Source of the DNA: Pandoraea capi
GTDB lineage: Bacteria; Pseudomonadota; Gammaproteobacteria; Burkholderiales; Burkholderiaceae
Assembly: GCF_902459735.1 (NCBI RefSeq)
Contig: NZ_CABPRV010000002.1
Span: forward strand, 372,001-436,000
Length of the DNA stretch: 64,000 nt
Direction: 5' to 3'
Part shown: positions 1 through 64,000 of the stretch, in pieces
Position numbering within the stretch: position 1 is the first letter of the stretch
How the letters are laid out: every line of letters begins with the position of its first letter
Notes under the pieces: model-generated
What the model was told of the DNA's origin: nothing
Seen by the model: the letters and a program-made list of their open reading frames with translations, nothing else
Databases searched by the model: none
Made by a program: the position numbers and the translations under genes

Positions 1-465
1 GAGTTGGGGGCGTTATCGGCAGATCACCTCGAGTACATGACGGCCGAGGATGCCGCCGCGATGGGCCGTGCCGGCACGGTCGCGGTGCTGCTGCCCGGGG
101 CGTTCCACATGTTGCAGGAGACGCGGCGTCCGCCGGTGGATCTGCTGCGTCGTCACGGCGTGGATATCGCGGTGGCGTCGGATCTGAACCCGGGGACATC
201 GCCCGCGTTATCGCTGCGTCTGATGCTCAACATGGCCTGCACGCTGTTCGGGCTGACGCCCGAGGAGGCGTTGGCGGGGGTGACGCGCAACGCCGCCAAG
301 GCGCTCGGCATGCTCGACACCCACGGCACGATCGAAGCCGGGAAGACGGCGGATTTCGTTGCCTGGGAGATCGAGCGACCGGCAGAGCTGGCTTACTGGC
401 TGGGCGGTGAGTTGCCTTCGCGCACGGTACGCCACGGCGAGTTGCGTGATCTTGCATCCGTCTGA
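1..465 (+). CDS. hutI: Imidazolonepropionase, C-terminal part (5' end outside window)
   Basis: The reading frame is open from the first base, so only the last 154 residues are present. The enzyme hydrolyses 4-imidazolone-5-propanoate to N-formimidoyl-L-glutamate, the third step of histidine degradation, in the cytoplasm. The visible part carries the late amidohydrolase-barrel signature, including the metal-ligand region around [11 protein letters not shown], the SDLNPGT segment with the conserved Asp, and the C-terminal [15 protein letters not shown] segment that closes the small beta domain. It is followed 23 bases later by hutG on the same strand, which fits a hut operon. Identification rests on these motifs and on the neighbour; the missing N-terminus holds the first metal histidines. 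Confidence 0.9.
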
Positions 466-488
466 TCCGGCCAACAGGAGATATTTTC

Positions 489-1460
489 ATGGTGACTTCA
501 TTGAAGCCGGTGTCCGCCACTACGTCGGACGGGCCGGTATGGCAGGGACGCACGGACGCCGGTGAGCGAGGCGACACCCGCCGTCTGTTCAACGTGGTGC
601 GTGAGGTCGATGCGCACGTCGAACGCCCCGAGAGCGGCGCGCCCGTGCTGCTGGGCTTTGCCTGCGATGCAGGCGTGAAGCGTAATCAGGGGCGCGTCGG
701 CGCGTCGGATGGCCCGCAAGCCATTCGTCGCGCGCTGGCGAATCTTCCGGCCCACGACATCGCGTGTTTGTACGACGCGGGCGACGTCACGTGCGAAGGC
801 GATGCGCTCGAAGCCGCGCAACAAGCGCTCGCCGATGCCGTACGCCGTCAGCTCGACGCTGGCGCGAAGCCGGTCGTGCTCGGCGGCGGGCATGAGATCG
901 CGTGGGGAACGTGGCAAGGTCTGCGGGCGCATCTCGACGCACAGGACGACCGCTCCCGCGTATTGATCCTGAATCTCGATGCACACTTCGATCTGCGCAC
1001 GGCGCGCCCGGGCACGTCGGGCACCCCATTCGACCAGATCGCCCACGCGTGCGAAGCGGCGGGGTTGCCGTTCGATTACGCCTGCCTCGGCGTGAGCCGT
1101 CTGAGCAATACGGCATCGTTGTTCGAGCGTGCGGATGCGTTGAACGTCACGTACGTCGAAGACACGGAGATGCAGGACCGGCATCTCGAAGCGCGTCTGG
1201 CGCAGATCGATGCGCTGATGGCTGACGTCTCGCACGTCTACCTGACGATCGATCTCGACGTGCTGCCCGCGCCCGTCATGCCGGGTGTCTCGGCACCGGC
1301 CGCTTATGGCGTGCCGATGCCGGTCGTCGAAGCCATCGTCACGCACGTGCACCGCTCGGGCAAGCTTCGCGTTGCCGATCTCGCCGAGTACAACCCGCGT
1401 TTCGACGCTCAAGGGACCGGGGCGCGTGTGGCAGCGCGTCTCGCTTATCGGTTGCTGTAA
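489..1460 (+). CDS. hutG: Formimidoylglutamase, arginase family
   Basis: A 323-residue ureohydrolase that splits N-formimidoyl-L-glutamate into L-glutamate and formamide, the last hut step in the one-enzyme branch. All Mn-binding motifs of the arginase fold are visible: GGGHE at residues 132-136, DAHFD at 164-168 and DLD at 255-257. An AGGAG-like site (CAGGAG, 475-480) precedes the ATG at 489. It lies 23 bases after hutI and is the last gene of the operon, because a strong hairpin follows at 1557-1625. The alternative names in the family (agmatinase, guanidinobutyrase) are less likely because of the hutI context. Confidence 0.92.
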
Positions 1461-1556
1461 CACCGGCGACATCATCGGGCCCGAGAGGGAGGTCATACCT
1501 TCCGGGGCTTTTCCCGGCCTTGTGCTGCCTGACCCGCCTCCCACGCCAGCAGTCAG

Positions 1557-1625
1557 ACGGACCGAGGCCCCATTCCGCCTCTCAGACATAGACCCAACTC
1601 GATTCGGAACGGGGCCTCGGTCCGT
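1557..1625 (+). terminator. Long hairpin terminator after the hut operon
   Basis: Arms 1557-1576 and 1606-1625 pair at 19 of 20 positions around a 29-base loop, followed by a pyrimidine-rich, T-containing stretch. A smaller hairpin, CCGGGG/CCCGG, lies at 1502-1518. The 432 bases between hutG and the LysR gene hold these structures, the palindrome at 1740-1756 and no credible gene. Confidence 0.7.
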
Positions 1626-1739
1626 CCCTCTCTATCCCCTCAGTTTCTCTTTCCCACTATCTTTACCTTCGCGTCGATTTCATCTGTCGAGACGAACTTC
1701 GTTCGCTCGTGCGCGTTTTTTCTCCGAAATTCCCATGGC

Positions 1740-1756
1740 CTAATACAAAGTATTAG
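1740..1756. promoter_or_regulatory. Palindrome CTAATAC-AAA-GTATTAG upstream of LysR gene
   Basis: Seven-base perfect arms (1740-1746 and 1750-1756) around AAA lie about 135 bases before the LysR start at 1893, in an AT-rich stretch. The form suits a dyad operator for a dimeric regulator. Which regulator binds it is not shown by sequence; self-regulation by the following LysR protein is an inference. Confidence 0.4.
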
Positions 1757-1892
1757 TTTTACTTAACTTCGTTTTGTTTTAGCGCCTTCCATCCCTACAA
1801 TCGCCAGAAATTCTTATACCGATTCACCGCCGCGCTTCAGGAAAGCCGTTCTCACCCCCCTGATACGCGTGCGCCGGACTGGAGACATGGCG

Positions 1893-2855
1893 ATGAAAAA
1901 GCGCGCAGACCTCGACGTCAGATCGTTGCGGATCTTCGAAGCCGTAGCCTCGGCTGGCAGCCTCTCGGGCGCCGCCGAGACGCTCGGCGTCACGCAATCC
2001 GCCATCTCGCAAGCCATCGCCCAGATCGAACAAACGGTCGGCACACGTGTGCTCGACCGCTCGCGCCGCCCGCTCAAGCTCACCCCGGCCGGACTCGCGC
2101 TCTCGCGTCACGCCCGCCAGATCGTGGACGACATGGACCGGCTCATCGCTCAGGTGCAAGATGCCGACGTCGCCAGCCGCGCCGCCGTGAGGGTCGGCAT
2201 GATCGATTCGTTCGCAGCAACGGTCGGGCCGTCCATCGTGCGGCAGATGTCCGGGAGCACCAGCGAACTGCTGCTCTGGTCAGGCCTCGCCAACGGCCAT
2301 GCGCAGGCCCTGCTCGCCCGTCAGCTGGACCTGATCGTCACGAGCGACCCCATGCACGACATGGAGCGTCTGGTGCGCCGTCCGATTTTCACGGAGCCGT
2401 TCATCGTCGTGGTGCCGAAGTCTCGCGAGGCCGATCTCGCGCAGGCCGACCTGAGCGAACTGATCCGCTCGATGCCACTGATTCGCTTCTCGGGACGCTC
2501 TCACTTCGGCGCCGTGATCGAGCGCCATTTGCGCCGCACCGGTCACTCGCCACGCATGCACCTCGAAATCGACACGTCGGACGTTGTGATGTCGATGGTC
2601 GCCGCCGAGGTCGGATTCACGATCGCTACGCCGCTCTGCCTCTTGCAGGGCCGCGCATCGCTGCCCCAGGTCGCCGCGCTGCCCCTGCCCGGCCCCGCGC
2701 TCTCGCGCACGATCTACCAGGTCTCGCGTGAAGGCGAGGTCTCCGAGATGGCGTCGCAATGCTTTCTGGCCGGTCGCCTCGCACTTGCGCAGGAGGCCTT
2801 CCCGGACCTACGCCGCGTGATGCCCTGGCTGGGCGAGCGCCTGGCGTTGTGCTGA
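1893..2855 (+). CDS. LysR-family transcriptional regulator
   Basis: A 320-residue LysR protein. The winged helix-turn-helix is at about residues 6-65 (LRIFEAVASAGSLSGAAETLGVT begins it, with the typical SQAIAQIE recognition helix), followed by a periplasmic-binding-protein-like effector domain. I chose ATG 1893 because GGAG at 1881-1884 sits 8 bases upstream; ATG 1887 and GTG 1869 are in frame but badly spaced. The importer genes follow 103 bases downstream on the same strand, so it probably controls the ABC operon at 2959-5637. The inducer is unknown. Confidence 0.88.
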   Translation: MKKRADLDVRSLRIFEAVASAGSLSGAAETLGVTQSAISQAIAQIEQTVGTRVLDRSRRPLKLTPAGLALSRHARQIVDDMDRLIAQVQDADVASRAAVRVGMIDSFAATVGPSIVRQMSGSTSELLLWSGLANGHAQALLARQLDLIVTSDPMHDMERLVRRPIFTEPFIVVVPKSREADLAQADLSELIRSMPLIRFSGRSHFGAVIERHLRRTGHSPRMHLEIDTSDVVMSMVAAEVGFTIATPLCLLQGRASLPQVAALPLPGPALSRTIYQVSREGEVSEMASQCFLAGRLALAQEAFPDLRRVMPWLGERLALC

Positions 2856-2958
2856 TCCACCGCCCGCGGCGCCGGGCCAGATGACCTTCACCTGAAGCGC
2901 GCCCATCGTGCAAATCGAGTATTCAACGCGAATAACACAGCCTAAAAAGGAGACACGC

Positions 2959-3963
2959 ATGAACCTTTCACGACGCAAATTCCTCCATACCAGCGCCGCC
3001 CTGTCGGCAGCCGCCGCCGCAGGAGGCATGACGCTGCCGGGCATGGCCCGCGCGGCAGAAGCCACCACCGTCCAGTACGGCGGCTCGGCATGGCTCGGTC
3101 ACTATCCGGCCTATCTCGCCATGAAGTCGGGCGCCCTTGCCGCCGCCGGCATCGACCAGCAATGGCAGGCGTTCGGCACGTCGTCGGCCCGCATGAGCGC
3201 TGTGCTCTCAGGCGGCATCGACATCGCCTGCACCGGCATCGTGTCGGCCCTCGCGCTGATGGCTCGCGGCTCGAAGCACTTCTCCATCGTGGCGGTGCCC
3301 GAGAGTTTCGGGAAGGTGGAAGGCCTGTTCGTGCGTGACGGCGTGAACTCGCTGCAAGACCTCAAGGGCAAGAAGCTCGGTGTGACGTTCGCGTCGAGCG
3401 CGCATTTGCTGGTGCTGGATCTGCTGGGTAGCGCCGGACTCTCCAACGATGTGACGGTGCTCAACGTCCCCGCCCCCGAAATTCCGGGCGCGATCCAGTC
3501 GGGTCAGATCGACGCCGCCGCAGCCTGGACGCCGCAGTTCAACCGCATTCGCGCCATGACGGGCATGAAGCTGCTGGCCGACGACACGCAGTTCTCGCTC
3601 TACAAGAAGTACAACGTGACCCCGGGTCCGGACGTGCTGATCGTGCGCAACGCGTGGGCCGAGAAGAATGGCGACGCCGTGCGCAAGTACCTGAAGGTGT
3701 ATTTCGATGCCTGCCAGACACTGCGCGACAAGCCCGACGACGCCGCCCGCTCGCTGATCGGCCTGACCGGCATGTCGGCGCTCGACCAGATCGAGACGAT
3801 CAAGGGCGCCGAATGGTACAGCCTCGCGCAACAGACGCAACTGCTCAAGTCGCCGGGCAGCTACGTCGACGGTCTGCAACGACTGGCCGAAATGCTCGTG
3901 ACCTACAAGCAGATCGACAAGGCGCCTGCGGTGCGTCAGTGGATCAACACGTCGTATCTGTAA
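2959..3963 (+). CDS. ABC transporter substrate-binding protein, NitT/TauT (SsuA) type
   Basis: A 334-residue periplasmic solute-binding protein. The N-terminus MNLSRRKFLHTSAALSA is a twin-arginine signal (SRRKFL), so the protein is probably exported folded. The mature part has the NMT1/SsuA pattern: a short motif on entry to the pocket (GGSAWLGHYPAYLA) and the later DAAAAWTPQ stretch that lines the ligand site. The AAGGAG at 2947-2952 fixes the ATG at 2959; upstream in-frame starts are unlikely. The permease and ATPase follow, completing an importer of the nitrate/taurine/alkanesulfonate/pyrimidine-precursor class. The substrate cannot be read from sequence. Confidence 0.85.
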   Translation: MNLSRRKFLHTSAALSAAAAAGGMTLPGMARAAEATTVQYGGSAWLGHYPAYLAMKSGALAAAGIDQQWQAFGTSSARMSAVLSGGIDIACTGIVSALALMARGSKHFSIVAVPESFGKVEGLFVRDGVNSLQDLKGKKLGVTFASSAHLLVLDLLGSAGLSNDVTVLNVPAPEIPGAIQSGQIDAAAAWTPQFNRIRAMTGMKLLADDTQFSLYKKYNVTPGPDVLIVRNAWAEKNGDAVRKYLKVYFDACQTLRDKPDDAARSLIGLTGMSALDQIETIKGAEWYSLAQQTQLLKSPGSYVDGLQRLAEMLVTYKQIDKAPAVRQWINTSYL

Positions 3964-4021
3964 GCATTCGCGCGCCGGTGCGCTGGCATGGCGTACCGGC
4001 AAACGCCTGAGGAGTCTGATT

Positions 4022-4789
4022 GTGAATCATCGTCAACCGTCCCGCGCCACGTTGCTGGGTGTGGGGTTTGCGTCCGTAGTCGTGTTCCTGCTGGCATGGG
4101 AAGCGGCCTGCCGCACCGGGATCGTCGATCCCCTGTTCCTGCCGCCGCCGTCGGCCGTCGCGGAACGCATCGTCGCCATGATGGCCGACGGCTCGCTGCT
4201 CTCGAACGTGCTGGCGTCCACCCGGCGGGTGATGACGGGCTTCATCGCAGCCACTGTCGTTGCCATTCCGCTCGGCATCGTGCTGGGTACGTCGAGCTAC
4301 GCGCGCGCCGCGTTCGACCCGATCCTGTCGTTCCTGCGACCGCTGCCGTCGATGAGCTGGATTCCGCTCTCCCTGCTGTGGTTCGGCATCTCCGAGACGC
4401 AGAAGTACAGCATCGTGTTCATGGGCACGTTCGCCCCTGCGCTGGTCTATGTGATCGAAGCCACGCGTAACGTCGACCCGCTGCTGATCCGCGCCGCGAA
4501 GAATCTGGGCGCGAGCAACTGGCAGGTGATGCGTGAGGTGATTCTGCCCGCGAGCCTGCCGCAGATCCTCTCCGGTCTGAAGATCATTCTGGGGCTGTCG
4601 TGGACATGCGTGATCTCGGCCGAACTGGTCGCCGCCCGCGAAGGACTCGGCTTTCTCATCATGAACGGCAAGGAGTTCTTCCAGACGGAAGTCGTCGTGC
4701 TCGGCATGGTGATGATCAGCGTCACGGTGCTGGTGACGGATATCGTATTTCGCGCCATCGAGCGCAAGGTGTTGAGGTGGCAAGCATGA
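4022..4789 (+). CDS. ABC transporter permease, SsuC/TauC type
   Basis: A 255-residue inner-membrane permease with about six hydrophobic segments and the EAA loop around residues 155-175 (EATRNVDPLLIRAAKNLGAS region), which contacts the ATPase. It starts at GTG 4022 preceded by GAGGAG (4010-4015). Its stop overlaps the start of the ATPase gene in an ATGA arrangement, so the two are translationally coupled. It forms the membrane channel for the binding protein encoded at 2959-3963. Confidence 0.9.
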   Translation: MNHRQPSRATLLGVGFASVVVFLLAWEAACRTGIVDPLFLPPPSAVAERIVAMMADGSLLSNVLASTRRVMTGFIAATVVAIPLGIVLGTSSYARAAFDPILSFLRPLPSMSWIPLSLLWFGISETQKYSIVFMGTFAPALVYVIEATRNVDPLLIRAAKNLGASNWQVMREVILPASLPQILSGLKIILGLSWTCVISAELVAAREGLGFLIMNGKEFFQTEVVVLGMVMISVTVLVTDIVFRAIERKVLRWQA

Positions 4790-5637
4790 ACGATCGTATC
4801 GATTCCCAGGCCGGTGCACAGACCTCTCAGGCGGCATCGGGCGGCACGTCCAGAGGCGAGTCGGACACGATGATCGCCATCGACGGCGTGTCGAAGCGTT
4901 ACGGCGACTTCCAGGCCCTTGAGCGCGTGGACATGAACATCGCACGCGGCGAATTCGTGGTGCTGCTCGGCGCGTCCGGATGCGGCAAGTCGACGCTGCT
5001 CAACCTGATCACCGGTTTCGACGCGCCGACCACTGGCCAGATCCGCGTAAATGGCCGCGAGGTCAAAGGCATCGACCCGCATTGCGGCATGGTGTTCCAG
5101 CAGTACGCGTTGTTCCCCTGGCTGAGCGTGCTCGATAACGTCGCCTTTGGTCTGAAGATGAAAGGGATCGACAAGGCCACGCGCTACGCCACGGCACGCC
5201 GCTATATCGAGATGGTCGGCCTGAAGGGCTTCGAAGATCGCTATCCGAAGGCGCTCTCCGGCGGCATGCGTCAGCGCGTGTCGATTGCGCGCGTGCTCGC
5301 CAACGATCCGGACGTCATTCTGCTCGACGAGCCGTTTGCTGCGCTCGACGCCATGACGCGTCAGGTGTTGCAGGAAGAATTGCTCCAGATCTATCAGAAG
5401 AGCGGCAAGACGATCGTGTTCATCACGCACTCGATCGACGAGGCGCTGATGCTGTCGACGCGCATGGTCATCATGAGCGCGCGGCCGGGTCGCGTGGCCT
5501 GCGATCTACCCAATGATCTCCCGATGCCGCGCGACGCACAGGTGCAGCTTTCGCCGCGCTACAACGAACTCAAATCGCAAATCTGGAACACCGTGCAAAC
5601 CGAAGTGATGCGCAGTCTCGAGAGTCAGGCGGCATAA
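4786..5637 (+). CDS. ABC transporter ATP-binding protein, SsuB/TauB type
   Basis: A 283-residue ATPase that powers the importer. Walker A GASGCGKST is at residues 62-70, the Q-loop near 105-106, the signature LSGGMRQR near 157-164, Walker B VILLDEP near 177-183 and the switch His near 215. The first 30 residues are a polar extension poor in structure. ATG 4786 overlaps the permease stop by four bases. The next gene begins 82 bases later, with only a short GC-rich hairpin (5648-5662) between. Confidence 0.93.
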   Translation: MNDRIDSQAGAQTSQAASGGTSRGESDTMIAIDGVSKRYGDFQALERVDMNIARGEFVVLLGASGCGKSTLLNLITGFDAPTTGQIRVNGREVKGIDPHCGMVFQQYALFPWLSVLDNVAFGLKMKGIDKATRYATARRYIEMVGLKGFEDRYPKALSGGMRQRVSIARVLANDPDVILLDEPFAALDAMTRQVLQEELLQIYQKSGKTIVFITHSIDEALMLSTRMVIMSARPGRVACDLPNDLPMPRDAQVQLSPRYNELKSQIWNTVQTEVMRSLESQAA

Positions 5638-5719
5638 CAACGCGAGACGCCGGACTCCGGCGCCACTGACGACGTCGCTCCCCAAGCCACCTTCGGCAAG
5701 CCCCCGCATTTCTATTGTC

Positions 5720-7048
5720 ATGTCCAATCAAGTCACTTCCTCTCACCACGTGCGGGATACGTTCCCCGCTTATCAGGCGGGCGCCGGCTGGAACGCCCTG
5801 CTGCCGGCACGCGCGCCGCATACGCAGGCGCCGGCCGGGCACAGCTTCGACGTCATCGTCATCGGTGCGGGCTTCACCGGGCTGGCGGCGGCGCGTCGCG
5901 TCGCGGAGCTTCGGCCGGACGCTTCAGTGCTGGTCGTCGACGCCACCACCGTCGGTAACGGTTCCGCCGGGCGCAACTCGGGCTTCCTCATCAACCTGCC
6001 GCACAACACCGGCATGGGCGGACACGGTAGCCCGGTCGAGGTCGCGCGCAAGCAGATCCGTCTGTACGACATCGGGCTGAAGTGGCTTCACGAGCTGGTG
6101 ACGACACACGGCATCGATTGCGGCTGGAATCCCGTCGGCAAATACCACGCGGCCGCAACGCCCGATGGCGAACAACGGCTGCGCGACACACTGGCGCAAT
6201 ATCGCGACTGGGGGGTGACCTACCGCGAACTGTCGCGCGACGCCTTGCGCAGTGAAATCGGCACCGAGTATTACGGGTACGGCTATCACTCCGACAACAA
6301 TGTCTTCGTGCAACCTGCTGCCCTCGTGCGCGGACTGGCGGACAGTCTGCCGGCGAATGTCCGGTTGTGGGAAAACGAGCCGGTCGTGGCCCTCGAAGGC
6401 ACCGGGCCATTCACGGTAACGACGGCATCTGCGCAGTTGCGTGCCGGTCAGGTCATCGTGGCGAACAACGGGTTCGCCCGCAAGCTGGGGTTGGCGCGCG
6501 ATCGCGTCTTCACCATCTACACGTACGCCGCGATGACACCCGCCCTGTCTGCCGACGAACTGGCCAAGCTCGGTCCGGCACGCGAATGGGGCGTGATTCC
6601 GGCGAACCGGCTCGGCACCACCTTGCGCAAGACGCTCGGCGGCCGCTTCATCGTGCGCAGTGCATATTCCTACGAGAAGGAGCGCCCGATGGCCGACGTC
6701 GACGCGATGCTCACCGACGCTTATCAGCGGCGCTATCCCCAGATGGCATCGCACAAGTTCGAGCATGTCTGGGGCGGTGTGACGGCGCTCACCCGTAACG
6801 GGGCACTTTACTTCGGCGAGGTGCGCAAAGGACTGTTCACGTCGCTCGGGTGCAATGGCGCGGGCGTGCTCAAGGGCAGCATGTTCGGCAAGCTGCTCGG
6901 CGAGATGGCCTGTGGCCACCATTCGCCCGAGCTGGCCGACGCGCTGGGCTTCGAGCGCCCCACGTGGCTGCCTCCGGAACCGATCCGGCGCGTGGCGATC
7001 GTCTCCGCGATCCAGTATCAGAAGCATCGGGCGGGGCTGGAGCGCTGA
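5720..7048 (+). CDS. FAD-dependent oxidoreductase, D-amino-acid oxidase (DAO) family
   Basis: A 442-residue flavoprotein with the dinucleotide-binding motif VIGAGFTGL at about residues 47-55 and the GNGSAGRNSG segment typical of the DAO/glycine oxidase/PuuB group, which oxidise amines or amino acids with FAD. The C-terminal GGVTALTRNGALYFGEV and SLGCNGAGVLKGSMFG segments form the second FAD contact. No signal peptide is present, so it is cytoplasmic. It lies just after the ABC importer, suggesting that an imported amine or amino acid is its substrate. The specific substrate is unknown. Confidence 0.85.
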   Translation: MSNQVTSSHHVRDTFPAYQAGAGWNALLPARAPHTQAPAGHSFDVIVIGAGFTGLAAARRVAELRPDASVLVVDATTVGNGSAGRNSGFLINLPHNTGMGGHGSPVEVARKQIRLYDIGLKWLHELVTTHGIDCGWNPVGKYHAAATPDGEQRLRDTLAQYRDWGVTYRELSRDALRSEIGTEYYGYGYHSDNNVFVQPAALVRGLADSLPANVRLWENEPVVALEGTGPFTVTTASAQLRAGQVIVANNGFARKLGLARDRVFTIYTYAAMTPALSADELAKLGPAREWGVIPANRLGTTLRKTLGGRFIVRSAYSYEKERPMADVDAMLTDAYQRRYPQMASHKFEHVWGGVTALTRNGALYFGEVRKGLFTSLGCNGAGVLKGSMFGKLLGEMACGHHSPELADALGFERPTWLPPEPIRRVAIVSAIQYQKHRAGLER

Positions 7049-7194
7049 GGCTGACCGGCGCTTTTGGCATGCATCGGTATTGCTGTCACACGTGATGAAA
7101 CGCTGGACACCGGCTGTCCAGCGTCAGCCCCGGCGAATTGCTACACTGGCTCCCGAGCGGCATTTGCCGCGTTTTTCCCGATAAAGGCAGCCTG

Positions 7195-7482
7195 ATGTAC
7201 ATCGTCGAACTGACATATCTGCAACCTGTAAGCGCCGTTGACGTCCAGCTCGAAGCGCATCGCGCGTTTCTTTCGACGCAATACGAACGCGAAGTCTTCA
7301 TTGCGTCCGGCCCGAAGGATCCGCGCGATGGCGGCATCATCATCGTCTCCGGCAAGGTGTCGCGCGAGGAGCTCGACGCGATCATCGCGCAAGACCCGTT
7401 CCACATTCACGGGCTCGCCAGTTACCGCGTCATCACCTTCAATCCCGTCAAGTTCCTTCCGCAAGTCGCCGGTCTGCTCTGA
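7195..7482 (+). CDS. YciI-family protein
   Basis: A 95-residue protein of the YciI/YCII fold (ferredoxin-like, dimeric). Start ATG 7195 gives MYIVELTY, the usual first strand; the conserved His near residue 19 (EAHRAFL) and Asp-Pro-Phe of the family (IAQDPFH) are present. Members have been linked to small-molecule turnover and dehydrochlorination, but most have no known job. It follows the FAD oxidoreductase by 146 bases and may belong to the same unit. Confidence 0.8.
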   Translation: MYIVELTYLQPVSAVDVQLEAHRAFLSTQYEREVFIASGPKDPRDGGIIIVSGKVSREELDAIIAQDPFHIHGLASYRVITFNPVKFLPQVAGLL

Positions 7483-7590
7483 GCGGGTAATACGGCCCGC
7501 GCATCACCAGAAAGGCGATGTGCGGGGCGCTTCATTTCTGATGAAAAGCGATCAGTAAGCCGCAATTCGCTAGCTCTCTTGCCTAAAACG

Positions 7591-8550
7591 ATGAAGCAGA
7601 AGATCAGCCCGGCTAACTCCGAAGGTGACCGGGCCCGAACCCTTGCCCTGCTCCGCGCACTTGCCCCCGACGAGGGATACAACCTCACGGCACTGCCGAG
7701 CGTTCGTATTCTTCGTTCCGATCGGAAGCTCTCACGCACGCCGGTGCTGTACGACCCGGGCATCGTGATCGTCTGTCAGGGCAGAAAGCGCGGCTACTTC
7801 GGCGACCGGCTTTATCAGTACGACGAGGATCATTATCTGGCCGTGTCGGTCCCCGTCCCGTTCAGTATGGAGACGGACGCGACACGCGACCGGCCACTGC
7901 TGGCGCTCTATCTGCATCTCGACTTCACGATGGCCGCCGAATTGGCCGCGCAGATCGACCGCGAAGGCACGGCTCGGCACGAAGCGCCGCCGCAGAGCAT
8001 GATGTCCACACCGATGGATGCCCCGATGCGGGGTTCCGTGCTGCGCTTTCTCGAGGCCATGAGCTCGCCGCTCGAAGCCGCCGTGCTCGGACAAGGTCTG
8101 CTGCGCGAAATCTACTTCCGGGTACTGACCGGCGCGCAAGGCGGCGCCATGCGTGAAGCGCTGGCGATGCGCGGGCAATTCGGCCGCATCGGCCGGTCGC
8201 TGCGTCTGATCCATGCCCGATATGCCGACCCGCTCGACGTCACGCAACTTGCCGAAGAAGCTGGCATGAGCGTTCCGAGCTTTCACAGTCATTTCAAGGC
8301 CATCACGCACGTCTCGCCCATGCAGTACGTGAAGTCGACGCGACTGCATCAGGCGCGCTTGCTGATGGTGCGTCAGGACCTGACGGCGGAAGCCGCCAGC
8401 CACGCCGTGGGCTACACCAGCGCGTCGCAATTCAGCCGGGAGTTCAAGCGCCTCTTCGGCGCGACGCCCGCCGCCGAAACCCGACGCATGCGCGAGAGCT
8501 TCGCCATTCCTGCCGCGTTTGCCGATGCGATTTACGTGTCGTCGCATTGA
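7591..8550 (+). CDS. AraC-family transcriptional regulator with AraC_N domain
   Basis: A 319-residue regulator. Residues about 25-180 match the AraC_N type sensor domain seen in many uncharacterised proteobacterial regulators (PVLYDPGIVIVCQGRKRGY motif). The C-terminal 100 residues contain two helix-turn-helix units (DVTQLAEEAGMSVPSFHSHF and the ASQFSREFKRLFG stretch). ATG 7591 is preferred over TTG 7579. A hairpin with GTTTT follows at 8720-8741. The target is not evident; the gene is separated from its neighbours. Confidence 0.87.
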   Translation: MKQKISPANSEGDRARTLALLRALAPDEGYNLTALPSVRILRSDRKLSRTPVLYDPGIVIVCQGRKRGYFGDRLYQYDEDHYLAVSVPVPFSMETDATRDRPLLALYLHLDFTMAAELAAQIDREGTARHEAPPQSMMSTPMDAPMRGSVLRFLEAMSSPLEAAVLGQGLLREIYFRVLTGAQGGAMREALAMRGQFGRIGRSLRLIHARYADPLDVTQLAEEAGMSVPSFHSHFKAITHVSPMQYVKSTRLHQARLLMVRQDLTAEAASHAVGYTSASQFSREFKRLFGATPAAETRRMRESFAIPAAFADAIYVSSH

Positions 8551-8646
8551 TGACGAAAGCCATGGCTCTCGCCGGTCAACGACGGTGTCCACGGCGTCTG
8601 TTTCCACGAATGCGGGGGGCTAACAGAACAACAGAACTAAAGAAAA

Positions 8647-8682
8647 CGGGCTGAATCCTGCTTCGGTGCAGAACTCAGCCCG
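8647..8682 (-). terminator. Rho-independent terminator for the minus-strand DUF4148-like gene
   Basis: CGGGCTGA (8647-8654) pairs with TCAGCCCG (8675-8682), with an inner CTGC/GCAG stem. Read on the minus strand it is followed by TTTTCTTT, the expected U-tract. It lies about 100 bases past the stop of the gene at 8779-9012. Confidence 0.7.
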
Positions 8683-8719
8683 CAGTCTGCCGGCAGTCAG
8701 CATGAAGCCGCTCGGCGCC

Positions 8720-8741
8720 GCCCGGCGATGCCGGGCGTTTT
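8720..8741 (+). terminator. Hairpin GCCCGGC-GAT-GCCGGGC with GTTTT tail
   Basis: Seven-base stem (8720-8726 with 8730-8736), three-base loop and a T-run on the plus strand. It faces transcription coming from the AraC-type gene that ends at 8550. Confidence 0.6.
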
Positions 8742-8778
8742 CGGGGATGTCCAGTCTTGCTGGCCCGGCAATTAGCCG

Positions 8779-9012
8779 TCATGCGCCTTTGTACAGCGTC
8801 ATGTTCAGGTAGTCGATCTCACCCGACGTGGCTGCGCTTTGCAGTTCTTTCTTGACTTGTGCCGTGGTGAGCGACGGGCCGTTGTCGGGCATCCAGTGAG
8901 CGGCCGAGACGGCGTTACCGGTGCTCGTCAGGACTTGATCGGTGCCAGCGGCGTAAGCAGCGCCAGCGGTGCCGAGGGTAGCGAGCGAAACAGCGATCAG
9001 AAGGGCTTTCAT
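8779..9012 (-). CDS. Small secreted DUF4148-like protein
   Basis: A 77-residue protein with a clear signal peptide (MKALLIAVSLATLGTAGAAYA, cleavage near residue 21) and a short mature part that ends in the LTTAQVKKEL helix seen in DUF4148 proteins of Burkholderiales. Such proteins are periplasmic and of unknown function. An AGAGT-type ribosome site lies just upstream of the ATG at 9012. It lies downstream of the two-component operon on the same strand, 250 bases away, with its own likely promoter region containing the inverted repeat 9143-9198. Confidence 0.75.
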   Translation of the reverse strand: MKALLIAVSLATLGTAGAAYAAGTDQVLTSTGNAVSAAHWMPDNGPSLTTAQVKKELQSAATSGEIDYLNMTLYKGA

Positions 9013-9142
9013 GGTGAGACTCCAGAGAATTTAAGGGTAAGTAACGTTCGAGCGCTTCAGGTTCGGTGCTGGCATCTGCCTGGCTGCCGTGCGCCTGTTG
9101 CGCCGCCGTTGAAACCATTAGACTCCCCGGACGTATCTGCCA

Positions 9143-9198
9143 TTTGTCTGACGAGGCGCTTATTGCAATCGTAAGTACCCGCGACAACGTCAGACAAA
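9143..9198. repeat. 11-base inverted repeat TTTGTCTGACG / CGTCAGACAAA
   Basis: Perfect 11-base arms (9143-9153 and 9188-9198) separated by 34 bases lie between the end of the histidine kinase gene and the DUF4148-like gene. It may act as a hairpin ending the kinase transcript or as paired regulator half-sites. The surrounding 250 bases hold no gene but contain GATACA/GTATC elements similar to those at 12015-12049. Confidence 0.5.
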
Positions 9199-9262
9199 CT
9201 TCGATACAAATGCCCGGTCGATACCTCGCTGATGCTTCGCTGATTCGTCGCTAACTCGTCGA

Positions 9263-10600
9263 TTAAGCCTTGAGCGAAAGCCGTGCTTCCAGGCCGCCGC
9301 CCTCGCGATTGCGCAACGTCAGCGTGGCATCCATCGCCTGCGCCAGTTGCCGCGCAATCGCCAGCCCCAGGCCCGTGCCGCCCGTGTGACGGTTGCGCGA
9401 CGTCTCCAGTCGTACGAACGGTGCAAAGACCCCTTCCAGCATGTCTTCGGGAATCCCCGGGCCGCGATCCGCCACGATCACGTCAATGCCATCGGTGCGC
9501 TGAGTCACCACGAGATGCGCAACGTTGCCGTACTTGAGCGCGTTATCGACGAGGTTACCCACAATGCGGCGCAAGGCCTGTGGACGCGTCACGATCGGGT
9601 GACCGATCTGCCCTTCCAGCGTGACCGGAGAGCCGGCGTCCACGTAATCGCACACGAGGCTGTCGAGCAACGCGTCGAGGTCGACCTTGCGCGGCGCTTC
9701 CGACGCACCGTGCAAGGTTCGCGCATAGGTCACGCCTTCCTTGACGAGCGACTCCATCTCCTTCAGATCCTGTTGCAGACGCACCGCCGCCGTCTCGTCG
9801 TCCATCGTGTCGACGCGCAGCCGCATGCGGGTAATCGGCGTCTGCAAATCGTGGGAGATGGCCGCAAGGATCTGCATGCGCTCGGTCATGTAACCGCTGA
9901 TACGCTCCTGCATCGCGTTGAACGCACGTGCCGCGCGCGCGACTTCAGACGGTCCGTCTTCCTTCAAACGCTCAGCGCGCAAATCCGGTCCCAGCGCATC
10001 GGCCGCTTTCGCGAGCGCGTTCAGCGGACGCGTCGCCAATCGCACCGCCAGCCAGCAGCACGCCGCGATCAGCACCAGTTGCAGGCCGAGCATGGCGGGC
10101 AACCAGCCGGACAGCGGCAGATTCGGCGTGGGAAACACGTCGATGGTGAGCGGCGATCCGTCACTCAGTCGCAAATGCGCCTGAAGACGGTCGGTGTCGC
10201 CCGGCACGCTATCGACCGTCACCGGATACGACACCCCGATGGATTCCTCGATCACGCGCGCCACCTGCATCGCTGCGCCTTCATCGGGCTTGCCGCCGGG
10301 CACGCCCGTGCCGAGTTCGAAGCGGTAGCTGCGCCGCGCCAGACGCGGCAGCCACTGCGCCCGTTCGGCCGCCGGCAGGTGGTCGAGCAACGCGACCGAA
10401 CTCGCCACCTCGCTCTCGATGTAGACGCTCATCATGTTTGACGTCACCCGGTTGCGCTCGGTCATGGTGAGCCAGAACGAGAGCGTCTGCGAGAGTGCGA
10501 GGCCGATGAAGAGGATGAGCGCGAGCCGTGCAAACAACGAGCGCGGCCAATGCCAGTTCAGGGTGCCGGGCGCCGGGACCGGCGGCGAAGGGGTTGTCAT
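9263..10600 (-). CDS. Sensor histidine kinase, EnvZ-like
   Basis: A 445-residue inner-membrane kinase. Transmembrane helices lie near residues 22-45 and 165-190, enclosing a periplasmic sensor of about 120 residues, then a HAMP segment, a DHp domain with the ISHDLQTPITRMR H-box (phospho-His) and a HATPase domain with N (NLVDNALKYG), G1 (DRGPGIP) and G2 (GGTGLGLAI) boxes. ATG 10600 overlaps the response regulator stop by four bases, so I reject the in-frame start at 10633. It forms a two-component pair with the upstream OmpR-type gene. Confidence 0.93.
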   Translation of the reverse strand: MTTPSPPVPAPGTLNWHWPRSLFARLALILFIGLALSQTLSFWLTMTERNRVTSNMMSVYIESEVASSVALLDHLPAAERAQWLPRLARRSYRFELGTGVPGGKPDEGAAMQVARVIEESIGVSYPVTVDSVPGDTDRLQAHLRLSDGSPLTIDVFPTPNLPLSGWLPAMLGLQLVLIAACCWLAVRLATRPLNALAKAADALGPDLRAERLKEDGPSEVARAARAFNAMQERISGYMTERMQILAAISHDLQTPITRMRLRVDTMDDETAAVRLQQDLKEMESLVKEGVTYARTLHGASEAPRKVDLDALLDSLVCDYVDAGSPVTLEGQIGHPIVTRPQALRRIVGNLVDNALKYGNVAHLVVTQRTDGIDVIVADRGPGIPEDMLEGVFAPFVRLETSRNRHTGGTGLGLAIARQLAQAMDATLTLRNREGGGLEARLSLKA

Positions 10601-11337
10601 TCGGGAGCGGAGACCACGGTGACCGCTGCGCAAAATACATAGCCTTCGTTGCGCAACGTCTTGATATAACGAGGCTCACGCGCGCCATCGCCCAGGCGCT
10701 GGCGCAAACGGCTGATGAGCAGGTCGATGGACCGATCGAAGGCGTCGGCCTGCCTGCCCTGCGTGAGGTTGAGCAACTGGTCGCGCGTAAGCACGCGTTG
10801 TGGATGATCGAGCAGTACGCGCAGCAGCCTGTACTCCGCACCGCTGAGCGCCACCTGTGTGCCATCGGTGTCGAGCAGATGACGGGCCGTGGTGTCGAGC
10901 TGCCAGTCGCCGAATGCGAGTACTTCGGCCGTCTCGGTGATCTGCATCCCCGGCGGCAACATGCGCGTGCGGCGCAATACCGATTTGATACGCGCCAGCA
11001 ACTCGCGCACGGCAAAGGGCTTGGCGAGGTAGTCGTCGGCCCCCATCTCCAGCCCGACGATCCGGTCGGTTTCTTCGCTGCGCGCGGTCAGCATGAGCAC
11101 CGGCACCGCCTTGAACTTGCCCGCCCGAAGCTCGCGGCACAGCACGAGGCCGTCGTCGCCGGGCAGCATCAGGTCGAGCACGATGAGGTCGGGGGCGCCG
11201 TCGGCCAGCACGGCACGCATCTCGCGTCCGTTGGCCGCCGTGCTCACGCGCATGCCGTTTTTCTCGAGATACTCGGCGAGCAATTCCCGAATCCCACGAT
11301 CGTCGTCGACGATCAGCACATGATCGATTTTTTCCAT
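10597..11337 (-). CDS. OmpR-family response regulator
   Basis: A 246-residue regulator with receiver acidic pocket at residues 11-13, phosphoacceptor Asp55 (VLDLMLPG), Thr84 and Lys106, and a C-terminal winged helix (DRSIDLLISRLRQRLG, then YIKTLRNEGYVF). No ribosome site precedes ATG 11337; instead a perfect TATAAT (minus strand, 11345-11350) ends 7 bases before it, so transcription could begin at or next to the start codon. The stop of the 63-residue ORF upstream overlaps that TATAAT. Confidence 0.93.
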   Translation of the reverse strand: MEKIDHVLIVDDDRGIRELLAEYLEKNGMRVSTAANGREMRAVLADGAPDLIVLDLMLPGDDGLVLCRELRAGKFKAVPVLMLTARSEETDRIVGLEMGADDYLAKPFAVRELLARIKSVLRRTRMLPPGMQITETAEVLAFGDWQLDTTARHLLDTDGTQVALSGAEYRLLRVLLDHPQRVLTRDQLLNLTQGRQADAFDRSIDLLISRLRQRLGDGAREPRYIKTLRNEGYVFCAAVTVVSAPE

Positions 11338-11344
11338 GCGGACG

Positions 11345-11350
11345 ATTATA
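11345..11350 (-). promoter_or_regulatory. TATAAT element 7 bases before the response regulator ATG
   Basis: On the minus strand TATAAT is followed by seven bases and then ATG 11337. No good -35 hexamer stands 17 bases upstream. If used, it would give a leaderless or nearly leaderless mRNA for the regulator; equally it may be chance, since it overlaps the TAA stop of the small upstream ORF. Confidence 0.3.
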
Positions 11351-11537
11351 GCGACGCGCGTTGCGGCATACGGCCCTTGCCATCCCCGGACAAGGGGGGA
11401 TCCTTGCGACGCCGGGCACGCTCCGTTTCGGGCAGCACGCGGCGGCTCGCCGGGGCGAGATCGCACTGCAACGGGTGCACGGCCTCCACGCTCAGGCCGC
11501 CCGCCAGAAATGCCAGCACGCTGAGCAGGCGTTTCAT
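11346..11537 (-). CDS. Small putative secreted protein, 63 residues
   Basis: This ORF starts at ATG 11537, which overlaps the stop of the GFA-family gene (ATGA), and ends 8 bases before the response regulator start. The N-terminus MKRLLSVLAFLAGGLSVEA looks like a signal peptide; the rest is short, basic and Pro/Arg-rich with one Cys. Translational coupling and position inside a four-gene minus-strand unit argue that it is real. I do not recognise a family. It could be a periplasmic partner of the kinase, but nothing in the sequence proves this. Confidence 0.5.
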   Translation of the reverse strand: MKRLLSVLAFLAGGLSVEAVHPLQCDLAPASRRVLPETERARRRKDPPLSGDGKGRMPQRASL

Positions 11538-11941
11538 GCGTCCCCCACGACGGAGAGCTTCTGCCCGTCGGCCACCGAAGCCTCCAGCGCGTAGGGGTCG
11601 ACACCTTCCAGACAACCGATGTTCGCGCGCCACATGCCGGGCATGGTGCGCGAGGCATGGAACGGGTAGATGCCGCAATGCTTGCAGAAGTAATGCTTCG
11701 CCACCCGTGTATTGAACTGATAGCAAGTCAGGTCTTCCGCGCCTGAAAGGATCCGCAGACTGGCTTCGGGAAAGGCGGGCGTCATGAGCGCGCCCTTGCG
11801 GCGGCACAGGCTGCAATTGCAGCGGGCGGCCGGCTCGATGGGCGTGACGACCTCAAAACGGACGGCCCCGCAGTGGCAGGAACCCTGAAACACCTCAGAC
11901 GGCTGCTGGGACGACATGGGGGACGATATTGGGGACGACAT
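11534..11941 (-). CDS. GFA-family (CENP-V/glutathione-dependent formaldehyde-activating fold) protein
   Basis: A 135-residue zinc protein. The family's cysteines are all there: Cys22 and Cys24 (CHCG), Cys41/43/46 (CNCSLC) and Cys86/89 (CKHCG). Family members bind zinc and in a few cases glutathione-formaldehyde adducts, but most are uncharacterised. CTGGAG stands 7 bases before ATG 11941. It heads the unit GFA - small ORF - response regulator - kinase. Confidence 0.85.
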   Translation of the reverse strand: MSSPISSPMSSQQPSEVFQGSCHCGAVRFEVVTPIEPAARCNCSLCRRKGALMTPAFPEASLRILSGAEDLTCYQFNTRVAKHYFCKHCGIYPFHASRTMPGMWRANIGCLEGVDPYALEASVADGQKLSVVGDA

Positions 11942-12014
11942 GGATCAACTCCAGGTGGGTCCGCACCGGCGGCGCGGTCGATGACCGCTTTATAGCCTAA
12001 TCGTTTCGCCCGTT

Positions 12015-12049
12015 TGTATCACTGTGTATCTGGACCCGGCTCCGATACA
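12015..12049. promoter_or_regulatory. TGTATC direct repeats between divergent GFA and redoxin genes
   Basis: TGTATC occurs at 12015-12020 and 12025-12030, exactly 10 bases apart, and its complement GATACA at 12044-12049. Direct repeats at one-turn spacing are how OmpR-class regulators bind. The OmpR-type gene of the adjacent operon is the natural candidate, but this is inference. Confidence 0.4.
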
Positions 12050-12184
12050 CGACATTGCCGAAATGCGGCTTTTTGCACACATGACAGATACGCCCGGGCA
12101 GTGAAATACGGCTACCGGCTCACCTGAACCCACGTAGCCCGATTCACCCAACTAACTCATTACACAGCCCAGGAGAAAACTGCC

Positions 12185-12715
12185 ATGTTGACCATGCTCA
12201 GAAGCGCCTTCGTCGCCCTCGCCCTCACGGGTCTCGCCGCTTGCGCCCCATCGCAGGCGCGTCCCCTCGCGGGCGGAACCGCCCCTGAATTCACCGGCAT
12301 CGATAACTGGCTCAACAGTCAGCCGCTCACCATGCAGCAACTGCGCGGCAAGGTCGTGCTGGTCGACTTCTGGACGTACTCGTGCATCAACTGCATCCAT
12401 ACGCTGCCGTACGTGAAGCAATGGCACGAGAAGTACAAGGATCAGGGATTGGTCGTGGTCGGCGTGCACACGCCGGAGTATGCCTACGAGCGTGATACGA
12501 AGAACGTGCAAGCCGCGATCCGTCGTTTCGGCATTACCTATCCGGTCGCACAGGACAACCGCTACGCCACGTGGAAGGCTTACGACAACCTGTACTGGCC
12601 GGCGTTCTACCTCGTCGACAAGTCCGGCAAGATCGTCTACACGCACTTCGGCGAAGGCGATTACGACAAGACGGAAGGGGCTATCAAGGCGCAGTTGGCC
12701 GCGCCGCAGCCGTAA
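12185..12715 (+). CDS. Thioredoxin-like (redoxin) lipoprotein
   Basis: A 176-residue protein with a lipoprotein signal ending in LAAC (Cys20), so anchored in the membrane facing the periplasm. The thioredoxin fold contains the active-site CINC (Cys67, Cys70) in the context WTYSCINCIHTLPY, as in the C-terminal domain of DipZ-type and related redoxins. AGGAG (12170-12175) precedes ATG 12185. It is transcribed away from the GFA operon and ends before a bidirectional hairpin. A role in periplasmic disulfide reduction is likely from the family. Confidence 0.85.
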   Translation: MLTMLRSAFVALALTGLAACAPSQARPLAGGTAPEFTGIDNWLNSQPLTMQQLRGKVVLVDFWTYSCINCIHTLPYVKQWHEKYKDQGLVVVGVHTPEYAYERDTKNVQAAIRRFGITYPVAQDNRYATWKAYDNLYWPAFYLVDKSGKIVYTHFGEGDYDKTEGAIKAQLAAPQP

Positions 12716-12750
12716 CGAGAGACAGCGGGAACCAGGATCACGGGAATCGC

Positions 12751-12779
12751 CGGGAATCGCCGGAAAAAGGCGATTCCCG
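12751..12779. terminator. Bidirectional hairpin between convergent genes
   Basis: CGGGAATCGCC (12751-12761) pairs perfectly with GGCGATTCCCG (12769-12779) around a seven-base loop. A direct copy of the left arm (CGGGAATCGC) precedes it at 12741-12750. It lies between the redoxin gene (plus) and the Rrf2 gene (minus). Confidence 0.6.
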
Positions 12780-12798
12780 TCTTCACGCTGAACGCCCG

Positions 12799-13242
12799 TC
12801 AGCTTGCCGCAGCTTCATGCTGCGCGCATAGCGCGTCAAAATTCTGGGCGAGATCGGCCAGCGAGATCGCGCCGAGCCGGGCGATCAGGATGGCTTCGGC
12901 TTCGCGCAACGCGCCGTCGAGCGCCGCATTCACCGCGCGCTCGACGGCACATTCCGGGTTGTCGCTTTCCACACCGATGGCGAAGATGTTCGGCCCGCCG
13001 ACAGCGCGGTGAATGTCGAGCAACGTGACCTGACGCAGATCGCACGCGATCGTCCAGCCGCCGCCGTGGCCCTTGTCAGAACGCACGTAGCCAGCGTCGC
13101 GCAGGCCAGCCATCGTCCTGCGGACCACCACCGGGTTCGTTCTCAGCATCTGCGCCAGTTGCTCGGAGGTGAACGGCGCATCGTGCCGCGCCATGTGCAG
13201 CAGCACGTGCAGCATTCGAGACAGTCGGCTATCGCTTCTCAT
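12799..13242 (-). CDS. Rrf2-family transcriptional regulator
   Basis: A 147-residue winged-helix protein with the Rrf2 pattern: TSEQLAQMLRTNPVVVRRTM as the helix-turn-helix and RSDKGHGGGW as the wing. It has cysteines at 67, 98 and 139 but not the three closely spaced cysteines that hold the Fe-S cluster in IscR and NsrR, so it probably senses by another means, as YwnA-like members do. It begins 9 bases after the stop of the methyltransferase gene and shares its transcript. Confidence 0.87.
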   Translation of the reverse strand: MRSDSRLSRMLHVLLHMARHDAPFTSEQLAQMLRTNPVVVRRTMAGLRDAGYVRSDKGHGGGWTIACDLRQVTLLDIHRAVGGPNIFAIGVESDNPECAVERAVNAALDGALREAEAILIARLGAISLADLAQNFDALCAQHEAAAS

Positions 13243-13251
13243 TGTTTCCTT

Positions 13252-13968
13252 TCATCGCTGATTCTGGTCACCCCCTCGAACGTCGAGCGCCTGACGCGCA
13301 AACCAGGCGTGGATCAGACCAGTCTGGAAGAAACGCACGGGCAAGTCGAAACCGCCTTCGCGGAGGATGTCGTCCATCGCCACGGGCGGCACCACCGCCA
13401 CCTGAGAGCCGTAGATGCCTTGCGCACGCTCACGGGCCTCCGGCGCCACCGACATCATCTCGAACCATACCTCAAGCAAGCGGCTTCCGGCGACGGACGT
13501 CATGTCGCACGCCAGATCCGCGCTCGCGAGATAGCCACCGGGGCGCAGCCGCCCGGCAATTTCCCGGAAAAAGGCGCGGCGCTCGGCCGGGTCCGTCACG
13601 AACTGGGAGACGAGAATCGACGTCGCGGCATCGAACGGTGCGCTCTCCGGCAGCGAATCGAGAAATCCCTCATGGAAGCGACAGCGCGACGCAATCCCCT
13701 GCGCCTCGGCCTTGGCCCGAAAGACGTCCAGCATCGGCCCGGACGGTTCCACCGCCGTGAAACGCCAGTCCGGATGACGCTCGGCGAGGTAGAGAATCTC
13801 TGCCCCCGTGCCGGCACCGACGCTGAGTACGTGCGCATCGGCCGGCAACGGCGCGAAGACATTGTCGAGCACCAGTTGCATCGCGTCGCGCAGGGGCGCC
13901 ATGGCGCGCCACGTCTGGTCGTACGTGGCGGCGTGCTGGTCGAACATCGCGATGGTGTCTCGTTGCAT
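13252..13968 (-). CDS. Class I SAM-dependent methyltransferase
   Basis: A 238-residue methyltransferase. Motif I for S-adenosylmethionine is HVLSVGAGTGAE near residues 47-58, followed by an acidic residue at the end of strand 2 (TAVEPSGPM). The first gene of a two-gene unit with the Rrf2 regulator 9 bases downstream. The substrate is unknown; the family includes small-molecule and ubiquinone-type methyltransferases. An intergenic stretch of 182 bases with AT-rich promoter-like sequence separates it from the divergent 560-residue protein gene. Confidence 0.82.
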   Translation of the reverse strand: MQRDTIAMFDQHAATYDQTWRAMAPLRDAMQLVLDNVFAPLPADAHVLSVGAGTGAEILYLAERHPDWRFTAVEPSGPMLDVFRAKAEAQGIASRCRFHEGFLDSLPESAPFDAATSILVSQFVTDPAERRAFFREIAGRLRPGGYLASADLACDMTSVAGSRLLEVWFEMMSVAPEARERAQGIYGSQVAVVPPVAMDDILREGGFDLPVRFFQTGLIHAWFARQALDVRGGDQNQR

Positions 13969-14150
13969 GGCTCAACTCCCGAGGATGGATCGGCATAATT
14001 CGTAACTTTTGATGTTTCATAATGCCATGCAACGCCCCTCGGGGGCAAGTCCCGCGGCCGGGATGGCTTGAAGGTTTGCCAACACCGGAATCGGGCCGCC
14101 CCCGCTGAAAATGAGGAGCCGCCCTAAATATTGGCGTCTGAAGGTCGTTA

Positions 14151-15833
14151 ATGCTGTTGATCGCCCCACTTTCCTTACCGGGGCTTACAAGGACAACCGA
14201 CGACACGCCCCCCCCGATGACGTCTATCAACACAGCCACGAACCTCCTCGCGCTCACGACCGGCGACATTGCCTCGCGTGCGGCTAACGCCTCGAACACC
14301 GCGAATGCCACCGGTACCGGCAACGTGCCTGCGACTGGCGCAGTGACCGGCACCGTCGACTCGACTCGCGTCACGCTTACGCAGGCACCGCCCGTCGCCA
14401 ACTGGCCGACGTACGCTCAGCCCGTCGCCAACGGTGCCGTGCTGAACTGGCAGCAAGTGCCGTCGGACGCCATCTCGCTCCTGATGTCCGGTAACATGTC
14501 GACGACTTCGCTCGGCAATCGGATCGACCAGCTCGGTTCGACGCTGCTCTCCGCGATCGCCAAGGGCGCGACGTCGTTCTCGCAAAGCGTTTTTCGCTCG
14601 ACGTCGGCCGCCCCGGCAACCGATGCCGATCTCGCGGTGCAGCAATCGAAGCTCCAAGGCGGCGCCGACAACCAGTTCGCGCTGTCGATCACCACGGCCA
14701 GCGGCGCGCAGGTCACCGTGAAGCTAGGCAGCAGCGATGACGGACTATCGGTCGAGTTCGAGGTGACGAAGGGCACGCTTACCGATGCCGAACGCGACCA
14801 ACTCGGCAAACTCGGCGATGCGTTCCAGAGCGCCGTCAACGGTCTCGCGAAGCAACCGCCGGTCATCGACTTCAGCGGGCTGACCGGCTTCGATACGTCG
14901 GTCCTGAGGTCCGTGGATCTCTCCGCCACGCTCGGCGCGAATACCGGCACGCCACAGACCATCACGTTCCACGCCGACGCATCGCTGCGGTCGATGCACG
15001 TCGACGGCCCGAGCGGCAAGTTCGACGTCAACGTCGACCTGAAGAATCTCCAGGCCATCGGCAGCCCGACTGCCCAGAAAGCCGCGCTCGCCGCATGGCT
15101 CGACCGTTTCGATACCGCACAGAGCCGGGGTAACGGCGACGCCTCGCTCATGAGCATGTTCAAAGCCGCGTTCACGGGCCTGAACAGCAACTACCCGCCG
15201 GCCGCCGCGTTGCCGCGCATCCCGCTGAACAACGCCGACAAGTCCGTGCTGAGCGGGCTGGCAGACTTCAACGCCTCGATTTCGCAGACGCCGAAGTCGC
15301 CGAATCCGATGCGGCCGTCCGAGATCGATTCGTTTAACTATCAGATCTCGCAAAGCACGCAGATCGGCGGCACCGACATGCTCAATCGCACCATCGGGCA
15401 GCAGACGCAGGCGACGCTGAGCGCGAGCTATCACCGTTCGCTGTGGGCCGGCGTGCCGCTGAATCTGACCAGTGATCCGAAGTCGCAGAACTATGAGTAC
15501 GTGAAGGTCGAGGACACGGCCAGGAGCGCCGTGGATGTGGGGTACCGCAACGGCCTGCTTGCCTACGCGCAAGCGAACCGCTCGGCCAGTCAGACGACGC
15601 AGGTGCAGCGCTATGAGATGGCGAAACTCGTGAGCGACGTCACGACGCCGGTGTCCGCATCGAGCAGCAGCGATCTGCTGACGCTGCTCCAGTCGATCAT
15701 GCAGAACGACGCCGCCCGTGCGACAAAGCCCTCGGCCAGTCAAACGGCCGACGACGATGCGGCGCTCGACGCCGTGCGCAAGCGCACCTCGCTCGAAGTC
15801 GACCCGACGCGCCTCAAGGCGGCCGCAAAGTAA
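14151..15833 (+). CDS. Protein of unknown function, 560 residues, Ser/Thr/Asn/Ala-rich N-terminus
   Basis: I do not recognise a family. The first 90 residues are rich in Ala, Thr, Asn and Ser with very few charged residues and no hydrophobic signal peptide, a composition seen in substrates of type III or flagellar secretion. The central part (about 150-330) looks like mixed alpha/beta with polar repeats, and the C-terminal 150 residues are helical. AAGG at 14141-14144 is 6 bases before ATG 14151; an alternative ATG at 14217 (MTSINTATN) would remove a proline-rich leader. It stands alone between a divergent methyltransferase and a terminator. Confidence 0.7.
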   Translation: MLLIAPLSLPGLTRTTDDTPPPMTSINTATNLLALTTGDIASRAANASNTANATGTGNVPATGAVTGTVDSTRVTLTQAPPVANWPTYAQPVANGAVLNWQQVPSDAISLLMSGNMSTTSLGNRIDQLGSTLLSAIAKGATSFSQSVFRSTSAAPATDADLAVQQSKLQGGADNQFALSITTASGAQVTVKLGSSDDGLSVEFEVTKGTLTDAERDQLGKLGDAFQSAVNGLAKQPPVIDFSGLTGFDTSVLRSVDLSATLGANTGTPQTITFHADASLRSMHVDGPSGKFDVNVDLKNLQAIGSPTAQKAALAAWLDRFDTAQSRGNGDASLMSMFKAAFTGLNSNYPPAAALPRIPLNNADKSVLSGLADFNASISQTPKSPNPMRPSEIDSFNYQISQSTQIGGTDMLNRTIGQQTQATLSASYHRSLWAGVPLNLTSDPKSQNYEYVKVEDTARSAVDVGYRNGLLAYAQANRSASQTTQVQRYEMAKLVSDVTTPVSASSSSDLLTLLQSIMQNDAARATKPSASQTADDDAALDAVRKRTSLEVDPTRLKAAAK

Positions 15834-15849
15834 GCACGACGGGACCCGT

Positions 15850-15886
15850 TCGCCCCCGCGACCGCCTCATGGCGTCACGGGGGCGA
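15850..15886. terminator. Hairpin terminator TCGCCCCCG / CGGGGGCGA
   Basis: Nine-base perfect arms at 15850-15858 and 15878-15886, with an inner CGCC/GGCG stem, followed by GTTGTCT. It separates the 560-residue protein gene from the convergent permease gene. Confidence 0.6.
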
Positions 15887-15958
15887 GTTGTCTCGCGAAC
15901 CCCGAAGATCGCGCCGCTTTCGTCAGCCCAGCGCGATCCTACAAATCGCCCCAGCGCG

Positions 15959-17368
15959 TCAGCTCCCCTGCCCCCGGGCCTGCACGGCCGCACCACCATC
16001 ACGTTGGCGGTACCAGAGCGCGTACACGACCGATAACGCCACCACGAACGGCACGCCGTAGATCAGCGTCATGCGGAACTCGTCGGTGAAATAGGTCGTG
16101 ACGAGTGTCGCCAGCATCAGCAGCGCCCCCGCCAGACTGGCGTACGGATAGCCCCACATGCGAAAACCCAGCGACTTCGCGTCGTGCGCCCGGCGGAAGT
16201 ACAGATGCGTGACGAAGATCATCAGCCACGTGAACATCGCACCGAACATCGACACGGACATCATCAGCGTGAACGACGCTTGCGGCGCCATCACATTGAG
16301 CGCGACCGCGAGCGCAATGCCGATGCTCGAGAGCATCAGCGCGGCGACAGGCACCCCATTGCGGCTGACCTCGCCAAAGCGGCGCGGCGCATACCCCGCA
16401 CGTGAGAGCGAGAACATCATGCGGGTGGTGATGTACAACTGACTGTTCATCGCAGAGAGCGCGGCGACCAGAATCACCAGGTTGATGACGCCGGCCGCCC
16501 CCGGGATATGCGTGGCCGCCATCACCTTGACGAACGGACTGCCGTCTTCCCCGGCCGCGCTCCACGGCACGATCGCCAGCGTCAATGCCAGTGTCAGCAG
16601 ATAGAAGAACACTAGCCGGAACATCGTCGCGCGAAACGCACGGGTGATCGCGCGTTGCGGATCCTGCGCTTCCCCCGCCGCCACGGCGATCATCTCAATG
16701 CTCAGGTAGCTGAAGATCGACACGATCACGGCCACCCACATGCCCCACGCCCCTTTCGGGAAGAACCCGCCATGCGACGTGTAATTCGCCAACCCGATAC
16801 TGCTCCCCTCAGGCGCACGGAAGACGATGTACGCGCCGAGGATCAGGAACCCGACGATGGCCACGATCTTGAGCATCGAAAACGCATATTCGACCGCACC
16901 GAACACCTTGACGCTGGCCGCGTTGATCGCTATCAGGCCCGCCGAGAAGCCAACGATCCAGTACCAGCCCGGCACGGCCGGAAACCAGTATTTCATGTAG
17001 ACGGCAATGGCCGTAACCTCGGTGCCGACGGCAAATACGATCGACGACCAGTAGCCGTAGCGCACCAGAAACCCGGCCAGCGGCCCGATGTAATGCTCGG
17101 CGTAAGCGCCAAACGATCCCGACGTGGGATGCGCGACCGTCATCTCCGCCAGGCACCCCATCAGCAACAGCGCGATGGCACCGCCGATGGCATAGCTCAA
17201 CAGCACACTCGGCCCGGCGAAGCCAATGGCAAACGCGCTGCCCAGAAAGAGGCCCGTGCCGATGGCCCCGCCAATCGCAATCATCGATAACTGCCCGCTG
17301 CTCAAGCCGCGGTGCAGTCCTTTTTCTCGCTCAACAATGCTGTCGAAGCCCGGTTGTGTCGTACTCAA
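15959..17368 (-). CDS. Amino acid permease, APC superfamily (AAT family)
   Basis: A 469-residue inner-membrane transporter with about 12 hydrophobic helices. The first helix carries the AAT-family signature GAIGTGLFLGSAFAIGFAGP and the second the GGAIALLLMGCLAEM stretch. Related to GABA, proline and aromatic amino acid permeases. It is the last gene of a long minus-strand series that begins at 25094; the gap to the porin gene upstream is 59 bases, so it may be cotranscribed. The exact substrate is not deducible. Confidence 0.88.
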   Translation of the reverse strand: MSTTQPGFDSIVEREKGLHRGLSSGQLSMIAIGGAIGTGLFLGSAFAIGFAGPSVLLSYAIGGAIALLLMGCLAEMTVAHPTSGSFGAYAEHYIGPLAGFLVRYGYWSSIVFAVGTEVTAIAVYMKYWFPAVPGWYWIVGFSAGLIAINAASVKVFGAVEYAFSMLKIVAIVGFLILGAYIVFRAPEGSSIGLANYTSHGGFFPKGAWGMWVAVIVSIFSYLSIEMIAVAAGEAQDPQRAITRAFRATMFRLVFFYLLTLALTLAIVPWSAAGEDGSPFVKVMAATHIPGAAGVINLVILVAALSAMNSQLYITTRMMFSLSRAGYAPRRFGEVSRNGVPVAALMLSSIGIALAVALNVMAPQASFTLMMSVSMFGAMFTWLMIFVTHLYFRRAHDAKSLGFRMWGYPYASLAGALLMLATLVTTYFTDEFRMTLIYGVPFVVALSVVYALWYRQRDGGAAVQARGQGS

Positions 17369-17427
17369 GATCGTCTCCTGTGAATCTCGTGAATCAGGGG
17401 GATGGAAAATTAATGAGGCATGGCGGA

Positions 17428-18783
17428 TCAGAAGGTGTGCTCGATACCGACACCGATGCCCCGGTAATGCACTCCTGGCGGCGCACTTCCACCGTTAGCG
17501 CCGAAATTCGGACGCGGGGAAAAGCCGTAGCTGCCCCACGTCCGGTTGATGACCTGGTAGTAGGCGACGTACACGTCAGTCCGTCGGGAAAAGTCGTAGC
17601 GGTAGCCGAGATTGAGTTGCGTCGCGCCCAGATCGTCGGTGTTGCAGGTAGACCCGCCCACGCGCGAGCACGCGCCGTTCGTCGCGACACCGCCGCCGAG
17701 CCAGACGGAGTGCCGCCCCCCGCCGAAGAAGTGCTGAACCATCGCGTAGAAGGCGTCGCGACGGTAACGATTGAGATTGCCGGCGGTGCCGTCGTCGGTG
17801 CGATACGTCAACCGGTCCCAGCCCGCGACCCACTTCGTGTGCGCGTACGTGAAGACGATGAGCACCTTGTGGGCGTCGTCGGTCGAGCCCGTGGCCTTCG
17901 ATCCGGCGTTGGACGGATTGGCGCTCGCCGGTGCCCCCAGCCATGCCAGGCCGAAGTAGTCTTTGTGAAGCTCATAGGCATAGCGAAAGCGCAGCGGGCC
18001 GTTCACGTACTCCAGTCCGGCGCCGAAGACCTGCGGCGAAATTTCACCTGCGGGCGTCGTCACCCGGCCGTTGGAAAGCGAGTACGAGAACCGCAATTGC
18101 AGCCCCGCCCACTCCGGTGTCCAGTACTGGAGCGCGTTGCCCTGACGGCGGTTGAACGTGGCATCGGCCGCATTGTTGACACGCCCCGACTGCGTGGTCG
18201 TGTTCGGCACGTTGAAGCCCGGATTGCTCAGAATCGTGCTCAGGTCACCGGTATACGGATTGCGCACCGGCGAGCCGACGGAGAGCGTCGACCATTGATA
18301 CGGCGTATCCCAGTTGCCCAGAAATGCCGTGCCGAACGGCCCCTTGAGTCCGACGTTCGAGTTGCGCCCTCCGATGGCCCCTGTCGTCTTGCCGTCGATG
18401 GAGACCGGTGTTTCGATCTGCCAGATCGCGGCATAGCCATCGCCCAGGTCCTCCTTGCCGCGCATGCCGAAGTAGGAAATGCTTGACAGCATGCGGGTGC
18501 CGCTCATCTCGGCGGCGTTGATCGCCCCCGAGGGCGCCTGCGTCGGGCGCACCGCCGACGCAGGCGCCTGACGCGCACTCACGCTGACCCAGTCGGTCAT
18601 CGGCGTGAGGTGCCCATAGATCTGTACTTGTGCCTGCGCCAGCTCGCAGGCCCCCATGCCGAGCGCCATCGCCAGCACCGTACCCGGCATGCGCGCCCCG
18701 GCGCGTGCCGGGCCCCGCGAAGTGCTGTGCCCGCGATGAGGCCACGCCCGGCCTATCCCCCGATACCGCAACGCGCCGCGCAT
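17428..18783 (-). CDS. Gram-negative trimeric porin
   Basis: A 451-residue outer-membrane porin of the Neisseria/Burkholderia type. The mature protein begins with QVQIYGHLTPMTDW and contains the usual loops and the tyrosine/asparagine-rich strands; it ends in Phe (IGVGIEHTF), the beta-barrel assembly signal. The start is uncertain: ATG 18783 gives an unusually long basic leader before the signal peptide, while ATG 18690 (MPGTVLAMALGMG) gives a short one without positive charge. The DapA-like gene ends 6 bases upstream, so both are probably one transcript. Confidence 0.85.
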   Translation of the reverse strand: MRGALRYRGIGRAWPHRGHSTSRGPARAGARMPGTVLAMALGMGACELAQAQVQIYGHLTPMTDWVSVSARQAPASAVRPTQAPSGAINAAEMSGTRMLSSISYFGMRGKEDLGDGYAAIWQIETPVSIDGKTTGAIGGRNSNVGLKGPFGTAFLGNWDTPYQWSTLSVGSPVRNPYTGDLSTILSNPGFNVPNTTTQSGRVNNAADATFNRRQGNALQYWTPEWAGLQLRFSYSLSNGRVTTPAGEISPQVFGAGLEYVNGPLRFRYAYELHKDYFGLAWLGAPASANPSNAGSKATGSTDDAHKVLIVFTYAHTKWVAGWDRLTYRTDDGTAGNLNRYRRDAFYAMVQHFFGGGRHSVWLGGGVATNGACSRVGGSTCNTDDLGATQLNLGYRYDFSRRTDVYVAYYQVINRTWGSYGFSPRPNFGANGGSAPPGVHYRGIGVGIEHTF

Positions 18784-18789
18784 CGTGCT

Positions 18790-19695
18790 TCAACCCGGCA
18801 ACGTGAAGCCGCAAGCGGCCAACTGCGCATGCAGCCGCTCGTGCTGATCGCCTGCCAGCGGCGAGAGCGGCGGGCGCAACTGCGCCCACGCCGGGTCGTC
18901 GCGATACGACGCCAGCACCGCCTTGAGCGCCGGAATCATCGGGAACGACTGCACGATGCTGCGCACGGCGTCCGCTTTCGCCTGAAGCTCGGCACCGGCC
19001 TCGCTCGCCCATTCGCGGCACAGGCGTCCGATGATCTCCGGATGGATGTTGACGGTCGCCGAAATGCAGCCCTTCGCGCCCCGGGCCGAGGCTCGCGACA
19101 CCAGCGACTCCGAGGCCGGGAAGATGCCGAAGCCGGGGAACGCATCGAGCATCGCACTCAGGTTCTGCCAGTCGCCGGAGCTGTCCTTGATGCCCACGAC
19201 GGTCTGCGGGAAGTCGCGAATCAGCCGTTCGATGACCGGTAGCGTGATGGGCACGCCCGAGAGCGCAGGGATGTGATACAGGTACAGCCGCAAACGCGCG
19301 TCGCCCACTTGCTCGATCACACGTGCGTAGTAGCCGTAAAGCCCGTCGTGCGACAGACCTTTGTAGAAGAACGGCGGCAGCATCAGCACGCCGGCGCAAC
19401 CGCGCTCGACGGCATGACGCGTCAACGCCACGGTTTCCGGCAGCGCGCAGCAACCGGTACCGGGCAGCATGCGCCGCGTGTCGAGACCGTTGTCGACGAG
19501 CAGATCGAGCAACGCCATGCGCTCGGTAAGTCCGAGCGAGTTCGCTTCGCTGTTCGTACCAAACGGTGCGAGACCGACGCCGTGCGACAGCAACCATGCG
19601 CAATGCGCGAGAAAACGGGGGGCATCCGGCGTCAGATCCGTATGAAACGGCGTGACGACGGGCGCAAACGCCCCGGTCAATTCGTGATCGACCAT
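18790..19695 (-). CDS. Dihydrodipicolinate synthase (DapA)-family lyase
   Basis: A 301-residue class I aldolase-type TIM barrel. The Schiff-base lysine is Lys170 (VGIKDSSGD) and the partner Tyr140 (YLYHIP). The substrate loop reads GTNSE (46-50) rather than the GTTGE of true DapA, so it is more likely a catabolic member acting on a 2-oxo acid (compare hydratase-aldolases, KDG and N-acetylneuraminate lyases). It lies in the long operon with an ABC importer, hydrolases and a porin, which supports a catabolic role. Confidence 0.85.
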   Translation of the reverse strand: MVDHELTGAFAPVVTPFHTDLTPDAPRFLAHCAWLLSHGVGLAPFGTNSEANSLGLTERMALLDLLVDNGLDTRRMLPGTGCCALPETVALTRHAVERGCAGVLMLPPFFYKGLSHDGLYGYYARVIEQVGDARLRLYLYHIPALSGVPITLPVIERLIRDFPQTVVGIKDSSGDWQNLSAMLDAFPGFGIFPASESLVSRASARGAKGCISATVNIHPEIIGRLCREWASEAGAELQAKADAVRSIVQSFPMIPALKAVLASYRDDPAWAQLRPPLSPLAGDQHERLHAQLAACGFTLPG

Positions 19696-19788
19696 GACAG
19701 TTCCTGGAAGGGAGAAAGAGATGTACGGTGCTGCCGTCGCCGGGCCTCAGTGAACGAGGCTCAGCGGGTCAGGCAGGCACGGACCGCC

Positions 19789-20751
19789 TCAGGGCGACGG
19801 GTTGAGTTCGTGCAGGAATTGCAGGATTTCGCGACCCAGCGAGTCGTCGCCGGTGTCGAGATGGGCCACGACCGAGGTGTGGTTATGGTCGCGCACCTGA
19901 ACGAAGCGCGAGGCGCGTCCGTCCCGTTGCGACAGCCGATGACAGAACTCCAGCGCGTACGTATCGAGATGGGGATTCTCGAATTCCGCGACGACCGTCA
20001 TCACCGGCACCGGCATCGCTTCGACGTGCGCCATCGGGGCGTCGGTCTCGAAGCGCGCCGGATCGTCGCCGTAATACGCCACGACGCCGGGCGCGTTCGG
20101 ATTGTCAGGCAGTACGTCGGCCCGCAAGCGCGCGCTGATCAGTACCGCGCCTGCCACCTCCGGCATGATAGGTCTTACACGCGGATCGCTCAGATAGCTC
20201 GCCACGTGCGAGCCGCCGGCCGAATGGCCGATCAGCAGCATGCGCGACAGGTCGACTGCCCCCTCGCCCACGTGCTCGCCCAGATGCTCGCGCAACCAGC
20301 GCATGGCCAGTGCGACATCCTGCGCACCGCCGGGGAACGATGCCTCGGGCGCCAGCCGATACTCCACGTTCACCGCGACACAGCCCTGACGCGCGAAGTA
20401 CCGCGGTACGTTGCCGTAGATCTGCGCGTTCGCGTTCATGTCGCCTCGCACGAACCCACCACCGTGCACGAACACCACGACGGGAGCCGGACGGTGTCCC
20501 TGCGCCGCGCCGCGTGTCGGGCAGTAGACGTCGAGCCGATGCCGCGCATGCGGACCATAGGCCAGATCGCGCTCGACGGCGAAACCATCGGTCGACGCCT
20601 GCGCCAGCAGCGGCGTGTAGGTGTCGAGCACCGCACGGCGGCCGGCGGCAATGTCGTGCGTCCACTGCGGCCCGAGCGCGCGCATGCGGGCACGCGCGGA
20701 CGCCCAGCCCGCGTTGCTGGCATCACTGGCGACGAACGTCTGCCCGTCCAT
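19789..20751 (-). CDS. Alpha/beta hydrolase (esterase/arylformamidase-like)
   Basis: A 320-residue cytoplasmic hydrolase of the hormone-sensitive-lipase/kynurenine formamidase type. The oxyanion motif HGGGF is at 96-100, the nucleophile Ser177 in GHSAGG, an acid near 258 and the catalytic His in DHNHTS near 289-291. ATG 20751 overlaps the TGA of the ABC ATPase gene by one base, so translation is coupled; a TTG at 20754 is also in frame. It probably hydrolyses an ester or amide formed from, or present in, the imported compound. Confidence 0.85.
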   Translation of the reverse strand: MDGQTFVASDASNAGWASARARMRALGPQWTHDIAAGRRAVLDTYTPLLAQASTDGFAVERDLAYGPHARHRLDVYCPTRGAAQGHRPAPVVVFVHGGGFVRGDMNANAQIYGNVPRYFARQGCVAVNVEYRLAPEASFPGGAQDVALAMRWLREHLGEHVGEGAVDLSRMLLIGHSAGGSHVASYLSDPRVRPIMPEVAGAVLISARLRADVLPDNPNAPGVVAYYGDDPARFETDAPMAHVEAMPVPVMTVVAEFENPHLDTYALEFCHRLSQRDGRASRFVQVRDHNHTSVVAHLDTGDDSLGREILQFLHELNPSP

Positions 20752-21608
20752 CAATAGACCCCCATCAGTTGCGAGAGCTGCGCGATGTAACCGGCGTAGC
20801 GCGGGTGTTGCTTGATCGTCTGCGGTGAGCGCGGACGCGGCAGGTCGATGACCACCTCCTGCTCGACCTTACCCGGTCGCGCCGACATCACGATCACGCG
20901 GTCCGACAGAAACACCGCTTCCTCGATGCTGTGCGTGACGAGCAGTACCGTCTGGCGATGCTCCTGCCAGATGCGCAGCAGTTCGACGTTCAGGTTGTCG
21001 CGCGTGAGGGCGTCGAGCGCACCGAACGGCTCGTCCATGAGCAGCACTTTGGGTTCGAGCGCGAGGATCTGGCCGATGGACGCACGCTGACGCATGCCGC
21101 CGGACAGCTCATGCGGATGGTGATCCGCGAACTGCGCCAGCCCCAGCATTTCCAGCAGCGCAGACACGCGCGGCTCGCTCTTTTCCTTCGGAATCTTGCG
21201 AAGACTGGTGCCGAGCATCAGGTTCTGCCGTACGGTAAGCCACGGCAGCATGTTGCTCGTCTGGAAGACGACGCCGATCTCCGGGACCGGGCGCGACACG
21301 CGCTGCCCGCCCACACGGACCTCGCCGCCGTCGTGCGGCACGAGCCCCGCCACGATGCGCAGCAACGTGCTCTTGCCGCAGCCGCTCGCGCCGAGAATCG
21401 ACACGAACTCCTGATCTGCGATGGACAGGGATACGTCGTCGAGAATCCTCACGGGCGCGGCTTTGCGTTGCTTCGCGGCGAACGTCTTGTCGACGTGGCG
21501 CACTTCGATCATGGCCTCGGCCGGACGTGTAACGGCGGCGGGCTCCGTCGGGCGGGACGTCGGCAGCGACGTCACACTGCCCGTCTTGATGTGCTGAATG
21601 CCGCTCAT
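20751..21608 (-). CDS. ABC transporter ATP-binding protein, NitT/TauT type
   Basis: A 285-residue ATPase. Walker A GASGCGKST is at 73-81, followed by the Q-loop, the signature LSGGMRQR, Walker B VLLMDEPFGALD and the switch His in THSIEEA. ATG 21608 overlaps the permease stop (ATGA). A polar extension of about 33 residues precedes the ATPase core. It belongs to the second importer of the window, with the permease at 21605-22348 and the binding protein at 23039-24100. Confidence 0.93.
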   Translation of the reverse strand: MSGIQHIKTGSVTSLPTSRPTEPAAVTRPAEAMIEVRHVDKTFAAKQRKAAPVRILDDVSLSIADQEFVSILGASGCGKSTLLRIVAGLVPHDGGEVRVGGQRVSRPVPEIGVVFQTSNMLPWLTVRQNLMLGTSLRKIPKEKSEPRVSALLEMLGLAQFADHHPHELSGGMRQRASIGQILALEPKVLLMDEPFGALDALTRDNLNVELLRIWQEHRQTVLLVTHSIEEAVFLSDRVIVMSARPGKVEQEVVIDLPRPRSPQTIKQHPRYAGYIAQLSQLMGVY

Positions 21609-22348
21609 ACGTTGATTCCCCGCCACCAGACGAAGCGCGCCAGGCGCTCGATGCCCCAGTACAGCACCACGGCGAGCAACGTCACCATGAGAATCGCTGC
21701 GAACATGACGTCGGTGCGTGCCGCCGCCGACGCGAACACGATCAGGTGCCCCAACCCCTCCTCCGAGCCGATGAACTCGCCAACGATGGCGCCGATCACG
21801 GCGAGCGGCATGGCGATCTTCAACCCGTCGGCGAATGCGGGCAGCGCCGCCGGCAGATACAACCGCCAGAAGGTGTCCCACGGGCTCGCGCCCAGCGCCC
21901 GGAAGTGCTCATCCAGATTGCGTGCGACGGACGCCAGTCCACCCATCGTCGCGACCACGACGGGGAAGAAGGCGAACAGGAACGTCGACGCCAGCTTCGA
22001 CGCGAAGCCATACCCGAACCACACGATCATGAGCGGTGCGAGCGCGATCTTCGGCATGCTCTGCAAAGCGGTAACGAGCGGATACAACGTGCGACGGGCG
22101 AAGGCGCTGTAGCTGATGACCACACCGATCACGAGCCCACCCGCGACTGCCGCAACAAAGCCGGTCAGCACTTCGACGGTCGTCACCCATGTGTCGGCAA
22201 GCATCTGCGGATGCACTTCCCATGCGGCGCGAAAGATGGCCGACGGCGGCGGCATCAGGTACGACTGCACCTTGAAGTACGTTACGGCCAATTCCCACAG
22301 GGCGAGCAATACGCCCCAGAACACGATCGTCTGTGCGATGCGTTTCAT
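21605..22348 (-). CDS. ABC transporter permease, SsuC/TauC type
   Basis: A 247-residue inner-membrane protein with about six helices and an EAA-like loop (FRALGASPWDTFWRLYLPAALP). GGAGGAG lies 7 to 10 bases before ATG 22348, which fixes the start well inside a longer open frame. It is coupled to the ATPase downstream and preceded by a VOC-protein gene, an unusual insertion between the binding protein and the permease. Confidence 0.92.
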   Translation of the reverse strand: MKRIAQTIVFWGVLLALWELAVTYFKVQSYLMPPPSAIFRAAWEVHPQMLADTWVTTVEVLTGFVAAVAGGLVIGVVISYSAFARRTLYPLVTALQSMPKIALAPLMIVWFGYGFASKLASTFLFAFFPVVVATMGGLASVARNLDEHFRALGASPWDTFWRLYLPAALPAFADGLKIAMPLAVIGAIVGEFIGSEEGLGHLIVFASAAARTDVMFAAILMVTLLAVVLYWGIERLARFVWWRGINV

Positions 22349-22439
22349 TCGAATGTCTCCTCCGGAATACCGGTGACCGACGCGAAGCCAGTCACGCAGC
22401 CAAGCAGCTAAACGGCTGAACGATGGCGTGGCCGACGGC

Positions 22440-22997
22440 CTACGCCTTGCCGCCCGACTTCTCCTTGACCATGCCCGGCGGGGGCGGCACGACGAAGCGC
22501 TCGAACCGGAACCGGTCGAAGCTCTCGATGTTGCGCTCCCAGACTTTCGCCTCATACGGATGCTCGGCGTCGATCTGCGTCATCTCGCAATACAGCTCGA
22601 CGTTGTTGCCGTCCGGATCCTTGAACACGAGGAAGTAGTTCGCGCCGGGGCCGTGACGACCGATGCCGCGCACGATTTCGACGTTGTGCTCGCGCAGAAT
22701 GTCCACGGCCTTCTCCATCTCCTCGACGCTGTCGACCAGATACGAGAAGTGCTCCATGCCGGGGCGGCTGTAACGCGGCAAATCGTCGATGTCGGGCGAG
22801 TTGGCGGGAATCTGCGAAAGCGCCAGATCGTGGTGATCGCTGCCGGCGCGCAGAAACACCATCTGATCGTCGATCCAGTCGGAGACGGTCAGACCGAGCA
22901 CTTCGGTATAGAACTTCGCCGACTTCTGAATATCGCGCACGACCAGCACCAGATGGCCGAGACGCTTCGGATTGAGTTTGGGTTTGGGGCTTGTCAT
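22440..22997 (-). CDS. VOC-family protein (glyoxalase/extradiol dioxygenase fold)
   Basis: A 185-residue vicinal-oxygen-chelate protein. The metal ligands of the family are in place: His in LGHLVLVV, His in MEHFSYLV and Glu in NNVELYCE. AAGGAG directly precedes ATG 22997 (MTSPKPK), so the longer start at 23012 is rejected. The length and the closing VELYCE motif resemble single-module type I extradiol dioxygenases and their relatives. It lies between the binding protein and the permease of an ABC importer, so it probably processes the imported compound. Reaction not known. Confidence 0.82.
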   Translation of the reverse strand: MTSPKPKLNPKRLGHLVLVVRDIQKSAKFYTEVLGLTVSDWIDDQMVFLRAGSDHHDLALSQIPANSPDIDDLPRYSRPGMEHFSYLVDSVEEMEKAVDILREHNVEIVRGIGRHGPGANYFLVFKDPDGNNVELYCEMTQIDAEHPYEAKVWERNIESFDRFRFERFVVPPPPGMVKEKSGGKA

Positions 22998-23038
22998 CTC
23001 CACTCCTTGCATTGCCGTCGTTCACACCGCAGCGGGCG

Positions 23039-24100
23039 TCACTCGACGAACTGATTGGTATAGATGTCGGTCGCTTTGAGCGCGGGCGCGAGGTTGAAGG
23101 CATCGCGCACGAACTTCGCGGTGGCCTCCATGCGTGGCACCGGCAGCCAGCCTGGCTTATGTGAGTTCGGTCCCTTCGTCTCGCGATCGGTCTCGAGCGT
23201 GCCGATCTGGCGAATCTGTTCGACCATCACCTGCTTGTCGAGCATCGGGTACTGCGAGACGATCACGGCAGCCGACTCCTCCGGGTGCTCGCGCATCCAC
23301 GCATAGCCGCGGTAAGTGGCCTGCACGAAGCGACGCACCACGTCAGGCTTCTGCTCGATCATTTTTTCCGTCGTGACGATGCCGTTGCCGACCATGTCGA
23401 GACCGAAATCGCGATAACGCAACGAACCGATCTCACGGCCCTGCTTCGCGGCAAGCGACTTGAGCACGGGCAGATTGGCGCCTTCCCAGCATTCGGTCAG
23501 ATCGACACGTCCTTGCAGGAACGACGGATTGATGGTCGACGGATCGAGGCGCAGCAGCTTGACCGACGTCGGCGGCAGACCGTTGGCCTTGAGCCAGGCG
23601 GGCACGATGTTCTGCAACGGCGACGCACCGCCGCCGCCCATCGACATGCCCTTCAGGTCGGCCGGCTTCGCAATGGTCCGCCCGGGCTTGACGAGGTAGC
23701 AGATCGCCCCCGGCCAGACAGCGTTGATCGAGCCGACCATCTTCGTCTTGCCGCCCTGCGCACGGTTGAGCATCACGCTGATCGGATCGCCGTAGCCGAA
23801 CTCGAACAGCCCCTGATCGACTTCATTGACGGTGCGCTGACCACCGTGGCCGACGATGGCCGAGACGTCGAGTCCCGCCTCGCGGTAAAAGCCCTTGTTG
23901 ATCGCGACGATCACGCCGCCGGTACTGCCCTGCGGCAGCCATGAGAGGTTGAACTTCACTTTTGTCGGTGCGGCCTGAGCGGTCTGCGCGACTTGAGCAA
24001 CGACGGGGGTCGCCCACATCGCACCTGCACCGACAGCGCCGAGCGTTCCGGCACATACGAGCGCCGTCCACCAGCGCCGGGTCAACTGCCACTGCTGCAT
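23039..24100 (-). CDS. ABC transporter substrate-binding protein, NitT/TauT type
   Basis: A 353-residue periplasmic protein. The N-terminus MQQWQLTRRWWTALVCAG is followed by a hydrophobic stretch and a cleavage site near AQAA; it contains paired arginines but lacks the full Tat consensus. The NMT1-like domain starts with KVKFNLSWLPQGSTGG and includes the EVDQGLFEFGYGDP segment. GGAGGAGG precedes ATG 24100. It delivers the ligand to the permease encoded at 21605-22348. Family members bind nitrogen- or sulfur-containing organic compounds and aromatic acids. Confidence 0.88.
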   Translation of the reverse strand: MQQWQLTRRWWTALVCAGTLGAVGAGAMWATPVVAQVAQTAQAAPTKVKFNLSWLPQGSTGGVIVAINKGFYREAGLDVSAIVGHGGQRTVNEVDQGLFEFGYGDPISVMLNRAQGGKTKMVGSINAVWPGAICYLVKPGRTIAKPADLKGMSMGGGGASPLQNIVPAWLKANGLPPTSVKLLRLDPSTINPSFLQGRVDLTECWEGANLPVLKSLAAKQGREIGSLRYRDFGLDMVGNGIVTTEKMIEQKPDVVRRFVQATYRGYAWMREHPEESAAVIVSQYPMLDKQVMVEQIRQIGTLETDRETKGPNSHKPGWLPVPRMEATAKFVRDAFNLAPALKATDIYTNQFVE

Positions 24101-24137
24101 TGCTGCCTCCTCCTGGCCGCCATATGAGCGGCCTTTG

Positions 24138-25094
24138 TTATTTGCGCTGTGCCACGACACGGTTCTCGATGGCGCCAATGCCTTCGATCCCCGCCACCAT
24201 CACGTCACCCGCCTTGAGGTACACGCCGCGTCCCATGCCCACGCCGGTCGGCGTGCCCGTGGCAATCAGGTCGCCGGGCTTGAGCGTCAGGATCTCGGAC
24301 AGGTAGGCGATCTGCTCCGCGATGTTGAAGATCATTCCCGCCGTCGTGTCGTTCTGCATCGTTTCGCCGTTGACCGACAGCGTCATGCGCAGATTCTGGG
24401 GATCGCGAATGACGTCGCGCGGCACAAACCACGGCCCCAGAGGAGCAAAGGTATCGAAACTCTTGCCGCGAAACCAGTCGTGCGTGAACGGATAGTCGGT
24501 GCGACGGTTGAGGTCGCGCGCGCTCACGTCGTTGATGACGGTGTAGCCCGCGATCCACTCGTGCGCCTGCGCCACCGGCACGTGACGGCCCGGACGTCCG
24601 ATCACCACCGCCAGTTCGACTTCCCAGTCGACACGCTCGGCATGCGGCGGCAGCACAACGTCGGTATCGGTGGCGGTCACGCTCGTCTCCGCCTTCATGA
24701 ACATGTACGGTGAGCTTTCGCTGCGCGGCGCGAGCTTGGTGCCCATCTCCGCCGCGTGCTCGTAGAAGTTGGATGCCGTGGCAAAGATGCGGCCCGGCTG
24801 GTACGGCACGCACAGACGGAACGTGTCGGTCGCCAACGCACCGACCTTGGCCGGGACACCGGCGTCGATGGCGCGGCGCACGGCCGTGCAAACCGCATCG
24901 CCGCGAACGTACCAGTCCGAGAGCAGCGCCGTCAGATCCTGCGACGCGCTCAGGCCGTCCTCCAGCGCCACGTCCATCTGACGCAGCACGGCCTCCAGGT
25001 CATACAGCCGCCCGTGCTGCACCAGCGCCGTACGACGTGCCCCGAGCGTGCCCGTTGCCAGCGATTCATAAGTTGCGATTCCAAACCAGCTCAC
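24138..25094 (-). CDS. Fumarylacetoacetate hydrolase (FAH)-family protein
   Basis: A 318-residue enzyme of the FAH fold, which hydrolyses or isomerises 2,4-dioxo or 2-hydroxy-dienoic acids from ring cleavage, or decarboxylates oxaloacetate. The metal acids are visible as Glu158 and Glu160 (WEVELAVVIG) and Asp189 (VINDVSARD), and the KSFDTFAPLGPW loop and the closing DLIATGTPTGVG motif are typical. It is the first gene of the long minus-strand series, 93 bases downstream of the GntR-type operator at 25186-25197. Confidence 0.88.
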   Translation of the reverse strand: MSWFGIATYESLATGTLGARRTALVQHGRLYDLEAVLRQMDVALEDGLSASQDLTALLSDWYVRGDAVCTAVRRAIDAGVPAKVGALATDTFRLCVPYQPGRIFATASNFYEHAAEMGTKLAPRSESSPYMFMKAETSVTATDTDVVLPPHAERVDWEVELAVVIGRPGRHVPVAQAHEWIAGYTVINDVSARDLNRRTDYPFTHDWFRGKSFDTFAPLGPWFVPRDVIRDPQNLRMTLSVNGETMQNDTTAGMIFNIAEQIAYLSEILTLKPGDLIATGTPTGVGMGRGVYLKAGDVMVAGIEGIGAIENRVVAQRK

Positions 25095-25185
25095 ACCTTC
25101 CTCCTTGTCTTCCTTCGTGAAGCCGACGTCGTTTTCACCGATCGGCTGTCTTTTTGATTGCTATGTTGAAACACAATACATAGCA

Positions 25186-25197
25186 TATGTATACATA
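25186..25197. promoter_or_regulatory. Perfect palindrome TATGTATACATA, candidate GntR operator
   Basis: A 12-base perfect palindrome in the divergent region between the FAH-family gene (start 25094) and the 2-hydroxyacid dehydrogenase gene (start 25252). The core ATGTATAC recurs at 29418, 30179 and 30320. CTATGT (25161-25166) and ACATAG (25178-25183) form a further partial dyad beside it. Confidence 0.65.
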
Positions 25198-25251
25198 GCA
25201 ACTGATTTGTATTTTATTTTTCAATCCAACGCATCGAGGCGATTAAGACCC

Positions 25252-26223
25252 ATGACCGACGCTCCGCTCCTCCTCAATCTCATCCCGCTCGAACCGCTCG
25301 CGCGGGCGCAATTGCTTGCCGCAGGACTGCGTCTGCACGATCTCGACGTGCGCACCACGCGCCTCGAATCGAGCGACATCACGCCCGGCGTGCGGCTCGT
25401 GCTGACCAACGGCACGACGGGCTTCACGGCGGCGCAAATGGACGCCATGCCACACGTCGAGCTCATCTGCGCCTTCGGTGCGGGCTTCGAGAACATCGAC
25501 GTCGCCGCCGCCACCGCACGCGGGATCGCGGTTGCGCACGCCCCCAACACCAACGGCGAGACGGTGGCCGATCACGCGCTGGCGCTGATGCTCGCGGCAG
25601 CCCGCGGGCTCGTGACGCTCGATCGCGCCGTGAAGGCCGGCGGCTGGGCCAGACATCGTGCGCCGCGTCCGACCCTGCACGCTGCGCGACTCGGCGTCGT
25701 CGGCCTCGGCAACATCGGACAAGGCATCGCAACGCGCGCCGAAGGCTTCGGCATGTCGATCGGCTATCACACGCGTACGCCGCGCACCGGTTGCCGATGG
25801 CAGCACTACGACAATGTCGACGCGCTGGCCGCTGCCAGCGACTTCCTCGTGCTCGCCTGTCCGGGCGGCCCGGCTACGCATCACCTCGTGAATGCCGACG
25901 TGCTCGCGCAACTCGGCGCCAACGGCTTTCTGGTGAACGTGGCGCGCGGCAGCGTCGTCGATACCGTGGCGCTCATCGAAGCGCTGTGCGACGGCGTCAT
26001 CGCAGGCGCCGCGCTCGACGTCTACGAGAACGAACCGGAGGTACCTTCCGCGCTGCGCATGCTGGAGAACGTCGTGCTGACACCGCACATCTCCGGCCGC
26101 TCGCCGGCGGCGTTGCAAGCGCAGATCGACTTGTTGCTGGCCAACGTGCGCGCCCATCTCTCTGGCAAACCGCTACCGGCCGCCGTCAACAGCGTCACGG
26201 GACATCGCAAAGCGAACGGATAA
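25252..26223 (+). CDS. D-isomer-specific 2-hydroxyacid dehydrogenase
   Basis: A 323-residue NAD(P)-dependent dehydrogenase that reduces 2-oxo acids such as glyoxylate or hydroxypyruvate. The Rossmann motif is GLGNIGQGIA near residue 150; the catalytic Arg is in NVARGSVVD, the Glu in ENEPEVP and the His in LTPHISGRSP. ATG 25252 is preferred over upstream starts because the upstream frame runs through the operator. It is divergent from the FAH-led operon and shares the operator palindrome, so it probably belongs to the same regulon. Confidence 0.9.
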   Translation: MTDAPLLLNLIPLEPLARAQLLAAGLRLHDLDVRTTRLESSDITPGVRLVLTNGTTGFTAAQMDAMPHVELICAFGAGFENIDVAAATARGIAVAHAPNTNGETVADHALALMLAAARGLVTLDRAVKAGGWARHRAPRPTLHAARLGVVGLGNIGQGIATRAEGFGMSIGYHTRTPRTGCRWQHYDNVDALAAASDFLVLACPGGPATHHLVNADVLAQLGANGFLVNVARGSVVDTVALIEALCDGVIAGAALDVYENEPEVPSALRMLENVVLTPHISGRSPAALQAQIDLLLANVRAHLSGKPLPAAVNSVTGHRKANG

Positions 26224-26227
26224 AAAA

Positions 26228-26267
26228 GAAGCGGGCAACCGGGAGACCATCGGAGGTTGCCCGCTTC
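26228..26267. terminator. Strong bidirectional terminator
   Basis: GAAGCGGGCAACC (26228-26240) and GGTTGCCCGCTTC (26255-26267) form a 13-base perfect stem with a 14-base loop. On the minus strand it is followed by TTTTTTA, a good U-tract for the LVIVD-protein gene; on the plus strand it follows the dehydrogenase stop by 4 bases. Confidence 0.8.
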
Positions 26268-26386
26268 AACACTTCACGCTTTGGAGGCCCTGTGAAGTCG
26301 TTCGCGGCAGCGGCACGACATTACCTGTCGTGCCGCACTGGCGTAATGCATTGACGCAGTGCCTATGAAGGCCGGTCAGCCACGTC

Positions 26387-28189
26387 TCATCGCGCCGGCC
26401 AGGGCTTTGCCGGTGCGCCCATGACCGGCTCCCCCAGCAAGGGGCTCGACAGTGCGTAGGCGCCGTTCTCGGTGAAGGCCCACATGATGTTGCGGTCGTA
26501 CTCGGTGTACATCGCGAAGACGCCCTTGCCCAGCGTGTAGACCGGCAGTTCCGTCTCGTCGGCCAACCCCGGCACGAAGTACCCGGCAATGCGCGGCTTC
26601 GCCGGATCCTTCACGTCGAAAATCTGTACGCCGGCGTTGTAGTACGAGTAAGGCACGATGCCCTGACGCCAGGTCCCCGGCTGTCCGATCGAGTTCGAAC
26701 GCTTCGGGCCGTAATTGCCGCCACGCTGGCAGAAGCTCGTGAACGGCGCGCCTTCCGGGATTTCCGGCTCGGGCAGCTTCGTCGTGACCTTCATCCTGGC
26801 GGGATTGCGCGCATCGACCACGAAGATGTCCTTGAACGGCTCGTAGCAGTCGCGGTTCATCGGATAGCCGCTGGTGAGCACATAGCCCGTGCGCTCGTAC
26901 TGGCTGACGTCGGCGTTGTCGTACTCCGTGCCTGCGAAGCTGGGCGGCGTGTTCACGTTGCCCACGACCTTCGGGTGCGCCGGATCCGACAGGTCGAACG
27001 ACCACAGCCCCAGACCGCCCATGGCGCCGAAGCCCACCTTGCCGCCCTGCTCCAGCGGCTTGGGCAGGAAGATCGGCATGCGCGAACCCATCCACGACGT
27101 ACGGTTGCCCGCGCGTGCGTTTTGCAGATACGCCTGCTCATGCTCGGCGTTGCCGAGAATCTGTCCCGGGACCGAAATCTGCGAGACGAACTTCGGATTG
27201 GCCGGGTCCGACATGTCCCACACCTGATAGCCCGGCGAGTAGAGATAGTTCGGGTACTCGGTGAGCGCGTAGCTGTCGTCCGGTGCGGACGAGAGAATCA
27301 TGTACTTGCCGCCATAGAACTCCGGCGAGTCCAGCGAACCGGAACCCTGCTGCTGGCCGACGGGAGCATCCGGATGCTTGTAGTCGGTCGTGCGCGTGGC
27401 AATCAGCTTCCAGTCGGACGGCAGCGGTCCGTCCATCACGAAGACCTTGAAGCCCTTGAGCGAGTTGTAGTTGCGTTGCGCTGCGACCTTGTCAGGCTGC
27501 TTCGACTTGTCCTGCATCAGCCCGTAGCGGCCGATTTCGAACGAGGCGACAAGGATCGGCTTGCCCAGCTTCTTGTTCCACACGATGGTGGCGCCGCCGA
27601 GATAGTCCTGCACGTTGTTGGCATCGAACTTTTCGCTCGATCCCTTCGGCCCCCATACGCCGCCTTTCGAATACACGACCTTGCCGTTCGCCGGATCGGT
27701 CACGTCCATGATGCGCAGATAGTCGCGGTCATGGATGTAGAGATAGCGCTTGCCGTTGAAGTCGGCGATGTTGTTCCACGCGTGGAACGGCGAATCCACG
27801 CCCGGGTAGAACGCCAGCACCTTCACGTTTTTCGCATAGCTCTTCTTGTCCCATGACGTCAGCTCGCCGGGAAAGCGCTGGCCCGTGTGAACTTCAGGCG
27901 TGGCCCTCGGCCAGATGAACTTGCCCGTCGCGGGGTCCATGCCGTAATCGACGCCGGCTTTGAGCGGCTTCGGTTCGCGATCCGGCGTGAGACGCAGCCA
28001 GCCCGCCAGATACGGATCCTTGACGTTGGGCGTGCCCGGTGTGCCACCCGGCTGTGCCTCGGCAGCCTGTGCCGGTTGTGCGGACGGCGTACTCTCGGGT
28101 GCCGACGCGTGGGCCGCGAGCGTCATCGTCAGCGCGGCGAGCACGGCCGTCGCTGTCAAGGACACACCGAGTGATTTCGTGCGAAACAT
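26387..28189 (-). CDS. Large secreted LVIVD-repeat (beta-propeller-like) protein
   Basis: A 600-residue protein with a signal peptide (hydrophobic core SLTATAVLAALTMTLAAHA) and a Pro/Ala-rich linker. The rest contains repeated units such as YLYIHDRDYLRIMDVTDP, YQVWDMSDPANPKFV, LWSFDLSDPAHPKVV and VQIFDVKDPAKPRIA, which match the LVIVD repeat, a presumed beta-propeller blade. AGGAGGAAGAC precedes ATG 28189. It lies 101 bases downstream of the porin gene on the same strand and is probably cotranscribed. Its function is unknown; a periplasmic or outer-surface binding or enzymatic role in the same pathway is inferred from the regulon. Confidence 0.8.
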   Translation of the reverse strand: MFRTKSLGVSLTATAVLAALTMTLAAHASAPESTPSAQPAQAAEAQPGGTPGTPNVKDPYLAGWLRLTPDREPKPLKAGVDYGMDPATGKFIWPRATPEVHTGQRFPGELTSWDKKSYAKNVKVLAFYPGVDSPFHAWNNIADFNGKRYLYIHDRDYLRIMDVTDPANGKVVYSKGGVWGPKGSSEKFDANNVQDYLGGATIVWNKKLGKPILVASFEIGRYGLMQDKSKQPDKVAAQRNYNSLKGFKVFVMDGPLPSDWKLIATRTTDYKHPDAPVGQQQGSGSLDSPEFYGGKYMILSSAPDDSYALTEYPNYLYSPGYQVWDMSDPANPKFVSQISVPGQILGNAEHEQAYLQNARAGNRTSWMGSRMPIFLPKPLEQGGKVGFGAMGGLGLWSFDLSDPAHPKVVGNVNTPPSFAGTEYDNADVSQYERTGYVLTSGYPMNRDCYEPFKDIFVVDARNPARMKVTTKLPEPEIPEGAPFTSFCQRGGNYGPKRSNSIGQPGTWRQGIVPYSYYNAGVQIFDVKDPAKPRIAGYFVPGLADETELPVYTLGKGVFAMYTEYDRNIMWAFTENGAYALSSPLLGEPVMGAPAKPWPAR

Positions 28190-28290
28190 GTCTTCCTCCT
28201 TCGTCTCAAAAGTCTTCTTGCCAGCGCCCCGATGTCGGACCCGACACACGGGCACTGGCGGCTTGATGCAGGCAACCGGAATGCGTCCGG

Positions 28291-29340
28291 TCAGAACGCG
28301 TGACGAATCCCGAACTGCACGCCCGACGGGTTTTGCGAGCCGGTCGGCGTGACCTGGAACGTCACGGGGTAATGAACGAGCGTGTCGTTGCTGTGCTGGA
28401 CACGGGCGTACGTCGCGTAAAGCGTAGTGCGCTTTGACAGGCCGTACATGTAGCCGACGACGAAACCGTTGGCGTTCGAAAGCGCCTTGTTGTCGTCGTC
28501 CTGACGATGGACAAAGCTCGCGTAGAAACGATGGCGATCGGTGAGTGCATACCGCACGCCCGCCTGAATATCCCAGCCGCGCACGTTGAAGGCGACATAC
28601 GGGGGATAGGCGTAATAGCCGTTGTACGTGTGATAGATCAGGGTCGGCTCCACGCTGCCGAACTTGTACGTCGCCGCGAAGTAGTTATCGCGCGATGAAC
28701 GGATCTGGCTCGACGAGTAGATGTCTCGCGTGTATTGCAGCTCACTGACCGCGCCGAGGAAGATGTTGCCGCTGCGGTATTCGAGTGCCGCCGAATAGAA
28801 GCGGCCCGAGCGTGTGCCGTCGCCCACACCGGTCGTTGCCATGAAGCGGGCGTTCAGGCCGTACCACGACGGCGTTTTGTACTGAATGGAGTTGTCCACG
28901 CGGTACGACGCGTAGAAGAACTCCATGTTGTTGACCATACTGAAGTCCGCCGCCCAGCTCGGGTCAGCGTACCCGGCGATCCAGTACGAGGGCGTGAACT
29001 GACGTCCCAGCGACAGATCCCCCCACGGTCCCTTGATACCGACGAACGACTGACGCGCCTGCGCCGATTGCGAACCGTTGTTGGCCGAGAACATCGGCTC
29101 ATAAGTGAAGAACGCGCGGTTGCCGCCGCCGAGTTCTTCATAACCGCTCAAGTTGAAGCGAGAGTTGTTCAGCCCGCCACTGGACACTCTCGTGACCTTG
29201 CCGCCGTTCGCGCCCGAGCCCCACAACTGCTCGAGATTCAGGTCCACGAACCCCGAAAGCGTCACACCCCCGGAAGATTGCGCATACGCACCGCCCTGCA
29301 TTGCACCCAGCAGCAATGCACACAACACTCGCTTCTTCAT
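28291..29340 (-). CDS. Gram-negative porin
   Basis: A 349-residue outer-membrane porin with a signal peptide (MKKRVLCALLLGAMQGGAYA), mature start QSSGGVTLSGFVDL, the KGPWGDLSLGRQFTP segment of loop 3 and terminal Phe (GIRHAF). AGGAGACAGC precedes ATG 29340. The candidate GntR operator stands 78 bases upstream. It probably gives the island's substrate a dedicated entry route across the outer membrane. Confidence 0.9.
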   Translation of the reverse strand: MKKRVLCALLLGAMQGGAYAQSSGGVTLSGFVDLNLEQLWGSGANGGKVTRVSSGGLNNSRFNLSGYEELGGGNRAFFTYEPMFSANNGSQSAQARQSFVGIKGPWGDLSLGRQFTPSYWIAGYADPSWAADFSMVNNMEFFYASYRVDNSIQYKTPSWYGLNARFMATTGVGDGTRSGRFYSAALEYRSGNIFLGAVSELQYTRDIYSSSQIRSSRDNYFAATYKFGSVEPTLIYHTYNGYYAYPPYVAFNVRGWDIQAGVRYALTDRHRFYASFVHRQDDDNKALSNANGFVVGYMYGLSKRTTLYATYARVQHSNDTLVHYPVTFQVTPTGSQNPSGVQFGIRHAF

Positions 29341-29417
29341 GCTGTCTCCTGATAGTTCTCGTTTTATTTGCGGCGCTCCCTTCTCTGCTACCGGGATGTC
29401 TGCCGCCCGCCCGTTGT

Positions 29418-29427
29418 ATGTATACAA
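29418..29427. promoter_or_regulatory. ATGTATACAA, candidate GntR operator upstream of porin gene
   Basis: Identical to the element at 30320-30329. A related degenerate copy in opposite orientation (GATTATACAT, 29439-29448) lies 11 bases away across TTTCGAA, giving an overall dyad. The position, 78 bases before the porin start, suits repression or activation of the porin-LVIVD unit. Confidence 0.6.
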
Positions 29428-29615
29428 TCTTTCGAACGATTATACATATCAAAGAAATTGAATTTCTACTGCTATTTGCTTATACAAACGGGCTATTTTT
29501 TTATAGCGGGTTACCCCTGATACCCGATGCGTAGCGAGTCGAGGCCGCCGCCAGCGTCACGCTGCCGGCGGGGTTTTGGGAAATACCGAGGGATGCTTCG
29601 TTCGGGTGTACCCGA

Positions 29616-30083
29616 TCAGAGACCGGTGCGATCGGCTTGCAGCCCTTCGTGGCGCAGCTTCGGAGCGTCGTCCGTGCGTGTGCCGTCTTTCGACGCGCCG
29701 CCCCAGCCGTGGGCCGTCACGTCGAAGATCACGCCGTTCGGATCGAAGAACTTCACTTCATAGAAGATGTTGCTTTTCACCGGCACTTCGCCCATGTAGT
29801 AACGGCCGCCGGCCGCTTCGATCCTCGCGCGCGTGGCCTCGACGTCCTCCACCCAGATACCGATGTGGTGCAGACCGACGTACTCACGGCCGCGATCGCC
29901 TGCGGCCTCGTCGTTCTTGTAGTTGAGCAGCGCAAGGTTGATGACGCCGTCGGAGAGATACACGCCGCGTGCCAGCGACGAGTCGGTCTCCCCCACTTTC
30001 TTGAAGTCGAACGCCTGCATGTAGAACTCGGCCGCCTTCCAGGGATCGGGCACGGAAAGGGCGATGTGACGCAGTTTGGCCAT
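29616..30083 (-). CDS. VOC-family protein (glyoxalase-like)
   Basis: A 155-residue vicinal-oxygen-chelate protein with a metal His in LRHIALSV, a second in GLHHIGIWV and a Glu/Asp near FDPNGVIFDVT; the last position is Asp rather than the usual Glu. ATG 30083 (MAKLRH) is preferred over 30125. The C-terminal 30 residues after GWGG are polar and probably disordered. It is a second VOC gene in the island with its own copy of the operator 96 bases upstream, divergent from the GntR gene. Confidence 0.8.
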   Translation of the reverse strand: MAKLRHIALSVPDPWKAAEFYMQAFDFKKVGETDSSLARGVYLSDGVINLALLNYKNDEAAGDRGREYVGLHHIGIWVEDVEATRARIEAAGGRYYMGEVPVKSNIFYEVKFFDPNGVIFDVTAHGWGGASKDGTRTDDAPKLRHEGLQADRTGL

Positions 30084-30178
30084 GGTGAATGTCTCCTTCC
30101 AGTTAGGTTTCAAGCGAAGTTTCAAGCGAATCTCAAACGAGATAACAAGCCCTGCACGAGATGTCGGGCAGATGGCTT

Positions 30179-30188
30179 ATGTATACTA
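30179..30188. promoter_or_regulatory. ATGTATACTA, candidate GntR operator upstream of VOC gene
   Basis: Shares the ATGTATAC core with the sites at 25187, 29418 and 30320. It is 96 bases upstream of the VOC start at 30083, in the region between the divergent VOC and GntR genes. Confidence 0.55.
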
Positions 30189-30199
30189 TCTCAGTGATT

Positions 30200-30227
30200 T
30201 GCATTCAAAAACGTATTTTTGAATGCA
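30200..30227. repeat. 28-base AT-rich palindrome
   Basis: Twelve-base perfect arms (TGCATTCAAAAA at 30200-30211 and its complement at 30216-30227) around CGTA. It lies 12 bases from the ATGTATACTA element in the VOC/GntR intergenic region. It has no terminator-type GC stem or T-run in a useful position, so an operator for a second regulator or a cruciform-prone site is more likely. Confidence 0.6.
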
Positions 30228-30319
30228 TTGAAGTGTCCCAATCTTTGTGGAAACCGACCAAACCACGCCCCACGTGGCGTCAGCACTGCATCGTGCGGAA
30301 AAATACTCGTATAATCCGC

Positions 30320-30329
30320 ATGTATACAA
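30320..30329. promoter_or_regulatory. ATGTATACAA, candidate autoregulatory GntR operator
   Basis: The element lies 41 bases before the GntR start at 30370, a position typical of autorepression. It is identical to the porin-upstream element. Confidence 0.6.
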
Positions 30330-30369
30330 TCCAATCAAAACGACGCATCCACGGAGCGAATAGATCAGC

Positions 30370-31023
30370 ATGGCCGAAACCATTGCCGCAAGAATCTGCC
30401 GGGTGTTGACGGGCGAGATCATCGACGGAAGCCTGCCGCCGGGGCAAAAGCTGGAAGAAGTCGTGCTGGCCGAGCGTTTCAAGGCGTCGCGCACGCCGAT
30501 CCGCGAAGCGCTTCGCGAGCTCAATGCGCGAGGACTCATCGAACTGACGCCGCACAAGGGCGGTGTCGTGGCGAGCATCAGCGTCGACGATCTGTCCGAC
30601 ATGCTCGAAGCGATGTGCGAACTCGATGCCCTGTGTTGCCGTCTGAGCGCGCAGCGCATGAGCGCCATGCAGAAGAAGCAGCTCGAAATGATTCACGTCC
30701 AGAGCAAGCAATGCATGGATGCTGGCGACGAGGCAGGCTATCTGGCGCTCAACCGCGAATTCCATCAGTTACTGAGCGCAGGCACCCAGAACAAGACGTT
30801 GATGGCGCTCATCGACAGCCATCGGGAACGGCTCGCCCCTTTCCGTGCCGCGCAATCCGATGTCGAAGAGCGTTTCACGGTGTCGTTCGATGAGCACGAG
30901 CGTGTCGTCGAAGCCGTGCTCGCCGCTGATGCCGAAGCCGCTTACAACGCCATGCGCAGTCACACCGCACGCCTGAGCATTCACGTGCTCGAACGTTTGC
31001 AACACAGCCGCAAGCCTGGCTGA
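30370..31023 (+). CDS. GntR-family regulator, FadR/FCD subfamily
   Basis: A 217-residue regulator. The winged helix-turn-helix occupies residues 5-70 (GSLPPGQKLEEVVLAERF, then SRTPIREALREL) and the all-helical FCD effector domain about 80-205, with the metal/ligand histidines in NREFHQLL and the later EHERVVEAV and RSHTARLS segments. FCD members usually repress catabolic genes and are released by an organic acid. Four copies of ATGTATAC lie in front of the surrounding transcription units, including this gene. Confidence 0.9.
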   Translation: MAETIAARICRVLTGEIIDGSLPPGQKLEEVVLAERFKASRTPIREALRELNARGLIELTPHKGGVVASISVDDLSDMLEAMCELDALCCRLSAQRMSAMQKKQLEMIHVQSKQCMDAGDEAGYLALNREFHQLLSAGTQNKTLMALIDSHRERLAPFRAAQSDVEERFTVSFDEHERVVEAVLAADAEAAYNAMRSHTARLSIHVLERLQHSRKPG

Positions 31024-31075
31024 CACACCTACCGAGCGGTGACGCGTCGCAGCGCGTCGCCACGAGAAACGATCC

Positions 31076-31109
31076 GGCCCATGCCCGCCCCGCGCGCATG
31101 GGCCGTTTT
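31076..31109 (+). terminator. Rho-independent terminator after the GntR gene
   Basis: GGCCCATGC (31076-31084) pairs with GCATGGGCC (31096-31104), followed by GTTTTGT. The rest of the 391-base gap up to the AidA-like gene holds a short CCAAT/ATTGG dyad at 31136-31151 and no credible ORF; the AidA promoter must lie here. Confidence 0.75.
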
Positions 31110-31414
31110 GTATGGGTCGATTTGGTCACGAAGCTCCAATTTTTCGATTGGTAGCGTTCGGGCGAGTCCCCGCGACGCCAGCCGCACCGCGGCCTCGCGA
31201 CCCGAAGTCACTCATCGTAGGCACCCGTGCGTCGTTGAACGCCTCTCATTCCCTTCCTACGCTCCACCGGTGAAACCAGCAGTGGCCGCCACGCCGTGCG
31301 CGACCGCCGCGACGTTTCCGCTCGCGGCTGACGGGCCGCTGCCTGACCGTTCGACTCAGGGCCGGTATCGCGCCCGGTCGGCGGCATTCAACCAAGTCTT
31401 TCGTGGAGAATCCC

Positions 31415-31918
31415 ATGTCGCAAATCACCGATGTGCTGGTCAGCATCGACACCAAGACGATCGTGGACCGTTACGGCAAGAACACCAGCATGACGAATCC
31501 GCCGATCATCGACTTCAAGCACGTCTTCATGATCGTGACGCAAGGCAATGTGGTGAGCGGTCAGGCCGGTGGCGAACTCGATGTCGCCGCCACCGTCGGG
31601 GACGTCATTCGCTGGCGCGAATGCTCGCTGTCGCTGGGCTTCGAGCAGTCCTGCATCTTCTACAAGTTCGTGGGCAATCAGGGCAACGAGCTGATTTCTC
31701 CGCCGTCCCCGCGTGAAGCCGAGGTCACGATCCCCGTTCCGAATCCGCCGGATCCGACCAAGCCGAAGAAGCAAAGCTGCTCCAACTACTTCTGGTCCTG
31801 CGAGACGCTCAAGACCGGGCGCGTGACCTACCACTTCCAGTTCATGGTGCTCGATCGCGCAGGCAACCTCTGCGGTTGCTATCAGTGGGATCCGTTCATC
31901 ACGATTCGCAATCATTGA
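31415..31918 (+). CDS. AidA/PixA-family inclusion body protein
   Basis: A 167-residue protein of the PixA/AidA family: N-terminal DVLVSIDTKTIVDRYGKN, central GGELDVAATVGDVIRWRE and C-terminal DPFITIRNH motifs match. PixA forms crystalline inclusions in Xenorhabdus and AidA is controlled by quorum sensing in Burkholderia and Ralstonia. GGAG at 31405-31408 places ATG 31415 at six bases; GTG 31403 is rejected. A second, diverged family member follows, so the two form a tandem pair. Confidence 0.88.
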   Translation: MSQITDVLVSIDTKTIVDRYGKNTSMTNPPIIDFKHVFMIVTQGNVVSGQAGGELDVAATVGDVIRWRECSLSLGFEQSCIFYKFVGNQGNELISPPSPREAEVTIPVPNPPDPTKPKKQSCSNYFWSCETLKTGRVTYHFQFMVLDRAGNLCGCYQWDPFITIRNH

Positions 31919-32020
31919 CTCACGCCACGCGCTGCCCGCCCGCGACCCGTCATGTCGTTTCGCGCATGTCGGGTGGCGGCGCCCCCGACGCTCCCAAATG
32001 GTTATGCCCAAGGAATTCTC

Positions 32021-32572
32021 ATGTCCGACGCACAGAATTGCGGCAACGGCGGTGGGGAAGACGGCGCCCGCGATAGCGCCGCCATCACCGACGTGCTGCT
32101 CGTGATCGATACGGCGACGCTGCTGGACAAGGCCGCCGGGCAGTCGCCCTCACCCGTCTCGGTCGACGGCACGGACTGCTACCGCCTGTCACCCGGTCAC
32201 GACACACTCGACGGCAGCAGCGGGACACACGCGGCCACCTGGCGCATCGACGCACGCCCGGGCGAGCGGATCCGGATGCGCTGGACCGCGCTCGCGATGC
32301 GCGGCGAGCAAGCCGTATTGTTGCAACTCGCGCTGGCCGACGATGCGATGCTGGGCAATCTGCAACTCCACGTCGAAGACAACGCCGTGCGCTATGCGCC
32401 GCGATACGACAAGCCGGAGGAAGCCGTCGCGCGGCAAGCCCCCGATGCTTACTGGCAAGCGGATGTCGTTGCCAGCGGCGAAGCCGAAACGAGTGTCGAG
32501 GCCACCGTCACCGACCGCGACGCGAACGTGCTGGGGCGCTTCACCTGGTCGATGCGGATCGCTGTGGCATGA
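32021..32572 (+). CDS. Second AidA/PixA-family protein, diverged
   Basis: A 183-residue protein whose start region (ITDVLLVIDTATLLDKAAG) and end (RFTWSMRIAVA) align with the preceding AidA-like protein, and whose middle contains the ARPGERIRMRWTAL counterpart of its GDVIRWRE segment. AAGGAATTCTC precedes ATG 32021. An N-terminal 20-residue Gly/Asp-rich extension is extra. Spacing of 102 bases to the first gene suggests one transcript. The role is unknown. Confidence 0.8.
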   Translation: MSDAQNCGNGGGEDGARDSAAITDVLLVIDTATLLDKAAGQSPSPVSVDGTDCYRLSPGHDTLDGSSGTHAATWRIDARPGERIRMRWTALAMRGEQAVLLQLALADDAMLGNLQLHVEDNAVRYAPRYDKPEEAVARQAPDAYWQADVVASGEAETSVEATVTDRDANVLGRFTWSMRIAVA

Positions 32573-32839
32573 ATCCGCCAGTCCGATAAGCACACGCAGA
32601 CCGGCGCGATGCCCTCCTCCGGTGTCCTCATCACATCAGCTACGCCCCGTCGTCGGCATCAACTATTTAGAAATCGAATGCCATGCATTTTGATATTTAA
32701 TTTGTCGATGTGCGACCGGTTCGCTATCTTGTAAGTCTTACCCCGCAGTTTCACTCCCCTAAGAGACCCCGCGGCGCGGCTGCGCCCACCATACGGAACG
32801 CAGCACCAGCGAGGGCCCGGGCAGCACAGAGGTCGTTCC

Positions 32840-34084
32840 ATGAGTTCCTCCGGTCATCACCGTGTCTTCGTTGGCGCCATCGACGCCGACGGCAATCCCA
32901 TCACGCTCGCTACGCGCGACGGACGTTTCACCTACGTCGGCGCACCTGCATCCTACACGGCCGACGCCAACGCACAAATCGTCGATCTGCAAGGCAAGCT
33001 CGTGCTGCCCGGTTTCGTCGACGGCCACATCCATCTCGACAAGAGTTTCGTCGGCGATCGCTGGCGCCCGCACCGCCCCGCAGCCACCCTTCGCGAGCGT
33101 CTGGCCGCAGAGAAGCAGGAAATCGCCGCCGCCGCGCCCATGGCCCAGCGTGCGGACGCCCTGATACGCCAGACCGTGTCATTCGGGACCGTGGCGATGC
33201 GCTGCCATGTCGACGTCGACGCGAGCACCGGTCTCTCGCATCTGAACGAAGTGATGGCGATGCGCGAGACATGGCGCGAATGGCTCGACATCGAACTCGT
33301 CGCCTTCCCGCAGGCGGGTGTCATGACCTGCCCTGGCACGGCCGAAGTGCTGGAGGATGCGGTTCGCGCGGGCGTTCACGTCGTGGGCGGCATCGACCCG
33401 ACCACGCTCGACGGCGATCCGCACGGCCAACTCAACGTGATCTTCGGCATCGCAGAGAAGCACGGCACGAAGCTTGACATTCATCTGCACGAACCCGGCG
33501 ACATCGGTCTGGCGCAACTGCATCGCATCGCCTCGCGTACACAGGCCGCCGGTTTGCAGGGTCGCGTCAGCGTGAGCCATGCCTACGGACTCGGCGACAT
33601 CGGCCCTGCCGAACTCGACACCATCGCACGCGCATTGGCCGACGCCGACGTCTCGATCATGACCAACGCCCCCGGCGACCGCGCCTTCCCGCCAATTCTC
33701 CGGTTGCGCGAAGCCGGTGTGCGTGTGTTCACGGGCAACGACAACATTCAGGACAGCTGGTGGCCGTACGGCAACGGCGACATGCTGCAACGCGCGATGC
33801 TCATCGGCTATCGCTCGGGTTTCTATACGGACGACGATCTGCGCGTCGCACTGGAAATGGCCACGACCGCAGCAGCCGCCGTGATTGGCAAGAACGACTA
33901 CGGCCTGTATGCGGGCAACGAGGCGAGTTTCGTCGTCTTCGACGCACCGAACGCCGCAGCAGCCGTGGCCGCCGCACCGGCGGCCCGCGCCGTCATTCGT
34001 CACGCACGCTATTGGGGCGGCCCCGCGCAACTCGCGCTGGACCCCGCCCTGCTCAAGGACACAGCAGGGTCCACCCCGACCTGA
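32840..34084 (+). CDS. Amidohydrolase, cytosine deaminase-like
   Basis: A 414-residue metal-dependent amidohydrolase. The first metal pair is in VDGHIHLDKSF, the lysine/His region in LDIHLHEPGD, a further His in SVSHAYGLGD and the metal Asp in VFTGNDNIQDSWWP, as in CodA-type deaminases. It probably deaminates or hydrolyses a pyrimidine, ureide or related ring. GAGG precedes ATG 32840. The AllE-like cupin gene follows 172 bases downstream, which ties it to ureide metabolism. The paralogue at 38618-39889 shares the same layout. Confidence 0.85.
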   Translation: MSSSGHHRVFVGAIDADGNPITLATRDGRFTYVGAPASYTADANAQIVDLQGKLVLPGFVDGHIHLDKSFVGDRWRPHRPAATLRERLAAEKQEIAAAAPMAQRADALIRQTVSFGTVAMRCHVDVDASTGLSHLNEVMAMRETWREWLDIELVAFPQAGVMTCPGTAEVLEDAVRAGVHVVGGIDPTTLDGDPHGQLNVIFGIAEKHGTKLDIHLHEPGDIGLAQLHRIASRTQAAGLQGRVSVSHAYGLGDIGPAELDTIARALADADVSIMTNAPGDRAFPPILRLREAGVRVFTGNDNIQDSWWPYGNGDMLQRAMLIGYRSGFYTDDDLRVALEMATTAAAAVIGKNDYGLYAGNEASFVVFDAPNAAAAVAAAPAARAVIRHARYWGGPAQLALDPALLKDTAGSTPT

Positions 34085-34256
34085 CTGTCATGCGCGACGT
34101 CACGCCCGGCACGAGACTTGCCGGGTCGTGGCGCCGCAGGCGTTCGTCGCGCCGAGGTCAAGCGGTCTGTGCGCGCCCCCAAGCGCGGATCGCAACCAAG
34201 GGGCCCGGCGGCGAACGATGGGGAGAACAATCAGAATGCATCAGGAGCCAACTGCA

Positions 34257-35096
34257 ATGTCGAAGACTACGTATTACGCGCCGCATGGCGGGCATCCCGG
34301 CCAAACGGAACTGCTCACCGATCGCGCCATGTTCACTGAGGCCTACGCCGTCATCCCGAAGGGCGTGATGCGCGATATCGTGACGAGCCATCTCCCGTTC
34401 TGGGACAACACGCGCCTGTGGGTGCTGGCACGTCCGCTCTCCGGATTTGCCGAGACGTTTGCGCAATACATCATGGAAGTCGGCGCCGGTGGCGGCAGCG
34501 ACAAGCCCGAGCAGGACGACAAAGCGGAAGGCGTGCTGTTCGTCGTCGAGGGCGAAATCACCGTGACGATTCAAGGCAAGGCCAACACGCTCACCCCGGG
34601 CGGCTACGCGTTCATTCCTCCCGCGACCGACTGGCAACTGCGCAACAACAGTCAGGGCACCGCGCGCTTCCACTGGATTCGCAAGCACTACCAGGCGGTG
34701 GAAGGCCTGCCGTATCCGGAACCGTTCGTGAAGAACGAACAGGATGTCGAGCCGATTCCGATGCCGGGCACCGACGGCCGCTGGGTGACGACGCGCTTCG
34801 TCGACATGCAGGACATGCGCCACGACATGCACGTCAACATCGTGACGTTCCAGCCGGGTGGCGTGATTCCGTTCGCAGAAACGCACGTCATGGAGCACGG
34901 CCTGTATGTGCTCGAAGGCAAGGCAGTCTACCGTCTGAATCAGGACTGGGTGGAAGTCGAAGCCGGCGACTTCATGTGGCTGCGTGCATTCTGCCCGCAG
35001 GCCTGCTACGCCGGTGGCCCCGGTCCGTTCCGTTACCTGCTGTACAAGGACGTCAACCGTCACATGACGCTGACGTTGGGCGCACAGCCGAAGTAA
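34257..35096 (+). CDS. (S)-ureidoglycine aminohydrolase-like bicupin
   Basis: A 279-residue protein with two cupin halves (about 60-130 and 180-255). Motifs such as LFVVEGEITVTIQGK, HVMEHGLYVLEGKAVY and DFMWLRAFCPQACYAGG match AllE/YlbA, the Mn enzyme that releases ammonia from (S)-ureidoglycine during allantoin breakdown. AGGAG at 34242-34247 precedes ATG 34257. The context of amidohydrolases, a hydantoin-racemase relative and an NCS1 permease supports this, but no allantoinase or allantoate amidohydrolase is in view, so a related ureide could be the substrate. Confidence 0.82.
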   Translation: MSKTTYYAPHGGHPGQTELLTDRAMFTEAYAVIPKGVMRDIVTSHLPFWDNTRLWVLARPLSGFAETFAQYIMEVGAGGGSDKPEQDDKAEGVLFVVEGEITVTIQGKANTLTPGGYAFIPPATDWQLRNNSQGTARFHWIRKHYQAVEGLPYPEPFVKNEQDVEPIPMPGTDGRWVTTRFVDMQDMRHDMHVNIVTFQPGGVIPFAETHVMEHGLYVLEGKAVYRLNQDWVEVEAGDFMWLRAFCPQACYAGGPGPFRYLLYKDVNRHMTLTLGAQPK

Positions 35097-35158
35097 CTCA
35101 AGTCAACCGACGCGGACGTTCTCGAAACGCCCGCAGCCGCGCGTGTCGATGATCTCAC

Positions 35159-36058
35159 TCATCTCGACGCGCGCGGTTTCGTTTCGAGCATCCCCACGAG
35201 CACCTTGGCGAGCGCGCCGACCATCGGATCGGCCGTCGGACGGTGGAAGATCGCCAGCTCGAACGTATCGATCACCGGCAGGCCCTGCGCCCGGCCGAGT
35301 ACCACATGCCCCGGCAAGACCGCGCGCGGCGGCACCAGACTGATTCCCATGCCGTCGGCGACAGCGCCCTGAATGCCGCTCAGACTGGAGCTGGTGAAGC
35401 TGATGCGCCAGTTGCGTCCCATGGCCTCCAGCGCGTTGATCATGTCGTCCCGGTACAGGCCGCGTGTCGGAAAGGTCACCAGCGGCACGGGGTCGAGTCC
35501 GAACGACGGATGCTTCGCGCTGTCGATCCACGCCAGCTTCTCCGGACGGCTCGCCACCGATTCGCGGCTGTTGCGTCGCTGCTTGACCAGCACGAGATCG
35601 AGCTCGCCGTGATCGTAGCTGCCGAGCAGATCGCGACTCAGCCCGCTCGTCACTTCGAGCTTCACCTGCGGATACTGACGATTGAATCGCGCGAGCACCT
35701 GCGTGGTCGCCCCTGTGGCGAAGTCCTCCGGCACCCCAAGACGCACCGTGACGGCCACGACCGCGCCCGAGAGCGCTTCGAACATCTGGTCGTTGAGGGC
35801 GAGCATCTGACGCGCATAGCCGAGCAGCAACTCGCCCGCATCCGTTGCGTGGACCTCGCGATTGCCACGGTCGAGCAGCTTGTGCCCGACCATGTCTTCG
35901 AGACGCCGGACCTTCTGACTGACCGTGGACTGCGTCGAATGCAGACGCGCCGCCGCCGTGGTGAAGCTGCCGCAATCGGCCACCATGATGATCGAGCGCA
36001 GCAGATCCAGATCAAACAGCGGTCGATTCGATTTTGCACTGCCAGCCATGTCTCGCAT
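35159..36058 (-). CDS. LysR-family transcriptional regulator
   Basis: A 299-residue LysR protein with the helix-turn-helix at about residues 18-75 (FTTAAARLHSTQSTVSQKVRRLE) and a standard effector domain. ATG 36058 and ATG 36049 are both possible. It follows the gamma-glutamyltransferase gene on the same strand by 94 bases and converges on the AllE-like gene. It may control the adjacent transferase/amidohydrolase unit; there is no divergent partner to help. Confidence 0.87.
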   Translation of the reverse strand: MRDMAGSAKSNRPLFDLDLLRSIIMVADCGSFTTAAARLHSTQSTVSQKVRRLEDMVGHKLLDRGNREVHATDAGELLLGYARQMLALNDQMFEALSGAVVAVTVRLGVPEDFATGATTQVLARFNRQYPQVKLEVTSGLSRDLLGSYDHGELDLVLVKQRRNSRESVASRPEKLAWIDSAKHPSFGLDPVPLVTFPTRGLYRDDMINALEAMGRNWRISFTSSSLSGIQGAVADGMGISLVPPRAVLPGHVVLGRAQGLPVIDTFELAIFHRPTADPMVGALAKVLVGMLETKPRASR

Positions 36059-36152
36059 TTGCTTTGTCGATGGATGGCTGAACTTGTATCACGCGCAACG
36101 AATGCCCGACAACTGGGGTTTTCGGCGTAGTCGGGCATTGACCGCGATCGCG

Positions 36153-37967
36153 TTACACGCCGAGCGCCCTGCCATCGCTGCGCGGATCGTGCGCACCGCT
36201 CATCTGCCCCTGCGCACCGATGCGAATCGCGCCCGGATGCCCCGCTAGCTGACTTTGCGGCGGCAGCGGGCTCATCTCATGTCCACGAGCCGCAAGCGCC
36301 GTAAAGACACCTGCCCCGGCGTCCTGTTCGAGCTTGAGACTGTCGCGTGTGTCGGAGAACGTCTTGCCGAGCAGGAAGCGCGGACGCCTGAGCGCCGTGA
36401 GCGGATCCATCTCGTAGTCGATCAGACGCGTGAGTACGGCCGCGAGCGTCTGCGGCTGCCCGTCGGCGCCCTGAGTACCGTAAAGCAACTGCGGCCGCCC
36501 CTGCTTCAGATACATGCCCGGATTGAGCGTATGGAACGGGCGCTTGCCGCCCGCGAGCACGTTCGGACTCGTGGGGTCCAGGCTGAACGAGGCGCCCCGG
36601 TTATGCCACAGCACACCGGTATCGCCGAGCACCACGCCGCTGCCCCAGTCGAAATAGACCGTTTGCAGCATGCTCACGCAGTTCCCCTGACTGTCAGCCG
36701 CGCCGATATAGACGGTGTCGCCCGTCTTGAAGACGTGCGGCCAAGGCATCGCGCGATCCATGCGGATGCTACGGGCGTGCGCGTCCAGATTCGCACTGGA
36801 GAGCAGACGATCCACGGGCACATCGACGAAGTCCGGGTCGGCCACGTAACGGTTGCGGTCGAGGAACGCGAGCTTCACCGCTTCGACGAGCACGTGATAG
36901 TAGTCGGCACTGCCCTCCGGCATCGACTTGAGATCGAAGCGATTGAGAATGCCCATGATCTCGAGCGTCGTCACGCCTTGCGTGGGCGGCCGCAGCCCGA
37001 GCAGTTCGCCGTCCCGATACGCCACGCGCAGGGGGACTTCTTCGCGCGCCTGCGCTCGCGACAGATCGCTGGCGCGCAAGGGGGAACCGGCCTGCTTCAG
37101 CCCGGCGGCGATGCGCCCCGCGAGATCGCCCTCGTAGAACTCGCGCCCCCCGTGCGTCGCAATGCTATCGAGGCTTCTCGCCAGTGCGGGCTGATGGAAC
37201 CGCTCACCGACCTGCGGAATGCGTCCGCCGGGCATGAAGACGGACGAGAAGCCTTCCCAGTTCGGCAGATCTCCCGCGCGGAACGTCTGCCAGAAGTGCT
37301 GCGACGGCGTGACCGGGAAGCCGTTTGCCGCATATTCGGTCGCGCGCGAAAACAGTGACGACCAGGCTTGCTGGCCATTCCACTGCGTGCGGCTGAATTC
37401 GAACGCCTTGTCCCAGATGGCGACCGTCGCCGCTGTGGTCAGCGTCGCTCCGGGGCCGCGCACGGGAATCGCGCTGCCGTATGACGGCGTGTGCGCGGCG
37501 GCCTGTCCGATGCCGGAGAGCGTGCGCACGTTGCCGTCGCGATCGCTGATGACCATGAAGGCGTCGCCGCCCAGACCGGTGAAGTGCGGATACGTCACGC
37601 TCAATACCGCGCCGATGGCGATCGCGGCCTCGATGGCGTTGCCGCCCGCGCGCAGCACTTCCAGCCCTGCTTCGCTTGCGAGCTCGTGCGGGCTCGTGAC
37701 CATGCCGCGCGTCGACTGTGCGAGGCGAGGACCGGCGTCTGTCTCGGTCTTGGAGAGTGCCGCAGGTGCCGTTGCGACAGCCGCTGCTGCCGATGCTGCG
37801 GACGCCGTCGACATGGGCAACACGGCACTGCCCGCCAGGGCGGCCGTACTCATCAGAAAGTCCCGACGCGTGGTACTGCTGGCCGCGTCGGCCTGCGTTA
37901 AGGCATTTTGCGGATGTGCCGGAGGTGTCGTGGTCAGCCCATCGGCGGTTTTTTGTGCGAACGTCAT
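36153..37967 (-). CDS. Gamma-glutamyltransferase, Tat-exported
   Basis: A 604-residue Ntn-hydrolase precursor. Residues 30-65 form a twin-arginine signal (TRRDFLMSTAALAGSAVLP). The large-subunit start motif RGMVTSPHELASEAGLEVLR is followed by GGNAIEAAIA. The autocatalytic Thr is in GDTVYIGAADSQGN, aligned with the TTHYSVVD motif of characterised enzymes, so self-cleavage should be possible although the residues after Thr differ. GGGAG precedes ATG 37967; the start at 38015 is rejected. It acts in the periplasm, hydrolysing or transferring gamma-glutamyl groups. It follows the DUF1097 gene. Confidence 0.87.
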   Translation of the reverse strand: MTFAQKTADGLTTTPPAHPQNALTQADAASSTTRRDFLMSTAALAGSAVLPMSTASAASAAAAVATAPAALSKTETDAGPRLAQSTRGMVTSPHELASEAGLEVLRAGGNAIEAAIAIGAVLSVTYPHFTGLGGDAFMVISDRDGNVRTLSGIGQAAAHTPSYGSAIPVRGPGATLTTAATVAIWDKAFEFSRTQWNGQQAWSSLFSRATEYAANGFPVTPSQHFWQTFRAGDLPNWEGFSSVFMPGGRIPQVGERFHQPALARSLDSIATHGGREFYEGDLAGRIAAGLKQAGSPLRASDLSRAQAREEVPLRVAYRDGELLGLRPPTQGVTTLEIMGILNRFDLKSMPEGSADYYHVLVEAVKLAFLDRNRYVADPDFVDVPVDRLLSSANLDAHARSIRMDRAMPWPHVFKTGDTVYIGAADSQGNCVSMLQTVYFDWGSGVVLGDTGVLWHNRGASFSLDPTSPNVLAGGKRPFHTLNPGMYLKQGRPQLLYGTQGADGQPQTLAAVLTRLIDYEMDPLTALRRPRFLLGKTFSDTRDSLKLEQDAGAGVFTALAARGHEMSPLPPQSQLAGHPGAIRIGAQGQMSGAHDPRSDGRALGV

Positions 37968-38052
37968 GCCGTCTCCCCTCGGGATTGTCGTTAGAGGACG
38001 AAGCGCGCCCGACACTGGCGTCGCTTCGTCCGAACACCATCGAATCGTCAGA

Positions 38053-38589
38053 TCAGACTTCTGCCTTCCAGCCCTTCCAGTTGCGTTGATGCGTGACTTC
38101 CGGGGCGGAATAGCGCTCCTTCACCCACGCGTACACCGGGCCGAGCGCATTCATCGCCACGGCGGCCGCGAGTGCGGCGAGCGGGTCTTGCGCGACCGGG
38201 CCAAAGCCGCCGAACAGCGTGGCGAAGTACGTCGCAAAACCGAAGAACATGCCGGGAATGAAGTTCAGTCCCGGGAAGAAACGTGCGAGCGCCATCATCG
38301 AACCGTTGCCCGCAAAGAGAATCACCATCTCGGCGAGCACCAGCGTGTTGCCGCTGAATTGCGTTGCCGCCTGCTTGAATCCCAGCACGATGAGGAAAGC
38401 AAAGAATGACCCGACGGGCAGCGTGGCCCAGATGCGTTTGAGATTGACGAACGTTGGCCCGCCCATGGCGAAGGTGGCGGCCCAACCGATGAAGATGGCC
38501 CATGGTGGGAGATGTAACGGCAACATCGCAATCGGAATGGTGGTGACGGCTAGTAACGAGGCAACGACTTCCGCAGGCAGCTTCTTCAT
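38053..38589 (-). CDS. DUF1097-family membrane protein
   Basis: A 178-residue inner-membrane protein with about five hydrophobic helices (VVASLLAVTTIPIAMLPL, then WAIFIGWAATFAMGG and so on) and a charged C-terminal tail. AGGAGACAATC precedes ATG 38589. The DUF1097 family has no known function. It lies 28 bases after the amidohydrolase and before the transferase on one strand, so a transport or accessory role in that pathway is plausible. Confidence 0.75.
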   Translation of the reverse strand: MKKLPAEVVASLLAVTTIPIAMLPLHLPPWAIFIGWAATFAMGGPTFVNLKRIWATLPVGSFFAFLIVLGFKQAATQFSGNTLVLAEMVILFAGNGSMMALARFFPGLNFIPGMFFGFATYFATLFGGFGPVAQDPLAALAAAVAMNALGPVYAWVKERYSAPEVTHQRNWKGWKAEV

Positions 38590-38617
38590 GATTGTCTCCT
38601 TGAGTTTTATGAGAACT

Positions 38618-39889
38618 TCATTGCGCACAACAACATGAATGCCGGTGAATTTCGCAGTGATGCTGCGTCACGACCGTGATGCGGCCGCGTTTGATGACCC
38701 ACAGGCGTGGCGGGATATCGAGCAGCGCATCGGCCACCCGGAACGTATCGAGAATGATCAGATCGGCCTGCTTGCCCACCGCAATGCCGTAGTCGTGCGA
38801 CAGCCCGATGGCGCGCGCGGCGTTGTGCGTGCCCATATCGAGAATTGCCTGCTGATGCTCGGGCACCCCGAACTGCGCCACGTGCGCGAGCAGATTGCCG
38901 ATCTGCAACATGTCGGCCTTGCCGAACGGCGTGAAGGCGTTACGCACGTTGTTCGACGAGTACGCCACGTTCACGCCCGCGCTGTGCAGCGCCTTGACCG
39001 GCGTAAGGCCACGCCTCGGGTTCTGCGTGTCCTTGCGGCCGCCCAGATAGAGGTCCGTGGCCGGTAGCGTGACGATGCTGATGCCCGCCAGCCGGATCTG
39101 TTCGATGACCGGGGTAAGCTCGTCGGAATCGAGCGCCCCCAGACTGGTGACGTGCCCCAGCGAGACACGTCCCTGATAGCCCGTCTCGATGGTCTTTTGC
39201 GCAATGTAGGAGATCGCGGCGAAGCGCTGATCGCTGGTGTCGTCCGCGAAATCGGCATGCATGTCGATGGGCGCACCGAAACGTTGCGCCAGCTCGAACA
39301 CGATGTCGATGTGCCGCTTCGTATCGTCCCAGTTCAACTCGTTGTACGGGCATCCACCGACGACGTCCGCGCCCATGCGCAGCGCATCGATCATCAGCTC
39401 GTACGTGCCTTTGGACTTGAGAATGCCCTCCTGCGGGAACGCCACGATTTGCAGGTCGAGCAGGCTGTCGTACTCGTCCTTGAGCGTGAGCAGCGTTTCC
39501 ACGCCGATCAGCCCCTGAATCAGATCGACGTCGGGGTGCGCACGCACGGCGACGGTACCGTTCTTGACCGCCATGTCGAGTACCTGACGCGAGCGATCCA
39601 GCACGTCTTCGCGTTCTTGCTTGCTCTTGAGAATGCCGGTGACGCGAATCGCCTCATCGAGCGTGCCGAAGCGCGCCGGCAGCCGGCGATGCAGCAGCGC
39701 CTTGTCCAGATGCAGATGCGCCTCGACGAGGCCGGGAATCGCGGCGCGCCCCTGAGCGTCGATCTGCTCGTCGGCGCTGGCGTCGATCCCCGGCTCGATC
39801 GCGGCGATACGCCCGCCCTTGATGGCGATGTCCACGAGCGGCGCGTCATCGCGCACGCACACGTTGCTGATCAGCAGGTCCACATGCAT
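38618..39889 (-). CDS. Amidohydrolase, cytosine deaminase-like (second copy)
   Basis: A 423-residue metal-dependent amidohydrolase with VEAHLHLDKAL (metal pair), MHADFADDTSD, SLGHVTSLG and the SSNNVRNAF/FGKADM region in the place of the Asp motif. Its overall layout matches the protein encoded at 32840-34084, but the sequence has diverged strongly, so the substrate probably differs. The C-terminus ends in an odd His/Cys-rich tail (HHCEIHRHSCCCAQ). It heads a unit with the DUF1097 and transferase genes. The 307 bases upstream hold only the palindrome at 40033-40052. Confidence 0.83.
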   Translation of the reverse strand: MHVDLLISNVCVRDDAPLVDIAIKGGRIAAIEPGIDASADEQIDAQGRAAIPGLVEAHLHLDKALLHRRLPARFGTLDEAIRVTGILKSKQEREDVLDRSRQVLDMAVKNGTVAVRAHPDVDLIQGLIGVETLLTLKDEYDSLLDLQIVAFPQEGILKSKGTYELMIDALRMGADVVGGCPYNELNWDDTKRHIDIVFELAQRFGAPIDMHADFADDTSDQRFAAISYIAQKTIETGYQGRVSLGHVTSLGALDSDELTPVIEQIRLAGISIVTLPATDLYLGGRKDTQNPRRGLTPVKALHSAGVNVAYSSNNVRNAFTPFGKADMLQIGNLLAHVAQFGVPEHQQAILDMGTHNAARAIGLSHDYGIAVGKQADLIILDTFRVADALLDIPPRLWVIKRGRITVVTQHHCEIHRHSCCCAQ

Positions 39890-40032
39890 GGTGCGGTCTC
39901 CTTACGTCACGAATTGTTTGAGTGGTTGAAGTGCTGGCAGAACATCTGGGAACGCTGCCGGCCGGGTGGCAAAGGTCTAAACTCATCGTAGGGGCGCGCC
40001 CGAGTGCGGGGCATCGGAATTTGCTGGTTTTC

Positions 40033-40052
40033 GTCTAGGAATTTCCCTAGAC
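40033..40052. promoter_or_regulatory. Imperfect dyad GTCTAGG-N6-CCTAGAC
   Basis: Seven-base arms around AATTTC lie 144 bases upstream of the amidohydrolase start at 39889, in the otherwise empty 39890-40196 gap. The short inner core (TAGGAATTTCCCTA) has the size of a NarL/LuxR-type dimer site, and a gene for such a regulator ends just beside it; the link is inference. Confidence 0.35.
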
Positions 40053-40196
40053 GCGGTGCAGCAATCCAAACGAGCAGCAAATCGACGGGCCGGCGAGACC
40101 CAACTGGGAAGAAAAATCGCGCGGGAAATCGCAACGCCGGACGGGAGTCCGGCGCGAGCGGGCATGCTGGAGCAGAACGTCGACGTCAGTTCGATG

Positions 40197-40841
40197 TCAG
40201 GCGTCGGTGCCCGCGACGATCAGGCCATGTTCGATGGCGTAGTGGACAAGGCCTGCCGTGGATGGAATGTCCATCTTGGTCAGAATGTTGGCCTTGTGGG
40301 TGCTGACGGTCTTGGCCGACAGCGACAGACAACGCGCGATGTCGTTGATGCCGTTGCCTTCGACGAGCATCTGGAAAATCTGAAACTCGCGCGCGGTGAG
40401 ACGCGTATGCGGTAGCGCCTGCGCAGGTTGTTGAAGCTGACGCACGAGTTTTTCCGCCACCAGCGGCGAGACGACTGTGCCCCCGCGCGCCACACGACGG
40501 ATCGCGCTCATCAGTTGTTCCGATTCGGCGTTCTTCGTCAGGTATCCGGCAGCGCCCGCGCGAATCGCCTGCACGGCGTATTGCGATTCCCGATACATGC
40601 TCAGCACCAGCACCGGCAGCGCGGGATAGGTCGCCTTGATTTGCGCGATCAGGGCGATGCCGCTCTTGCCCGGCATCGACATGTCGAGCAGCAGCACGTC
40701 GACGGTGGTGAGGCGCAGGCGCTTGAGGACGTCGTCACCGTCCACCGCCTCGGACACGACGGCCATGTCGGGCGCCGTCGCAATGATCTTTTTCAGGCCA
40801 TCGCGAATGATGGCGTGGTCGTCGGCAATCATCACGCGCAT
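40197..40841 (-). CDS. NarL/FixJ-type response regulator
   Basis: A 214-residue regulator with receiver Asp53 (LLLDMSMPGKSG), acidic pair in IADDHAI and a LuxR-type helix-turn-helix at the C-terminus (GINDIARCLSLSAKTVSTHKAN). It overlaps the end of the kinase gene by 10 bases, so the pair is coupled. The LuxR-type DNA domain suggests a transcriptional role, perhaps on the neighbouring nitrogen genes. Confidence 0.93.
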   Translation of the reverse strand: MRVMIADDHAIIRDGLKKIIATAPDMAVVSEAVDGDDVLKRLRLTTVDVLLLDMSMPGKSGIALIAQIKATYPALPVLVLSMYRESQYAVQAIRAGAAGYLTKNAESEQLMSAIRRVARGGTVVSPLVAEKLVRQLQQPAQALPHTRLTAREFQIFQMLVEGNGINDIARCLSLSAKTVSTHKANILTKMDIPSTAGLVHYAIEHGLIVAGTDA

Positions 40842-41980
40842 GACGACGACCCCGCTTTGGCTGCGCCCGCAGGCGCTGCGTCGTGTAATGAATCGCGCTC
40901 ATGCGTGATGTCAACACCCGTCAGCCCGCCTGCGCCCGCTCGCGCCGGAATTCGGACCAGAATGCGCGTGCCCTGCCCCGGTGCGCTATCGATTTCGAAC
41001 GCGCCGCCCAGCATCAATGCGCGCTCGCGCATGCCCATCAGCCCCAGACGCTGACCATGTCCGGCACGAGCGGTGTCCATGCCCCGGCCATCGTCGGCAA
41101 TGCTCACGTGGCAATGACCCTCACGCAGATCGAGCGCCACGCGCACGTGCGTCGGCTGGCCGTGACGGCTCGCATTCGTGAGTGATTCCTGCACGATGCG
41201 GAAGATCGCCGTGATGCATTCGCTGTCGAGGCATGCCGTAACGGCTTCGGGCATGACCAGTTCGCACGGTAGCCCATGACGCTGTGTGAACGACTCGGTG
41301 AGCCACTCCAGCGCAGCGTGCAGTCCGAGTTCGTCGAGCACTGCGGGACGCAGATCGGCGGCGATCCGATGCACGGCATCGATGGTTTCGTCGACCAGTT
41401 CCTTGAGCATCTGGATGTGGGCCGACTGATCCGCAGCGGGCATGTCGGGCTGCGTCTCCAGATAGTTCAGGCCGAGGCGAAGGCCGCCCAGCCATTGACC
41501 GAGTTCATCGTGAAGCTCGCGGGATAGTCGCGTGCGCTCCGCTTCGCGCACGGTTTGCAGATAAGCGGAGAGTTGGCGCAATTGCGCGCGAGAGTCGAGC
41601 AATGCCATCTCGGAGCGTTTGCGGTCGGTGATATCCCGGGAGATGCCGACCGTGCCGACGATGCGACCGACTTCGTCCCGCACGGGCATCTTGACGGTGT
41701 CGAACCAACGTGGCGCGCCGTCCGCACCGGGACGGCTTTCCTCGTAGCGACGCCGCATGCCGCTCGCGACAACCGCTTTGTCCGTGGCGAGGTACACGCG
41801 TCCCCAGTCGGACGACCAGACCTTATCGGGGGTACTGCCGATGATGTCGGCTTCGCTGCGGCCGCACGCGGCCATGAAGGCCTCGTTGACGAGGATGTAA
41901 CGCGACTCGGTGTCCTTGAGCCACGCCTGATCCGGGATGTTGTTCAGAATCGCCCGGTGCAGTTCGCCATGCGTCTCCAC
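40832..41980 (-). CDS. Soluble PAS-domain histidine kinase, NarX/NreB type (HisKA_3)
   Basis: A 382-residue kinase without transmembrane helices, so a cytoplasmic sensor. A PAS domain with PAC motif covers about 5-125 (WLKDTESRYILVNEAF to VGISRDITDRK), followed by a HisKA_3 dimerisation helix with phospho-His157 (RLSRELHDELGQW) and a HATPase domain (SLTNASRHG, DDGRGMD, GLMGMRERA). I chose GTG 41980 because AAGGAG sits 5 bases upstream; the GTG at 42022 has no ribosome site. Confidence 0.9.
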   Translation of the reverse strand: METHGELHRAILNNIPDQAWLKDTESRYILVNEAFMAACGRSEADIIGSTPDKVWSSDWGRVYLATDKAVVASGMRRRYEESRPGADGAPRWFDTVKMPVRDEVGRIVGTVGISRDITDRKRSEMALLDSRAQLRQLSAYLQTVREAERTRLSRELHDELGQWLGGLRLGLNYLETQPDMPAADQSAHIQMLKELVDETIDAVHRIAADLRPAVLDELGLHAALEWLTESFTQRHGLPCELVMPEAVTACLDSECITAIFRIVQESLTNASRHGQPTHVRVALDLREGHCHVSIADDGRGMDTARAGHGQRLGLMGMRERALMLGGAFEIDSAPGQGTRILVRIPARAGAGGLTGVDITHERDSLHDAAPAGAAKAGSSSCA

Positions 41981-42244
41981 TGCGTCTCCTTGCCGTACCG
42001 ATGAAATGGCGCGGCGCAACACAGTCAGAGGCTCGCGAACAAGGCGTTGGCCCTGCCGGAGGTACGCGGTGACATCGGCGCCGGTCCGGAACCAATATAG
42101 CCAGACCGGCGTTCGCGCGCGCCTCTAGTTTTCCCGCATATCGGAATGCTGCGTCGTTTCATGAATTTATCTGATGAGCGCACGACACACCCGACAGCCC
42201 CGGCAGACGCGGCAGCGCCCGGGCCGCGTGAGCGACGCTATCGT

Positions 42245-42982
42245 TCAGCCCGCTTCACCGAGCAAGGCGTGCGGCCAGCCGACGATCTGCTTGCGGCGCG
42301 GCGTTGCATAGGTGCGCACCTTCGACGTGCTCAGGCCCAGACGCACCAGCGACTCGGCCAGCGCGACGGCAGCGGATACACCATCGACGACGGGCACGCC
42401 CGTGCGCTCGCGAATCTTCGCATCGAGCCCGACCATGCCGCCGCAGCCCAGGCAAATGACTTCGGCGTGATCGTCACGCACGGCACGTTCGGCTTGCGCC
42501 ACCACGGCGTCGATGGCGCGCACCGGGTCGCGCTCCAGTTCGAGCACCGGCATGCCGCTTGCGCGCACGGAGGCACAGCGTGCATCGAGACCGGCAAGCT
42601 TCAGACGGTCCTCGATCAACGGCACCGTGCGATCGAGCGTGGTGACGACCGAATACCGGTGACCGAGCAGCATCGCGACGCTTGCGGCGGCTTCGGTGAT
42701 GTCGACGACCGGCACATTCAGCAGCTCCTGCAACCCTTCACGCCCATGCTCGCCGTAACCCGCCTGGATGACGGCGTCGTAAGGCTCGTCGTAGCTCATC
42801 ACCCGCTGCATGACCGCAATCGCGGCGAGATAGCTCTCGAAGTTGCCTTCGACGGATTCAGCGCCAAAGTGCGGCGTGAGGCCGACGATTTCGGTACCCG
42901 GCGACGCGCTCGCACGTGCATGGTGCGCAATGGCGTCGGTTATCGCGGCCGTCGTATTGACGTTCACGACGAGGATCTTCAT
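42245..42982 (-). CDS. Asp/Glu/hydantoin racemase-family protein
   Basis: A 245-residue protein of the aspartate/glutamate/hydantoin racemase fold (MKILVVNVNTTAAITDAI start). The second catalytic Cys is present as Cys180 (VICLGCGGMVG), but the first, normally in an ACFGDPG-like motif, is replaced by Gly75 in AGYGEHG. The protein may therefore not be a two-base racemase. AGGAG lies five bases before ATG 42982; GTG 42988 is rejected. The position next to an NCS1 permease suggests hydantoin or allantoin handling. Confidence 0.8.
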   Translation of the reverse strand: MKILVVNVNTTAAITDAIAHHARASASPGTEIVGLTPHFGAESVEGNFESYLAAIAVMQRVMSYDEPYDAVIQAGYGEHGREGLQELLNVPVVDITEAAASVAMLLGHRYSVVTTLDRTVPLIEDRLKLAGLDARCASVRASGMPVLELERDPVRAIDAVVAQAERAVRDDHAEVICLGCGGMVGLDAKIRERTGVPVVDGVSAAVALAESLVRLGLSTSKVRTYATPRRKQIVGWPHALLGEAG

Positions 42983-43085
42983 AAACACTCCTGATGGGGG
43001 TGGAGACAGTGGTCATGCAAGCCGGTTACCCTACCCCCGCCCCGAACGAGGTTCGATGCTCGACGGCAAGGCAGCCAGCGGGGGA

Positions 43086-44618
43086 TCAGTGCGCGGCGCT
43101 ATCGACGGCGAAGTGCTCGCCCGAGCAATCCTCGAACGGCTGCCGACGGTCCGAAATCGCGTAATAGACGCCACCGGCAATGCCCGCGCCCAGCAGCCAC
43201 GAGAACGGTGTGAGCGCGCTGAACGCGGGGACCAGCGCTGCCGTCACGGCCACGAGTGCCGAGGGCACCAGCGCGATCAGGGCCTTCGGATTCACGCCAC
43301 GGGTGTAGTGATAGGTGCTGCCGCGCATCTCGCTGTACAGATGCGGCACGTGCACGCATGTCTTGCGCAGCAACCAGTAGTCGACGGTGATGATGCCGTA
43401 CAGCGGCCCGAGCAACGCCCCCAGCCCCGAGAGGAAATACACGATCACGATCGGGCTGTTGTACAGGTTCCACGGCAGGATCACGACGGCAATCGTGGCA
43501 CTGATGAGCCCCGCGCGGCGGAACGTCAGACGATGCGGCGCGAGGCTCGTGAGCACGAATGCCGGGGCGACGAAGTTCGCCATGATGTTGACGGCGACCG
43601 TCACGACGAGGAACGCGAGGCACCCGAGCACGAGGAACGTCTTGTCGGGAATCGTCGCGATGATTTCGGTCGGGCTGTGGATGATCTGGCCGTTCAGGCT
43701 GAACTGCGCACCGGCAAGCACGAAGCTGATGACGGCGAAGATCAGAATGTTGACGGGCAATCCCCAGAAATTCCCCGTGCGAATCACCTTGCGGCTCGGT
43801 GACGCCCGCGTGAAGTCGCAGAAATTGAGCACCAGCGTGCCGTAGATCGCGAGCCACAGCGCGCCACCGGCGAAGACTTTCGTCCACATGGCAAGGCCGG
43901 TCAGCGGCTCACCGACCGACATGGCGATGTGACCGCCCGCGCGGTGGTACATCCACACGGCAAGGCTCGTCACGGTGATCAGGATGATCGGTCCGGCGAA
44001 CGCTTCGTACTTGCGCACCATCTCCATGCCGTACGCCAGAATCGCGAGCTGCACGAGCCAGATGGCAATGAAACTGACCCAGCCGAGCGTCGAGAGCCCC
44101 AGCACGGCGTTGTGATCGTAGGCCGCCAGCCCGGGCCAGACAGCCACGAGCAGCACCCGCAGCACGACCGAGGCGAGATACGTCTGAATGCCGAACCATG
44201 CGATGGCGATCACCGCGCGAATGATGGCGGGAATCTGCGCGCCGTACACGCCGAAGCTCATGCGGCTGATCACGGGAAACGGCACGCCGGTCTTGTGGCC
44301 CATGTACCCCGTGAGGTTCATGAAGACGTAGACGAGCGCCGCACCGATGGCGAGCGACGCCAGCATCTGCCAGCCCGTGAGGCCCAGCGCGAAGAGGCCG
44401 ATGGCGAAGGAATAGTTGGCGATGTTGTGCACATCGTTGGTCCACAGCGCGAAGATGCTGTAGCGGCCCCAGCGTCGTCCCTCCGACTTCGTGGGGGCCA
44501 GGTCGGCGTTATGTAGCCGTGGACTGAGGCCATGTGCCGACGGCGCATGTGCGTGTGCCTGCCCGGTCGAGGGCATCGCGCCCAGGACCTCGTTCGAAAC
44601 GTCCCATTGCATCCGCAT
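43086..44618 (-). CDS. NCS1-family nucleobase/hydantoin/allantoin permease
   Basis: A 510-residue transporter with about 12 helices and NCS1 motifs (FALWTNDVHNIANYSFAIGL near the first helix, GHKTGVPFPVISRMSFGVYG, DFTRASPSRK). The family takes up cytosine, uracil, allantoin, hydantoins or thiamine by sodium or proton symport. It lies 103 bases upstream of the racemase-family gene on the same strand and supplies the cluster with its substrate. Confidence 0.9.
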   Translation of the reverse strand: MRMQWDVSNEVLGAMPSTGQAHAHAPSAHGLSPRLHNADLAPTKSEGRRWGRYSIFALWTNDVHNIANYSFAIGLFALGLTGWQMLASLAIGAALVYVFMNLTGYMGHKTGVPFPVISRMSFGVYGAQIPAIIRAVIAIAWFGIQTYLASVVLRVLLVAVWPGLAAYDHNAVLGLSTLGWVSFIAIWLVQLAILAYGMEMVRKYEAFAGPIILITVTSLAVWMYHRAGGHIAMSVGEPLTGLAMWTKVFAGGALWLAIYGTLVLNFCDFTRASPSRKVIRTGNFWGLPVNILIFAVISFVLAGAQFSLNGQIIHSPTEIIATIPDKTFLVLGCLAFLVVTVAVNIMANFVAPAFVLTSLAPHRLTFRRAGLISATIAVVILPWNLYNSPIVIVYFLSGLGALLGPLYGIITVDYWLLRKTCVHVPHLYSEMRGSTYHYTRGVNPKALIALVPSALVAVTAALVPAFSALTPFSWLLGAGIAGGVYYAISDRRQPFEDCSGEHFAVDSAAH

Positions 44619-44813
44619 TGTCTCCTTGATGAAGCAAGGACAGCCTGACCGCTTATCGGTTGCCTGCCGTGCGGTCTTCGTACCGTCCCCGCTGAATGCG
44701 TGTTGGTGCTCTGGAGTATGGGTGGGACGTTTCGAATTGGGAAATTAAATGTTTGGTTGCCTGCTATTCGGAAAATGGATGCACGCCGGACGAGGAAAGC
44801 TCACGTGTTCCGC

Positions 44814-46439
44814 TCATGCGTCGTAGCCGCGAAACAGACCGCACAGGCGGAAGACGTCTTCCGTATAAGGCATGTTCTTGACCTTGCAGTAACGGCTGGC
44901 GAGCTTCATCAGTTCCTTGATGTCGCGTCCGCTCGCCTTCGGATAGCGGGCCGCGAGCGTTTCGATCAGGCCGTCGTCGAGATACGCCCCGACCTGCTCC
45001 GCCTGCATGCGCCACAGTCTGCGCGCGTCAGTCGCGCACGGCGTCTCGTAGTGAATGGTTGCGATGCAACGCGAGAGAATCGCGTCGTCCACGTCGCCGA
45101 TGCGGTTCGTTGTCATGAACAGCAGGCCGTGGAAGTATTCCAGCGAGCGCAGGAATTCCGCCACGATGGCGTTGTGCTCCAGATCGTTGTCGCGCCGCCG
45201 GATGTACACGTCTGCCTCGTCGAGCAACAGGATCGCGTTCCAGCGCATGGCGCGGCGCAGAATGCTCATGAGTGTGGCGCCGACCGACGCCGCCGTCGTA
45301 CCCAGTTGTCCGGAGTGCACGCGATACAACGGCTTGCCGACGACTTCCGAGTAGATCTCCGCCGTGAGCGTCTTGCCCAGGCCCGGTGCGCCCTGACACA
45401 GGATCGTGGCGCCGCCCGATTTGCCGGGGACGAAGTCCGGCATCATCGCGTCCATGTTCGACGTCAGAATGTCGATCAGATCGTGATGATGTGCCGGCAA
45501 CACCAGTTTGTCGCGCAGGCTCGGCTGGTACTGGTACTCGGTCATGTTCTGCACGTGCACCCAGAGATTGCGATGCCAGTCCAGATGGAACACGTGCACG
45601 TAGCAATGCAGCGGAATCGTCTCGAACGCCTGCGCGATCTCGGCATTGCGCCAGAAGTCGGCGTCGCACGCCATCTCGAAGTTGCGCTCCAGACGCTCTT
45701 CGTCGTTCACGCACTTCGCTGTCACGCCGTCGCCCACGCGAATCAGTTCCGTGCCGCCCTTCGGATCGACGGAGAACGCGGCGCGGCTCAGCACGAACTG
45801 CGCGCCGAACGCACGCTGCACGCGCAGGAAGCGCTGGGCGTGCTGTTCGTATTCGGCCTTGAACTCGGCGCATTCCTTGTAGAAGCCGAACTCCGCGAGC
45901 AGTTCGGGAATCGTGCGATTCGCAATGTCGTCGCGCGTGAAGACCAGCGACGTGGTCATGCCGGAGCGGCGCGGACGATGTTCCGTCGGGCTCAGGTTGG
46001 CCGATTGCATCGTGTTGGCCAGCATGTCCACGACGACATACGGGGACCCCTGATCTGGCTCCACATAGCGCAGTCGACGCACGAGCCACGGCAGCAGCGC
46101 GCCGTCGCGATGACGCTGATAGAGCCAGCCGTCGATGACGTCGCGCGCAAGGTAGGCGACCAGCCCCGGCACCAGCTTGTCCAGACTCGGAATGACGCGG
46201 GCCTGCGGCGCGTTGTAGACGTTGTCCAGCGCGAGCATCTGGAACATCAGCGCCCGCTCGTTCTGCGACTTGCTCAGCACGTAGAGCGTATTGAGCGATT
46301 TGGCGTCGAACCATTCGCTGGAGACGAGCATATTGCCGCGACACACGCCGTAGGCCGTCAATTGCTTGCCCAGCGGCGAGTCGGTGCCGATCAGTTGCAT
46401 CAGCGGGTGAATCAGTGATTCGGGAATTTCGAAATCCAT
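44814..46439 (-). CDS. Orphan AAA+ ATPase with unrecognised N-terminal domain
   Basis: A 541-residue protein. The C-terminal third is an AAA+ module: Walker A GAPGLGKT (350-357), Walker B ILLLDEAD (403-410), sensor 1 Asn445 (MTTN) and an arginine finger near 457 (ILSRCIA). The first 340 residues form an all-helical-looking domain I cannot place, with many Trp and Tyr residues and no signal peptide. GGAG stands eight bases before ATG 46439. It has no obvious partner gene. Family resemblance is to CbxX/ClpA-like remodellers; substrate unknown. Confidence 0.8.
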   Translation of the reverse strand: MDFEIPESLIHPLMQLIGTDSPLGKQLTAYGVCRGNMLVSSEWFDAKSLNTLYVLSKSQNERALMFQMLALDNVYNAPQARVIPSLDKLVPGLVAYLARDVIDGWLYQRHRDGALLPWLVRRLRYVEPDQGSPYVVVDMLANTMQSANLSPTEHRPRRSGMTTSLVFTRDDIANRTIPELLAEFGFYKECAEFKAEYEQHAQRFLRVQRAFGAQFVLSRAAFSVDPKGGTELIRVGDGVTAKCVNDEERLERNFEMACDADFWRNAEIAQAFETIPLHCYVHVFHLDWHRNLWVHVQNMTEYQYQPSLRDKLVLPAHHHDLIDILTSNMDAMMPDFVPGKSGGATILCQGAPGLGKTLTAEIYSEVVGKPLYRVHSGQLGTTAASVGATLMSILRRAMRWNAILLLDEADVYIRRRDNDLEHNAIVAEFLRSLEYFHGLLFMTTNRIGDVDDAILSRCIATIHYETPCATDARRLWRMQAEQVGAYLDDGLIETLAARYPKASGRDIKELMKLASRYCKVKNMPYTEDVFRLCGLFRGYDA

Positions 46440-46565
46440 GGACGGCACTCCCCGTATGGCGTGTCAGGCGGATGAGGTCTTGAAGACGTTCGTGACATTC
46501 GCAACATTCGGCCCGGGCGCTGCGTCGTGTCGACGCGGGCAGCGCGTGCAGACCGATGCGCGCGT

Positions 46566-47327
46566 TCAGGCGAGGAAGAAGTCGATGGCCTTTGCCACCA
46601 CCCCCGGTTCGATGATGTGCAGCCCGTCGAATTCGACGTATTGCACATCGTAGCCCGCCGCTTTGAGCTTGTTTGCGTTTTGTCGTCCGCTGGTGGCGAT
46701 CGGCAGTTGCTCGTCGATCAGGCCATGCGCGATGAACACCTTCGGCAGCCCTTCCTGAACGAAGATCGACATGAAGCCGCCGGAAAACGCGATGACGTGG
46801 CTCGCGATATCGCCATTCGTCACCCCGATGGACAACGCATAGCTCGCGCCGTCGGAAAAGCCGGCGAACGCCACATGCTGTGTGTCGATGGCATAGCGCG
46901 CCGCGACCCGGCGCAATGCCGCCTGCAACCGCTCCAGATCGGGCCCGTTACCGCCAATGACGATGTCCCACGTCGGGAAGGTCGAGTGCGGGGCGAGCAC
47001 GAGAAACTTGTGGCGATCGGCATGTGCTTCGATGAACGGCAACACCTTCTCGGGGAAGCCGCCCGCGCCGTGAAACATCACGAACAGCGGCACCGGCTTG
47101 TCGGTCGGCAACTCGTCAGGCACATACAGCACGGCGTCGCGTGTCTCGCTTAGACCGAGCGGATGGCGCCCGGGCGCGAACGGTTCAGAAGCAGAAATGG
47201 AGACGGAAGCGGAAGCGGGATCAAAAACGGAAGCGGCGGCCGACGCAGACTCAGGCGTCGCCAGAGGCATTGATGCGGACGTGATGACGTCCGGTGACAT
47301 GCGTCCGAACAATGAAGGGTCGAACAT
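46566..47327 (-). CDS. Alpha/beta hydrolase (LpqC/PHB depolymerase or carboxylesterase-like)
   Basis: A 253-residue hydrolase. The nucleophile is in GFSDGASYA, the oxyanion stretch in MFHGAGGFPE, the acid in GLIDEQLP and the His in DGLHIIEPG. The first 50 residues are a low-complexity Ala/Ser/Pro extension (ASASVSISASE) that is not a clean signal peptide. No ribosome site is visible before ATG 47327. An AT-rich promoter region with TTGATAT repeats follows upstream (47340-47375). Confidence 0.78.
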   Translation of the reverse strand: MFDPSLFGRMSPDVITSASMPLATPESASAAASVFDPASASVSISASEPFAPGRHPLGLSETRDAVLYVPDELPTDKPVPLFVMFHGAGGFPEKVLPFIEAHADRHKFLVLAPHSTFPTWDIVIGGNGPDLERLQAALRRVAARYAIDTQHVAFAGFSDGASYALSIGVTNGDIASHVIAFSGGFMSIFVQEGLPKVFIAHGLIDEQLPIATSGRQNANKLKAAGYDVQYVEFDGLHIIEPGVVAKAIDFFLA

Positions 47328-47420
47328 GGCGCGGTGATTGTCTCGTGATCGTTGATATTATTGATATATTGTATATCACACATTTCTTCACTGACATTCG
47401 GTATTTGCCGCGCAGCCGCC

Positions 47421-48311
47421 TTATCCGGCCATGTAGGTGGTTAATCCGGCCACGAGTGCATCGAAGGTGACCTTGCATCGGGGGCTTGAACGCAGGTCTT
47501 CGTGCATCGTCACCCAGGTGTGCAGGCGGAAGCGGAACGCGCTGGGCAAGATCCGTACGAGACGCGCATCGCGTCTGGCGAGCGGCACCTGACATCCCCC
47601 GATGCCATAGCCCGCGCGAATCATCGCCAGTTGCGACAGATCGCTGTCGGTGCGGAACGCGAAGTTGTCGCGCGACCACACGGGCACACCGCGCGTGGCT
47701 TCGCGCAGGAAAGGTGTCATCTGGTCGAAGCCGATCACCGTATGGTGTGCGAGATCGGCCAGCGACGCCGGCACGCCATGGCGTGCGAGGTAATCGTCGC
47801 GGGCATGCAGTCCGACGTCGATGATCCCCACCCGCCGCGCGATCAAGGCGTCTTGCTGCGGAGGCGCCATGCGCACCGCGATATCCACTTCGCGATGCAG
47901 CAGATCCTGAATGCGGTTCGTCGGCACGAGTTCGATGATGAGGTCCGGATGCGCGCGGCGCAGCGCCGTCAGGATCGGCGGCAGCACCTCCACCCCGACC
48001 ACTTCGCTTGCCGAAATCCGTACGACACCGCGTGCACCGTCTCCATGACTGGCGGCCGCGCGCTCGAACGCCAGCGCCGTGTGCTGCATGGCCTGTGCGT
48101 GCGCGCGCAGCGACTGTGCGGCATCCGTGGGCAACAGACCTGTCTGCGAGCGGGTGAACAGCGTTTGCCCGAGCGCCGCCTCAAGCGCCGCAATATGACG
48201 GCCCGCGGTCGGCTGCGTAATACCCAGCGCACGCGCGCCACCCGACAGCGAGCCTTCCGTCAACACGGCGAGAAACGTCCGGTAAAGGTCCCAACTCAGT
48301 TCTGAGGTCAT
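47421..48311 (-). CDS. LysR-family transcriptional regulator
   Basis: A 296-residue LysR protein with the helix-turn-helix in residues 8-65 (GSLSGGARALGITQPTAGRHIAALE). I chose ATG 48311 because the longer start codons lie inside the operator-like palindrome at 48322-48335. The divergent NAD-dependent epimerase gene starts 110 bases away, the usual target arrangement. Confidence 0.87.
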   Translation of the reverse strand: MTSELSWDLYRTFLAVLTEGSLSGGARALGITQPTAGRHIAALEAALGQTLFTRSQTGLLPTDAAQSLRAHAQAMQHTALAFERAAASHGDGARGVVRISASEVVGVEVLPPILTALRRAHPDLIIELVPTNRIQDLLHREVDIAVRMAPPQQDALIARRVGIIDVGLHARDDYLARHGVPASLADLAHHTVIGFDQMTPFLREATRGVPVWSRDNFAFRTDSDLSQLAMIRAGYGIGGCQVPLARRDARLVRILPSAFRFRLHTWVTMHEDLRSSPRCKVTFDALVAGLTTYMAG

Positions 48312-48321
48312 GTTCTTTACC

Positions 48322-48335
48322 ATACAAAAATGTAT
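48322..48335. promoter_or_regulatory. Dyad ATACA-AAAA-TGTAT, candidate LysR site
   Basis: Five-base arms at 48322-48326 and 48331-48335 lie in the divergent region between the LysR and epimerase genes. The T-N11-A layout fits LysR recognition sites. It stands 11 bases before the LysR start. Confidence 0.45.
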
Positions 48336-48420
48336 AGCCGATAGATGATTTTCAGCAATTTTATTCCAACTCGCTCGCGCGGAGAATGGCATCATCCGAC
48401 AACCAACGAGGTGCCTCCTC

Positions 48421-49458
48421 ATGATCCAATCGACTCAACGAAAAGTGTCCCGTGCGCTGGTCCTCGGCGCGACGGGTGGCATTGGCGGCGAAGTCACGCT
48501 GCAACTGCTCACGGCCGGGTGGCAGGTGCGTGCGCTGCGTCGCGGCGGTGCGCCGCACTCGGCCGCTGCCGCGTCAGCGACCCAGGCGCCCGACATCGGC
48601 ATCGAATGGATCGACGGCGACGCCATGCAAGCGGACGATGTGCTCGCCGCCGCGCGCGATTGCGACGTGATCGTGCACGCCGTCAATCCGCCGGGATATC
48701 GCAACTGGAACACGCAGGTGTTGCCTATGCTCGACAACACCATCGCCGCCGCCACGCGGTATGGTGCGACCATCGTCCTGCCGGGCACCGTCTACAACTA
48801 TGGTCCGGAGACATTTCCGAGGCTGCGCGAAGATGCGCCGCAACGCCCCCTCACCCGCAAGGGCAGGATTCGCGCGACGATGGAAGCCCGTCTGCGCGAC
48901 GCCAGCCACAACGGCGTGCAGACGATCATCGTGCGTGCCGGCGACTACTTCGGCCCACGCACGCGCAATAGCTGGTTCGCGCAAGGACTCGTGAAGCCGG
49001 GGCAACCGGCGCGTATCGTGCAAGTCCCCAATGCCCCCGGCATCGGTCATGAATGGTCTTATCTGCCGGACGTCGCGCGCGCCATGGTCATGCTGATCGA
49101 ACGACGTGCCACCCTCGCCGATTTCGCCAACTTCCATATGGCGGGTCATTGGGACGCGGACGGCACCGAGATGACCGCCGCCATCACCCGAGTCATGGCG
49201 CGCCACGGTATCGAGGTCACGACCCGGCACTTTCCGTGGTGGCTGATGACGTTGCTGTCGCCCTTCGTCACGACGCTGCGCGAAATGCGCGAGATGCGTT
49301 ACCTGTGGAAGCAACCGGTGCGCATGGACAATACCCGGCTCGTCGATGTGCTCGGGGAAGAACCGCACACGCCGCTCGACGTCGCCGTCCACGCCACGCT
49401 CGAAGGGCTGGGATGCCTGCCGGGCAAGCCGTCGGCCAAGGGCTTCGCATGCCCCTGA
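48421..49458 (+). CDS. NAD-dependent epimerase/dehydratase (extended SDR, NmrA-like)
   Basis: A 345-residue Rossmann protein with GATGGIGG at 16-23 and the later GTVYNYGPE and RAGDYFGP motifs of atypical extended SDRs. The usual YxxxK pair is not evident, so catalytic status is uncertain. ATG 48421 is divergent from the LysR gene and probably under its control. Confidence 0.82.
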   Translation: MIQSTQRKVSRALVLGATGGIGGEVTLQLLTAGWQVRALRRGGAPHSAAAASATQAPDIGIEWIDGDAMQADDVLAAARDCDVIVHAVNPPGYRNWNTQVLPMLDNTIAAATRYGATIVLPGTVYNYGPETFPRLREDAPQRPLTRKGRIRATMEARLRDASHNGVQTIIVRAGDYFGPRTRNSWFAQGLVKPGQPARIVQVPNAPGIGHEWSYLPDVARAMVMLIERRATLADFANFHMAGHWDADGTEMTAAITRVMARHGIEVTTRHFPWWLMTLLSPFVTTLREMREMRYLWKQPVRMDNTRLVDVLGEEPHTPLDVAVHATLEGLGCLPGKPSAKGFACP

Positions 49459-49570
49459 TTTATACAAGTGTTAACTTGCATAAATCATCATGCGCTCCTA
49501 TCCTTTGGCGTACTTCCCAATGCTCGTCCTCGCGAAGACGGGCATCCCGAAACCACAGGAGCCCCTGCCG

Positions 49571-50068
49571 ATGTCCGGTGTTGTCGAGACGTTCGATGCT
49601 TTCGTAATTTTCAAACTGGTGCTGGTGGCCGGACTGACGTTATGGTCCGCCATCGCTGCGCTGAACAATGTGGTGGCGTTCGGCGCGTCGGCGGGGGCTA
49701 TCGGCGCCACGTTGAGCATGGCGCCGTTACGTGCAGCACCGGCCATCGACCTCCCGCTGTTGCGTCGCGCGTTGCATGCGAAGGGATGGTCCGTGCTGGC
49801 GTTATCGACCGTAATTGCGCTTCAGATCGCGGCCACCGTCTGCCTCGGATGGGGTGGCATGCAGTTGGCGGGAGCCATCGGCCACGGCGCAACAGCGGCG
49901 GCCATCGCATGGGCGACGCTTGGTCTCAGTGCGCTGAGCGCCGCGTGGCTGATGATGATGATCGGCGGCCTGTGGTTCGGCTACTGGATCCGTCAGGAAG
50001 GTCTTCAACTCACGCACATGATGTTGCTGACACTGACGATTGCCGCGGCCGCCGTGCTGCGAATGTAA
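49571..50068 (+). CDS. DUF2165-family membrane protein
   Basis: A 165-residue inner-membrane protein with four hydrophobic helices. The segment LWSAIAALNNVVAFGASAG followed by GATLSM is the DUF2165 pattern. AGGAG (49557-49561) precedes ATG 49571, so the longer start at 49490 is rejected. Function unknown. It follows the epimerase gene by 112 bases and converges on the IclR gene. Confidence 0.75.
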   Translation: MSGVVETFDAFVIFKLVLVAGLTLWSAIAALNNVVAFGASAGAIGATLSMAPLRAAPAIDLPLLRRALHAKGWSVLALSTVIALQIAATVCLGWGGMQLAGAIGHGATAAAIAWATLGLSALSAAWLMMMIGGLWFGYWIRQEGLQLTHMMLLTLTIAAAAVLRM

Positions 50069-50080
50069 TCCGGGATGTAA

Positions 50081-50986
50081 TCAGTCGCCGCGCGCCCCGC
50101 CGAGCAGACGCGAGATGCGCCGCGCCGCATCGGTGAGCGCTGCGACCGTCTGCGGATTCGGGTGCGCGGGCAGATAGTGGATCGAGCCGACGATGGCGAG
50201 CGTGCCGAACAGCGAACCGTCGTCCTGCACGATCGGTGCGGCCAACGCGTTCACGCCCAGAAACACCTCTTCGGGCGCATCGGCCCAGCCCCGTTCGCGC
50301 ACGAGCGCCAACTCGTGCGACAACCGCATCGCGTCGGTAATGGTATGCGGCGTGCAGGCATCGAGCGGCGCGGCGAGCACTGCGTCGCGCCGTTCCTGCG
50401 CGCCAAACGCCAGCGCAATCTTGCCCTGCGCTACGCTATGCAACTTGAACTGCGTGCCCGGGTGCAGCAATATCTCCAGCGGACTGCGGCCGCGCATCAC
50501 ATCGAGCACGACCACATCGGTTTCCGTGAACGAACTGATGACGATGGTCTGCCCCACGGCATCGCGCAATTCTTCCATGACGGGACGCGCCAGTCCCACG
50601 ACATCGAACTGCTTGACCAGCTTCTGGCCCAGCAGGAACAGACGCCAGCCGATGCGGTAGCGGCTCGTGCGCGGGTTCTGCACGACATACCCTTCCTGAC
50701 GCAGCGCCGTGAGATGGCGATGCACCCGCGCCTTGGGTACGCCGAGCGCTTCTGCCAGATGCGTGACGCCGCACTCGGCATTGCGCTCGGCCAGCAACTC
50801 CAGAATGCGCAACGAAATGACCGAAGTCGACGACGTGTTGAGTTCGTCTGCGCCCCGCTCTCCCGCGTCGCCCGCCGCGTCGCCCATGCCGCGCTCCCCC
50901 GCGCCCGGCGCGGTGGCGGCACGTACGGTGCGAGGGCTGCGAGCGCTCCGGATCACGTCGTTCAGGCTGTCCTTCGATCGTTTCAC
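50081..50986 (-). CDS. IclR-family transcriptional regulator
   Basis: A 301-residue regulator. A polar 50-residue extension precedes the winged helix-turn-helix (about 55-115, with VTHLAEALGVPKARVHRHL) and the IclR effector domain (about 130-298, with LHSVAQGKIALAF and GVNALAAPIVQDDGSLFG). It starts 41 bases after the cupin stop on the same strand, so the two are probably cotranscribed. The paired GTATCGA-N3-TCGATAC dyads at 51764 and 51858 are its likely operators. Confidence 0.9.
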   Translation of the reverse strand: MKRSKDSLNDVIRSARSPRTVRAATAPGAGERGMGDAAGDAGERGADELNTSSTSVISLRILELLAERNAECGVTHLAEALGVPKARVHRHLTALRQEGYVVQNPRTSRYRIGWRLFLLGQKLVKQFDVVGLARPVMEELRDAVGQTIVISSFTETDVVVLDVMRGRSPLEILLHPGTQFKLHSVAQGKIALAFGAQERRDAVLAAPLDACTPHTITDAMRLSHELALVRERGWADAPEEVFLGVNALAAPIVQDDGSLFGTLAIVGSIHYLPAHPNPQTVAALTDAARRISRLLGGARGD

Positions 50987-51027
50987 TGATTGTCCTTTGT
51001 CACTGTCGCCGCACGTCGACTAAGCGG

Positions 51028-51705
51028 CTATTGCGCGTCGAGCGAGATGAAACGCTCGCCGAACACGTGATAGCGCTGCGGCTTGTTCTTGTTCGCGTCC
51101 TCGGGGCGCACGTAACGAATCGAGCTGCGATTGCGACACGCCCGCGGCAGAACGAAGCAGCGGATGAACGTGGTATCGCGCGCCTCGGTCGTCGGTGCGA
51201 GCACCGGCGCGTGGCCGAGTTCGAGCCAGGCCTGTCCCGGCCCGTGGGTGTGCGATGCGCCGAGCGTCTCGATCGTGATCTCGCCCTCCAGCGTGCAACG
51301 CACGCCGGGGCCTTGATGCACGTGCGTATGCGCCACGCCGCCGGGGGGGAATTGTACCTTGTCGCAACGCATGAGCCACTGTTGGCGAGGGTCCAGCTCG
51401 ATCGGCGCGGCAAGCTTGAGCGTCGACGATGCCCCCGGTGCAGAAGCAATCTCACCCGGCGACGGCTCGTTGCCCGTCATCAACTCCCAACGCCACAACG
51501 TCGCCCCTTCGCTGCCCGCGATCAGCGCCACACTGTCTTCGCCCAGCCAGGCACTTTGCGCCGGATGGTGCTGGGCGCCTGTATCGAATTCGATAGCCAC
51601 GTCGCCCTGCACGACGTAAATCGCCCGGCGCGCGGCCGGCAGATACACGGGCGGATGGTTCGGCGCGATGACATCTTCAAACAAACGCAATTGAAACGGC
51701 TTCAC
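51028..51705 (-). CDS. Bicupin-like protein
   Basis: A 225-residue protein with two cupin-type halves. The second half holds a metal-binding set, HTHVHQGPG with a following GEITI and later ELGHAPVLA. GTG 51705 is chosen because AGGAGATCGAGAA precedes it at proper spacing; the frame is open further but lacks a start with a ribosome site. It is divergent from the MFS transporter gene across the duplicated operator and so probably acts on, or near, the transported compound. Enzymatic activity is not established. Confidence 0.72.
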   Translation of the reverse strand: MKPFQLRLFEDVIAPNHPPVYLPAARRAIYVVQGDVAIEFDTGAQHHPAQSAWLGEDSVALIAGSEGATLWRWELMTGNEPSPGEIASAPGASSTLKLAAPIELDPRQQWLMRCDKVQFPPGGVAHTHVHQGPGVRCTLEGEITIETLGASHTHGPGQAWLELGHAPVLAPTTEARDTTFIRCFVLPRACRNRSSIRYVRPEDANKNKPQRYHVFGERFISLDAQ

Positions 51706-51763
51706 TTCTCGATCTCCTGTGACCAACCTGTTGCCCCGACCATCGAGACAACCTTGGCATTGA

Positions 51764-51780
51764 GTATCGACTATCGATAC
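51764..51780. promoter_or_regulatory. Operator-like dyad GTATCGA-CTA-TCGATAC
   Basis: Seven-base perfect arms 59 bases upstream of the cupin GTG. Its reverse complement is identical to the 17 bases at 51860-51876, so the region carries two copies of one sequence in opposite orientation, 96 bases apart. Confidence 0.7.
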
Positions 51781-51857
51781 GCAAAGCACCATTTATGGTT
51801 TACCACGAGAACAGATTTCCGAATGACCTGTTACCATTCAAACGAAATCATTCCCAT

Positions 51858-51878
51858 ACGTATCGATAGTCGATACGT
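51858..51878. promoter_or_regulatory. Operator-like dyad ACGTATCGA-TAG-TCGATACGT
   Basis: Nine-base perfect arms around TAG, 41 bases before the MFS start at 51919. The inner 17 bases match the site at 51764-51780 in inverted orientation. The pair lies between divergent genes next to an IclR gene. Confidence 0.72.
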
Positions 51879-51918
51879 GAGGTATGACACTAGGATGGGT
51901 TCCATGAAGGAGACAAGA

Positions 51919-53181
51919 ATGGACACTGGCTCGACCGCCCTGAATTCGGCGGGCGCGGCACGCCGGCCGTGGTATCGCGGTGCGAGCGCCGCACAATGGC
52001 GCGCGTTTGGTTCGGCCTACATCGGCTGGATGCTCGACATCATGGATCTGATGCTGTTCGCGATGGTGATTCGCTACATCAGCGTCGATCTGCATTTCGA
52101 CAAGGGCGTGGCGGGCATCATCGCATCGCTCACGTTGCTGGCGACGGCCTTCGGCGGCCTGTTCTTCGGCTTTCTCGCCGACCGCATCGGCCGCACCAAG
52201 TCGATGATTCTCTCAATCCTTTGCTACTCCATCGGCACTGCGCTGTGCGGCTTCTCCGATTCAGTGACGTCGCTTCTCATCTTCCGCTTCCTGCTCGGTC
52301 TCGGCATCGGCGGCGAGTGGTCGGCGGGTGCCGCCCTGATTACCGAGACGTGGCCTGCCGAGCATCGCGCCAAGGTCATGGCATGGGTGCAGAGCGCGTT
52401 TGCCGTGGGCTATGCGGTGGCTGCCATCGTGGCCGCCGTGATCCTGCCGCACTTCGGCTGGCGCTGGGTGTTCGCGTTCGGTCTGGTGCCGACGGTGCTG
52501 GCCTTCTGGGTGCGCCGTCACGTGGAGGAACCGGCGATCTGGCGTGAGCAGCGCGTGCGACTGACGCTCGGTCAGACGCTTGGCATGCTGTTCGGCCCGT
52601 ATGCCCGTCGTACGATCGTCGGCCTCGCCTTCACGGCGGCGGCGATGTGCGGTTACTGGGGATTGTTCACGTGGATTCCGGCCTACCTGTCGACGCCGAT
52701 CGACCAAGGTGGCCCGGGCTTCGATCTGATTCGTTCGACGACGTGGATCGTCATCATGCAGGTCGGCGCAGCAGCGGGCTTCGTGTGCTTCGGTTACATC
52801 GCCGATCGCATCGGATGCCGCAAGTCGTTCCTGCTGTTCTTCATCGTTTCGGCGATCACGGTGCCGCTCTATGTCGTGATCCGCGAGCCGATGCTGTTGC
52901 TGGCGTTCGGTCCGGTCGTGGCTTTCTTCGGCACGGGCTTCTATAGCGGCTTTGCCCCGACGTTCGCCGAGATGTTCCCGACGCAGGTGCGCGCCACTGC
53001 TCAGGGCTTCATCTACAACACGGGACGCGCCGCCAGCGCCCTCGCACCGGCCGCCGTCGGTCTGCTCTCGCGCGGCGAGAACGTGAGCGTCGCACTGGGT
53101 GCGACCGCCGGGTTCTTCCTGCTCGCGGCCATCATCGTCTACTTCTTCCTGCCGGAAAGCCACGGCGAAGCGCTCGCCTGA
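51919..53181 (+). CDS. MFS transporter, aromatic-acid/sialic-acid symporter type
   Basis: A 420-residue inner-membrane protein with 12 helices. The loop motif GFLADRIGRTKSM between helices 2 and 3 and the RFLLGLGIGGEWSAG segment match the AAHS/metabolite:H+ symporter families. AAGGAG (51907-51912) is six bases before ATG 51919; ATG 51904 would overlap the ribosome site. It is under the duplicated operator and ends before a strong terminator. The cargo is probably an organic acid. Confidence 0.88.
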   Translation: MDTGSTALNSAGAARRPWYRGASAAQWRAFGSAYIGWMLDIMDLMLFAMVIRYISVDLHFDKGVAGIIASLTLLATAFGGLFFGFLADRIGRTKSMILSILCYSIGTALCGFSDSVTSLLIFRFLLGLGIGGEWSAGAALITETWPAEHRAKVMAWVQSAFAVGYAVAAIVAAVILPHFGWRWVFAFGLVPTVLAFWVRRHVEEPAIWREQRVRLTLGQTLGMLFGPYARRTIVGLAFTAAAMCGYWGLFTWIPAYLSTPIDQGGPGFDLIRSTTWIVIMQVGAAAGFVCFGYIADRIGCRKSFLLFFIVSAITVPLYVVIREPMLLLAFGPVVAFFGTGFYSGFAPTFAEMFPTQVRATAQGFIYNTGRAASALAPAAVGLLSRGENVSVALGATAGFFLLAAIIVYFFLPESHGEALA

Positions 53182-53239
53182 ATTGGCGTCTGAGTCTGCG
53201 TCTCATGCCGAAAGTTGCATGACGACGACATGACGACCT

Positions 53240-53279
53240 CACGCGCCGGTGACATGCCCCGTCACCGGCGCGTGGTCGT
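53240..53279. terminator. Bidirectional terminator between convergent genes
   Basis: CACGCGCCGGTGAC (53240-53253) pairs perfectly with GTCACCGGCGCGTG (53261-53274); outer ACGAC/GTCGT bases extend the stem. It separates the MFS gene (plus) from the acyl-CoA ligase gene (minus). Confidence 0.7.
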
Positions 53280-53327
53280 TCTCACTTCCCCCGATCTCTC
53301 TGACTTCCCTGCGGTGTCACGCTGCGA

Positions 53328-55229
53328 TTACCGCGTAGTCAATGCCGCCTCTGCCAGCCGGATGACCGACGCGCAATCCGAATAGAGTCGCGCGACGTCG
53401 TCGGCCCGCAGTGTCAGCACGGCCCGCTGGTTGACGTACCCCTTGTCCGTGATCTCTCCTTGTTCCAGCGACGGTGGCGATGCCAGGATGGCAGCCCGCG
53501 CGGCCCGCTGCGAACTGCCCGCGTCCTGTGCGAGTTGCGCAAGCGCCTGCGCGATGTGCGTGCGGACGTCGTCGTGCATTGCCATCGCCTTGCCCGCATG
53601 GGTCTCTTGCCGCGTGTCGGGATGTGACACCACATCCGCCACCCTCGCTCGCATGGCGGGACTCGGAAAGATCAACAGCCCGATCTCGTCCCGGTCATGG
53701 CCCGCGATCACGACATCCGATGCATACGGCGCCAGCGCCGTCACCGCGCGCAAACGTAGTGCGCCGACGGAGACCCACGTGCCGCTCGTCAGCTTGAAGT
53801 CTTCGGACACGCGGCCGTCGAAGATCACGCCCGCACCCGGATCGTCGACGTCGGACAAACGGCCCGCGTCGCCGGTACGGTAGAAGCCCTCCTCGTCGAA
53901 TGCAGCCGCCGTGGCGTCCGGGTCTCCGGCGTAGCTGCGAAAGACCGACGGCCCACGCACGCGCATCTCCAGCTTGTCGCCGTTGGGCACGAACTTGAGT
54001 TCGTTGCCCGGCGTGGGCAGGCCGATGTTGCCCGCGCCCGGGATCGGGAAATGCACGCTCGTGATGAGCGGCGACGTCTCCGTCGCGCCCCACGCCGAGG
54101 TGAAGAACGGCATCGTGTCGCAATGGCGTGACGCCAACCGCTCGAAGCGCTGCCATACCGCCGGCGGCAAACTCGCCGCCGCGTAGAACAGCACTTGCAA
54201 ACGACCGAAGAAGCGCGCGGCGAAGTCCTCGTCGTCCTCCAGATACGGCGCCAGCGCTTCGAAGCCCTTCGGTACGTTGAAGTGCAGCGTGGGCGACACG
54301 TCGCGCAGCGCTTCGACGGAACGGCCGATCAGCTCCGGCACGGGGCGTCCATCGTCCACATAGAAGGCGCCGCCATTGCGCAACGCCATGTGAAAGTTGT
54401 GATTCGCGCCGAAGGTGTGGCTCCAGGGCAGCCAGTCGACGACGATCGGTGCGGCCTCATCGAGAAAATGCCAGCATTGCGCAATCATCTGCTGGTTGGC
54501 AGTCAGCATCCGATGCGTGTTCACCACGATCTTCGGCTTGCCGGTCGATCCCGAAGTCAGCAGCAGCTTGGCCGTGTCTTCGGGGCGTACCTGTGCGAAG
54601 ACCGTGTCGAGCGCCGCCGACGCCGACGCACTCGCCAGCGAGTCGAACGTCAGCCAGCCGGGGCGCGCATTGCGCGTCGCCACGATGGGGCATGCGATCG
54701 GCGCGCCATCCAGCGCGCGCGAATAGGCATCGCCATCTTCCACATACACCAGCGCCGGATCGAGCCGCGCGAGAATGCCATGCAGCTTGCTCATGTCCTT
54801 CGCAACACGCGAGTAAGCCGACGACACGATGGCCGTCTGACGCCCCGCCATCATCGCGCCGAGCACGAGCAGCGCATGATTTACGCTGTTGTCCGACAGA
54901 ATGACCACCGGCCGGTCGCGCGGCACGTCGAGGTCAAGCAAGGCCTGCCCGATGCCACGCGCCATCGTCAACGCTTCGCGGTACGTCACCCGTCGCCAGA
55001 GATCCGTGGACGTCGCGCCCTCGCCCGCCTGACGACGCTCGGCCACGAACACGGCGTCGGGCGTGCGCGCCGCCCATTGCACGAGCCAGTCGGCCGGGCT
55101 GCGCGCGAACTCTCCCAGCGGGGTGCGCGAGCGGATGACGAAACTGCCGTCCGCGCGCTGCTCACGCTCGATATCCGGTCGGGCAAGACGGCGCGCGCCG
55201 GCCGTCGCCACGCTCAGTCGATCGTCCAC
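53328..55229 (-). CDS. Feruloyl-CoA synthase-like acyl-CoA ligase
   Basis: A 633-residue ANL-superfamily ligase. The P-loop LLLTSGSTGKPKIVVNT, the DWLPWSHTFGANHNF stretch and GYRTGD-like FYRTGDAGRL motif match the feruloyl-CoA synthase branch, which activates hydroxycinnamates as CoA thioesters with ATP. Start GTG 55229 overlaps the binding-protein gene by 16 bases. A crotonase and a 3-hydroxyacyl-CoA dehydrogenase in the same operon fit processing of such a thioester. The exact acid cannot be named from sequence. Confidence 0.85.
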   Translation of the reverse strand: MDDRLSVATAGARRLARPDIEREQRADGSFVIRSRTPLGEFARSPADWLVQWAARTPDAVFVAERRQAGEGATSTDLWRRVTYREALTMARGIGQALLDLDVPRDRPVVILSDNSVNHALLVLGAMMAGRQTAIVSSAYSRVAKDMSKLHGILARLDPALVYVEDGDAYSRALDGAPIACPIVATRNARPGWLTFDSLASASASAALDTVFAQVRPEDTAKLLLTSGSTGKPKIVVNTHRMLTANQQMIAQCWHFLDEAAPIVVDWLPWSHTFGANHNFHMALRNGGAFYVDDGRPVPELIGRSVEALRDVSPTLHFNVPKGFEALAPYLEDDEDFAARFFGRLQVLFYAAASLPPAVWQRFERLASRHCDTMPFFTSAWGATETSPLITSVHFPIPGAGNIGLPTPGNELKFVPNGDKLEMRVRGPSVFRSYAGDPDATAAAFDEEGFYRTGDAGRLSDVDDPGAGVIFDGRVSEDFKLTSGTWVSVGALRLRAVTALAPYASDVVIAGHDRDEIGLLIFPSPAMRARVADVVSHPDTRQETHAGKAMAMHDDVRTHIAQALAQLAQDAGSSQRAARAAILASPPSLEQGEITDKGYVNQRAVLTLRADDVARLYSDCASVIRLAEAALTTR

Positions 55230-56386
55230 TTTCCGCCCTTGACCGTGACGAGCACGCGACCGTCTTCGCCGTAAGCCGAATGGTCCTGTGCGTTGACGTT
55301 GATCATGCCGTGCGTGGCAGCCAGACCACGCGTCTGTTCGATGGCGGCGACCAGGGCGTCGCGAAACGCCTGCGTGCCCGGTTGCGCCTGTTTCGCCGCG
55401 ACCGCGACAGCACGGTCGAGCACCAGATAGGCGTCGTACGCATACCCTGCGAACAGGTTGCGCGAGCCTGCGCCGTACTGCGCCTCGTAGCGCTTGGCGA
55501 AGTCCGTGGCCACGGCCTTGCCCGGATGGCTCGCCGGCAATTGCTCGGCCACGAGAATGTTGCCCACCGGCAGAATCACGCCTTCGGCACTCTTGCCCGC
55601 CACGCGCAGGAAGTCGTTGTTGGCCACGCCGTGCGTCTGGTAGATGCGTCCCTTGTAGCCGCGCTCGCGCAACGTGCTCATCGGCAGCGCACCCGGTGTG
55701 CCGCTCGCCGCGATGATCACGGCATCGACATTGGCCGACATCACCTTGAGCGCCTGCGCCGTGACCGACTGGTCGTTACGGGCATAGCGCTCGACGGGCG
55801 CCACCTGAATCTGACGTGCCCCTGCCCGCGCCTGAATGTCCTTGAGCCACGCTTCGCCGTATGAGTCGCTAAAGCCGATGAAGCCCAGCGTCTTCACCTT
55901 GTGCGCCTTCATGTCGTCGAGCACCGCGTCGGCCATGACCGCGACCGACTGCGGCAACGAGAAGACGTAGCGCATCTGCGCCGCGCTCGGCACGAACGGA
56001 CACAACCCCAGTTGCGGCGTGCGCGTGTCGGCCGCTACCGCCGCCACAGCCAGACACGCCGGTGTGGTGGATGACCCGATGATCGCGTCGACCTTGTCTT
56101 CCGTGGCGAGACGCCGGGCGTTCTTCGTCGCGGTGGTCGGATCGGTGGCGTCGTCGAGCACGACGTAGCGTGCCGGCAGCCCGCCGAGCGTCTGCGGCAG
56201 CATGCTGATCGCCTGCTTCTCCGGAATGCCGAGCGAAGCGCCCGGACCGGTGGTCGACAGCGTGACGCCGACGGTGACGCGCGCCGGTTGCGCGCTCGCC
56301 TGCGTCGAGGCGCAAAACGCCGCAACGCACAACGACAACGCTGAGAGCGAGAAAGCAAAACTGCGTGTGAACCCGTTTGCCGCCAT
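55214..56386 (-). CDS. Branched-chain-amino-acid-type (LivJ-like) ABC binding protein
   Basis: A 390-residue periplasmic binding protein (Peripla_BP_6 type). Signal peptide FAFSLSALSLCVAAFCASTQASA; mature start ARVTVGVTLSTTGPGASLG; later SSTTPACLA and GFIGFSDSYGEAW motifs. AGGAG lies nine bases before ATG 56386. No permease or ATPase gene accompanies it in the window, so it must use components encoded elsewhere or serve as a receptor. Members of this branch often bind aromatic acids. Confidence 0.87.
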   Translation of the reverse strand: MAANGFTRSFAFSLSALSLCVAAFCASTQASAQPARVTVGVTLSTTGPGASLGIPEKQAISMLPQTLGGLPARYVVLDDATDPTTATKNARRLATEDKVDAIIGSSTTPACLAVAAVAADTRTPQLGLCPFVPSAAQMRYVFSLPQSVAVMADAVLDDMKAHKVKTLGFIGFSDSYGEAWLKDIQARAGARQIQVAPVERYARNDQSVTAQALKVMSANVDAVIIAASGTPGALPMSTLRERGYKGRIYQTHGVANNDFLRVAGKSAEGVILPVGNILVAEQLPASHPGKAVATDFAKRYEAQYGAGSRNLFAGYAYDAYLVLDRAVAVAAKQAQPGTQAFRDALVAAIEQTRGLAATHGMINVNAQDHSAYGEDGRVLVTVKGGKWTID

Positions 56387-56450
56387 GTGACATGTCTCCT
56401 GGAATGTTTTCGTTCTTGGGGCCGGACAGCTTGCGACGCACACCTGCAGA

Positions 56451-57371
56451 TCAACGCACGGCGAACTCCGGCAGCACGTCGTGGTTGCGCGGCAAGCCCA
56501 TGATTTCGCGCGCTTCCTTCGGCGTGGCGGGCTCATAGCCCATTTCGCGCACGAGACGCACTACGCGCTCGGTGAGTTGCTGGTTCGTCGCCGGCACGCC
56601 GTGCTCGTAGTACAGGTTGTCTTCGAGTCCCACGCGCACGTGCCCGCCGAGCAGCAGCGAGTTCATGGCGGATGGCAATTGCGCCGGGCCGATGCCGCTC
56701 ACGCAGAAGATGCTGCCCTTGGGCAACAGATCGACCATCGACTGCAACACACGCGGCGTATACGGCATGGCGTTCTGGAAGCCACGATGCACGCCGAGCA
56801 CGAGATTGACGAAGAACGGCTCGTCGTCGAAACCGGCGGCCGTCAGTGTGGCGAGGTCCTGCACGATGTGCGTCGGGCTGAACACTTCCCACTCGGGCTT
56901 GATACCGCGCTTCTTCATCTCCACGGCGAGATGCTTCGAGCGCTCCGGCGAGGTGTGCATCAGCAGTTCGCGGCCGCCGAAGCTCGCGATGATCGTGGTG
57001 GCATCGAGCGTGCACATCTCTGCGCCCGCATCCATCCCCTTGAGGCGTTCTTCCCAGAGGATTTCCCAGTAGCCGTTCTCGGCCTGCCCGATCATGTCGC
57101 CGTGCACGCCGCCGCCCGTCGAGTTGTTGATGACGATGTCGCACTTGTCGCGAATCCGGCGGTTGATGTCGCGATAGATCGCCGGATCGCAGGTAGCGCC
57201 GTCGTCACCCGGACGACGGGCGTGAATTGCCACGACGCTCGCGCCCGCGTTGTAGCAGTCGTAGACGTCGCGGGCGATCTCGTCCGGTTGCGTGGGCAGA
57301 TGAGGGTTCTGCGACTTGTAGGCCATGCCGCCGGTGGGCGCGATCGTGACGATGACTTTGGGTTTGCTCAT
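56451..57371 (-). CDS. BKACE-family enzyme (beta-keto acid cleavage)
   Basis: A 306-residue TIM-barrel protein of the DUF849/BKACE family, in which a beta-keto acid reacts with acetyl-CoA to give acetoacetate and a new acyl-CoA. Family motifs are clear ([48 protein letters not shown]). The usual metal motif HxHxR is read here as AIHAR (48-52): one His (His50) is kept and the first is Ala48. AGGAGACAGGC precedes ATG 57371. With the dehydrogenase upstream it resembles the carnitine CDH/BKACE pair, but the CoA ligase and crotonase suggest another substrate. Confidence 0.85.
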
Positions 57372-57444
57372 GCCTGTCTCCTGATGCGATGTCTTGTTCG
57401 ATGTCTTGTGCGATATGGGGTTGGGTCGGGGGCGTGCCCCACCG

Positions 57445-58371
57445 TCACGACTTGCTCGCGAGAATGCCGAGAATGACGGCGTCGCGCTGGGCTTCGAGGC
57501 GCGCATTGCCACGCCCGGCCAGTTCGGCTTCGACGCCGGCGGTAATGCGTGCCTTGAGGTCATCTGTCAGCACCGGTGCGCCGAGGTCGGCCCACCACGA
57601 CTCGATGGGCGGGCCGAGATGGTCAAGCAGATGCGCGATGCCGCCCGCACCGCCCGAGAGGTGCAGATTCAGGAAGGGCCCGAGCGCCGCCCAGCGCAAA
57701 CCGGGGCCGTAGGCGATGGCGTCGTCGATGTCCTCGACGGACGCTACACCGGCGTCGACGAGATGCATCGCTTCGCGCCACAGCGCCGCCTGCAAGCGGT
57801 TCGCGATATGGCCCTTGACCTCTTTCTTCACATGAATCGCCCGCTTGCCGATCGCACGGTAGAACTGCATCGCGGTCTCGATCGCTCTGGCGGACGACTG
57901 CTCACCGCCGATGACCTCGACCAGCGGAATCAGATGCGGCGGATTGAACGGATGCCCGAGCACGACGCGCGCCGGATGCGTGCACACCGATTGCACACGA
58001 CTCATCAGCAGGCCCGACGAACTCGATGCGATCACGACGGATGGAGGCAACGCGGCGTCCATCTTGCGAAACAGATCCTGCTTCAGATCTTCGCGCTCGG
58101 GACCGCTCTCCTGGACGAAGTCGGCGCCTTCGAGCGCCGCGTCGAGCGTGTCGTGGAACGTCAGCGCGTCGCGCGTCGCCCCGGCCGTCAGACCCATGCG
58201 GATGAGCGTCGGCCAGTGCGCGTCGACGGCTTCACGCAAGCGCTCGCGCGCTCCCGGCGCAGGGTCCCACGCGCTCACACGCAAGCCGCGCGCGAGAAAG
58301 TACGCGGCCCAACTGGCGCCGATGACGCCCGTGCCGATGACCGCAACCTGTTCGATGTTGTCGTATTTCAC
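57445..58371 (-). CDS. 3-hydroxyacyl-CoA dehydrogenase family, carnitine/lambda-crystallin type
   Basis: A 308-residue NAD-dependent dehydrogenase with [13 protein letters not shown] at about 10-22, the [12 protein letters not shown] segment and the catalytic-His motif [15 protein letters not shown]. The C-terminal [18 protein letters not shown] and [12 protein letters not shown] motifs are those of L-carnitine 3-dehydrogenase and its relatives rather than of fatty-acid oxidation enzymes. It lies 73 bases before the BKACE gene and would make the beta-keto substrate that BKACE needs. Confidence 0.87.
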
Positions 58372-58409
58372 ATTCGTCTCCGTGGGGGATGGCCGCTCAT
58401 GTCTCGCGC

Positions 58410-59177
58410 TCAGCGCGCAGACCGGCCCAGAAAACTTTCCATGCGCGCACGCGCTTCGGGCGTGGCCAGCATCAGCGCACTCGTCACCGACTCGGTAAAG
58501 AGCCCATCGGCCATCGACATGTCGTGGATACGCGAGAGCGCGTGAATCGTCGCCCAGTTCGACAACGGGCTGTTCGCGGCTGTGTCGCGGGCCAGTTGCG
58601 TGGCAAGGGCGAGGCCTTCACCGGCGTCCGTCAGATAGTGACCGAGACCGAGGCGCTCGCCGTCGACGGCGTCATAACGGCGACCCGTGAGCATCATCTC
58701 CGTCATGCGGTCCGGGCCGAGAATGCGTGCGACGCGTACCGATGCACCACCGCCGACGAAGATGCCGCGTTTGCCCTCGGGCAACTGGAAGAAGGCGCTG
58801 CGCTCGATCACCCGCACATGGGCGGCAAGCGCCAGTTCGAGACCGCCACCGATGACGGCGCCCTGCAATACGGCGACGACGGGACGTCCGCCGTACTGGA
58901 TATCGTGGAACACCTTGTGCCAGCGCTGCGAGACACGCAGCACGTCGATGGGATCGCGCGTGCTGTTCTCGGCAAGATCCAGTCCTGCGCAAAAATGGTC
59001 GCCGGCGCCGGTGAGCACGACGGCGCGCACGCTGTCGTCAAAATCACGAAACGCCGCTTCCAGCGAGTCGATGGCCGCATCGCAAAGCGCATTACGCTTG
59101 TCGGCGCGGTCGAGCGTCACGAAGGCGATGGCGTCGTCGACGCGCACACGCAAGTGGGGATAGGTCATTGTCTGCAT
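58410..59177 (-). CDS. Enoyl-CoA hydratase/isomerase (crotonase) family protein
   Basis: A 255-residue crotonase. The oxyanion-hole segments are FCAGLDLAE and QGAVIGGGLELAL, and both usual glutamates are present (GGGLELA and LPEGKRGI). The start is uncertain among TTG 59186, ATG 59177 and ATG 59168; GGAG just upstream favours 59177. It is the first gene of the operon, 12 bases from the 32-base palindrome. It could hydrate, or hydrate and cleave, an arylpropenoyl-CoA made by the ligase. Confidence 0.86.
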   Translation of the reverse strand: MQTMTYPHLRVRVDDAIAFVTLDRADKRNALCDAAIDSLEAAFRDFDDSVRAVVLTGAGDHFCAGLDLAENSTRDPIDVLRVSQRWHKVFHDIQYGGRPVVAVLQGAVIGGGLELALAAHVRVIERSAFFQLPEGKRGIFVGGGASVRVARILGPDRMTEMMLTGRRYDAVDGERLGLGHYLTDAGEGLALATQLARDTAANSPLSNWATIHALSRIHDMSMADGLFTESVTSALMLATPEARARMESFLGRSAR

Positions 59178-59188
59178 TCGCTCCAAAT

Positions 59189-59220
59189 CGTGAAAAGTAT
59201 CTTATAAGATATTTTTCACG
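59189..59220. promoter_or_regulatory. 32-base palindrome at the head of the acyl-CoA operon
   Basis: Bases 59189-59220 pair at 15 of 16 positions about a centre at 59204/59205 (arms begin CGTGAAAA and end TTTTCACG; the inner core is ATCTTATAAGAT). It ends 12 bases before the crotonase start. On the minus strand TTGCAC (59233-59238) lies in a -35-like place relative to it, so it probably overlaps the promoter. Confidence 0.7.
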
Positions 59221-59231
59221 TTGCGGGCGTT

Positions 59232-59307
59232 GTGCAATGCAGTTCAGGGTTAACAGGGACAACTCGGCAACAAAGGCAATTTAATGCATGTTATTGTCGT
59301 GCAATGC
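59232..59307. promoter_or_regulatory. Repeated GTGCAATGC boxes with TGCA cores
   Basis: GTGCAATGC occurs at 59232-59240 and 59299-59307, and TGCA alone at 59285-59288. They lie between the divergent crotonase and BzdR-like genes. BzdR of Azoarcus is known to bind operator boxes containing repeated TGCA, so these are candidate sites for the neighbouring regulator. Confidence 0.5.
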
Positions 59308-59408
59308 GTCACCCCTGATAAATCAGCGCCTTACATGCGGTATCTCATAGTATATTTACCGCTAACCCTGCCTGATCCTCGACGATCACGCGACCGCATG
59401 ACTTTCCG

Positions 59409-60320
59409 ATGACGACATTCCCTGCCGACGCTGCTTCCCCCGATCTGGCCGACGACGCCGGAGTGTCGTCGCGCCTGGCCTCGCTCGCACGGCAAGTGCG
59501 CACGTTGCGGGCGCAACGCGGCATGACTCGCAAGCAACTGGCCGCCCAGTCGGGGGTGTCGTTACCGTATCTCGCGCGCGTGGAAGCCGGCACCGGCAAC
59601 GTATCGCTCGCCGTGCTCCACAAGCTGGCCGAAGCGCTGAACGTCGGCGTCGAGACGCTGGTCGCTGAACGCACCGTCTACGACGGCGACTTGCTGATCC
59701 TGATCGAATACCTGCGTCAGCAACCGGCCGACGTGCTGTCTCGTCTGCGTCGGCAGATCGTCGTGCCGAGCACGGCGGACATGCGTCACACCGGGCAGCG
59801 CATCGCCCTCATCGGATTGCGCGGCGCGGGCAAGTCGACGCTCGGCCCCCAACTGGCAAAGGCCATCGGCGCGCCGTTCATCGAACTGGATAAGGAAGTG
59901 GAACGCGAAGCGGGCATCGCCATCGGCGAGGTCATCACGCTTTACGGGCAGGCGGCGATGCGTCGTATCGAACGGCAATGCATCGAACGGATCATCGCCG
60001 GGCACGAGCATGTGGTGCTGGCGACCGGTGGCGGCATCGTCTCGGAAGCCCCGACGTTCGAGCGCGTCCTGCGGGCCTTCCGCACGGTCTGGCTGCGTGC
60101 ACGCCCGGAAGTCCATTTCCAGCGGGTCATGCAACAGAACGACGCCCGCATCGCCACCGAAGCCCTGCGCAACGAGGCGCTCGAACATATCCATCGCATG
60201 CTCGACGCGCGCGAGTCGCTCTACCGGCTGGCCGATGTGACGCTCGACACCTCCGACATGACGCCCGAAGCGGCGCTCGCTACCCTCAAGGCCTCGCTGG
60301 TGCCAGCTCAGGCGGCCTGA
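59409..60320 (+). CDS. BzdR/BoxR-like regulator: XRE helix-turn-helix fused to shikimate-kinase-like domain
   Basis: A 303-residue two-domain regulator. Residues 24-82 form an XRE helix-turn-helix (GMTRKQLAAQSGVSLPYLAR, then GTGNVSLAVLHKLAEAL). Residues 130-300 resemble shikimate kinase, with Walker A GLRGAGKST (136-144), IELDKEVE (158-165) and ATGGG (205-209). In BzdR and BoxR this domain senses benzoyl-CoA. No benzoyl-CoA genes are in the window; the divergent target operon encodes a CoA ligase, crotonase, dehydrogenase and BKACE, so an aryl- or acyl-CoA from that pathway is the likely effector. Confidence 0.88.
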   Translation: MTTFPADAASPDLADDAGVSSRLASLARQVRTLRAQRGMTRKQLAAQSGVSLPYLARVEAGTGNVSLAVLHKLAEALNVGVETLVAERTVYDGDLLILIEYLRQQPADVLSRLRRQIVVPSTADMRHTGQRIALIGLRGAGKSTLGPQLAKAIGAPFIELDKEVEREAGIAIGEVITLYGQAAMRRIERQCIERIIAGHEHVVLATGGGIVSEAPTFERVLRAFRTVWLRARPEVHFQRVMQQNDARIATEALRNEALEHIHRMLDARESLYRLADVTLDTSDMTPEAALATLKASLVPAQAA

Positions 60321-60418
60321 ACACCCACGCCCAACGCAAGCGCCAGAACGTCGACTGCCCCGCCATCCCTCGCGGCGGTTGTTTCGCCTATTGCGTCGCC
60401 TCATGATTCACAATTACA

Positions 60419-60437
60419 ATTAATAAGAATCATTATC
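60419..60437. promoter_or_regulatory. Fur box upstream of the FecI-type sigma gene
   Basis: Fifteen of 19 bases match the Fur consensus (the right half AATCATTATC is perfect). It lies about 130 bases before the sigma factor start. It indicates repression of the sigma/anti-sigma/receptor set when iron is sufficient. The 246-base gap holds nothing else that I recognise. Confidence 0.75.
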
Positions 60438-60566
60438 ATTTGCGAATCGACGACAGCCACCGGCTGACTGCCGCAAGACCGGCGGCGTCAGCGAGGTCGA
60501 CCGGCCTGCCCTGTGCGGAATTGCATGGCGACGTCGGGAAGCGGCGTCGGGCAAACACGGGGAATC

Positions 60567-61076
60567 ATGGAAAGTCATTTTCAGCGCGAGGTGGGCGCGC
60601 TCTATCGCGATCATCACGGCTGGCTGCGCGGCTGGTTGCGCAAGAAGCTCGGCAATGCGCTCGATGCCGCCGATCTCGCGCACGACACCTATCTACGCGT
60701 GCTGTGCACCGGACGCGCGCCACAAGCCGACGACTCCCGACGCTACCTCGCGCGCATCGCCAACTGTCTGGTTGTCGATCTGTTTCGCCGACGTCACCTC
60801 GAAGCGGCTTACCTTGAGACACTGGCCGCGCTACCGGCGCCGGTCGCGCCATCGCCCGAGACACGCGCGCTGGTGCTCGAAGCGCTCGTCGAAATCGACA
60901 CCCTGCTCTCCCGCTTACCCGCCAAGGCCCGCACCGCCTTCCTGCTTTGCAAGCTCGAAGGCCTTGGCTATCGCGAGATTGCCGAGCGATTGCAGGTCTC
61001 GGTGTCGTCAGTGGAGAAGTACGTCGCGCAGGCGCTGCGCGAGTGCTATGCCGTGCAGTACGGGAGCGACGCATGA
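60567..61076 (+). CDS. ECF sigma factor, FecI type
   Basis: A 169-residue extracytoplasmic-function sigma factor. Region 2 spans about 5-75 (DAADLAHDTYLRVL, then YLARIANCLVVDLFRR) and region 4 about 105-160 (LPAKARTAFLLCKLEGLGYREIAERLQVSVSSVEKY pattern). ATG 60567 gives the usual short N-terminus; the frame is open back to 60513. It would direct RNA polymerase to the receptor gene once the receptor senses its iron chelate. Coupled by ATGA overlap to the fecR-like gene. Confidence 0.92.
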   Translation: MESHFQREVGALYRDHHGWLRGWLRKKLGNALDAADLAHDTYLRVLCTGRAPQADDSRRYLARIANCLVVDLFRRRHLEAAYLETLAALPAPVAPSPETRALVLEALVEIDTLLSRLPAKARTAFLLCKLEGLGYREIAERLQVSVSSVEKYVAQALRECYAVQYGSDA

Positions 61077-62077
61077 ACGCCACGCACACGGCGACGCCGC
61101 TCGCCCCGGAAGTGGTCGAGCGCGCCAGTCTCTGGCTCGCCCGACTCTGGTCCGAAACCGTCACCGCCGAAGACATTGCCGCCTGCGAACGCTGGCGTGC
61201 GGCGCATCCCGATCACGAACGCGCATGGGCGCGCCTCGGTGTCATCGGTCAGAAGTTTCAGGCGCTGGAGTCGCTTGAGTCGCTGCCGCCCCGCGTCGCT
61301 TTCGAGACGCTGACGGCACGCCCTTCACCGCGCGTGGCCAACGCCGGACGCCGTCGCGCGTTGCGCGTCTTCGGCGGCGTCATCACGCTTGCCGGCGCGG
61401 GCTACACGCTGCGTCGCTCGCCCATGTGGGATACCGTCGTCGCCGACTATGCCACGGGGGTCGGCGAAGTCCGGCAGGTCACGCTGGCGGATGGCACGCG
61501 GCTGTGGCTCGACACTGTGTCGGCCGTCGACGTGCGTTTTTCGCCGGGCGAGCGACGCATTGCGCTGCGGCGCGGACGCATCTGCGTCGAGACCGGCGCG
61601 GCACGTCACGGCACGCCACTGGTCGTTGCCACGCGGCAAGGCGAGATTCGCGACATCGGTACACGCTTCACAGTGCGCGACGACGGCAATCGCGCCCAGG
61701 TCGCCGTCTTCGACGGCATCGTACTCGTGCAGCCGACCGACGGCGCCCGCAGCCAACGCCTCGATGCCGGACAGGCGGCGAGTTTCTCGTCGACCGACAT
61801 CGATCCGGCCGACGCGTCGGCAACGTTCGACGAAAATGCCGCCGCCTGGACCCGTGCGCAGCTCATCGTCGAGCGCATGCGTCTGGGCGACCTCGTCGAC
61901 ACGCTGGCCCGTTATCGACGCGGCATTCTGCGCTGCGACGCCGCCGTGGCCGACCTGCGCGTGAGCGGCGTGTTCTCGCTCGCCGACACCGACCGCGCGC
62001 TGTCGAGCCTCGCCGTCGGCCTGCCCGTGGAGACGGTATACCGCACGCGCTACTGGGTCACGGTGAAGGCCAGATAA
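61073..62077 (+). CDS. FecR-family anti-sigma/signal-transfer protein
   Basis: A 334-residue inner-membrane protein. The cytoplasmic N-terminal DUF4880/FecR_N domain (ASLWLARLWSETVTAEDIAACERW region, 19-60) binds the sigma factor; one membrane helix lies near 96-113; the periplasmic FecR domain starts at about 125 (DYATGVGEVRQVTLADGTRL). ATG 61073 overlaps the sigma stop. It relays the signal from the receptor's STN domain. Confidence 0.92.
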   Translation: MNATHTATPLAPEVVERASLWLARLWSETVTAEDIAACERWRAAHPDHERAWARLGVIGQKFQALESLESLPPRVAFETLTARPSPRVANAGRRRALRVFGGVITLAGAGYTLRRSPMWDTVVADYATGVGEVRQVTLADGTRLWLDTVSAVDVRFSPGERRIALRRGRICVETGAARHGTPLVVATRQGEIRDIGTRFTVRDDGNRAQVAVFDGIVLVQPTDGARSQRLDAGQAASFSSTDIDPADASATFDENAAAWTRAQLIVERMRLGDLVDTLARYRRGILRCDAAVADLRVSGVFSLADTDRALSSLAVGLPVETVYRTRYWVTVKAR

Positions 62078-62268
62078 CCGCCGCAGGCATCCGTCAACGC
62101 CCCGCCAGACAACGATCCGACAACTTTTTTCATTTTTTTTTTCGATTTCGGTTGAGGGTTTGCCGATCTCGTTCGGAATACCTGTATGCACCGGTGCGAG
62201 CTGTGCACGACGCCCACATCGCACCGGCATCCCTTTCCGAACTCACTGGCTTCCCAGCTACTACGACC

Positions 62269-64000
62269 GTGTTGATTTCCGAAGCTGTTCCTCTGCGTCC
62301 GACGCCTTTCGCCGCGGCCCTTCGTCCTGCCGTGGCGCTCCTCATCACGCTGGCTGCCGCCGGCATAGCCGATCGCGCCAGCGCGGCCCCGGCCGTCCCT
62401 GCAACCACCGCGCAGAGTGCCCCCGACGCCCGACGCGCGTGGCAGGTCGCCCCGGGCACGCTCGACGCCGTGCTCAACCGCTTCGCCAGCGCCGCAGGCA
62501 TCGAGCTGGTCGTTGACGCGTCGCTCACACAGGGCCGCCAAAGCACCGGGCTCGACGGCGAATTCACGTTGACGCAGGCGCTCTATCAGTTGCTGTCGCC
62601 ACACCAGTTACAAGCGATGCGCAGCACTCAGGGTGTCTACACGCTTCGCGCCGCCGCGCAGGACACCGGCGCTGCGATGGGCGACGGCGTGCTGCTGCCC
62701 ACCACGCATGTCGTCGCGCAGGCAGTCGGTCTGCCGGAAGCCTACGACGGCGGCCAGGTCGCACGCGGCGGTCATCTCGGCCTGCTCGGCAACAAGGACC
62801 TGATGGACGTGCCGTTCAACATCACGTCCTACACCGCGAAGACGATTCAGGACCAGCAGTCGACCACGCTCGCCGACGTGCTGGACAACGACCCCTCGGT
62901 GCGTTTCACGACGTCGAGCGGCCACATGTACGAGAACTTCAGCGTGCGCGGCTTCCCGCTCACGGCCGATGAAGTCTCGCTCAACGGCATGTTCGGCCTA
63001 TCGCCTTACGGTCACGTACCGACCGAGTTCATCGAGCGCGTGGAAGTGCTCAAAGGCCCCAACGCGCTACTCAACGGGATGTCGCCGTCGGGCGCGGTCG
63101 GGGGTGCGATCAACGTGGTCACGAAGAAAGCCGAGAGCACGCCGCTCGCCCGTGTGACAGCCGACTACCTCTCCGACTCGCAATTCGGCGTGCAGGCCGA
63201 TCTCGGGCGCCGCTTCGGCGACAACGAGCAAATCGGCATCCGCTTCAACGGCGCACTGCGCGACGGCCGCACCACGCTCGACGGCCAGAACAAACAACGC
63301 CAGTTCGGCTCCGTCGCCCTCGACCTGAAGACCGACCGCGTGCGCATCGGACTGGACGCCTATACCGATACGGAGAAGTACACCGGCGGCAGCCCGTGGA
63401 TGGCGACGTTCGCGACGAAGGCCGTCGCGCCGCCCGCCGCAGGCACCAACGTGCTGCGCGGCGAGTACGGCAATCTGGAGAGCACCGGCGTGCAATTGCG
63501 CGGCGAAGTGGACGTAACGGACGCCATCACGGCTTACGCCGGCATCGGAGCGCTGAGCTATCGCTATTCGGGCTTCATCACCGGCACGCGCACCGGCCCG
63601 ATCAAGGCCGACGGCAGCTATACCGGCGCGACGTATTTCCAGCGCGGCTGGACCGACACCCTCTCGCTCGACGCCGGCATACGAACGCGCTTTCGTACCG
63701 GTCCGCTGGGGCATGAGCTGACGCTCTCGGCGACGTCGCTCGACACGACCAGCGGCAACGTCTTCACCACGAGCGCGAACTACACGTCGAACATCTACGC
63801 ACCGGTCAACCCGACGCTCGCGAAAGATCCGGGCGCCGCACCCAAGACGGCGGAATCCACGTTGTCGAGCTTTGCACTGGCCGACACCGTATCGATGTGG
63901 CAGGACCGCGTCACGCTGATCGCCGGTCTGCGCAGCCAGCGGGTTCGGGCGGCCGCCTACTCGGCCACCACCGGGGCACGCACATCGAACTACGACGAGA
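62269..64000 (+). CDS. TonB-dependent siderophore receptor with STN signalling domain (3' end outside window)
   Basis: The frame is open to the last base; about 577 residues are present of an expected 800. A signal peptide (AVALLITLAAAGIADRASA) is followed by an STN domain at about 58-128 (WQVAPGTLDAVLNRFASAAG), the domain that contacts FecR, and a plug domain from about 183 (VPFNITSYTAKTIQDQ, NFSVRGFPL, ERVEVLKGPNALLNG, GAINVVTKKA). GTG 62269 is a tentative start; no ribosome site is obvious. It imports a ferric siderophore across the outer membrane and signals its presence. Confidence 0.9.
   Translation, partial: MLISEAVPLRPTPFAAALRPAVALLITLAAAGIADRASAAPAVPATTAQSAPDARRAWQVAPGTLDAVLNRFASAAGIELVVDASLTQGRQSTGLDGEFTLTQALYQLLSPHQLQAMRSTQGVYTLRAAAQDTGAAMGDGVLLPTTHVVAQAVGLPEAYDGGQVARGGHLGLLGNKDLMDVPFNITSYTAKTIQDQQSTTLADVLDNDPSVRFTTSSGHMYENFSVRGFPLTADEVSLNGMFGLSPYGHVPTEFIERVEVLKGPNALLNGMSPSGAVGGAINVVTKKAESTPLARVTADYLSDSQFGVQADLGRRFGDNEQIGIRFNGALRDGRTTLDGQNKQRQFGSVALDLKTDRVRIGLDAYTDTEKYTGGSPWMATFATKAVAPPAAGTNVLRGEYGNLESTGVQLRGEVDVTDAITAYAGIGALSYRYSGFITGTRTGPIKADGSYTGATYFQRGWTDTLSLDAGIRTRFRTGPLGHELTLSATSLDTTSGNVFTTSANYTSNIYAPVNPTLAKDPGAAPKTAESTLSSFALADTVSMWQDRVTLIAGLRSQRVRAAAYSATTGARTSNYDE

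Follow-up and report, generated by a model that had tools for sequence, protein, structure and literature searches.

The gene island and its transcription units

The window analyzed here, a 64,000-nucleotide (64-kb) stretch of a Pandoraea capi genome (5.85 Mb, 31 contigs), contains a gene island with a GntR/FCD regulator of 217 aa (gntR; 30370..31023, plus strand; PF00392, PF07729). On the minus strand lie a second VOC (glyoxalase-fold) protein (29616..30083; PF00903), a porin (28291..29340; PF13609), and an LVIVD-repeat protein (26387..28189; PF08309, a weak match with E 1.3e-05). A D-2-hydroxyacid dehydrogenase family protein (25252..26223, plus strand; PF02826, PF00389) is divergent from an FAA hydrolase family protein (FAH; 24138..25094, minus strand; PF01557), which opens a long run of genes. 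The remainder of this run (15959..24106, minus strand) comprises eight genes, namely a substrate-binding protein (NMT1), a first VOC protein (VOC1, extradiol-dioxygenase-like), an ABC permease, an ABC ATPase, an alpha/beta hydrolase, a DapA-like aldolase, a second porin, and an amino-acid permease; these were identified by domain scans, apart from the ABC ATPase and the second porin, which were named by eye.

An earlier note, made from the sequence alone, had proposed a regulon of about 14 genes, and the count holds (9 + 1 + 2 + 1 + 1) provided that the close-packed FAH-led run extends to the amino-acid permease. Its spacing suggests that the run is co-transcribed to its last genes. Between 15700 and 25100 a consensus scan returned no promoter and terminators were no more frequent than in shuffles, so that the scan leaves the end of the operon unfixed. 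VOC1, FAH, and the aldolase resemble the HpaD, HpaG, and HpaI models with scores far below the curated cut-offs, and we therefore claim no pathway. Among the titles listed in literature searches none dealt with this Pandoraea cluster, although such a paper may still exist.

Four palindromes upstream of the island units

The motif ATGTATAC gives five strand matches in the window, corresponding to four places (25187, 29418, 30179, and 30320), all intergenic; the first, ATGTATACAT, reads the same in both directions as a perfect palindrome and is therefore counted once per strand. These are exactly the places that the earlier note had listed, and there are no others in the window. In 100 shuffles of the window the motif occurred 0.23 times on average and at most twice. 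The shorter GTATAC occurs at seven places, four of which are the ATGTATAC sites, and the other three (18251, 56758, and 62036) fall within long open reading frames (17428-18783, 56451-57563, and 60947-62077, respectively) and lack the ATG extension, as had been described.

The gene map likewise agrees with the assignment of the four sites to the island units. Predicted operator 1 (25187..25196), the perfect palindrome ATGTATACAT, lies at the junction of the FAH-led run and the 2-hydroxyacid dehydrogenase gene; operator 2 (29418..29427; ATGTATACAA, one mismatch to the perfect palindrome) lies upstream of the minus-strand porin-LVIVD unit, operator 3 (30179..30188; ATGTATACTA, two mismatches) upstream of the minus-strand second VOC gene, and operator 4 (30320..30329; again ATGTATACAA, one mismatch) upstream of gntR.

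Reading by eye, we find that operator 1 overlaps a TTGAAA-18-TATACA promoter-like element for the plus-strand gene and falls between the two hexamers of a weak TTGCTA-17-TATTGT element on the minus strand, in a region where the consensus scan gave no promoter. Operator 3 overlaps TTGAAT-17-TATACA on the minus strand and operator 4 begins 5 bp past a TATAAT at 30310-30315, both also read by eye. The porin promoter, a TAGAAA-18-TATAAT match at 29468-29439 with operator 2 just downstream, is the only one to pass the consensus scan, and it does so at chance level (0.8 expected in that stretch). These positions fit repression.

The motif is clustered at the island but not exclusive to it

The earlier note had named many equally good sites in unrelated places as evidence that would count against a regulon, and we scanned the genome for them. 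The strict pattern ATGTATACWW occurs at only six places in 5.85 Mb, four of them in the island and within 5.2 kb. Looser scans are less favorable: ATGTATACAT with up to one mismatch has 13 places, 3 in the island, as compared with 12 for the reversed control pattern, and TGTATACW has 8 places, with more matches for its reversed control (12 + 17 vs. 7 + 7). The reversed controls of the looser scans thus keep level with the motif or exceed it, which means that the motif shows clustering at the island and no enrichment across the genome; the case accordingly draws its strength from clustering and conservation and not from genome-wide numbers.

Outside the island, perfect ATGTATACAT is also found together with TTATCCACA in a conserved intergenic block (at about 1456-1555 of locus L005, G000:C3 near 58624). 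This block is present in 22 of 43 outside-island loci, made up of 40 of the 42 outside-island places in other genomes among the matches listed, with two G017 places left out, plus L005, L006, and L038. For seven of these 22, the genome (G002, G005, G007, G009, G013, G016, or G021) has no regulator orthologue. We take TTATCCACA to be DnaA-box-like, and the block is possibly an origin element. The second outside ATGTATACWW place is an MFS/LysR junction that recurs in four genomes, one of which (G002) has no regulator match. As both outside places also occur in genomes without the regulator, a wider regulon elsewhere in the genome was rejected and neither place was added to it. Separately, an extra off-island ATATGTATACATA site with no clear adjacent gene is common to three closely related species (L081, L083, and L087; from G001, G004, and G008 only).

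It is very improbable that the island sites themselves are accidental or have another function, whether as part of a replication-type element or as promoter elements rich in TATA. The TATACA hexamers read by eye under sites 1 and 3, the recurrence of the same 10-mer in the TTATCCACA block, and the looser counts no higher than in reversed controls would all be consistent with such an origin, but the full palindrome stands at the same junctions where the regulator is only 64-68% identical (see below), and chance in particular is ruled out by the shuffles, none of which reaches the observed count, together with the placement of 4 of 6 genomic occurrences in the island.

A further copy of the core, TGTATACA, is found at L038 (1501-1508; G000:C10:36119) in the gap that separates a TRAP-type transporter gene from another gene of the GntR type, both recognized by reading the translations, and for this reason more than one regulator probably uses the core; cross-talk or a common core is possible at this second locus. 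The motif is thus not exclusive to the island regulator, being present both in the element of regulator-less genomes and at this other GntR/TRAP locus. Dual roles in activation and repression are known in the FadR group. Together with the TGTATACA copy upstream of another GntR-type gene in the same genome, they lend something to a different reading of the four sites, namely that the operators are real while the regulator is an activator or has both roles, or that other FCD proteins with the same core bind them as well. We consider this reading unlikely, given that each of the four sites overlaps or immediately adjoins a promoter-like core (mostly identified by eye), which is the position of a repressor, and that they accompany this particular regulator in all close and distant loci examined except one (L076).

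Conservation in Pandoraea and in distant relatives

At E <= 1e-40 the regulator has a match in 21 of 32 genomes of the genus, and 19, our own included, have an orthologue of 95-100% identity. All 18 other orthologous loci were fetched; the order of the island genes is unchanged in every one, and the four sites stand at the same four junctions; the LVIVD gene in L042 and the second porin gene in L046 each appear as two hits, and the stretch available for L052 ends inside the aldolase gene. Operators 1, 2, and 3 are identical in 19/19 aligned loci and operator 4 in 18/19, the outer base of the gntR site being changed from A to G in L052 (GTGTATACAA). Invariant core positions accordingly number 10, 10, 10, and 9 of 10 for operators 1-4, and the invariant share of the remaining aligned stretches is 45, 48, 26, and 23%. 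In 14 of the 19 loci, operators 3 and 4 stand 140-142 bp from each other, and in the other 5 the distance is 151 bp, longer by about one helical turn; such a step would suit a tetramer that loops the DNA between two palindromes, but it is no more than suggestive and may reflect a single indel.

The motif as such is present in 32/32 genus genomes. Apart from G028, 12 genomes lack an island orthologue; 8 of them were checked, and in none do three sites fall within 10 kb, the most being two, in G017. In G028 the cluster is rearranged and diverged, with two regulators (65 and 58%) and a single GTGTATACAC that lies between regulator and FAH.

We examined ten distant loci with regulators of 54-68% identity, leaving two Roseburia loci (29% identity) out of the counts, and found the site in some form in nine. 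Seven loci of the Roseateles/Paucibacter/Pelomonas type (L068-L070 and L072-L075; regulator 64-68%) have perfect ATGTATACAT at both the FAH/dehydrogenase (HADH) and the second VOC (VOC2)/GntR junctions, whereas L071, where no other island gene was found, has it at VOC2/GntR only. In six of L068-L075 a site also precedes a porin-like gene, in four cases perfect, with GTGTATACAT in L070 and ATGTATACAA in L072; this gene is only 29-32% like the second porin of the window. L077 (54%) has ATGTATACAC before VOC2. The exception is L076 (60%), with no other island genes and neither WGTATAC nor GTATACW in the 20.6 kb examined. GTATAC is also absent from the 3.6 kb around each of the paralogues L027, L029, and L030 (42-43%). 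Across 399 genomes of the order, with the best candidates (up to seven) scored in each, three had a regulator match at 1e-60, our own included, and the two others (regulators 55-58% identical) have ATGTATACAT before FAH.

A second palindrome 20 bp away

At the FAH junctions of the relatives, a sequence xTGAATACAA lies exactly 20 bp from the perfect palindrome in 7/7 cases, and at the VOC2 junctions xTGTATTCAA or xTGTATGCAA lies at the same distance in 8/8. G033 has two perfect copies and G206 has GTGTATGCAC as the partner, and the porin-junction partners of the Roseateles group are heterogeneous. This pattern was first noticed by eye and then tested: among the 73 offsets, 20 scores highest over ten representative sites and its value is reached at any offset by 0/2000 shuffles, and the same holds for the value at offset 20 in the six non-Pandoraea representatives (0/2000). 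For the four Pandoraea sites alone offset 20 is not significant, with 1189/2000 shuffles reaching the value at some offset; its rank of 73 is 7, 1, 2, and 56 for operators 1-4, respectively, and 20 for G028.

In the island, a candidate weak second operator (GATTATACAT; 29438..29447) lies 20 bp from operator 2, at the best of the 73 offsets, and overlaps the porin -10 element. Two further candidate weak operators (TTGCATTCAA and TTGAATGCAT; 30199..30228) lie 20 and 40 bp from operator 3 and form the arms of an inverted repeat in the VOC2-gntR gap (30200-30227; 12-bp arms TGCATTCAAAAA/TTTTTGAATGCA), which covers the VOC -35 element read by eye and whose arms occur nowhere else in the genome. We read this repeat as a candidate pair of weak operator copies. 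The true operator of the regulator clade may then be a tandem, in which a strong ATGTATACAT is followed at exactly 20 bp, or two helical turns, by a weaker palindrome, so that two dimers or one tetramer would bind cooperatively along a single face of the helix. In the island, degenerate copies of the partner would survive at two and perhaps three of the four operators. We put this forward tentatively and regard it as somewhat less likely than not. A literature search did not find such a 20-bp tandem layout described for the VanR type.

The regulator protein and the predicted regulon

The regulator has an N-terminal GntR winged helix-turn-helix (PF00392, E 3.2e-14) and a C-terminal FCD domain (PF07729, E 4e-24), both above the cut-offs. 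The six-helix form of the FCD domain is the VanR type, and the structural model, which is fairly confident (pLDDT 86.6), has six C-terminal helices (72-96, 99-117, 121-137, 142-160, 166-184, and 188-213); by its model the protein is an FCD-type, VanR-like GntR regulator. Against the NCBIfam models of named regulators (PhnR of the Burkholderia type, CsiR, NanR, and others), the best score was 114.8 bits for TIGR03338, with a cut-off of 271.5.

In Foldseek, ranks 1-9 are entries of Atu1419 at 26-29% identity, with PmiR at rank 11; by sequence, PmiR is the best solved relative (7xp0, E 7.6e-23) and Atu1419 the third (3.3e-16). Residues E30, R41, T42, and R45 align with the Atu1419 DNA-contact residues E34, R45, T46, and R49, and N128, H132, H176, and H198 align with its metal ligands N137, H141, H192, and H214, giving a putative metal site of one Asn and three His as in Atu1419; all eight residues are invariant in 19/19 orthologues.

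We are highly confident in predicting that the four palindromes are operators through which this regulator represses all island units, its own gene included. A regulator dimer, perhaps a dimer of dimers as in Atu1419, would bind each 10-bp GT-N2-AC palindrome, which overlaps or adjoins the unit's promoter core, and would repress every unit of the island, gntR included, until an effector, perhaps a carboxylate or a pathway intermediate at the FCD metal site, releases the regulator. Here we infer binding, repression rather than activation, the effector, and the operon ends. The GntR regulon proposed in the earlier note is supported by four sites against 0.23 expected and by the joint presence of site and regulator in 18/18 genus orthologues and 9/10 distant loci, and judged from these sequences it is real, well conserved, and very probably autoregulated. 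It offers a testable regulon for a catabolic/uptake cluster common to Pandoraea and Roseateles-type bacteria.

Comparison with known systems

The predicted regulon is ordinary in kind, with an operator already known from Atu1419, and its members are new. According to PMC7797058, Atu1419 of Agrobacterium fabrum is a VanR-type FCD GntR repressor of hydroxycinnamate degradation with several sites, including one in its own promoter region, and its operator, established by EMSA and crystals, is ATGTATACAT, with R45 reading G3. Atu1419 (PDB 6z74, 6za0, 6za3, 6za7, and 6zab) is the nearest fold to our regulator and has the same DNA-contact and metal-ligand residues; its operator is identical to operator 1, and in Pandoraea, too, ATGTATACAT or close variants are predicted operators at the target promoters, that of the regulator gene included. 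Regulator fold and operator both match this solved pair, which supports the earlier note's reading of the palindromes as targets of the GntR protein. The two systems differ in sequence (26-29% identity), in target genes, and in site quality, with three perfect operators and one degenerate described for Atu1419 and one perfect and three near-perfect here. Nor are the tetrameric form of Atu1419 and its effector, methylenetetrahydrofolate, known to carry over to the Pandoraea regulator.

PMC4494728 gives the FCD C-terminal domain seven or six helices and describes FCD systems that, like the island, have A/T-rich GT-N2-AC palindromes, divergons with single or double sites, and additional weaker boxes near the main site; those boxes lie 7-12 nt from the site center, whereas the second palindrome in the relatives examined here is 20 bp off. 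PmiR of Pseudomonas aeruginosa (7xp0 and 7xp1) is closest among solved proteins by sequence and takes rank 11 by fold. To see the operator of the structurally solved Atu1419 in another regulator lineage is useful for studying how FCD regulators that share a core avoid cross-talk.
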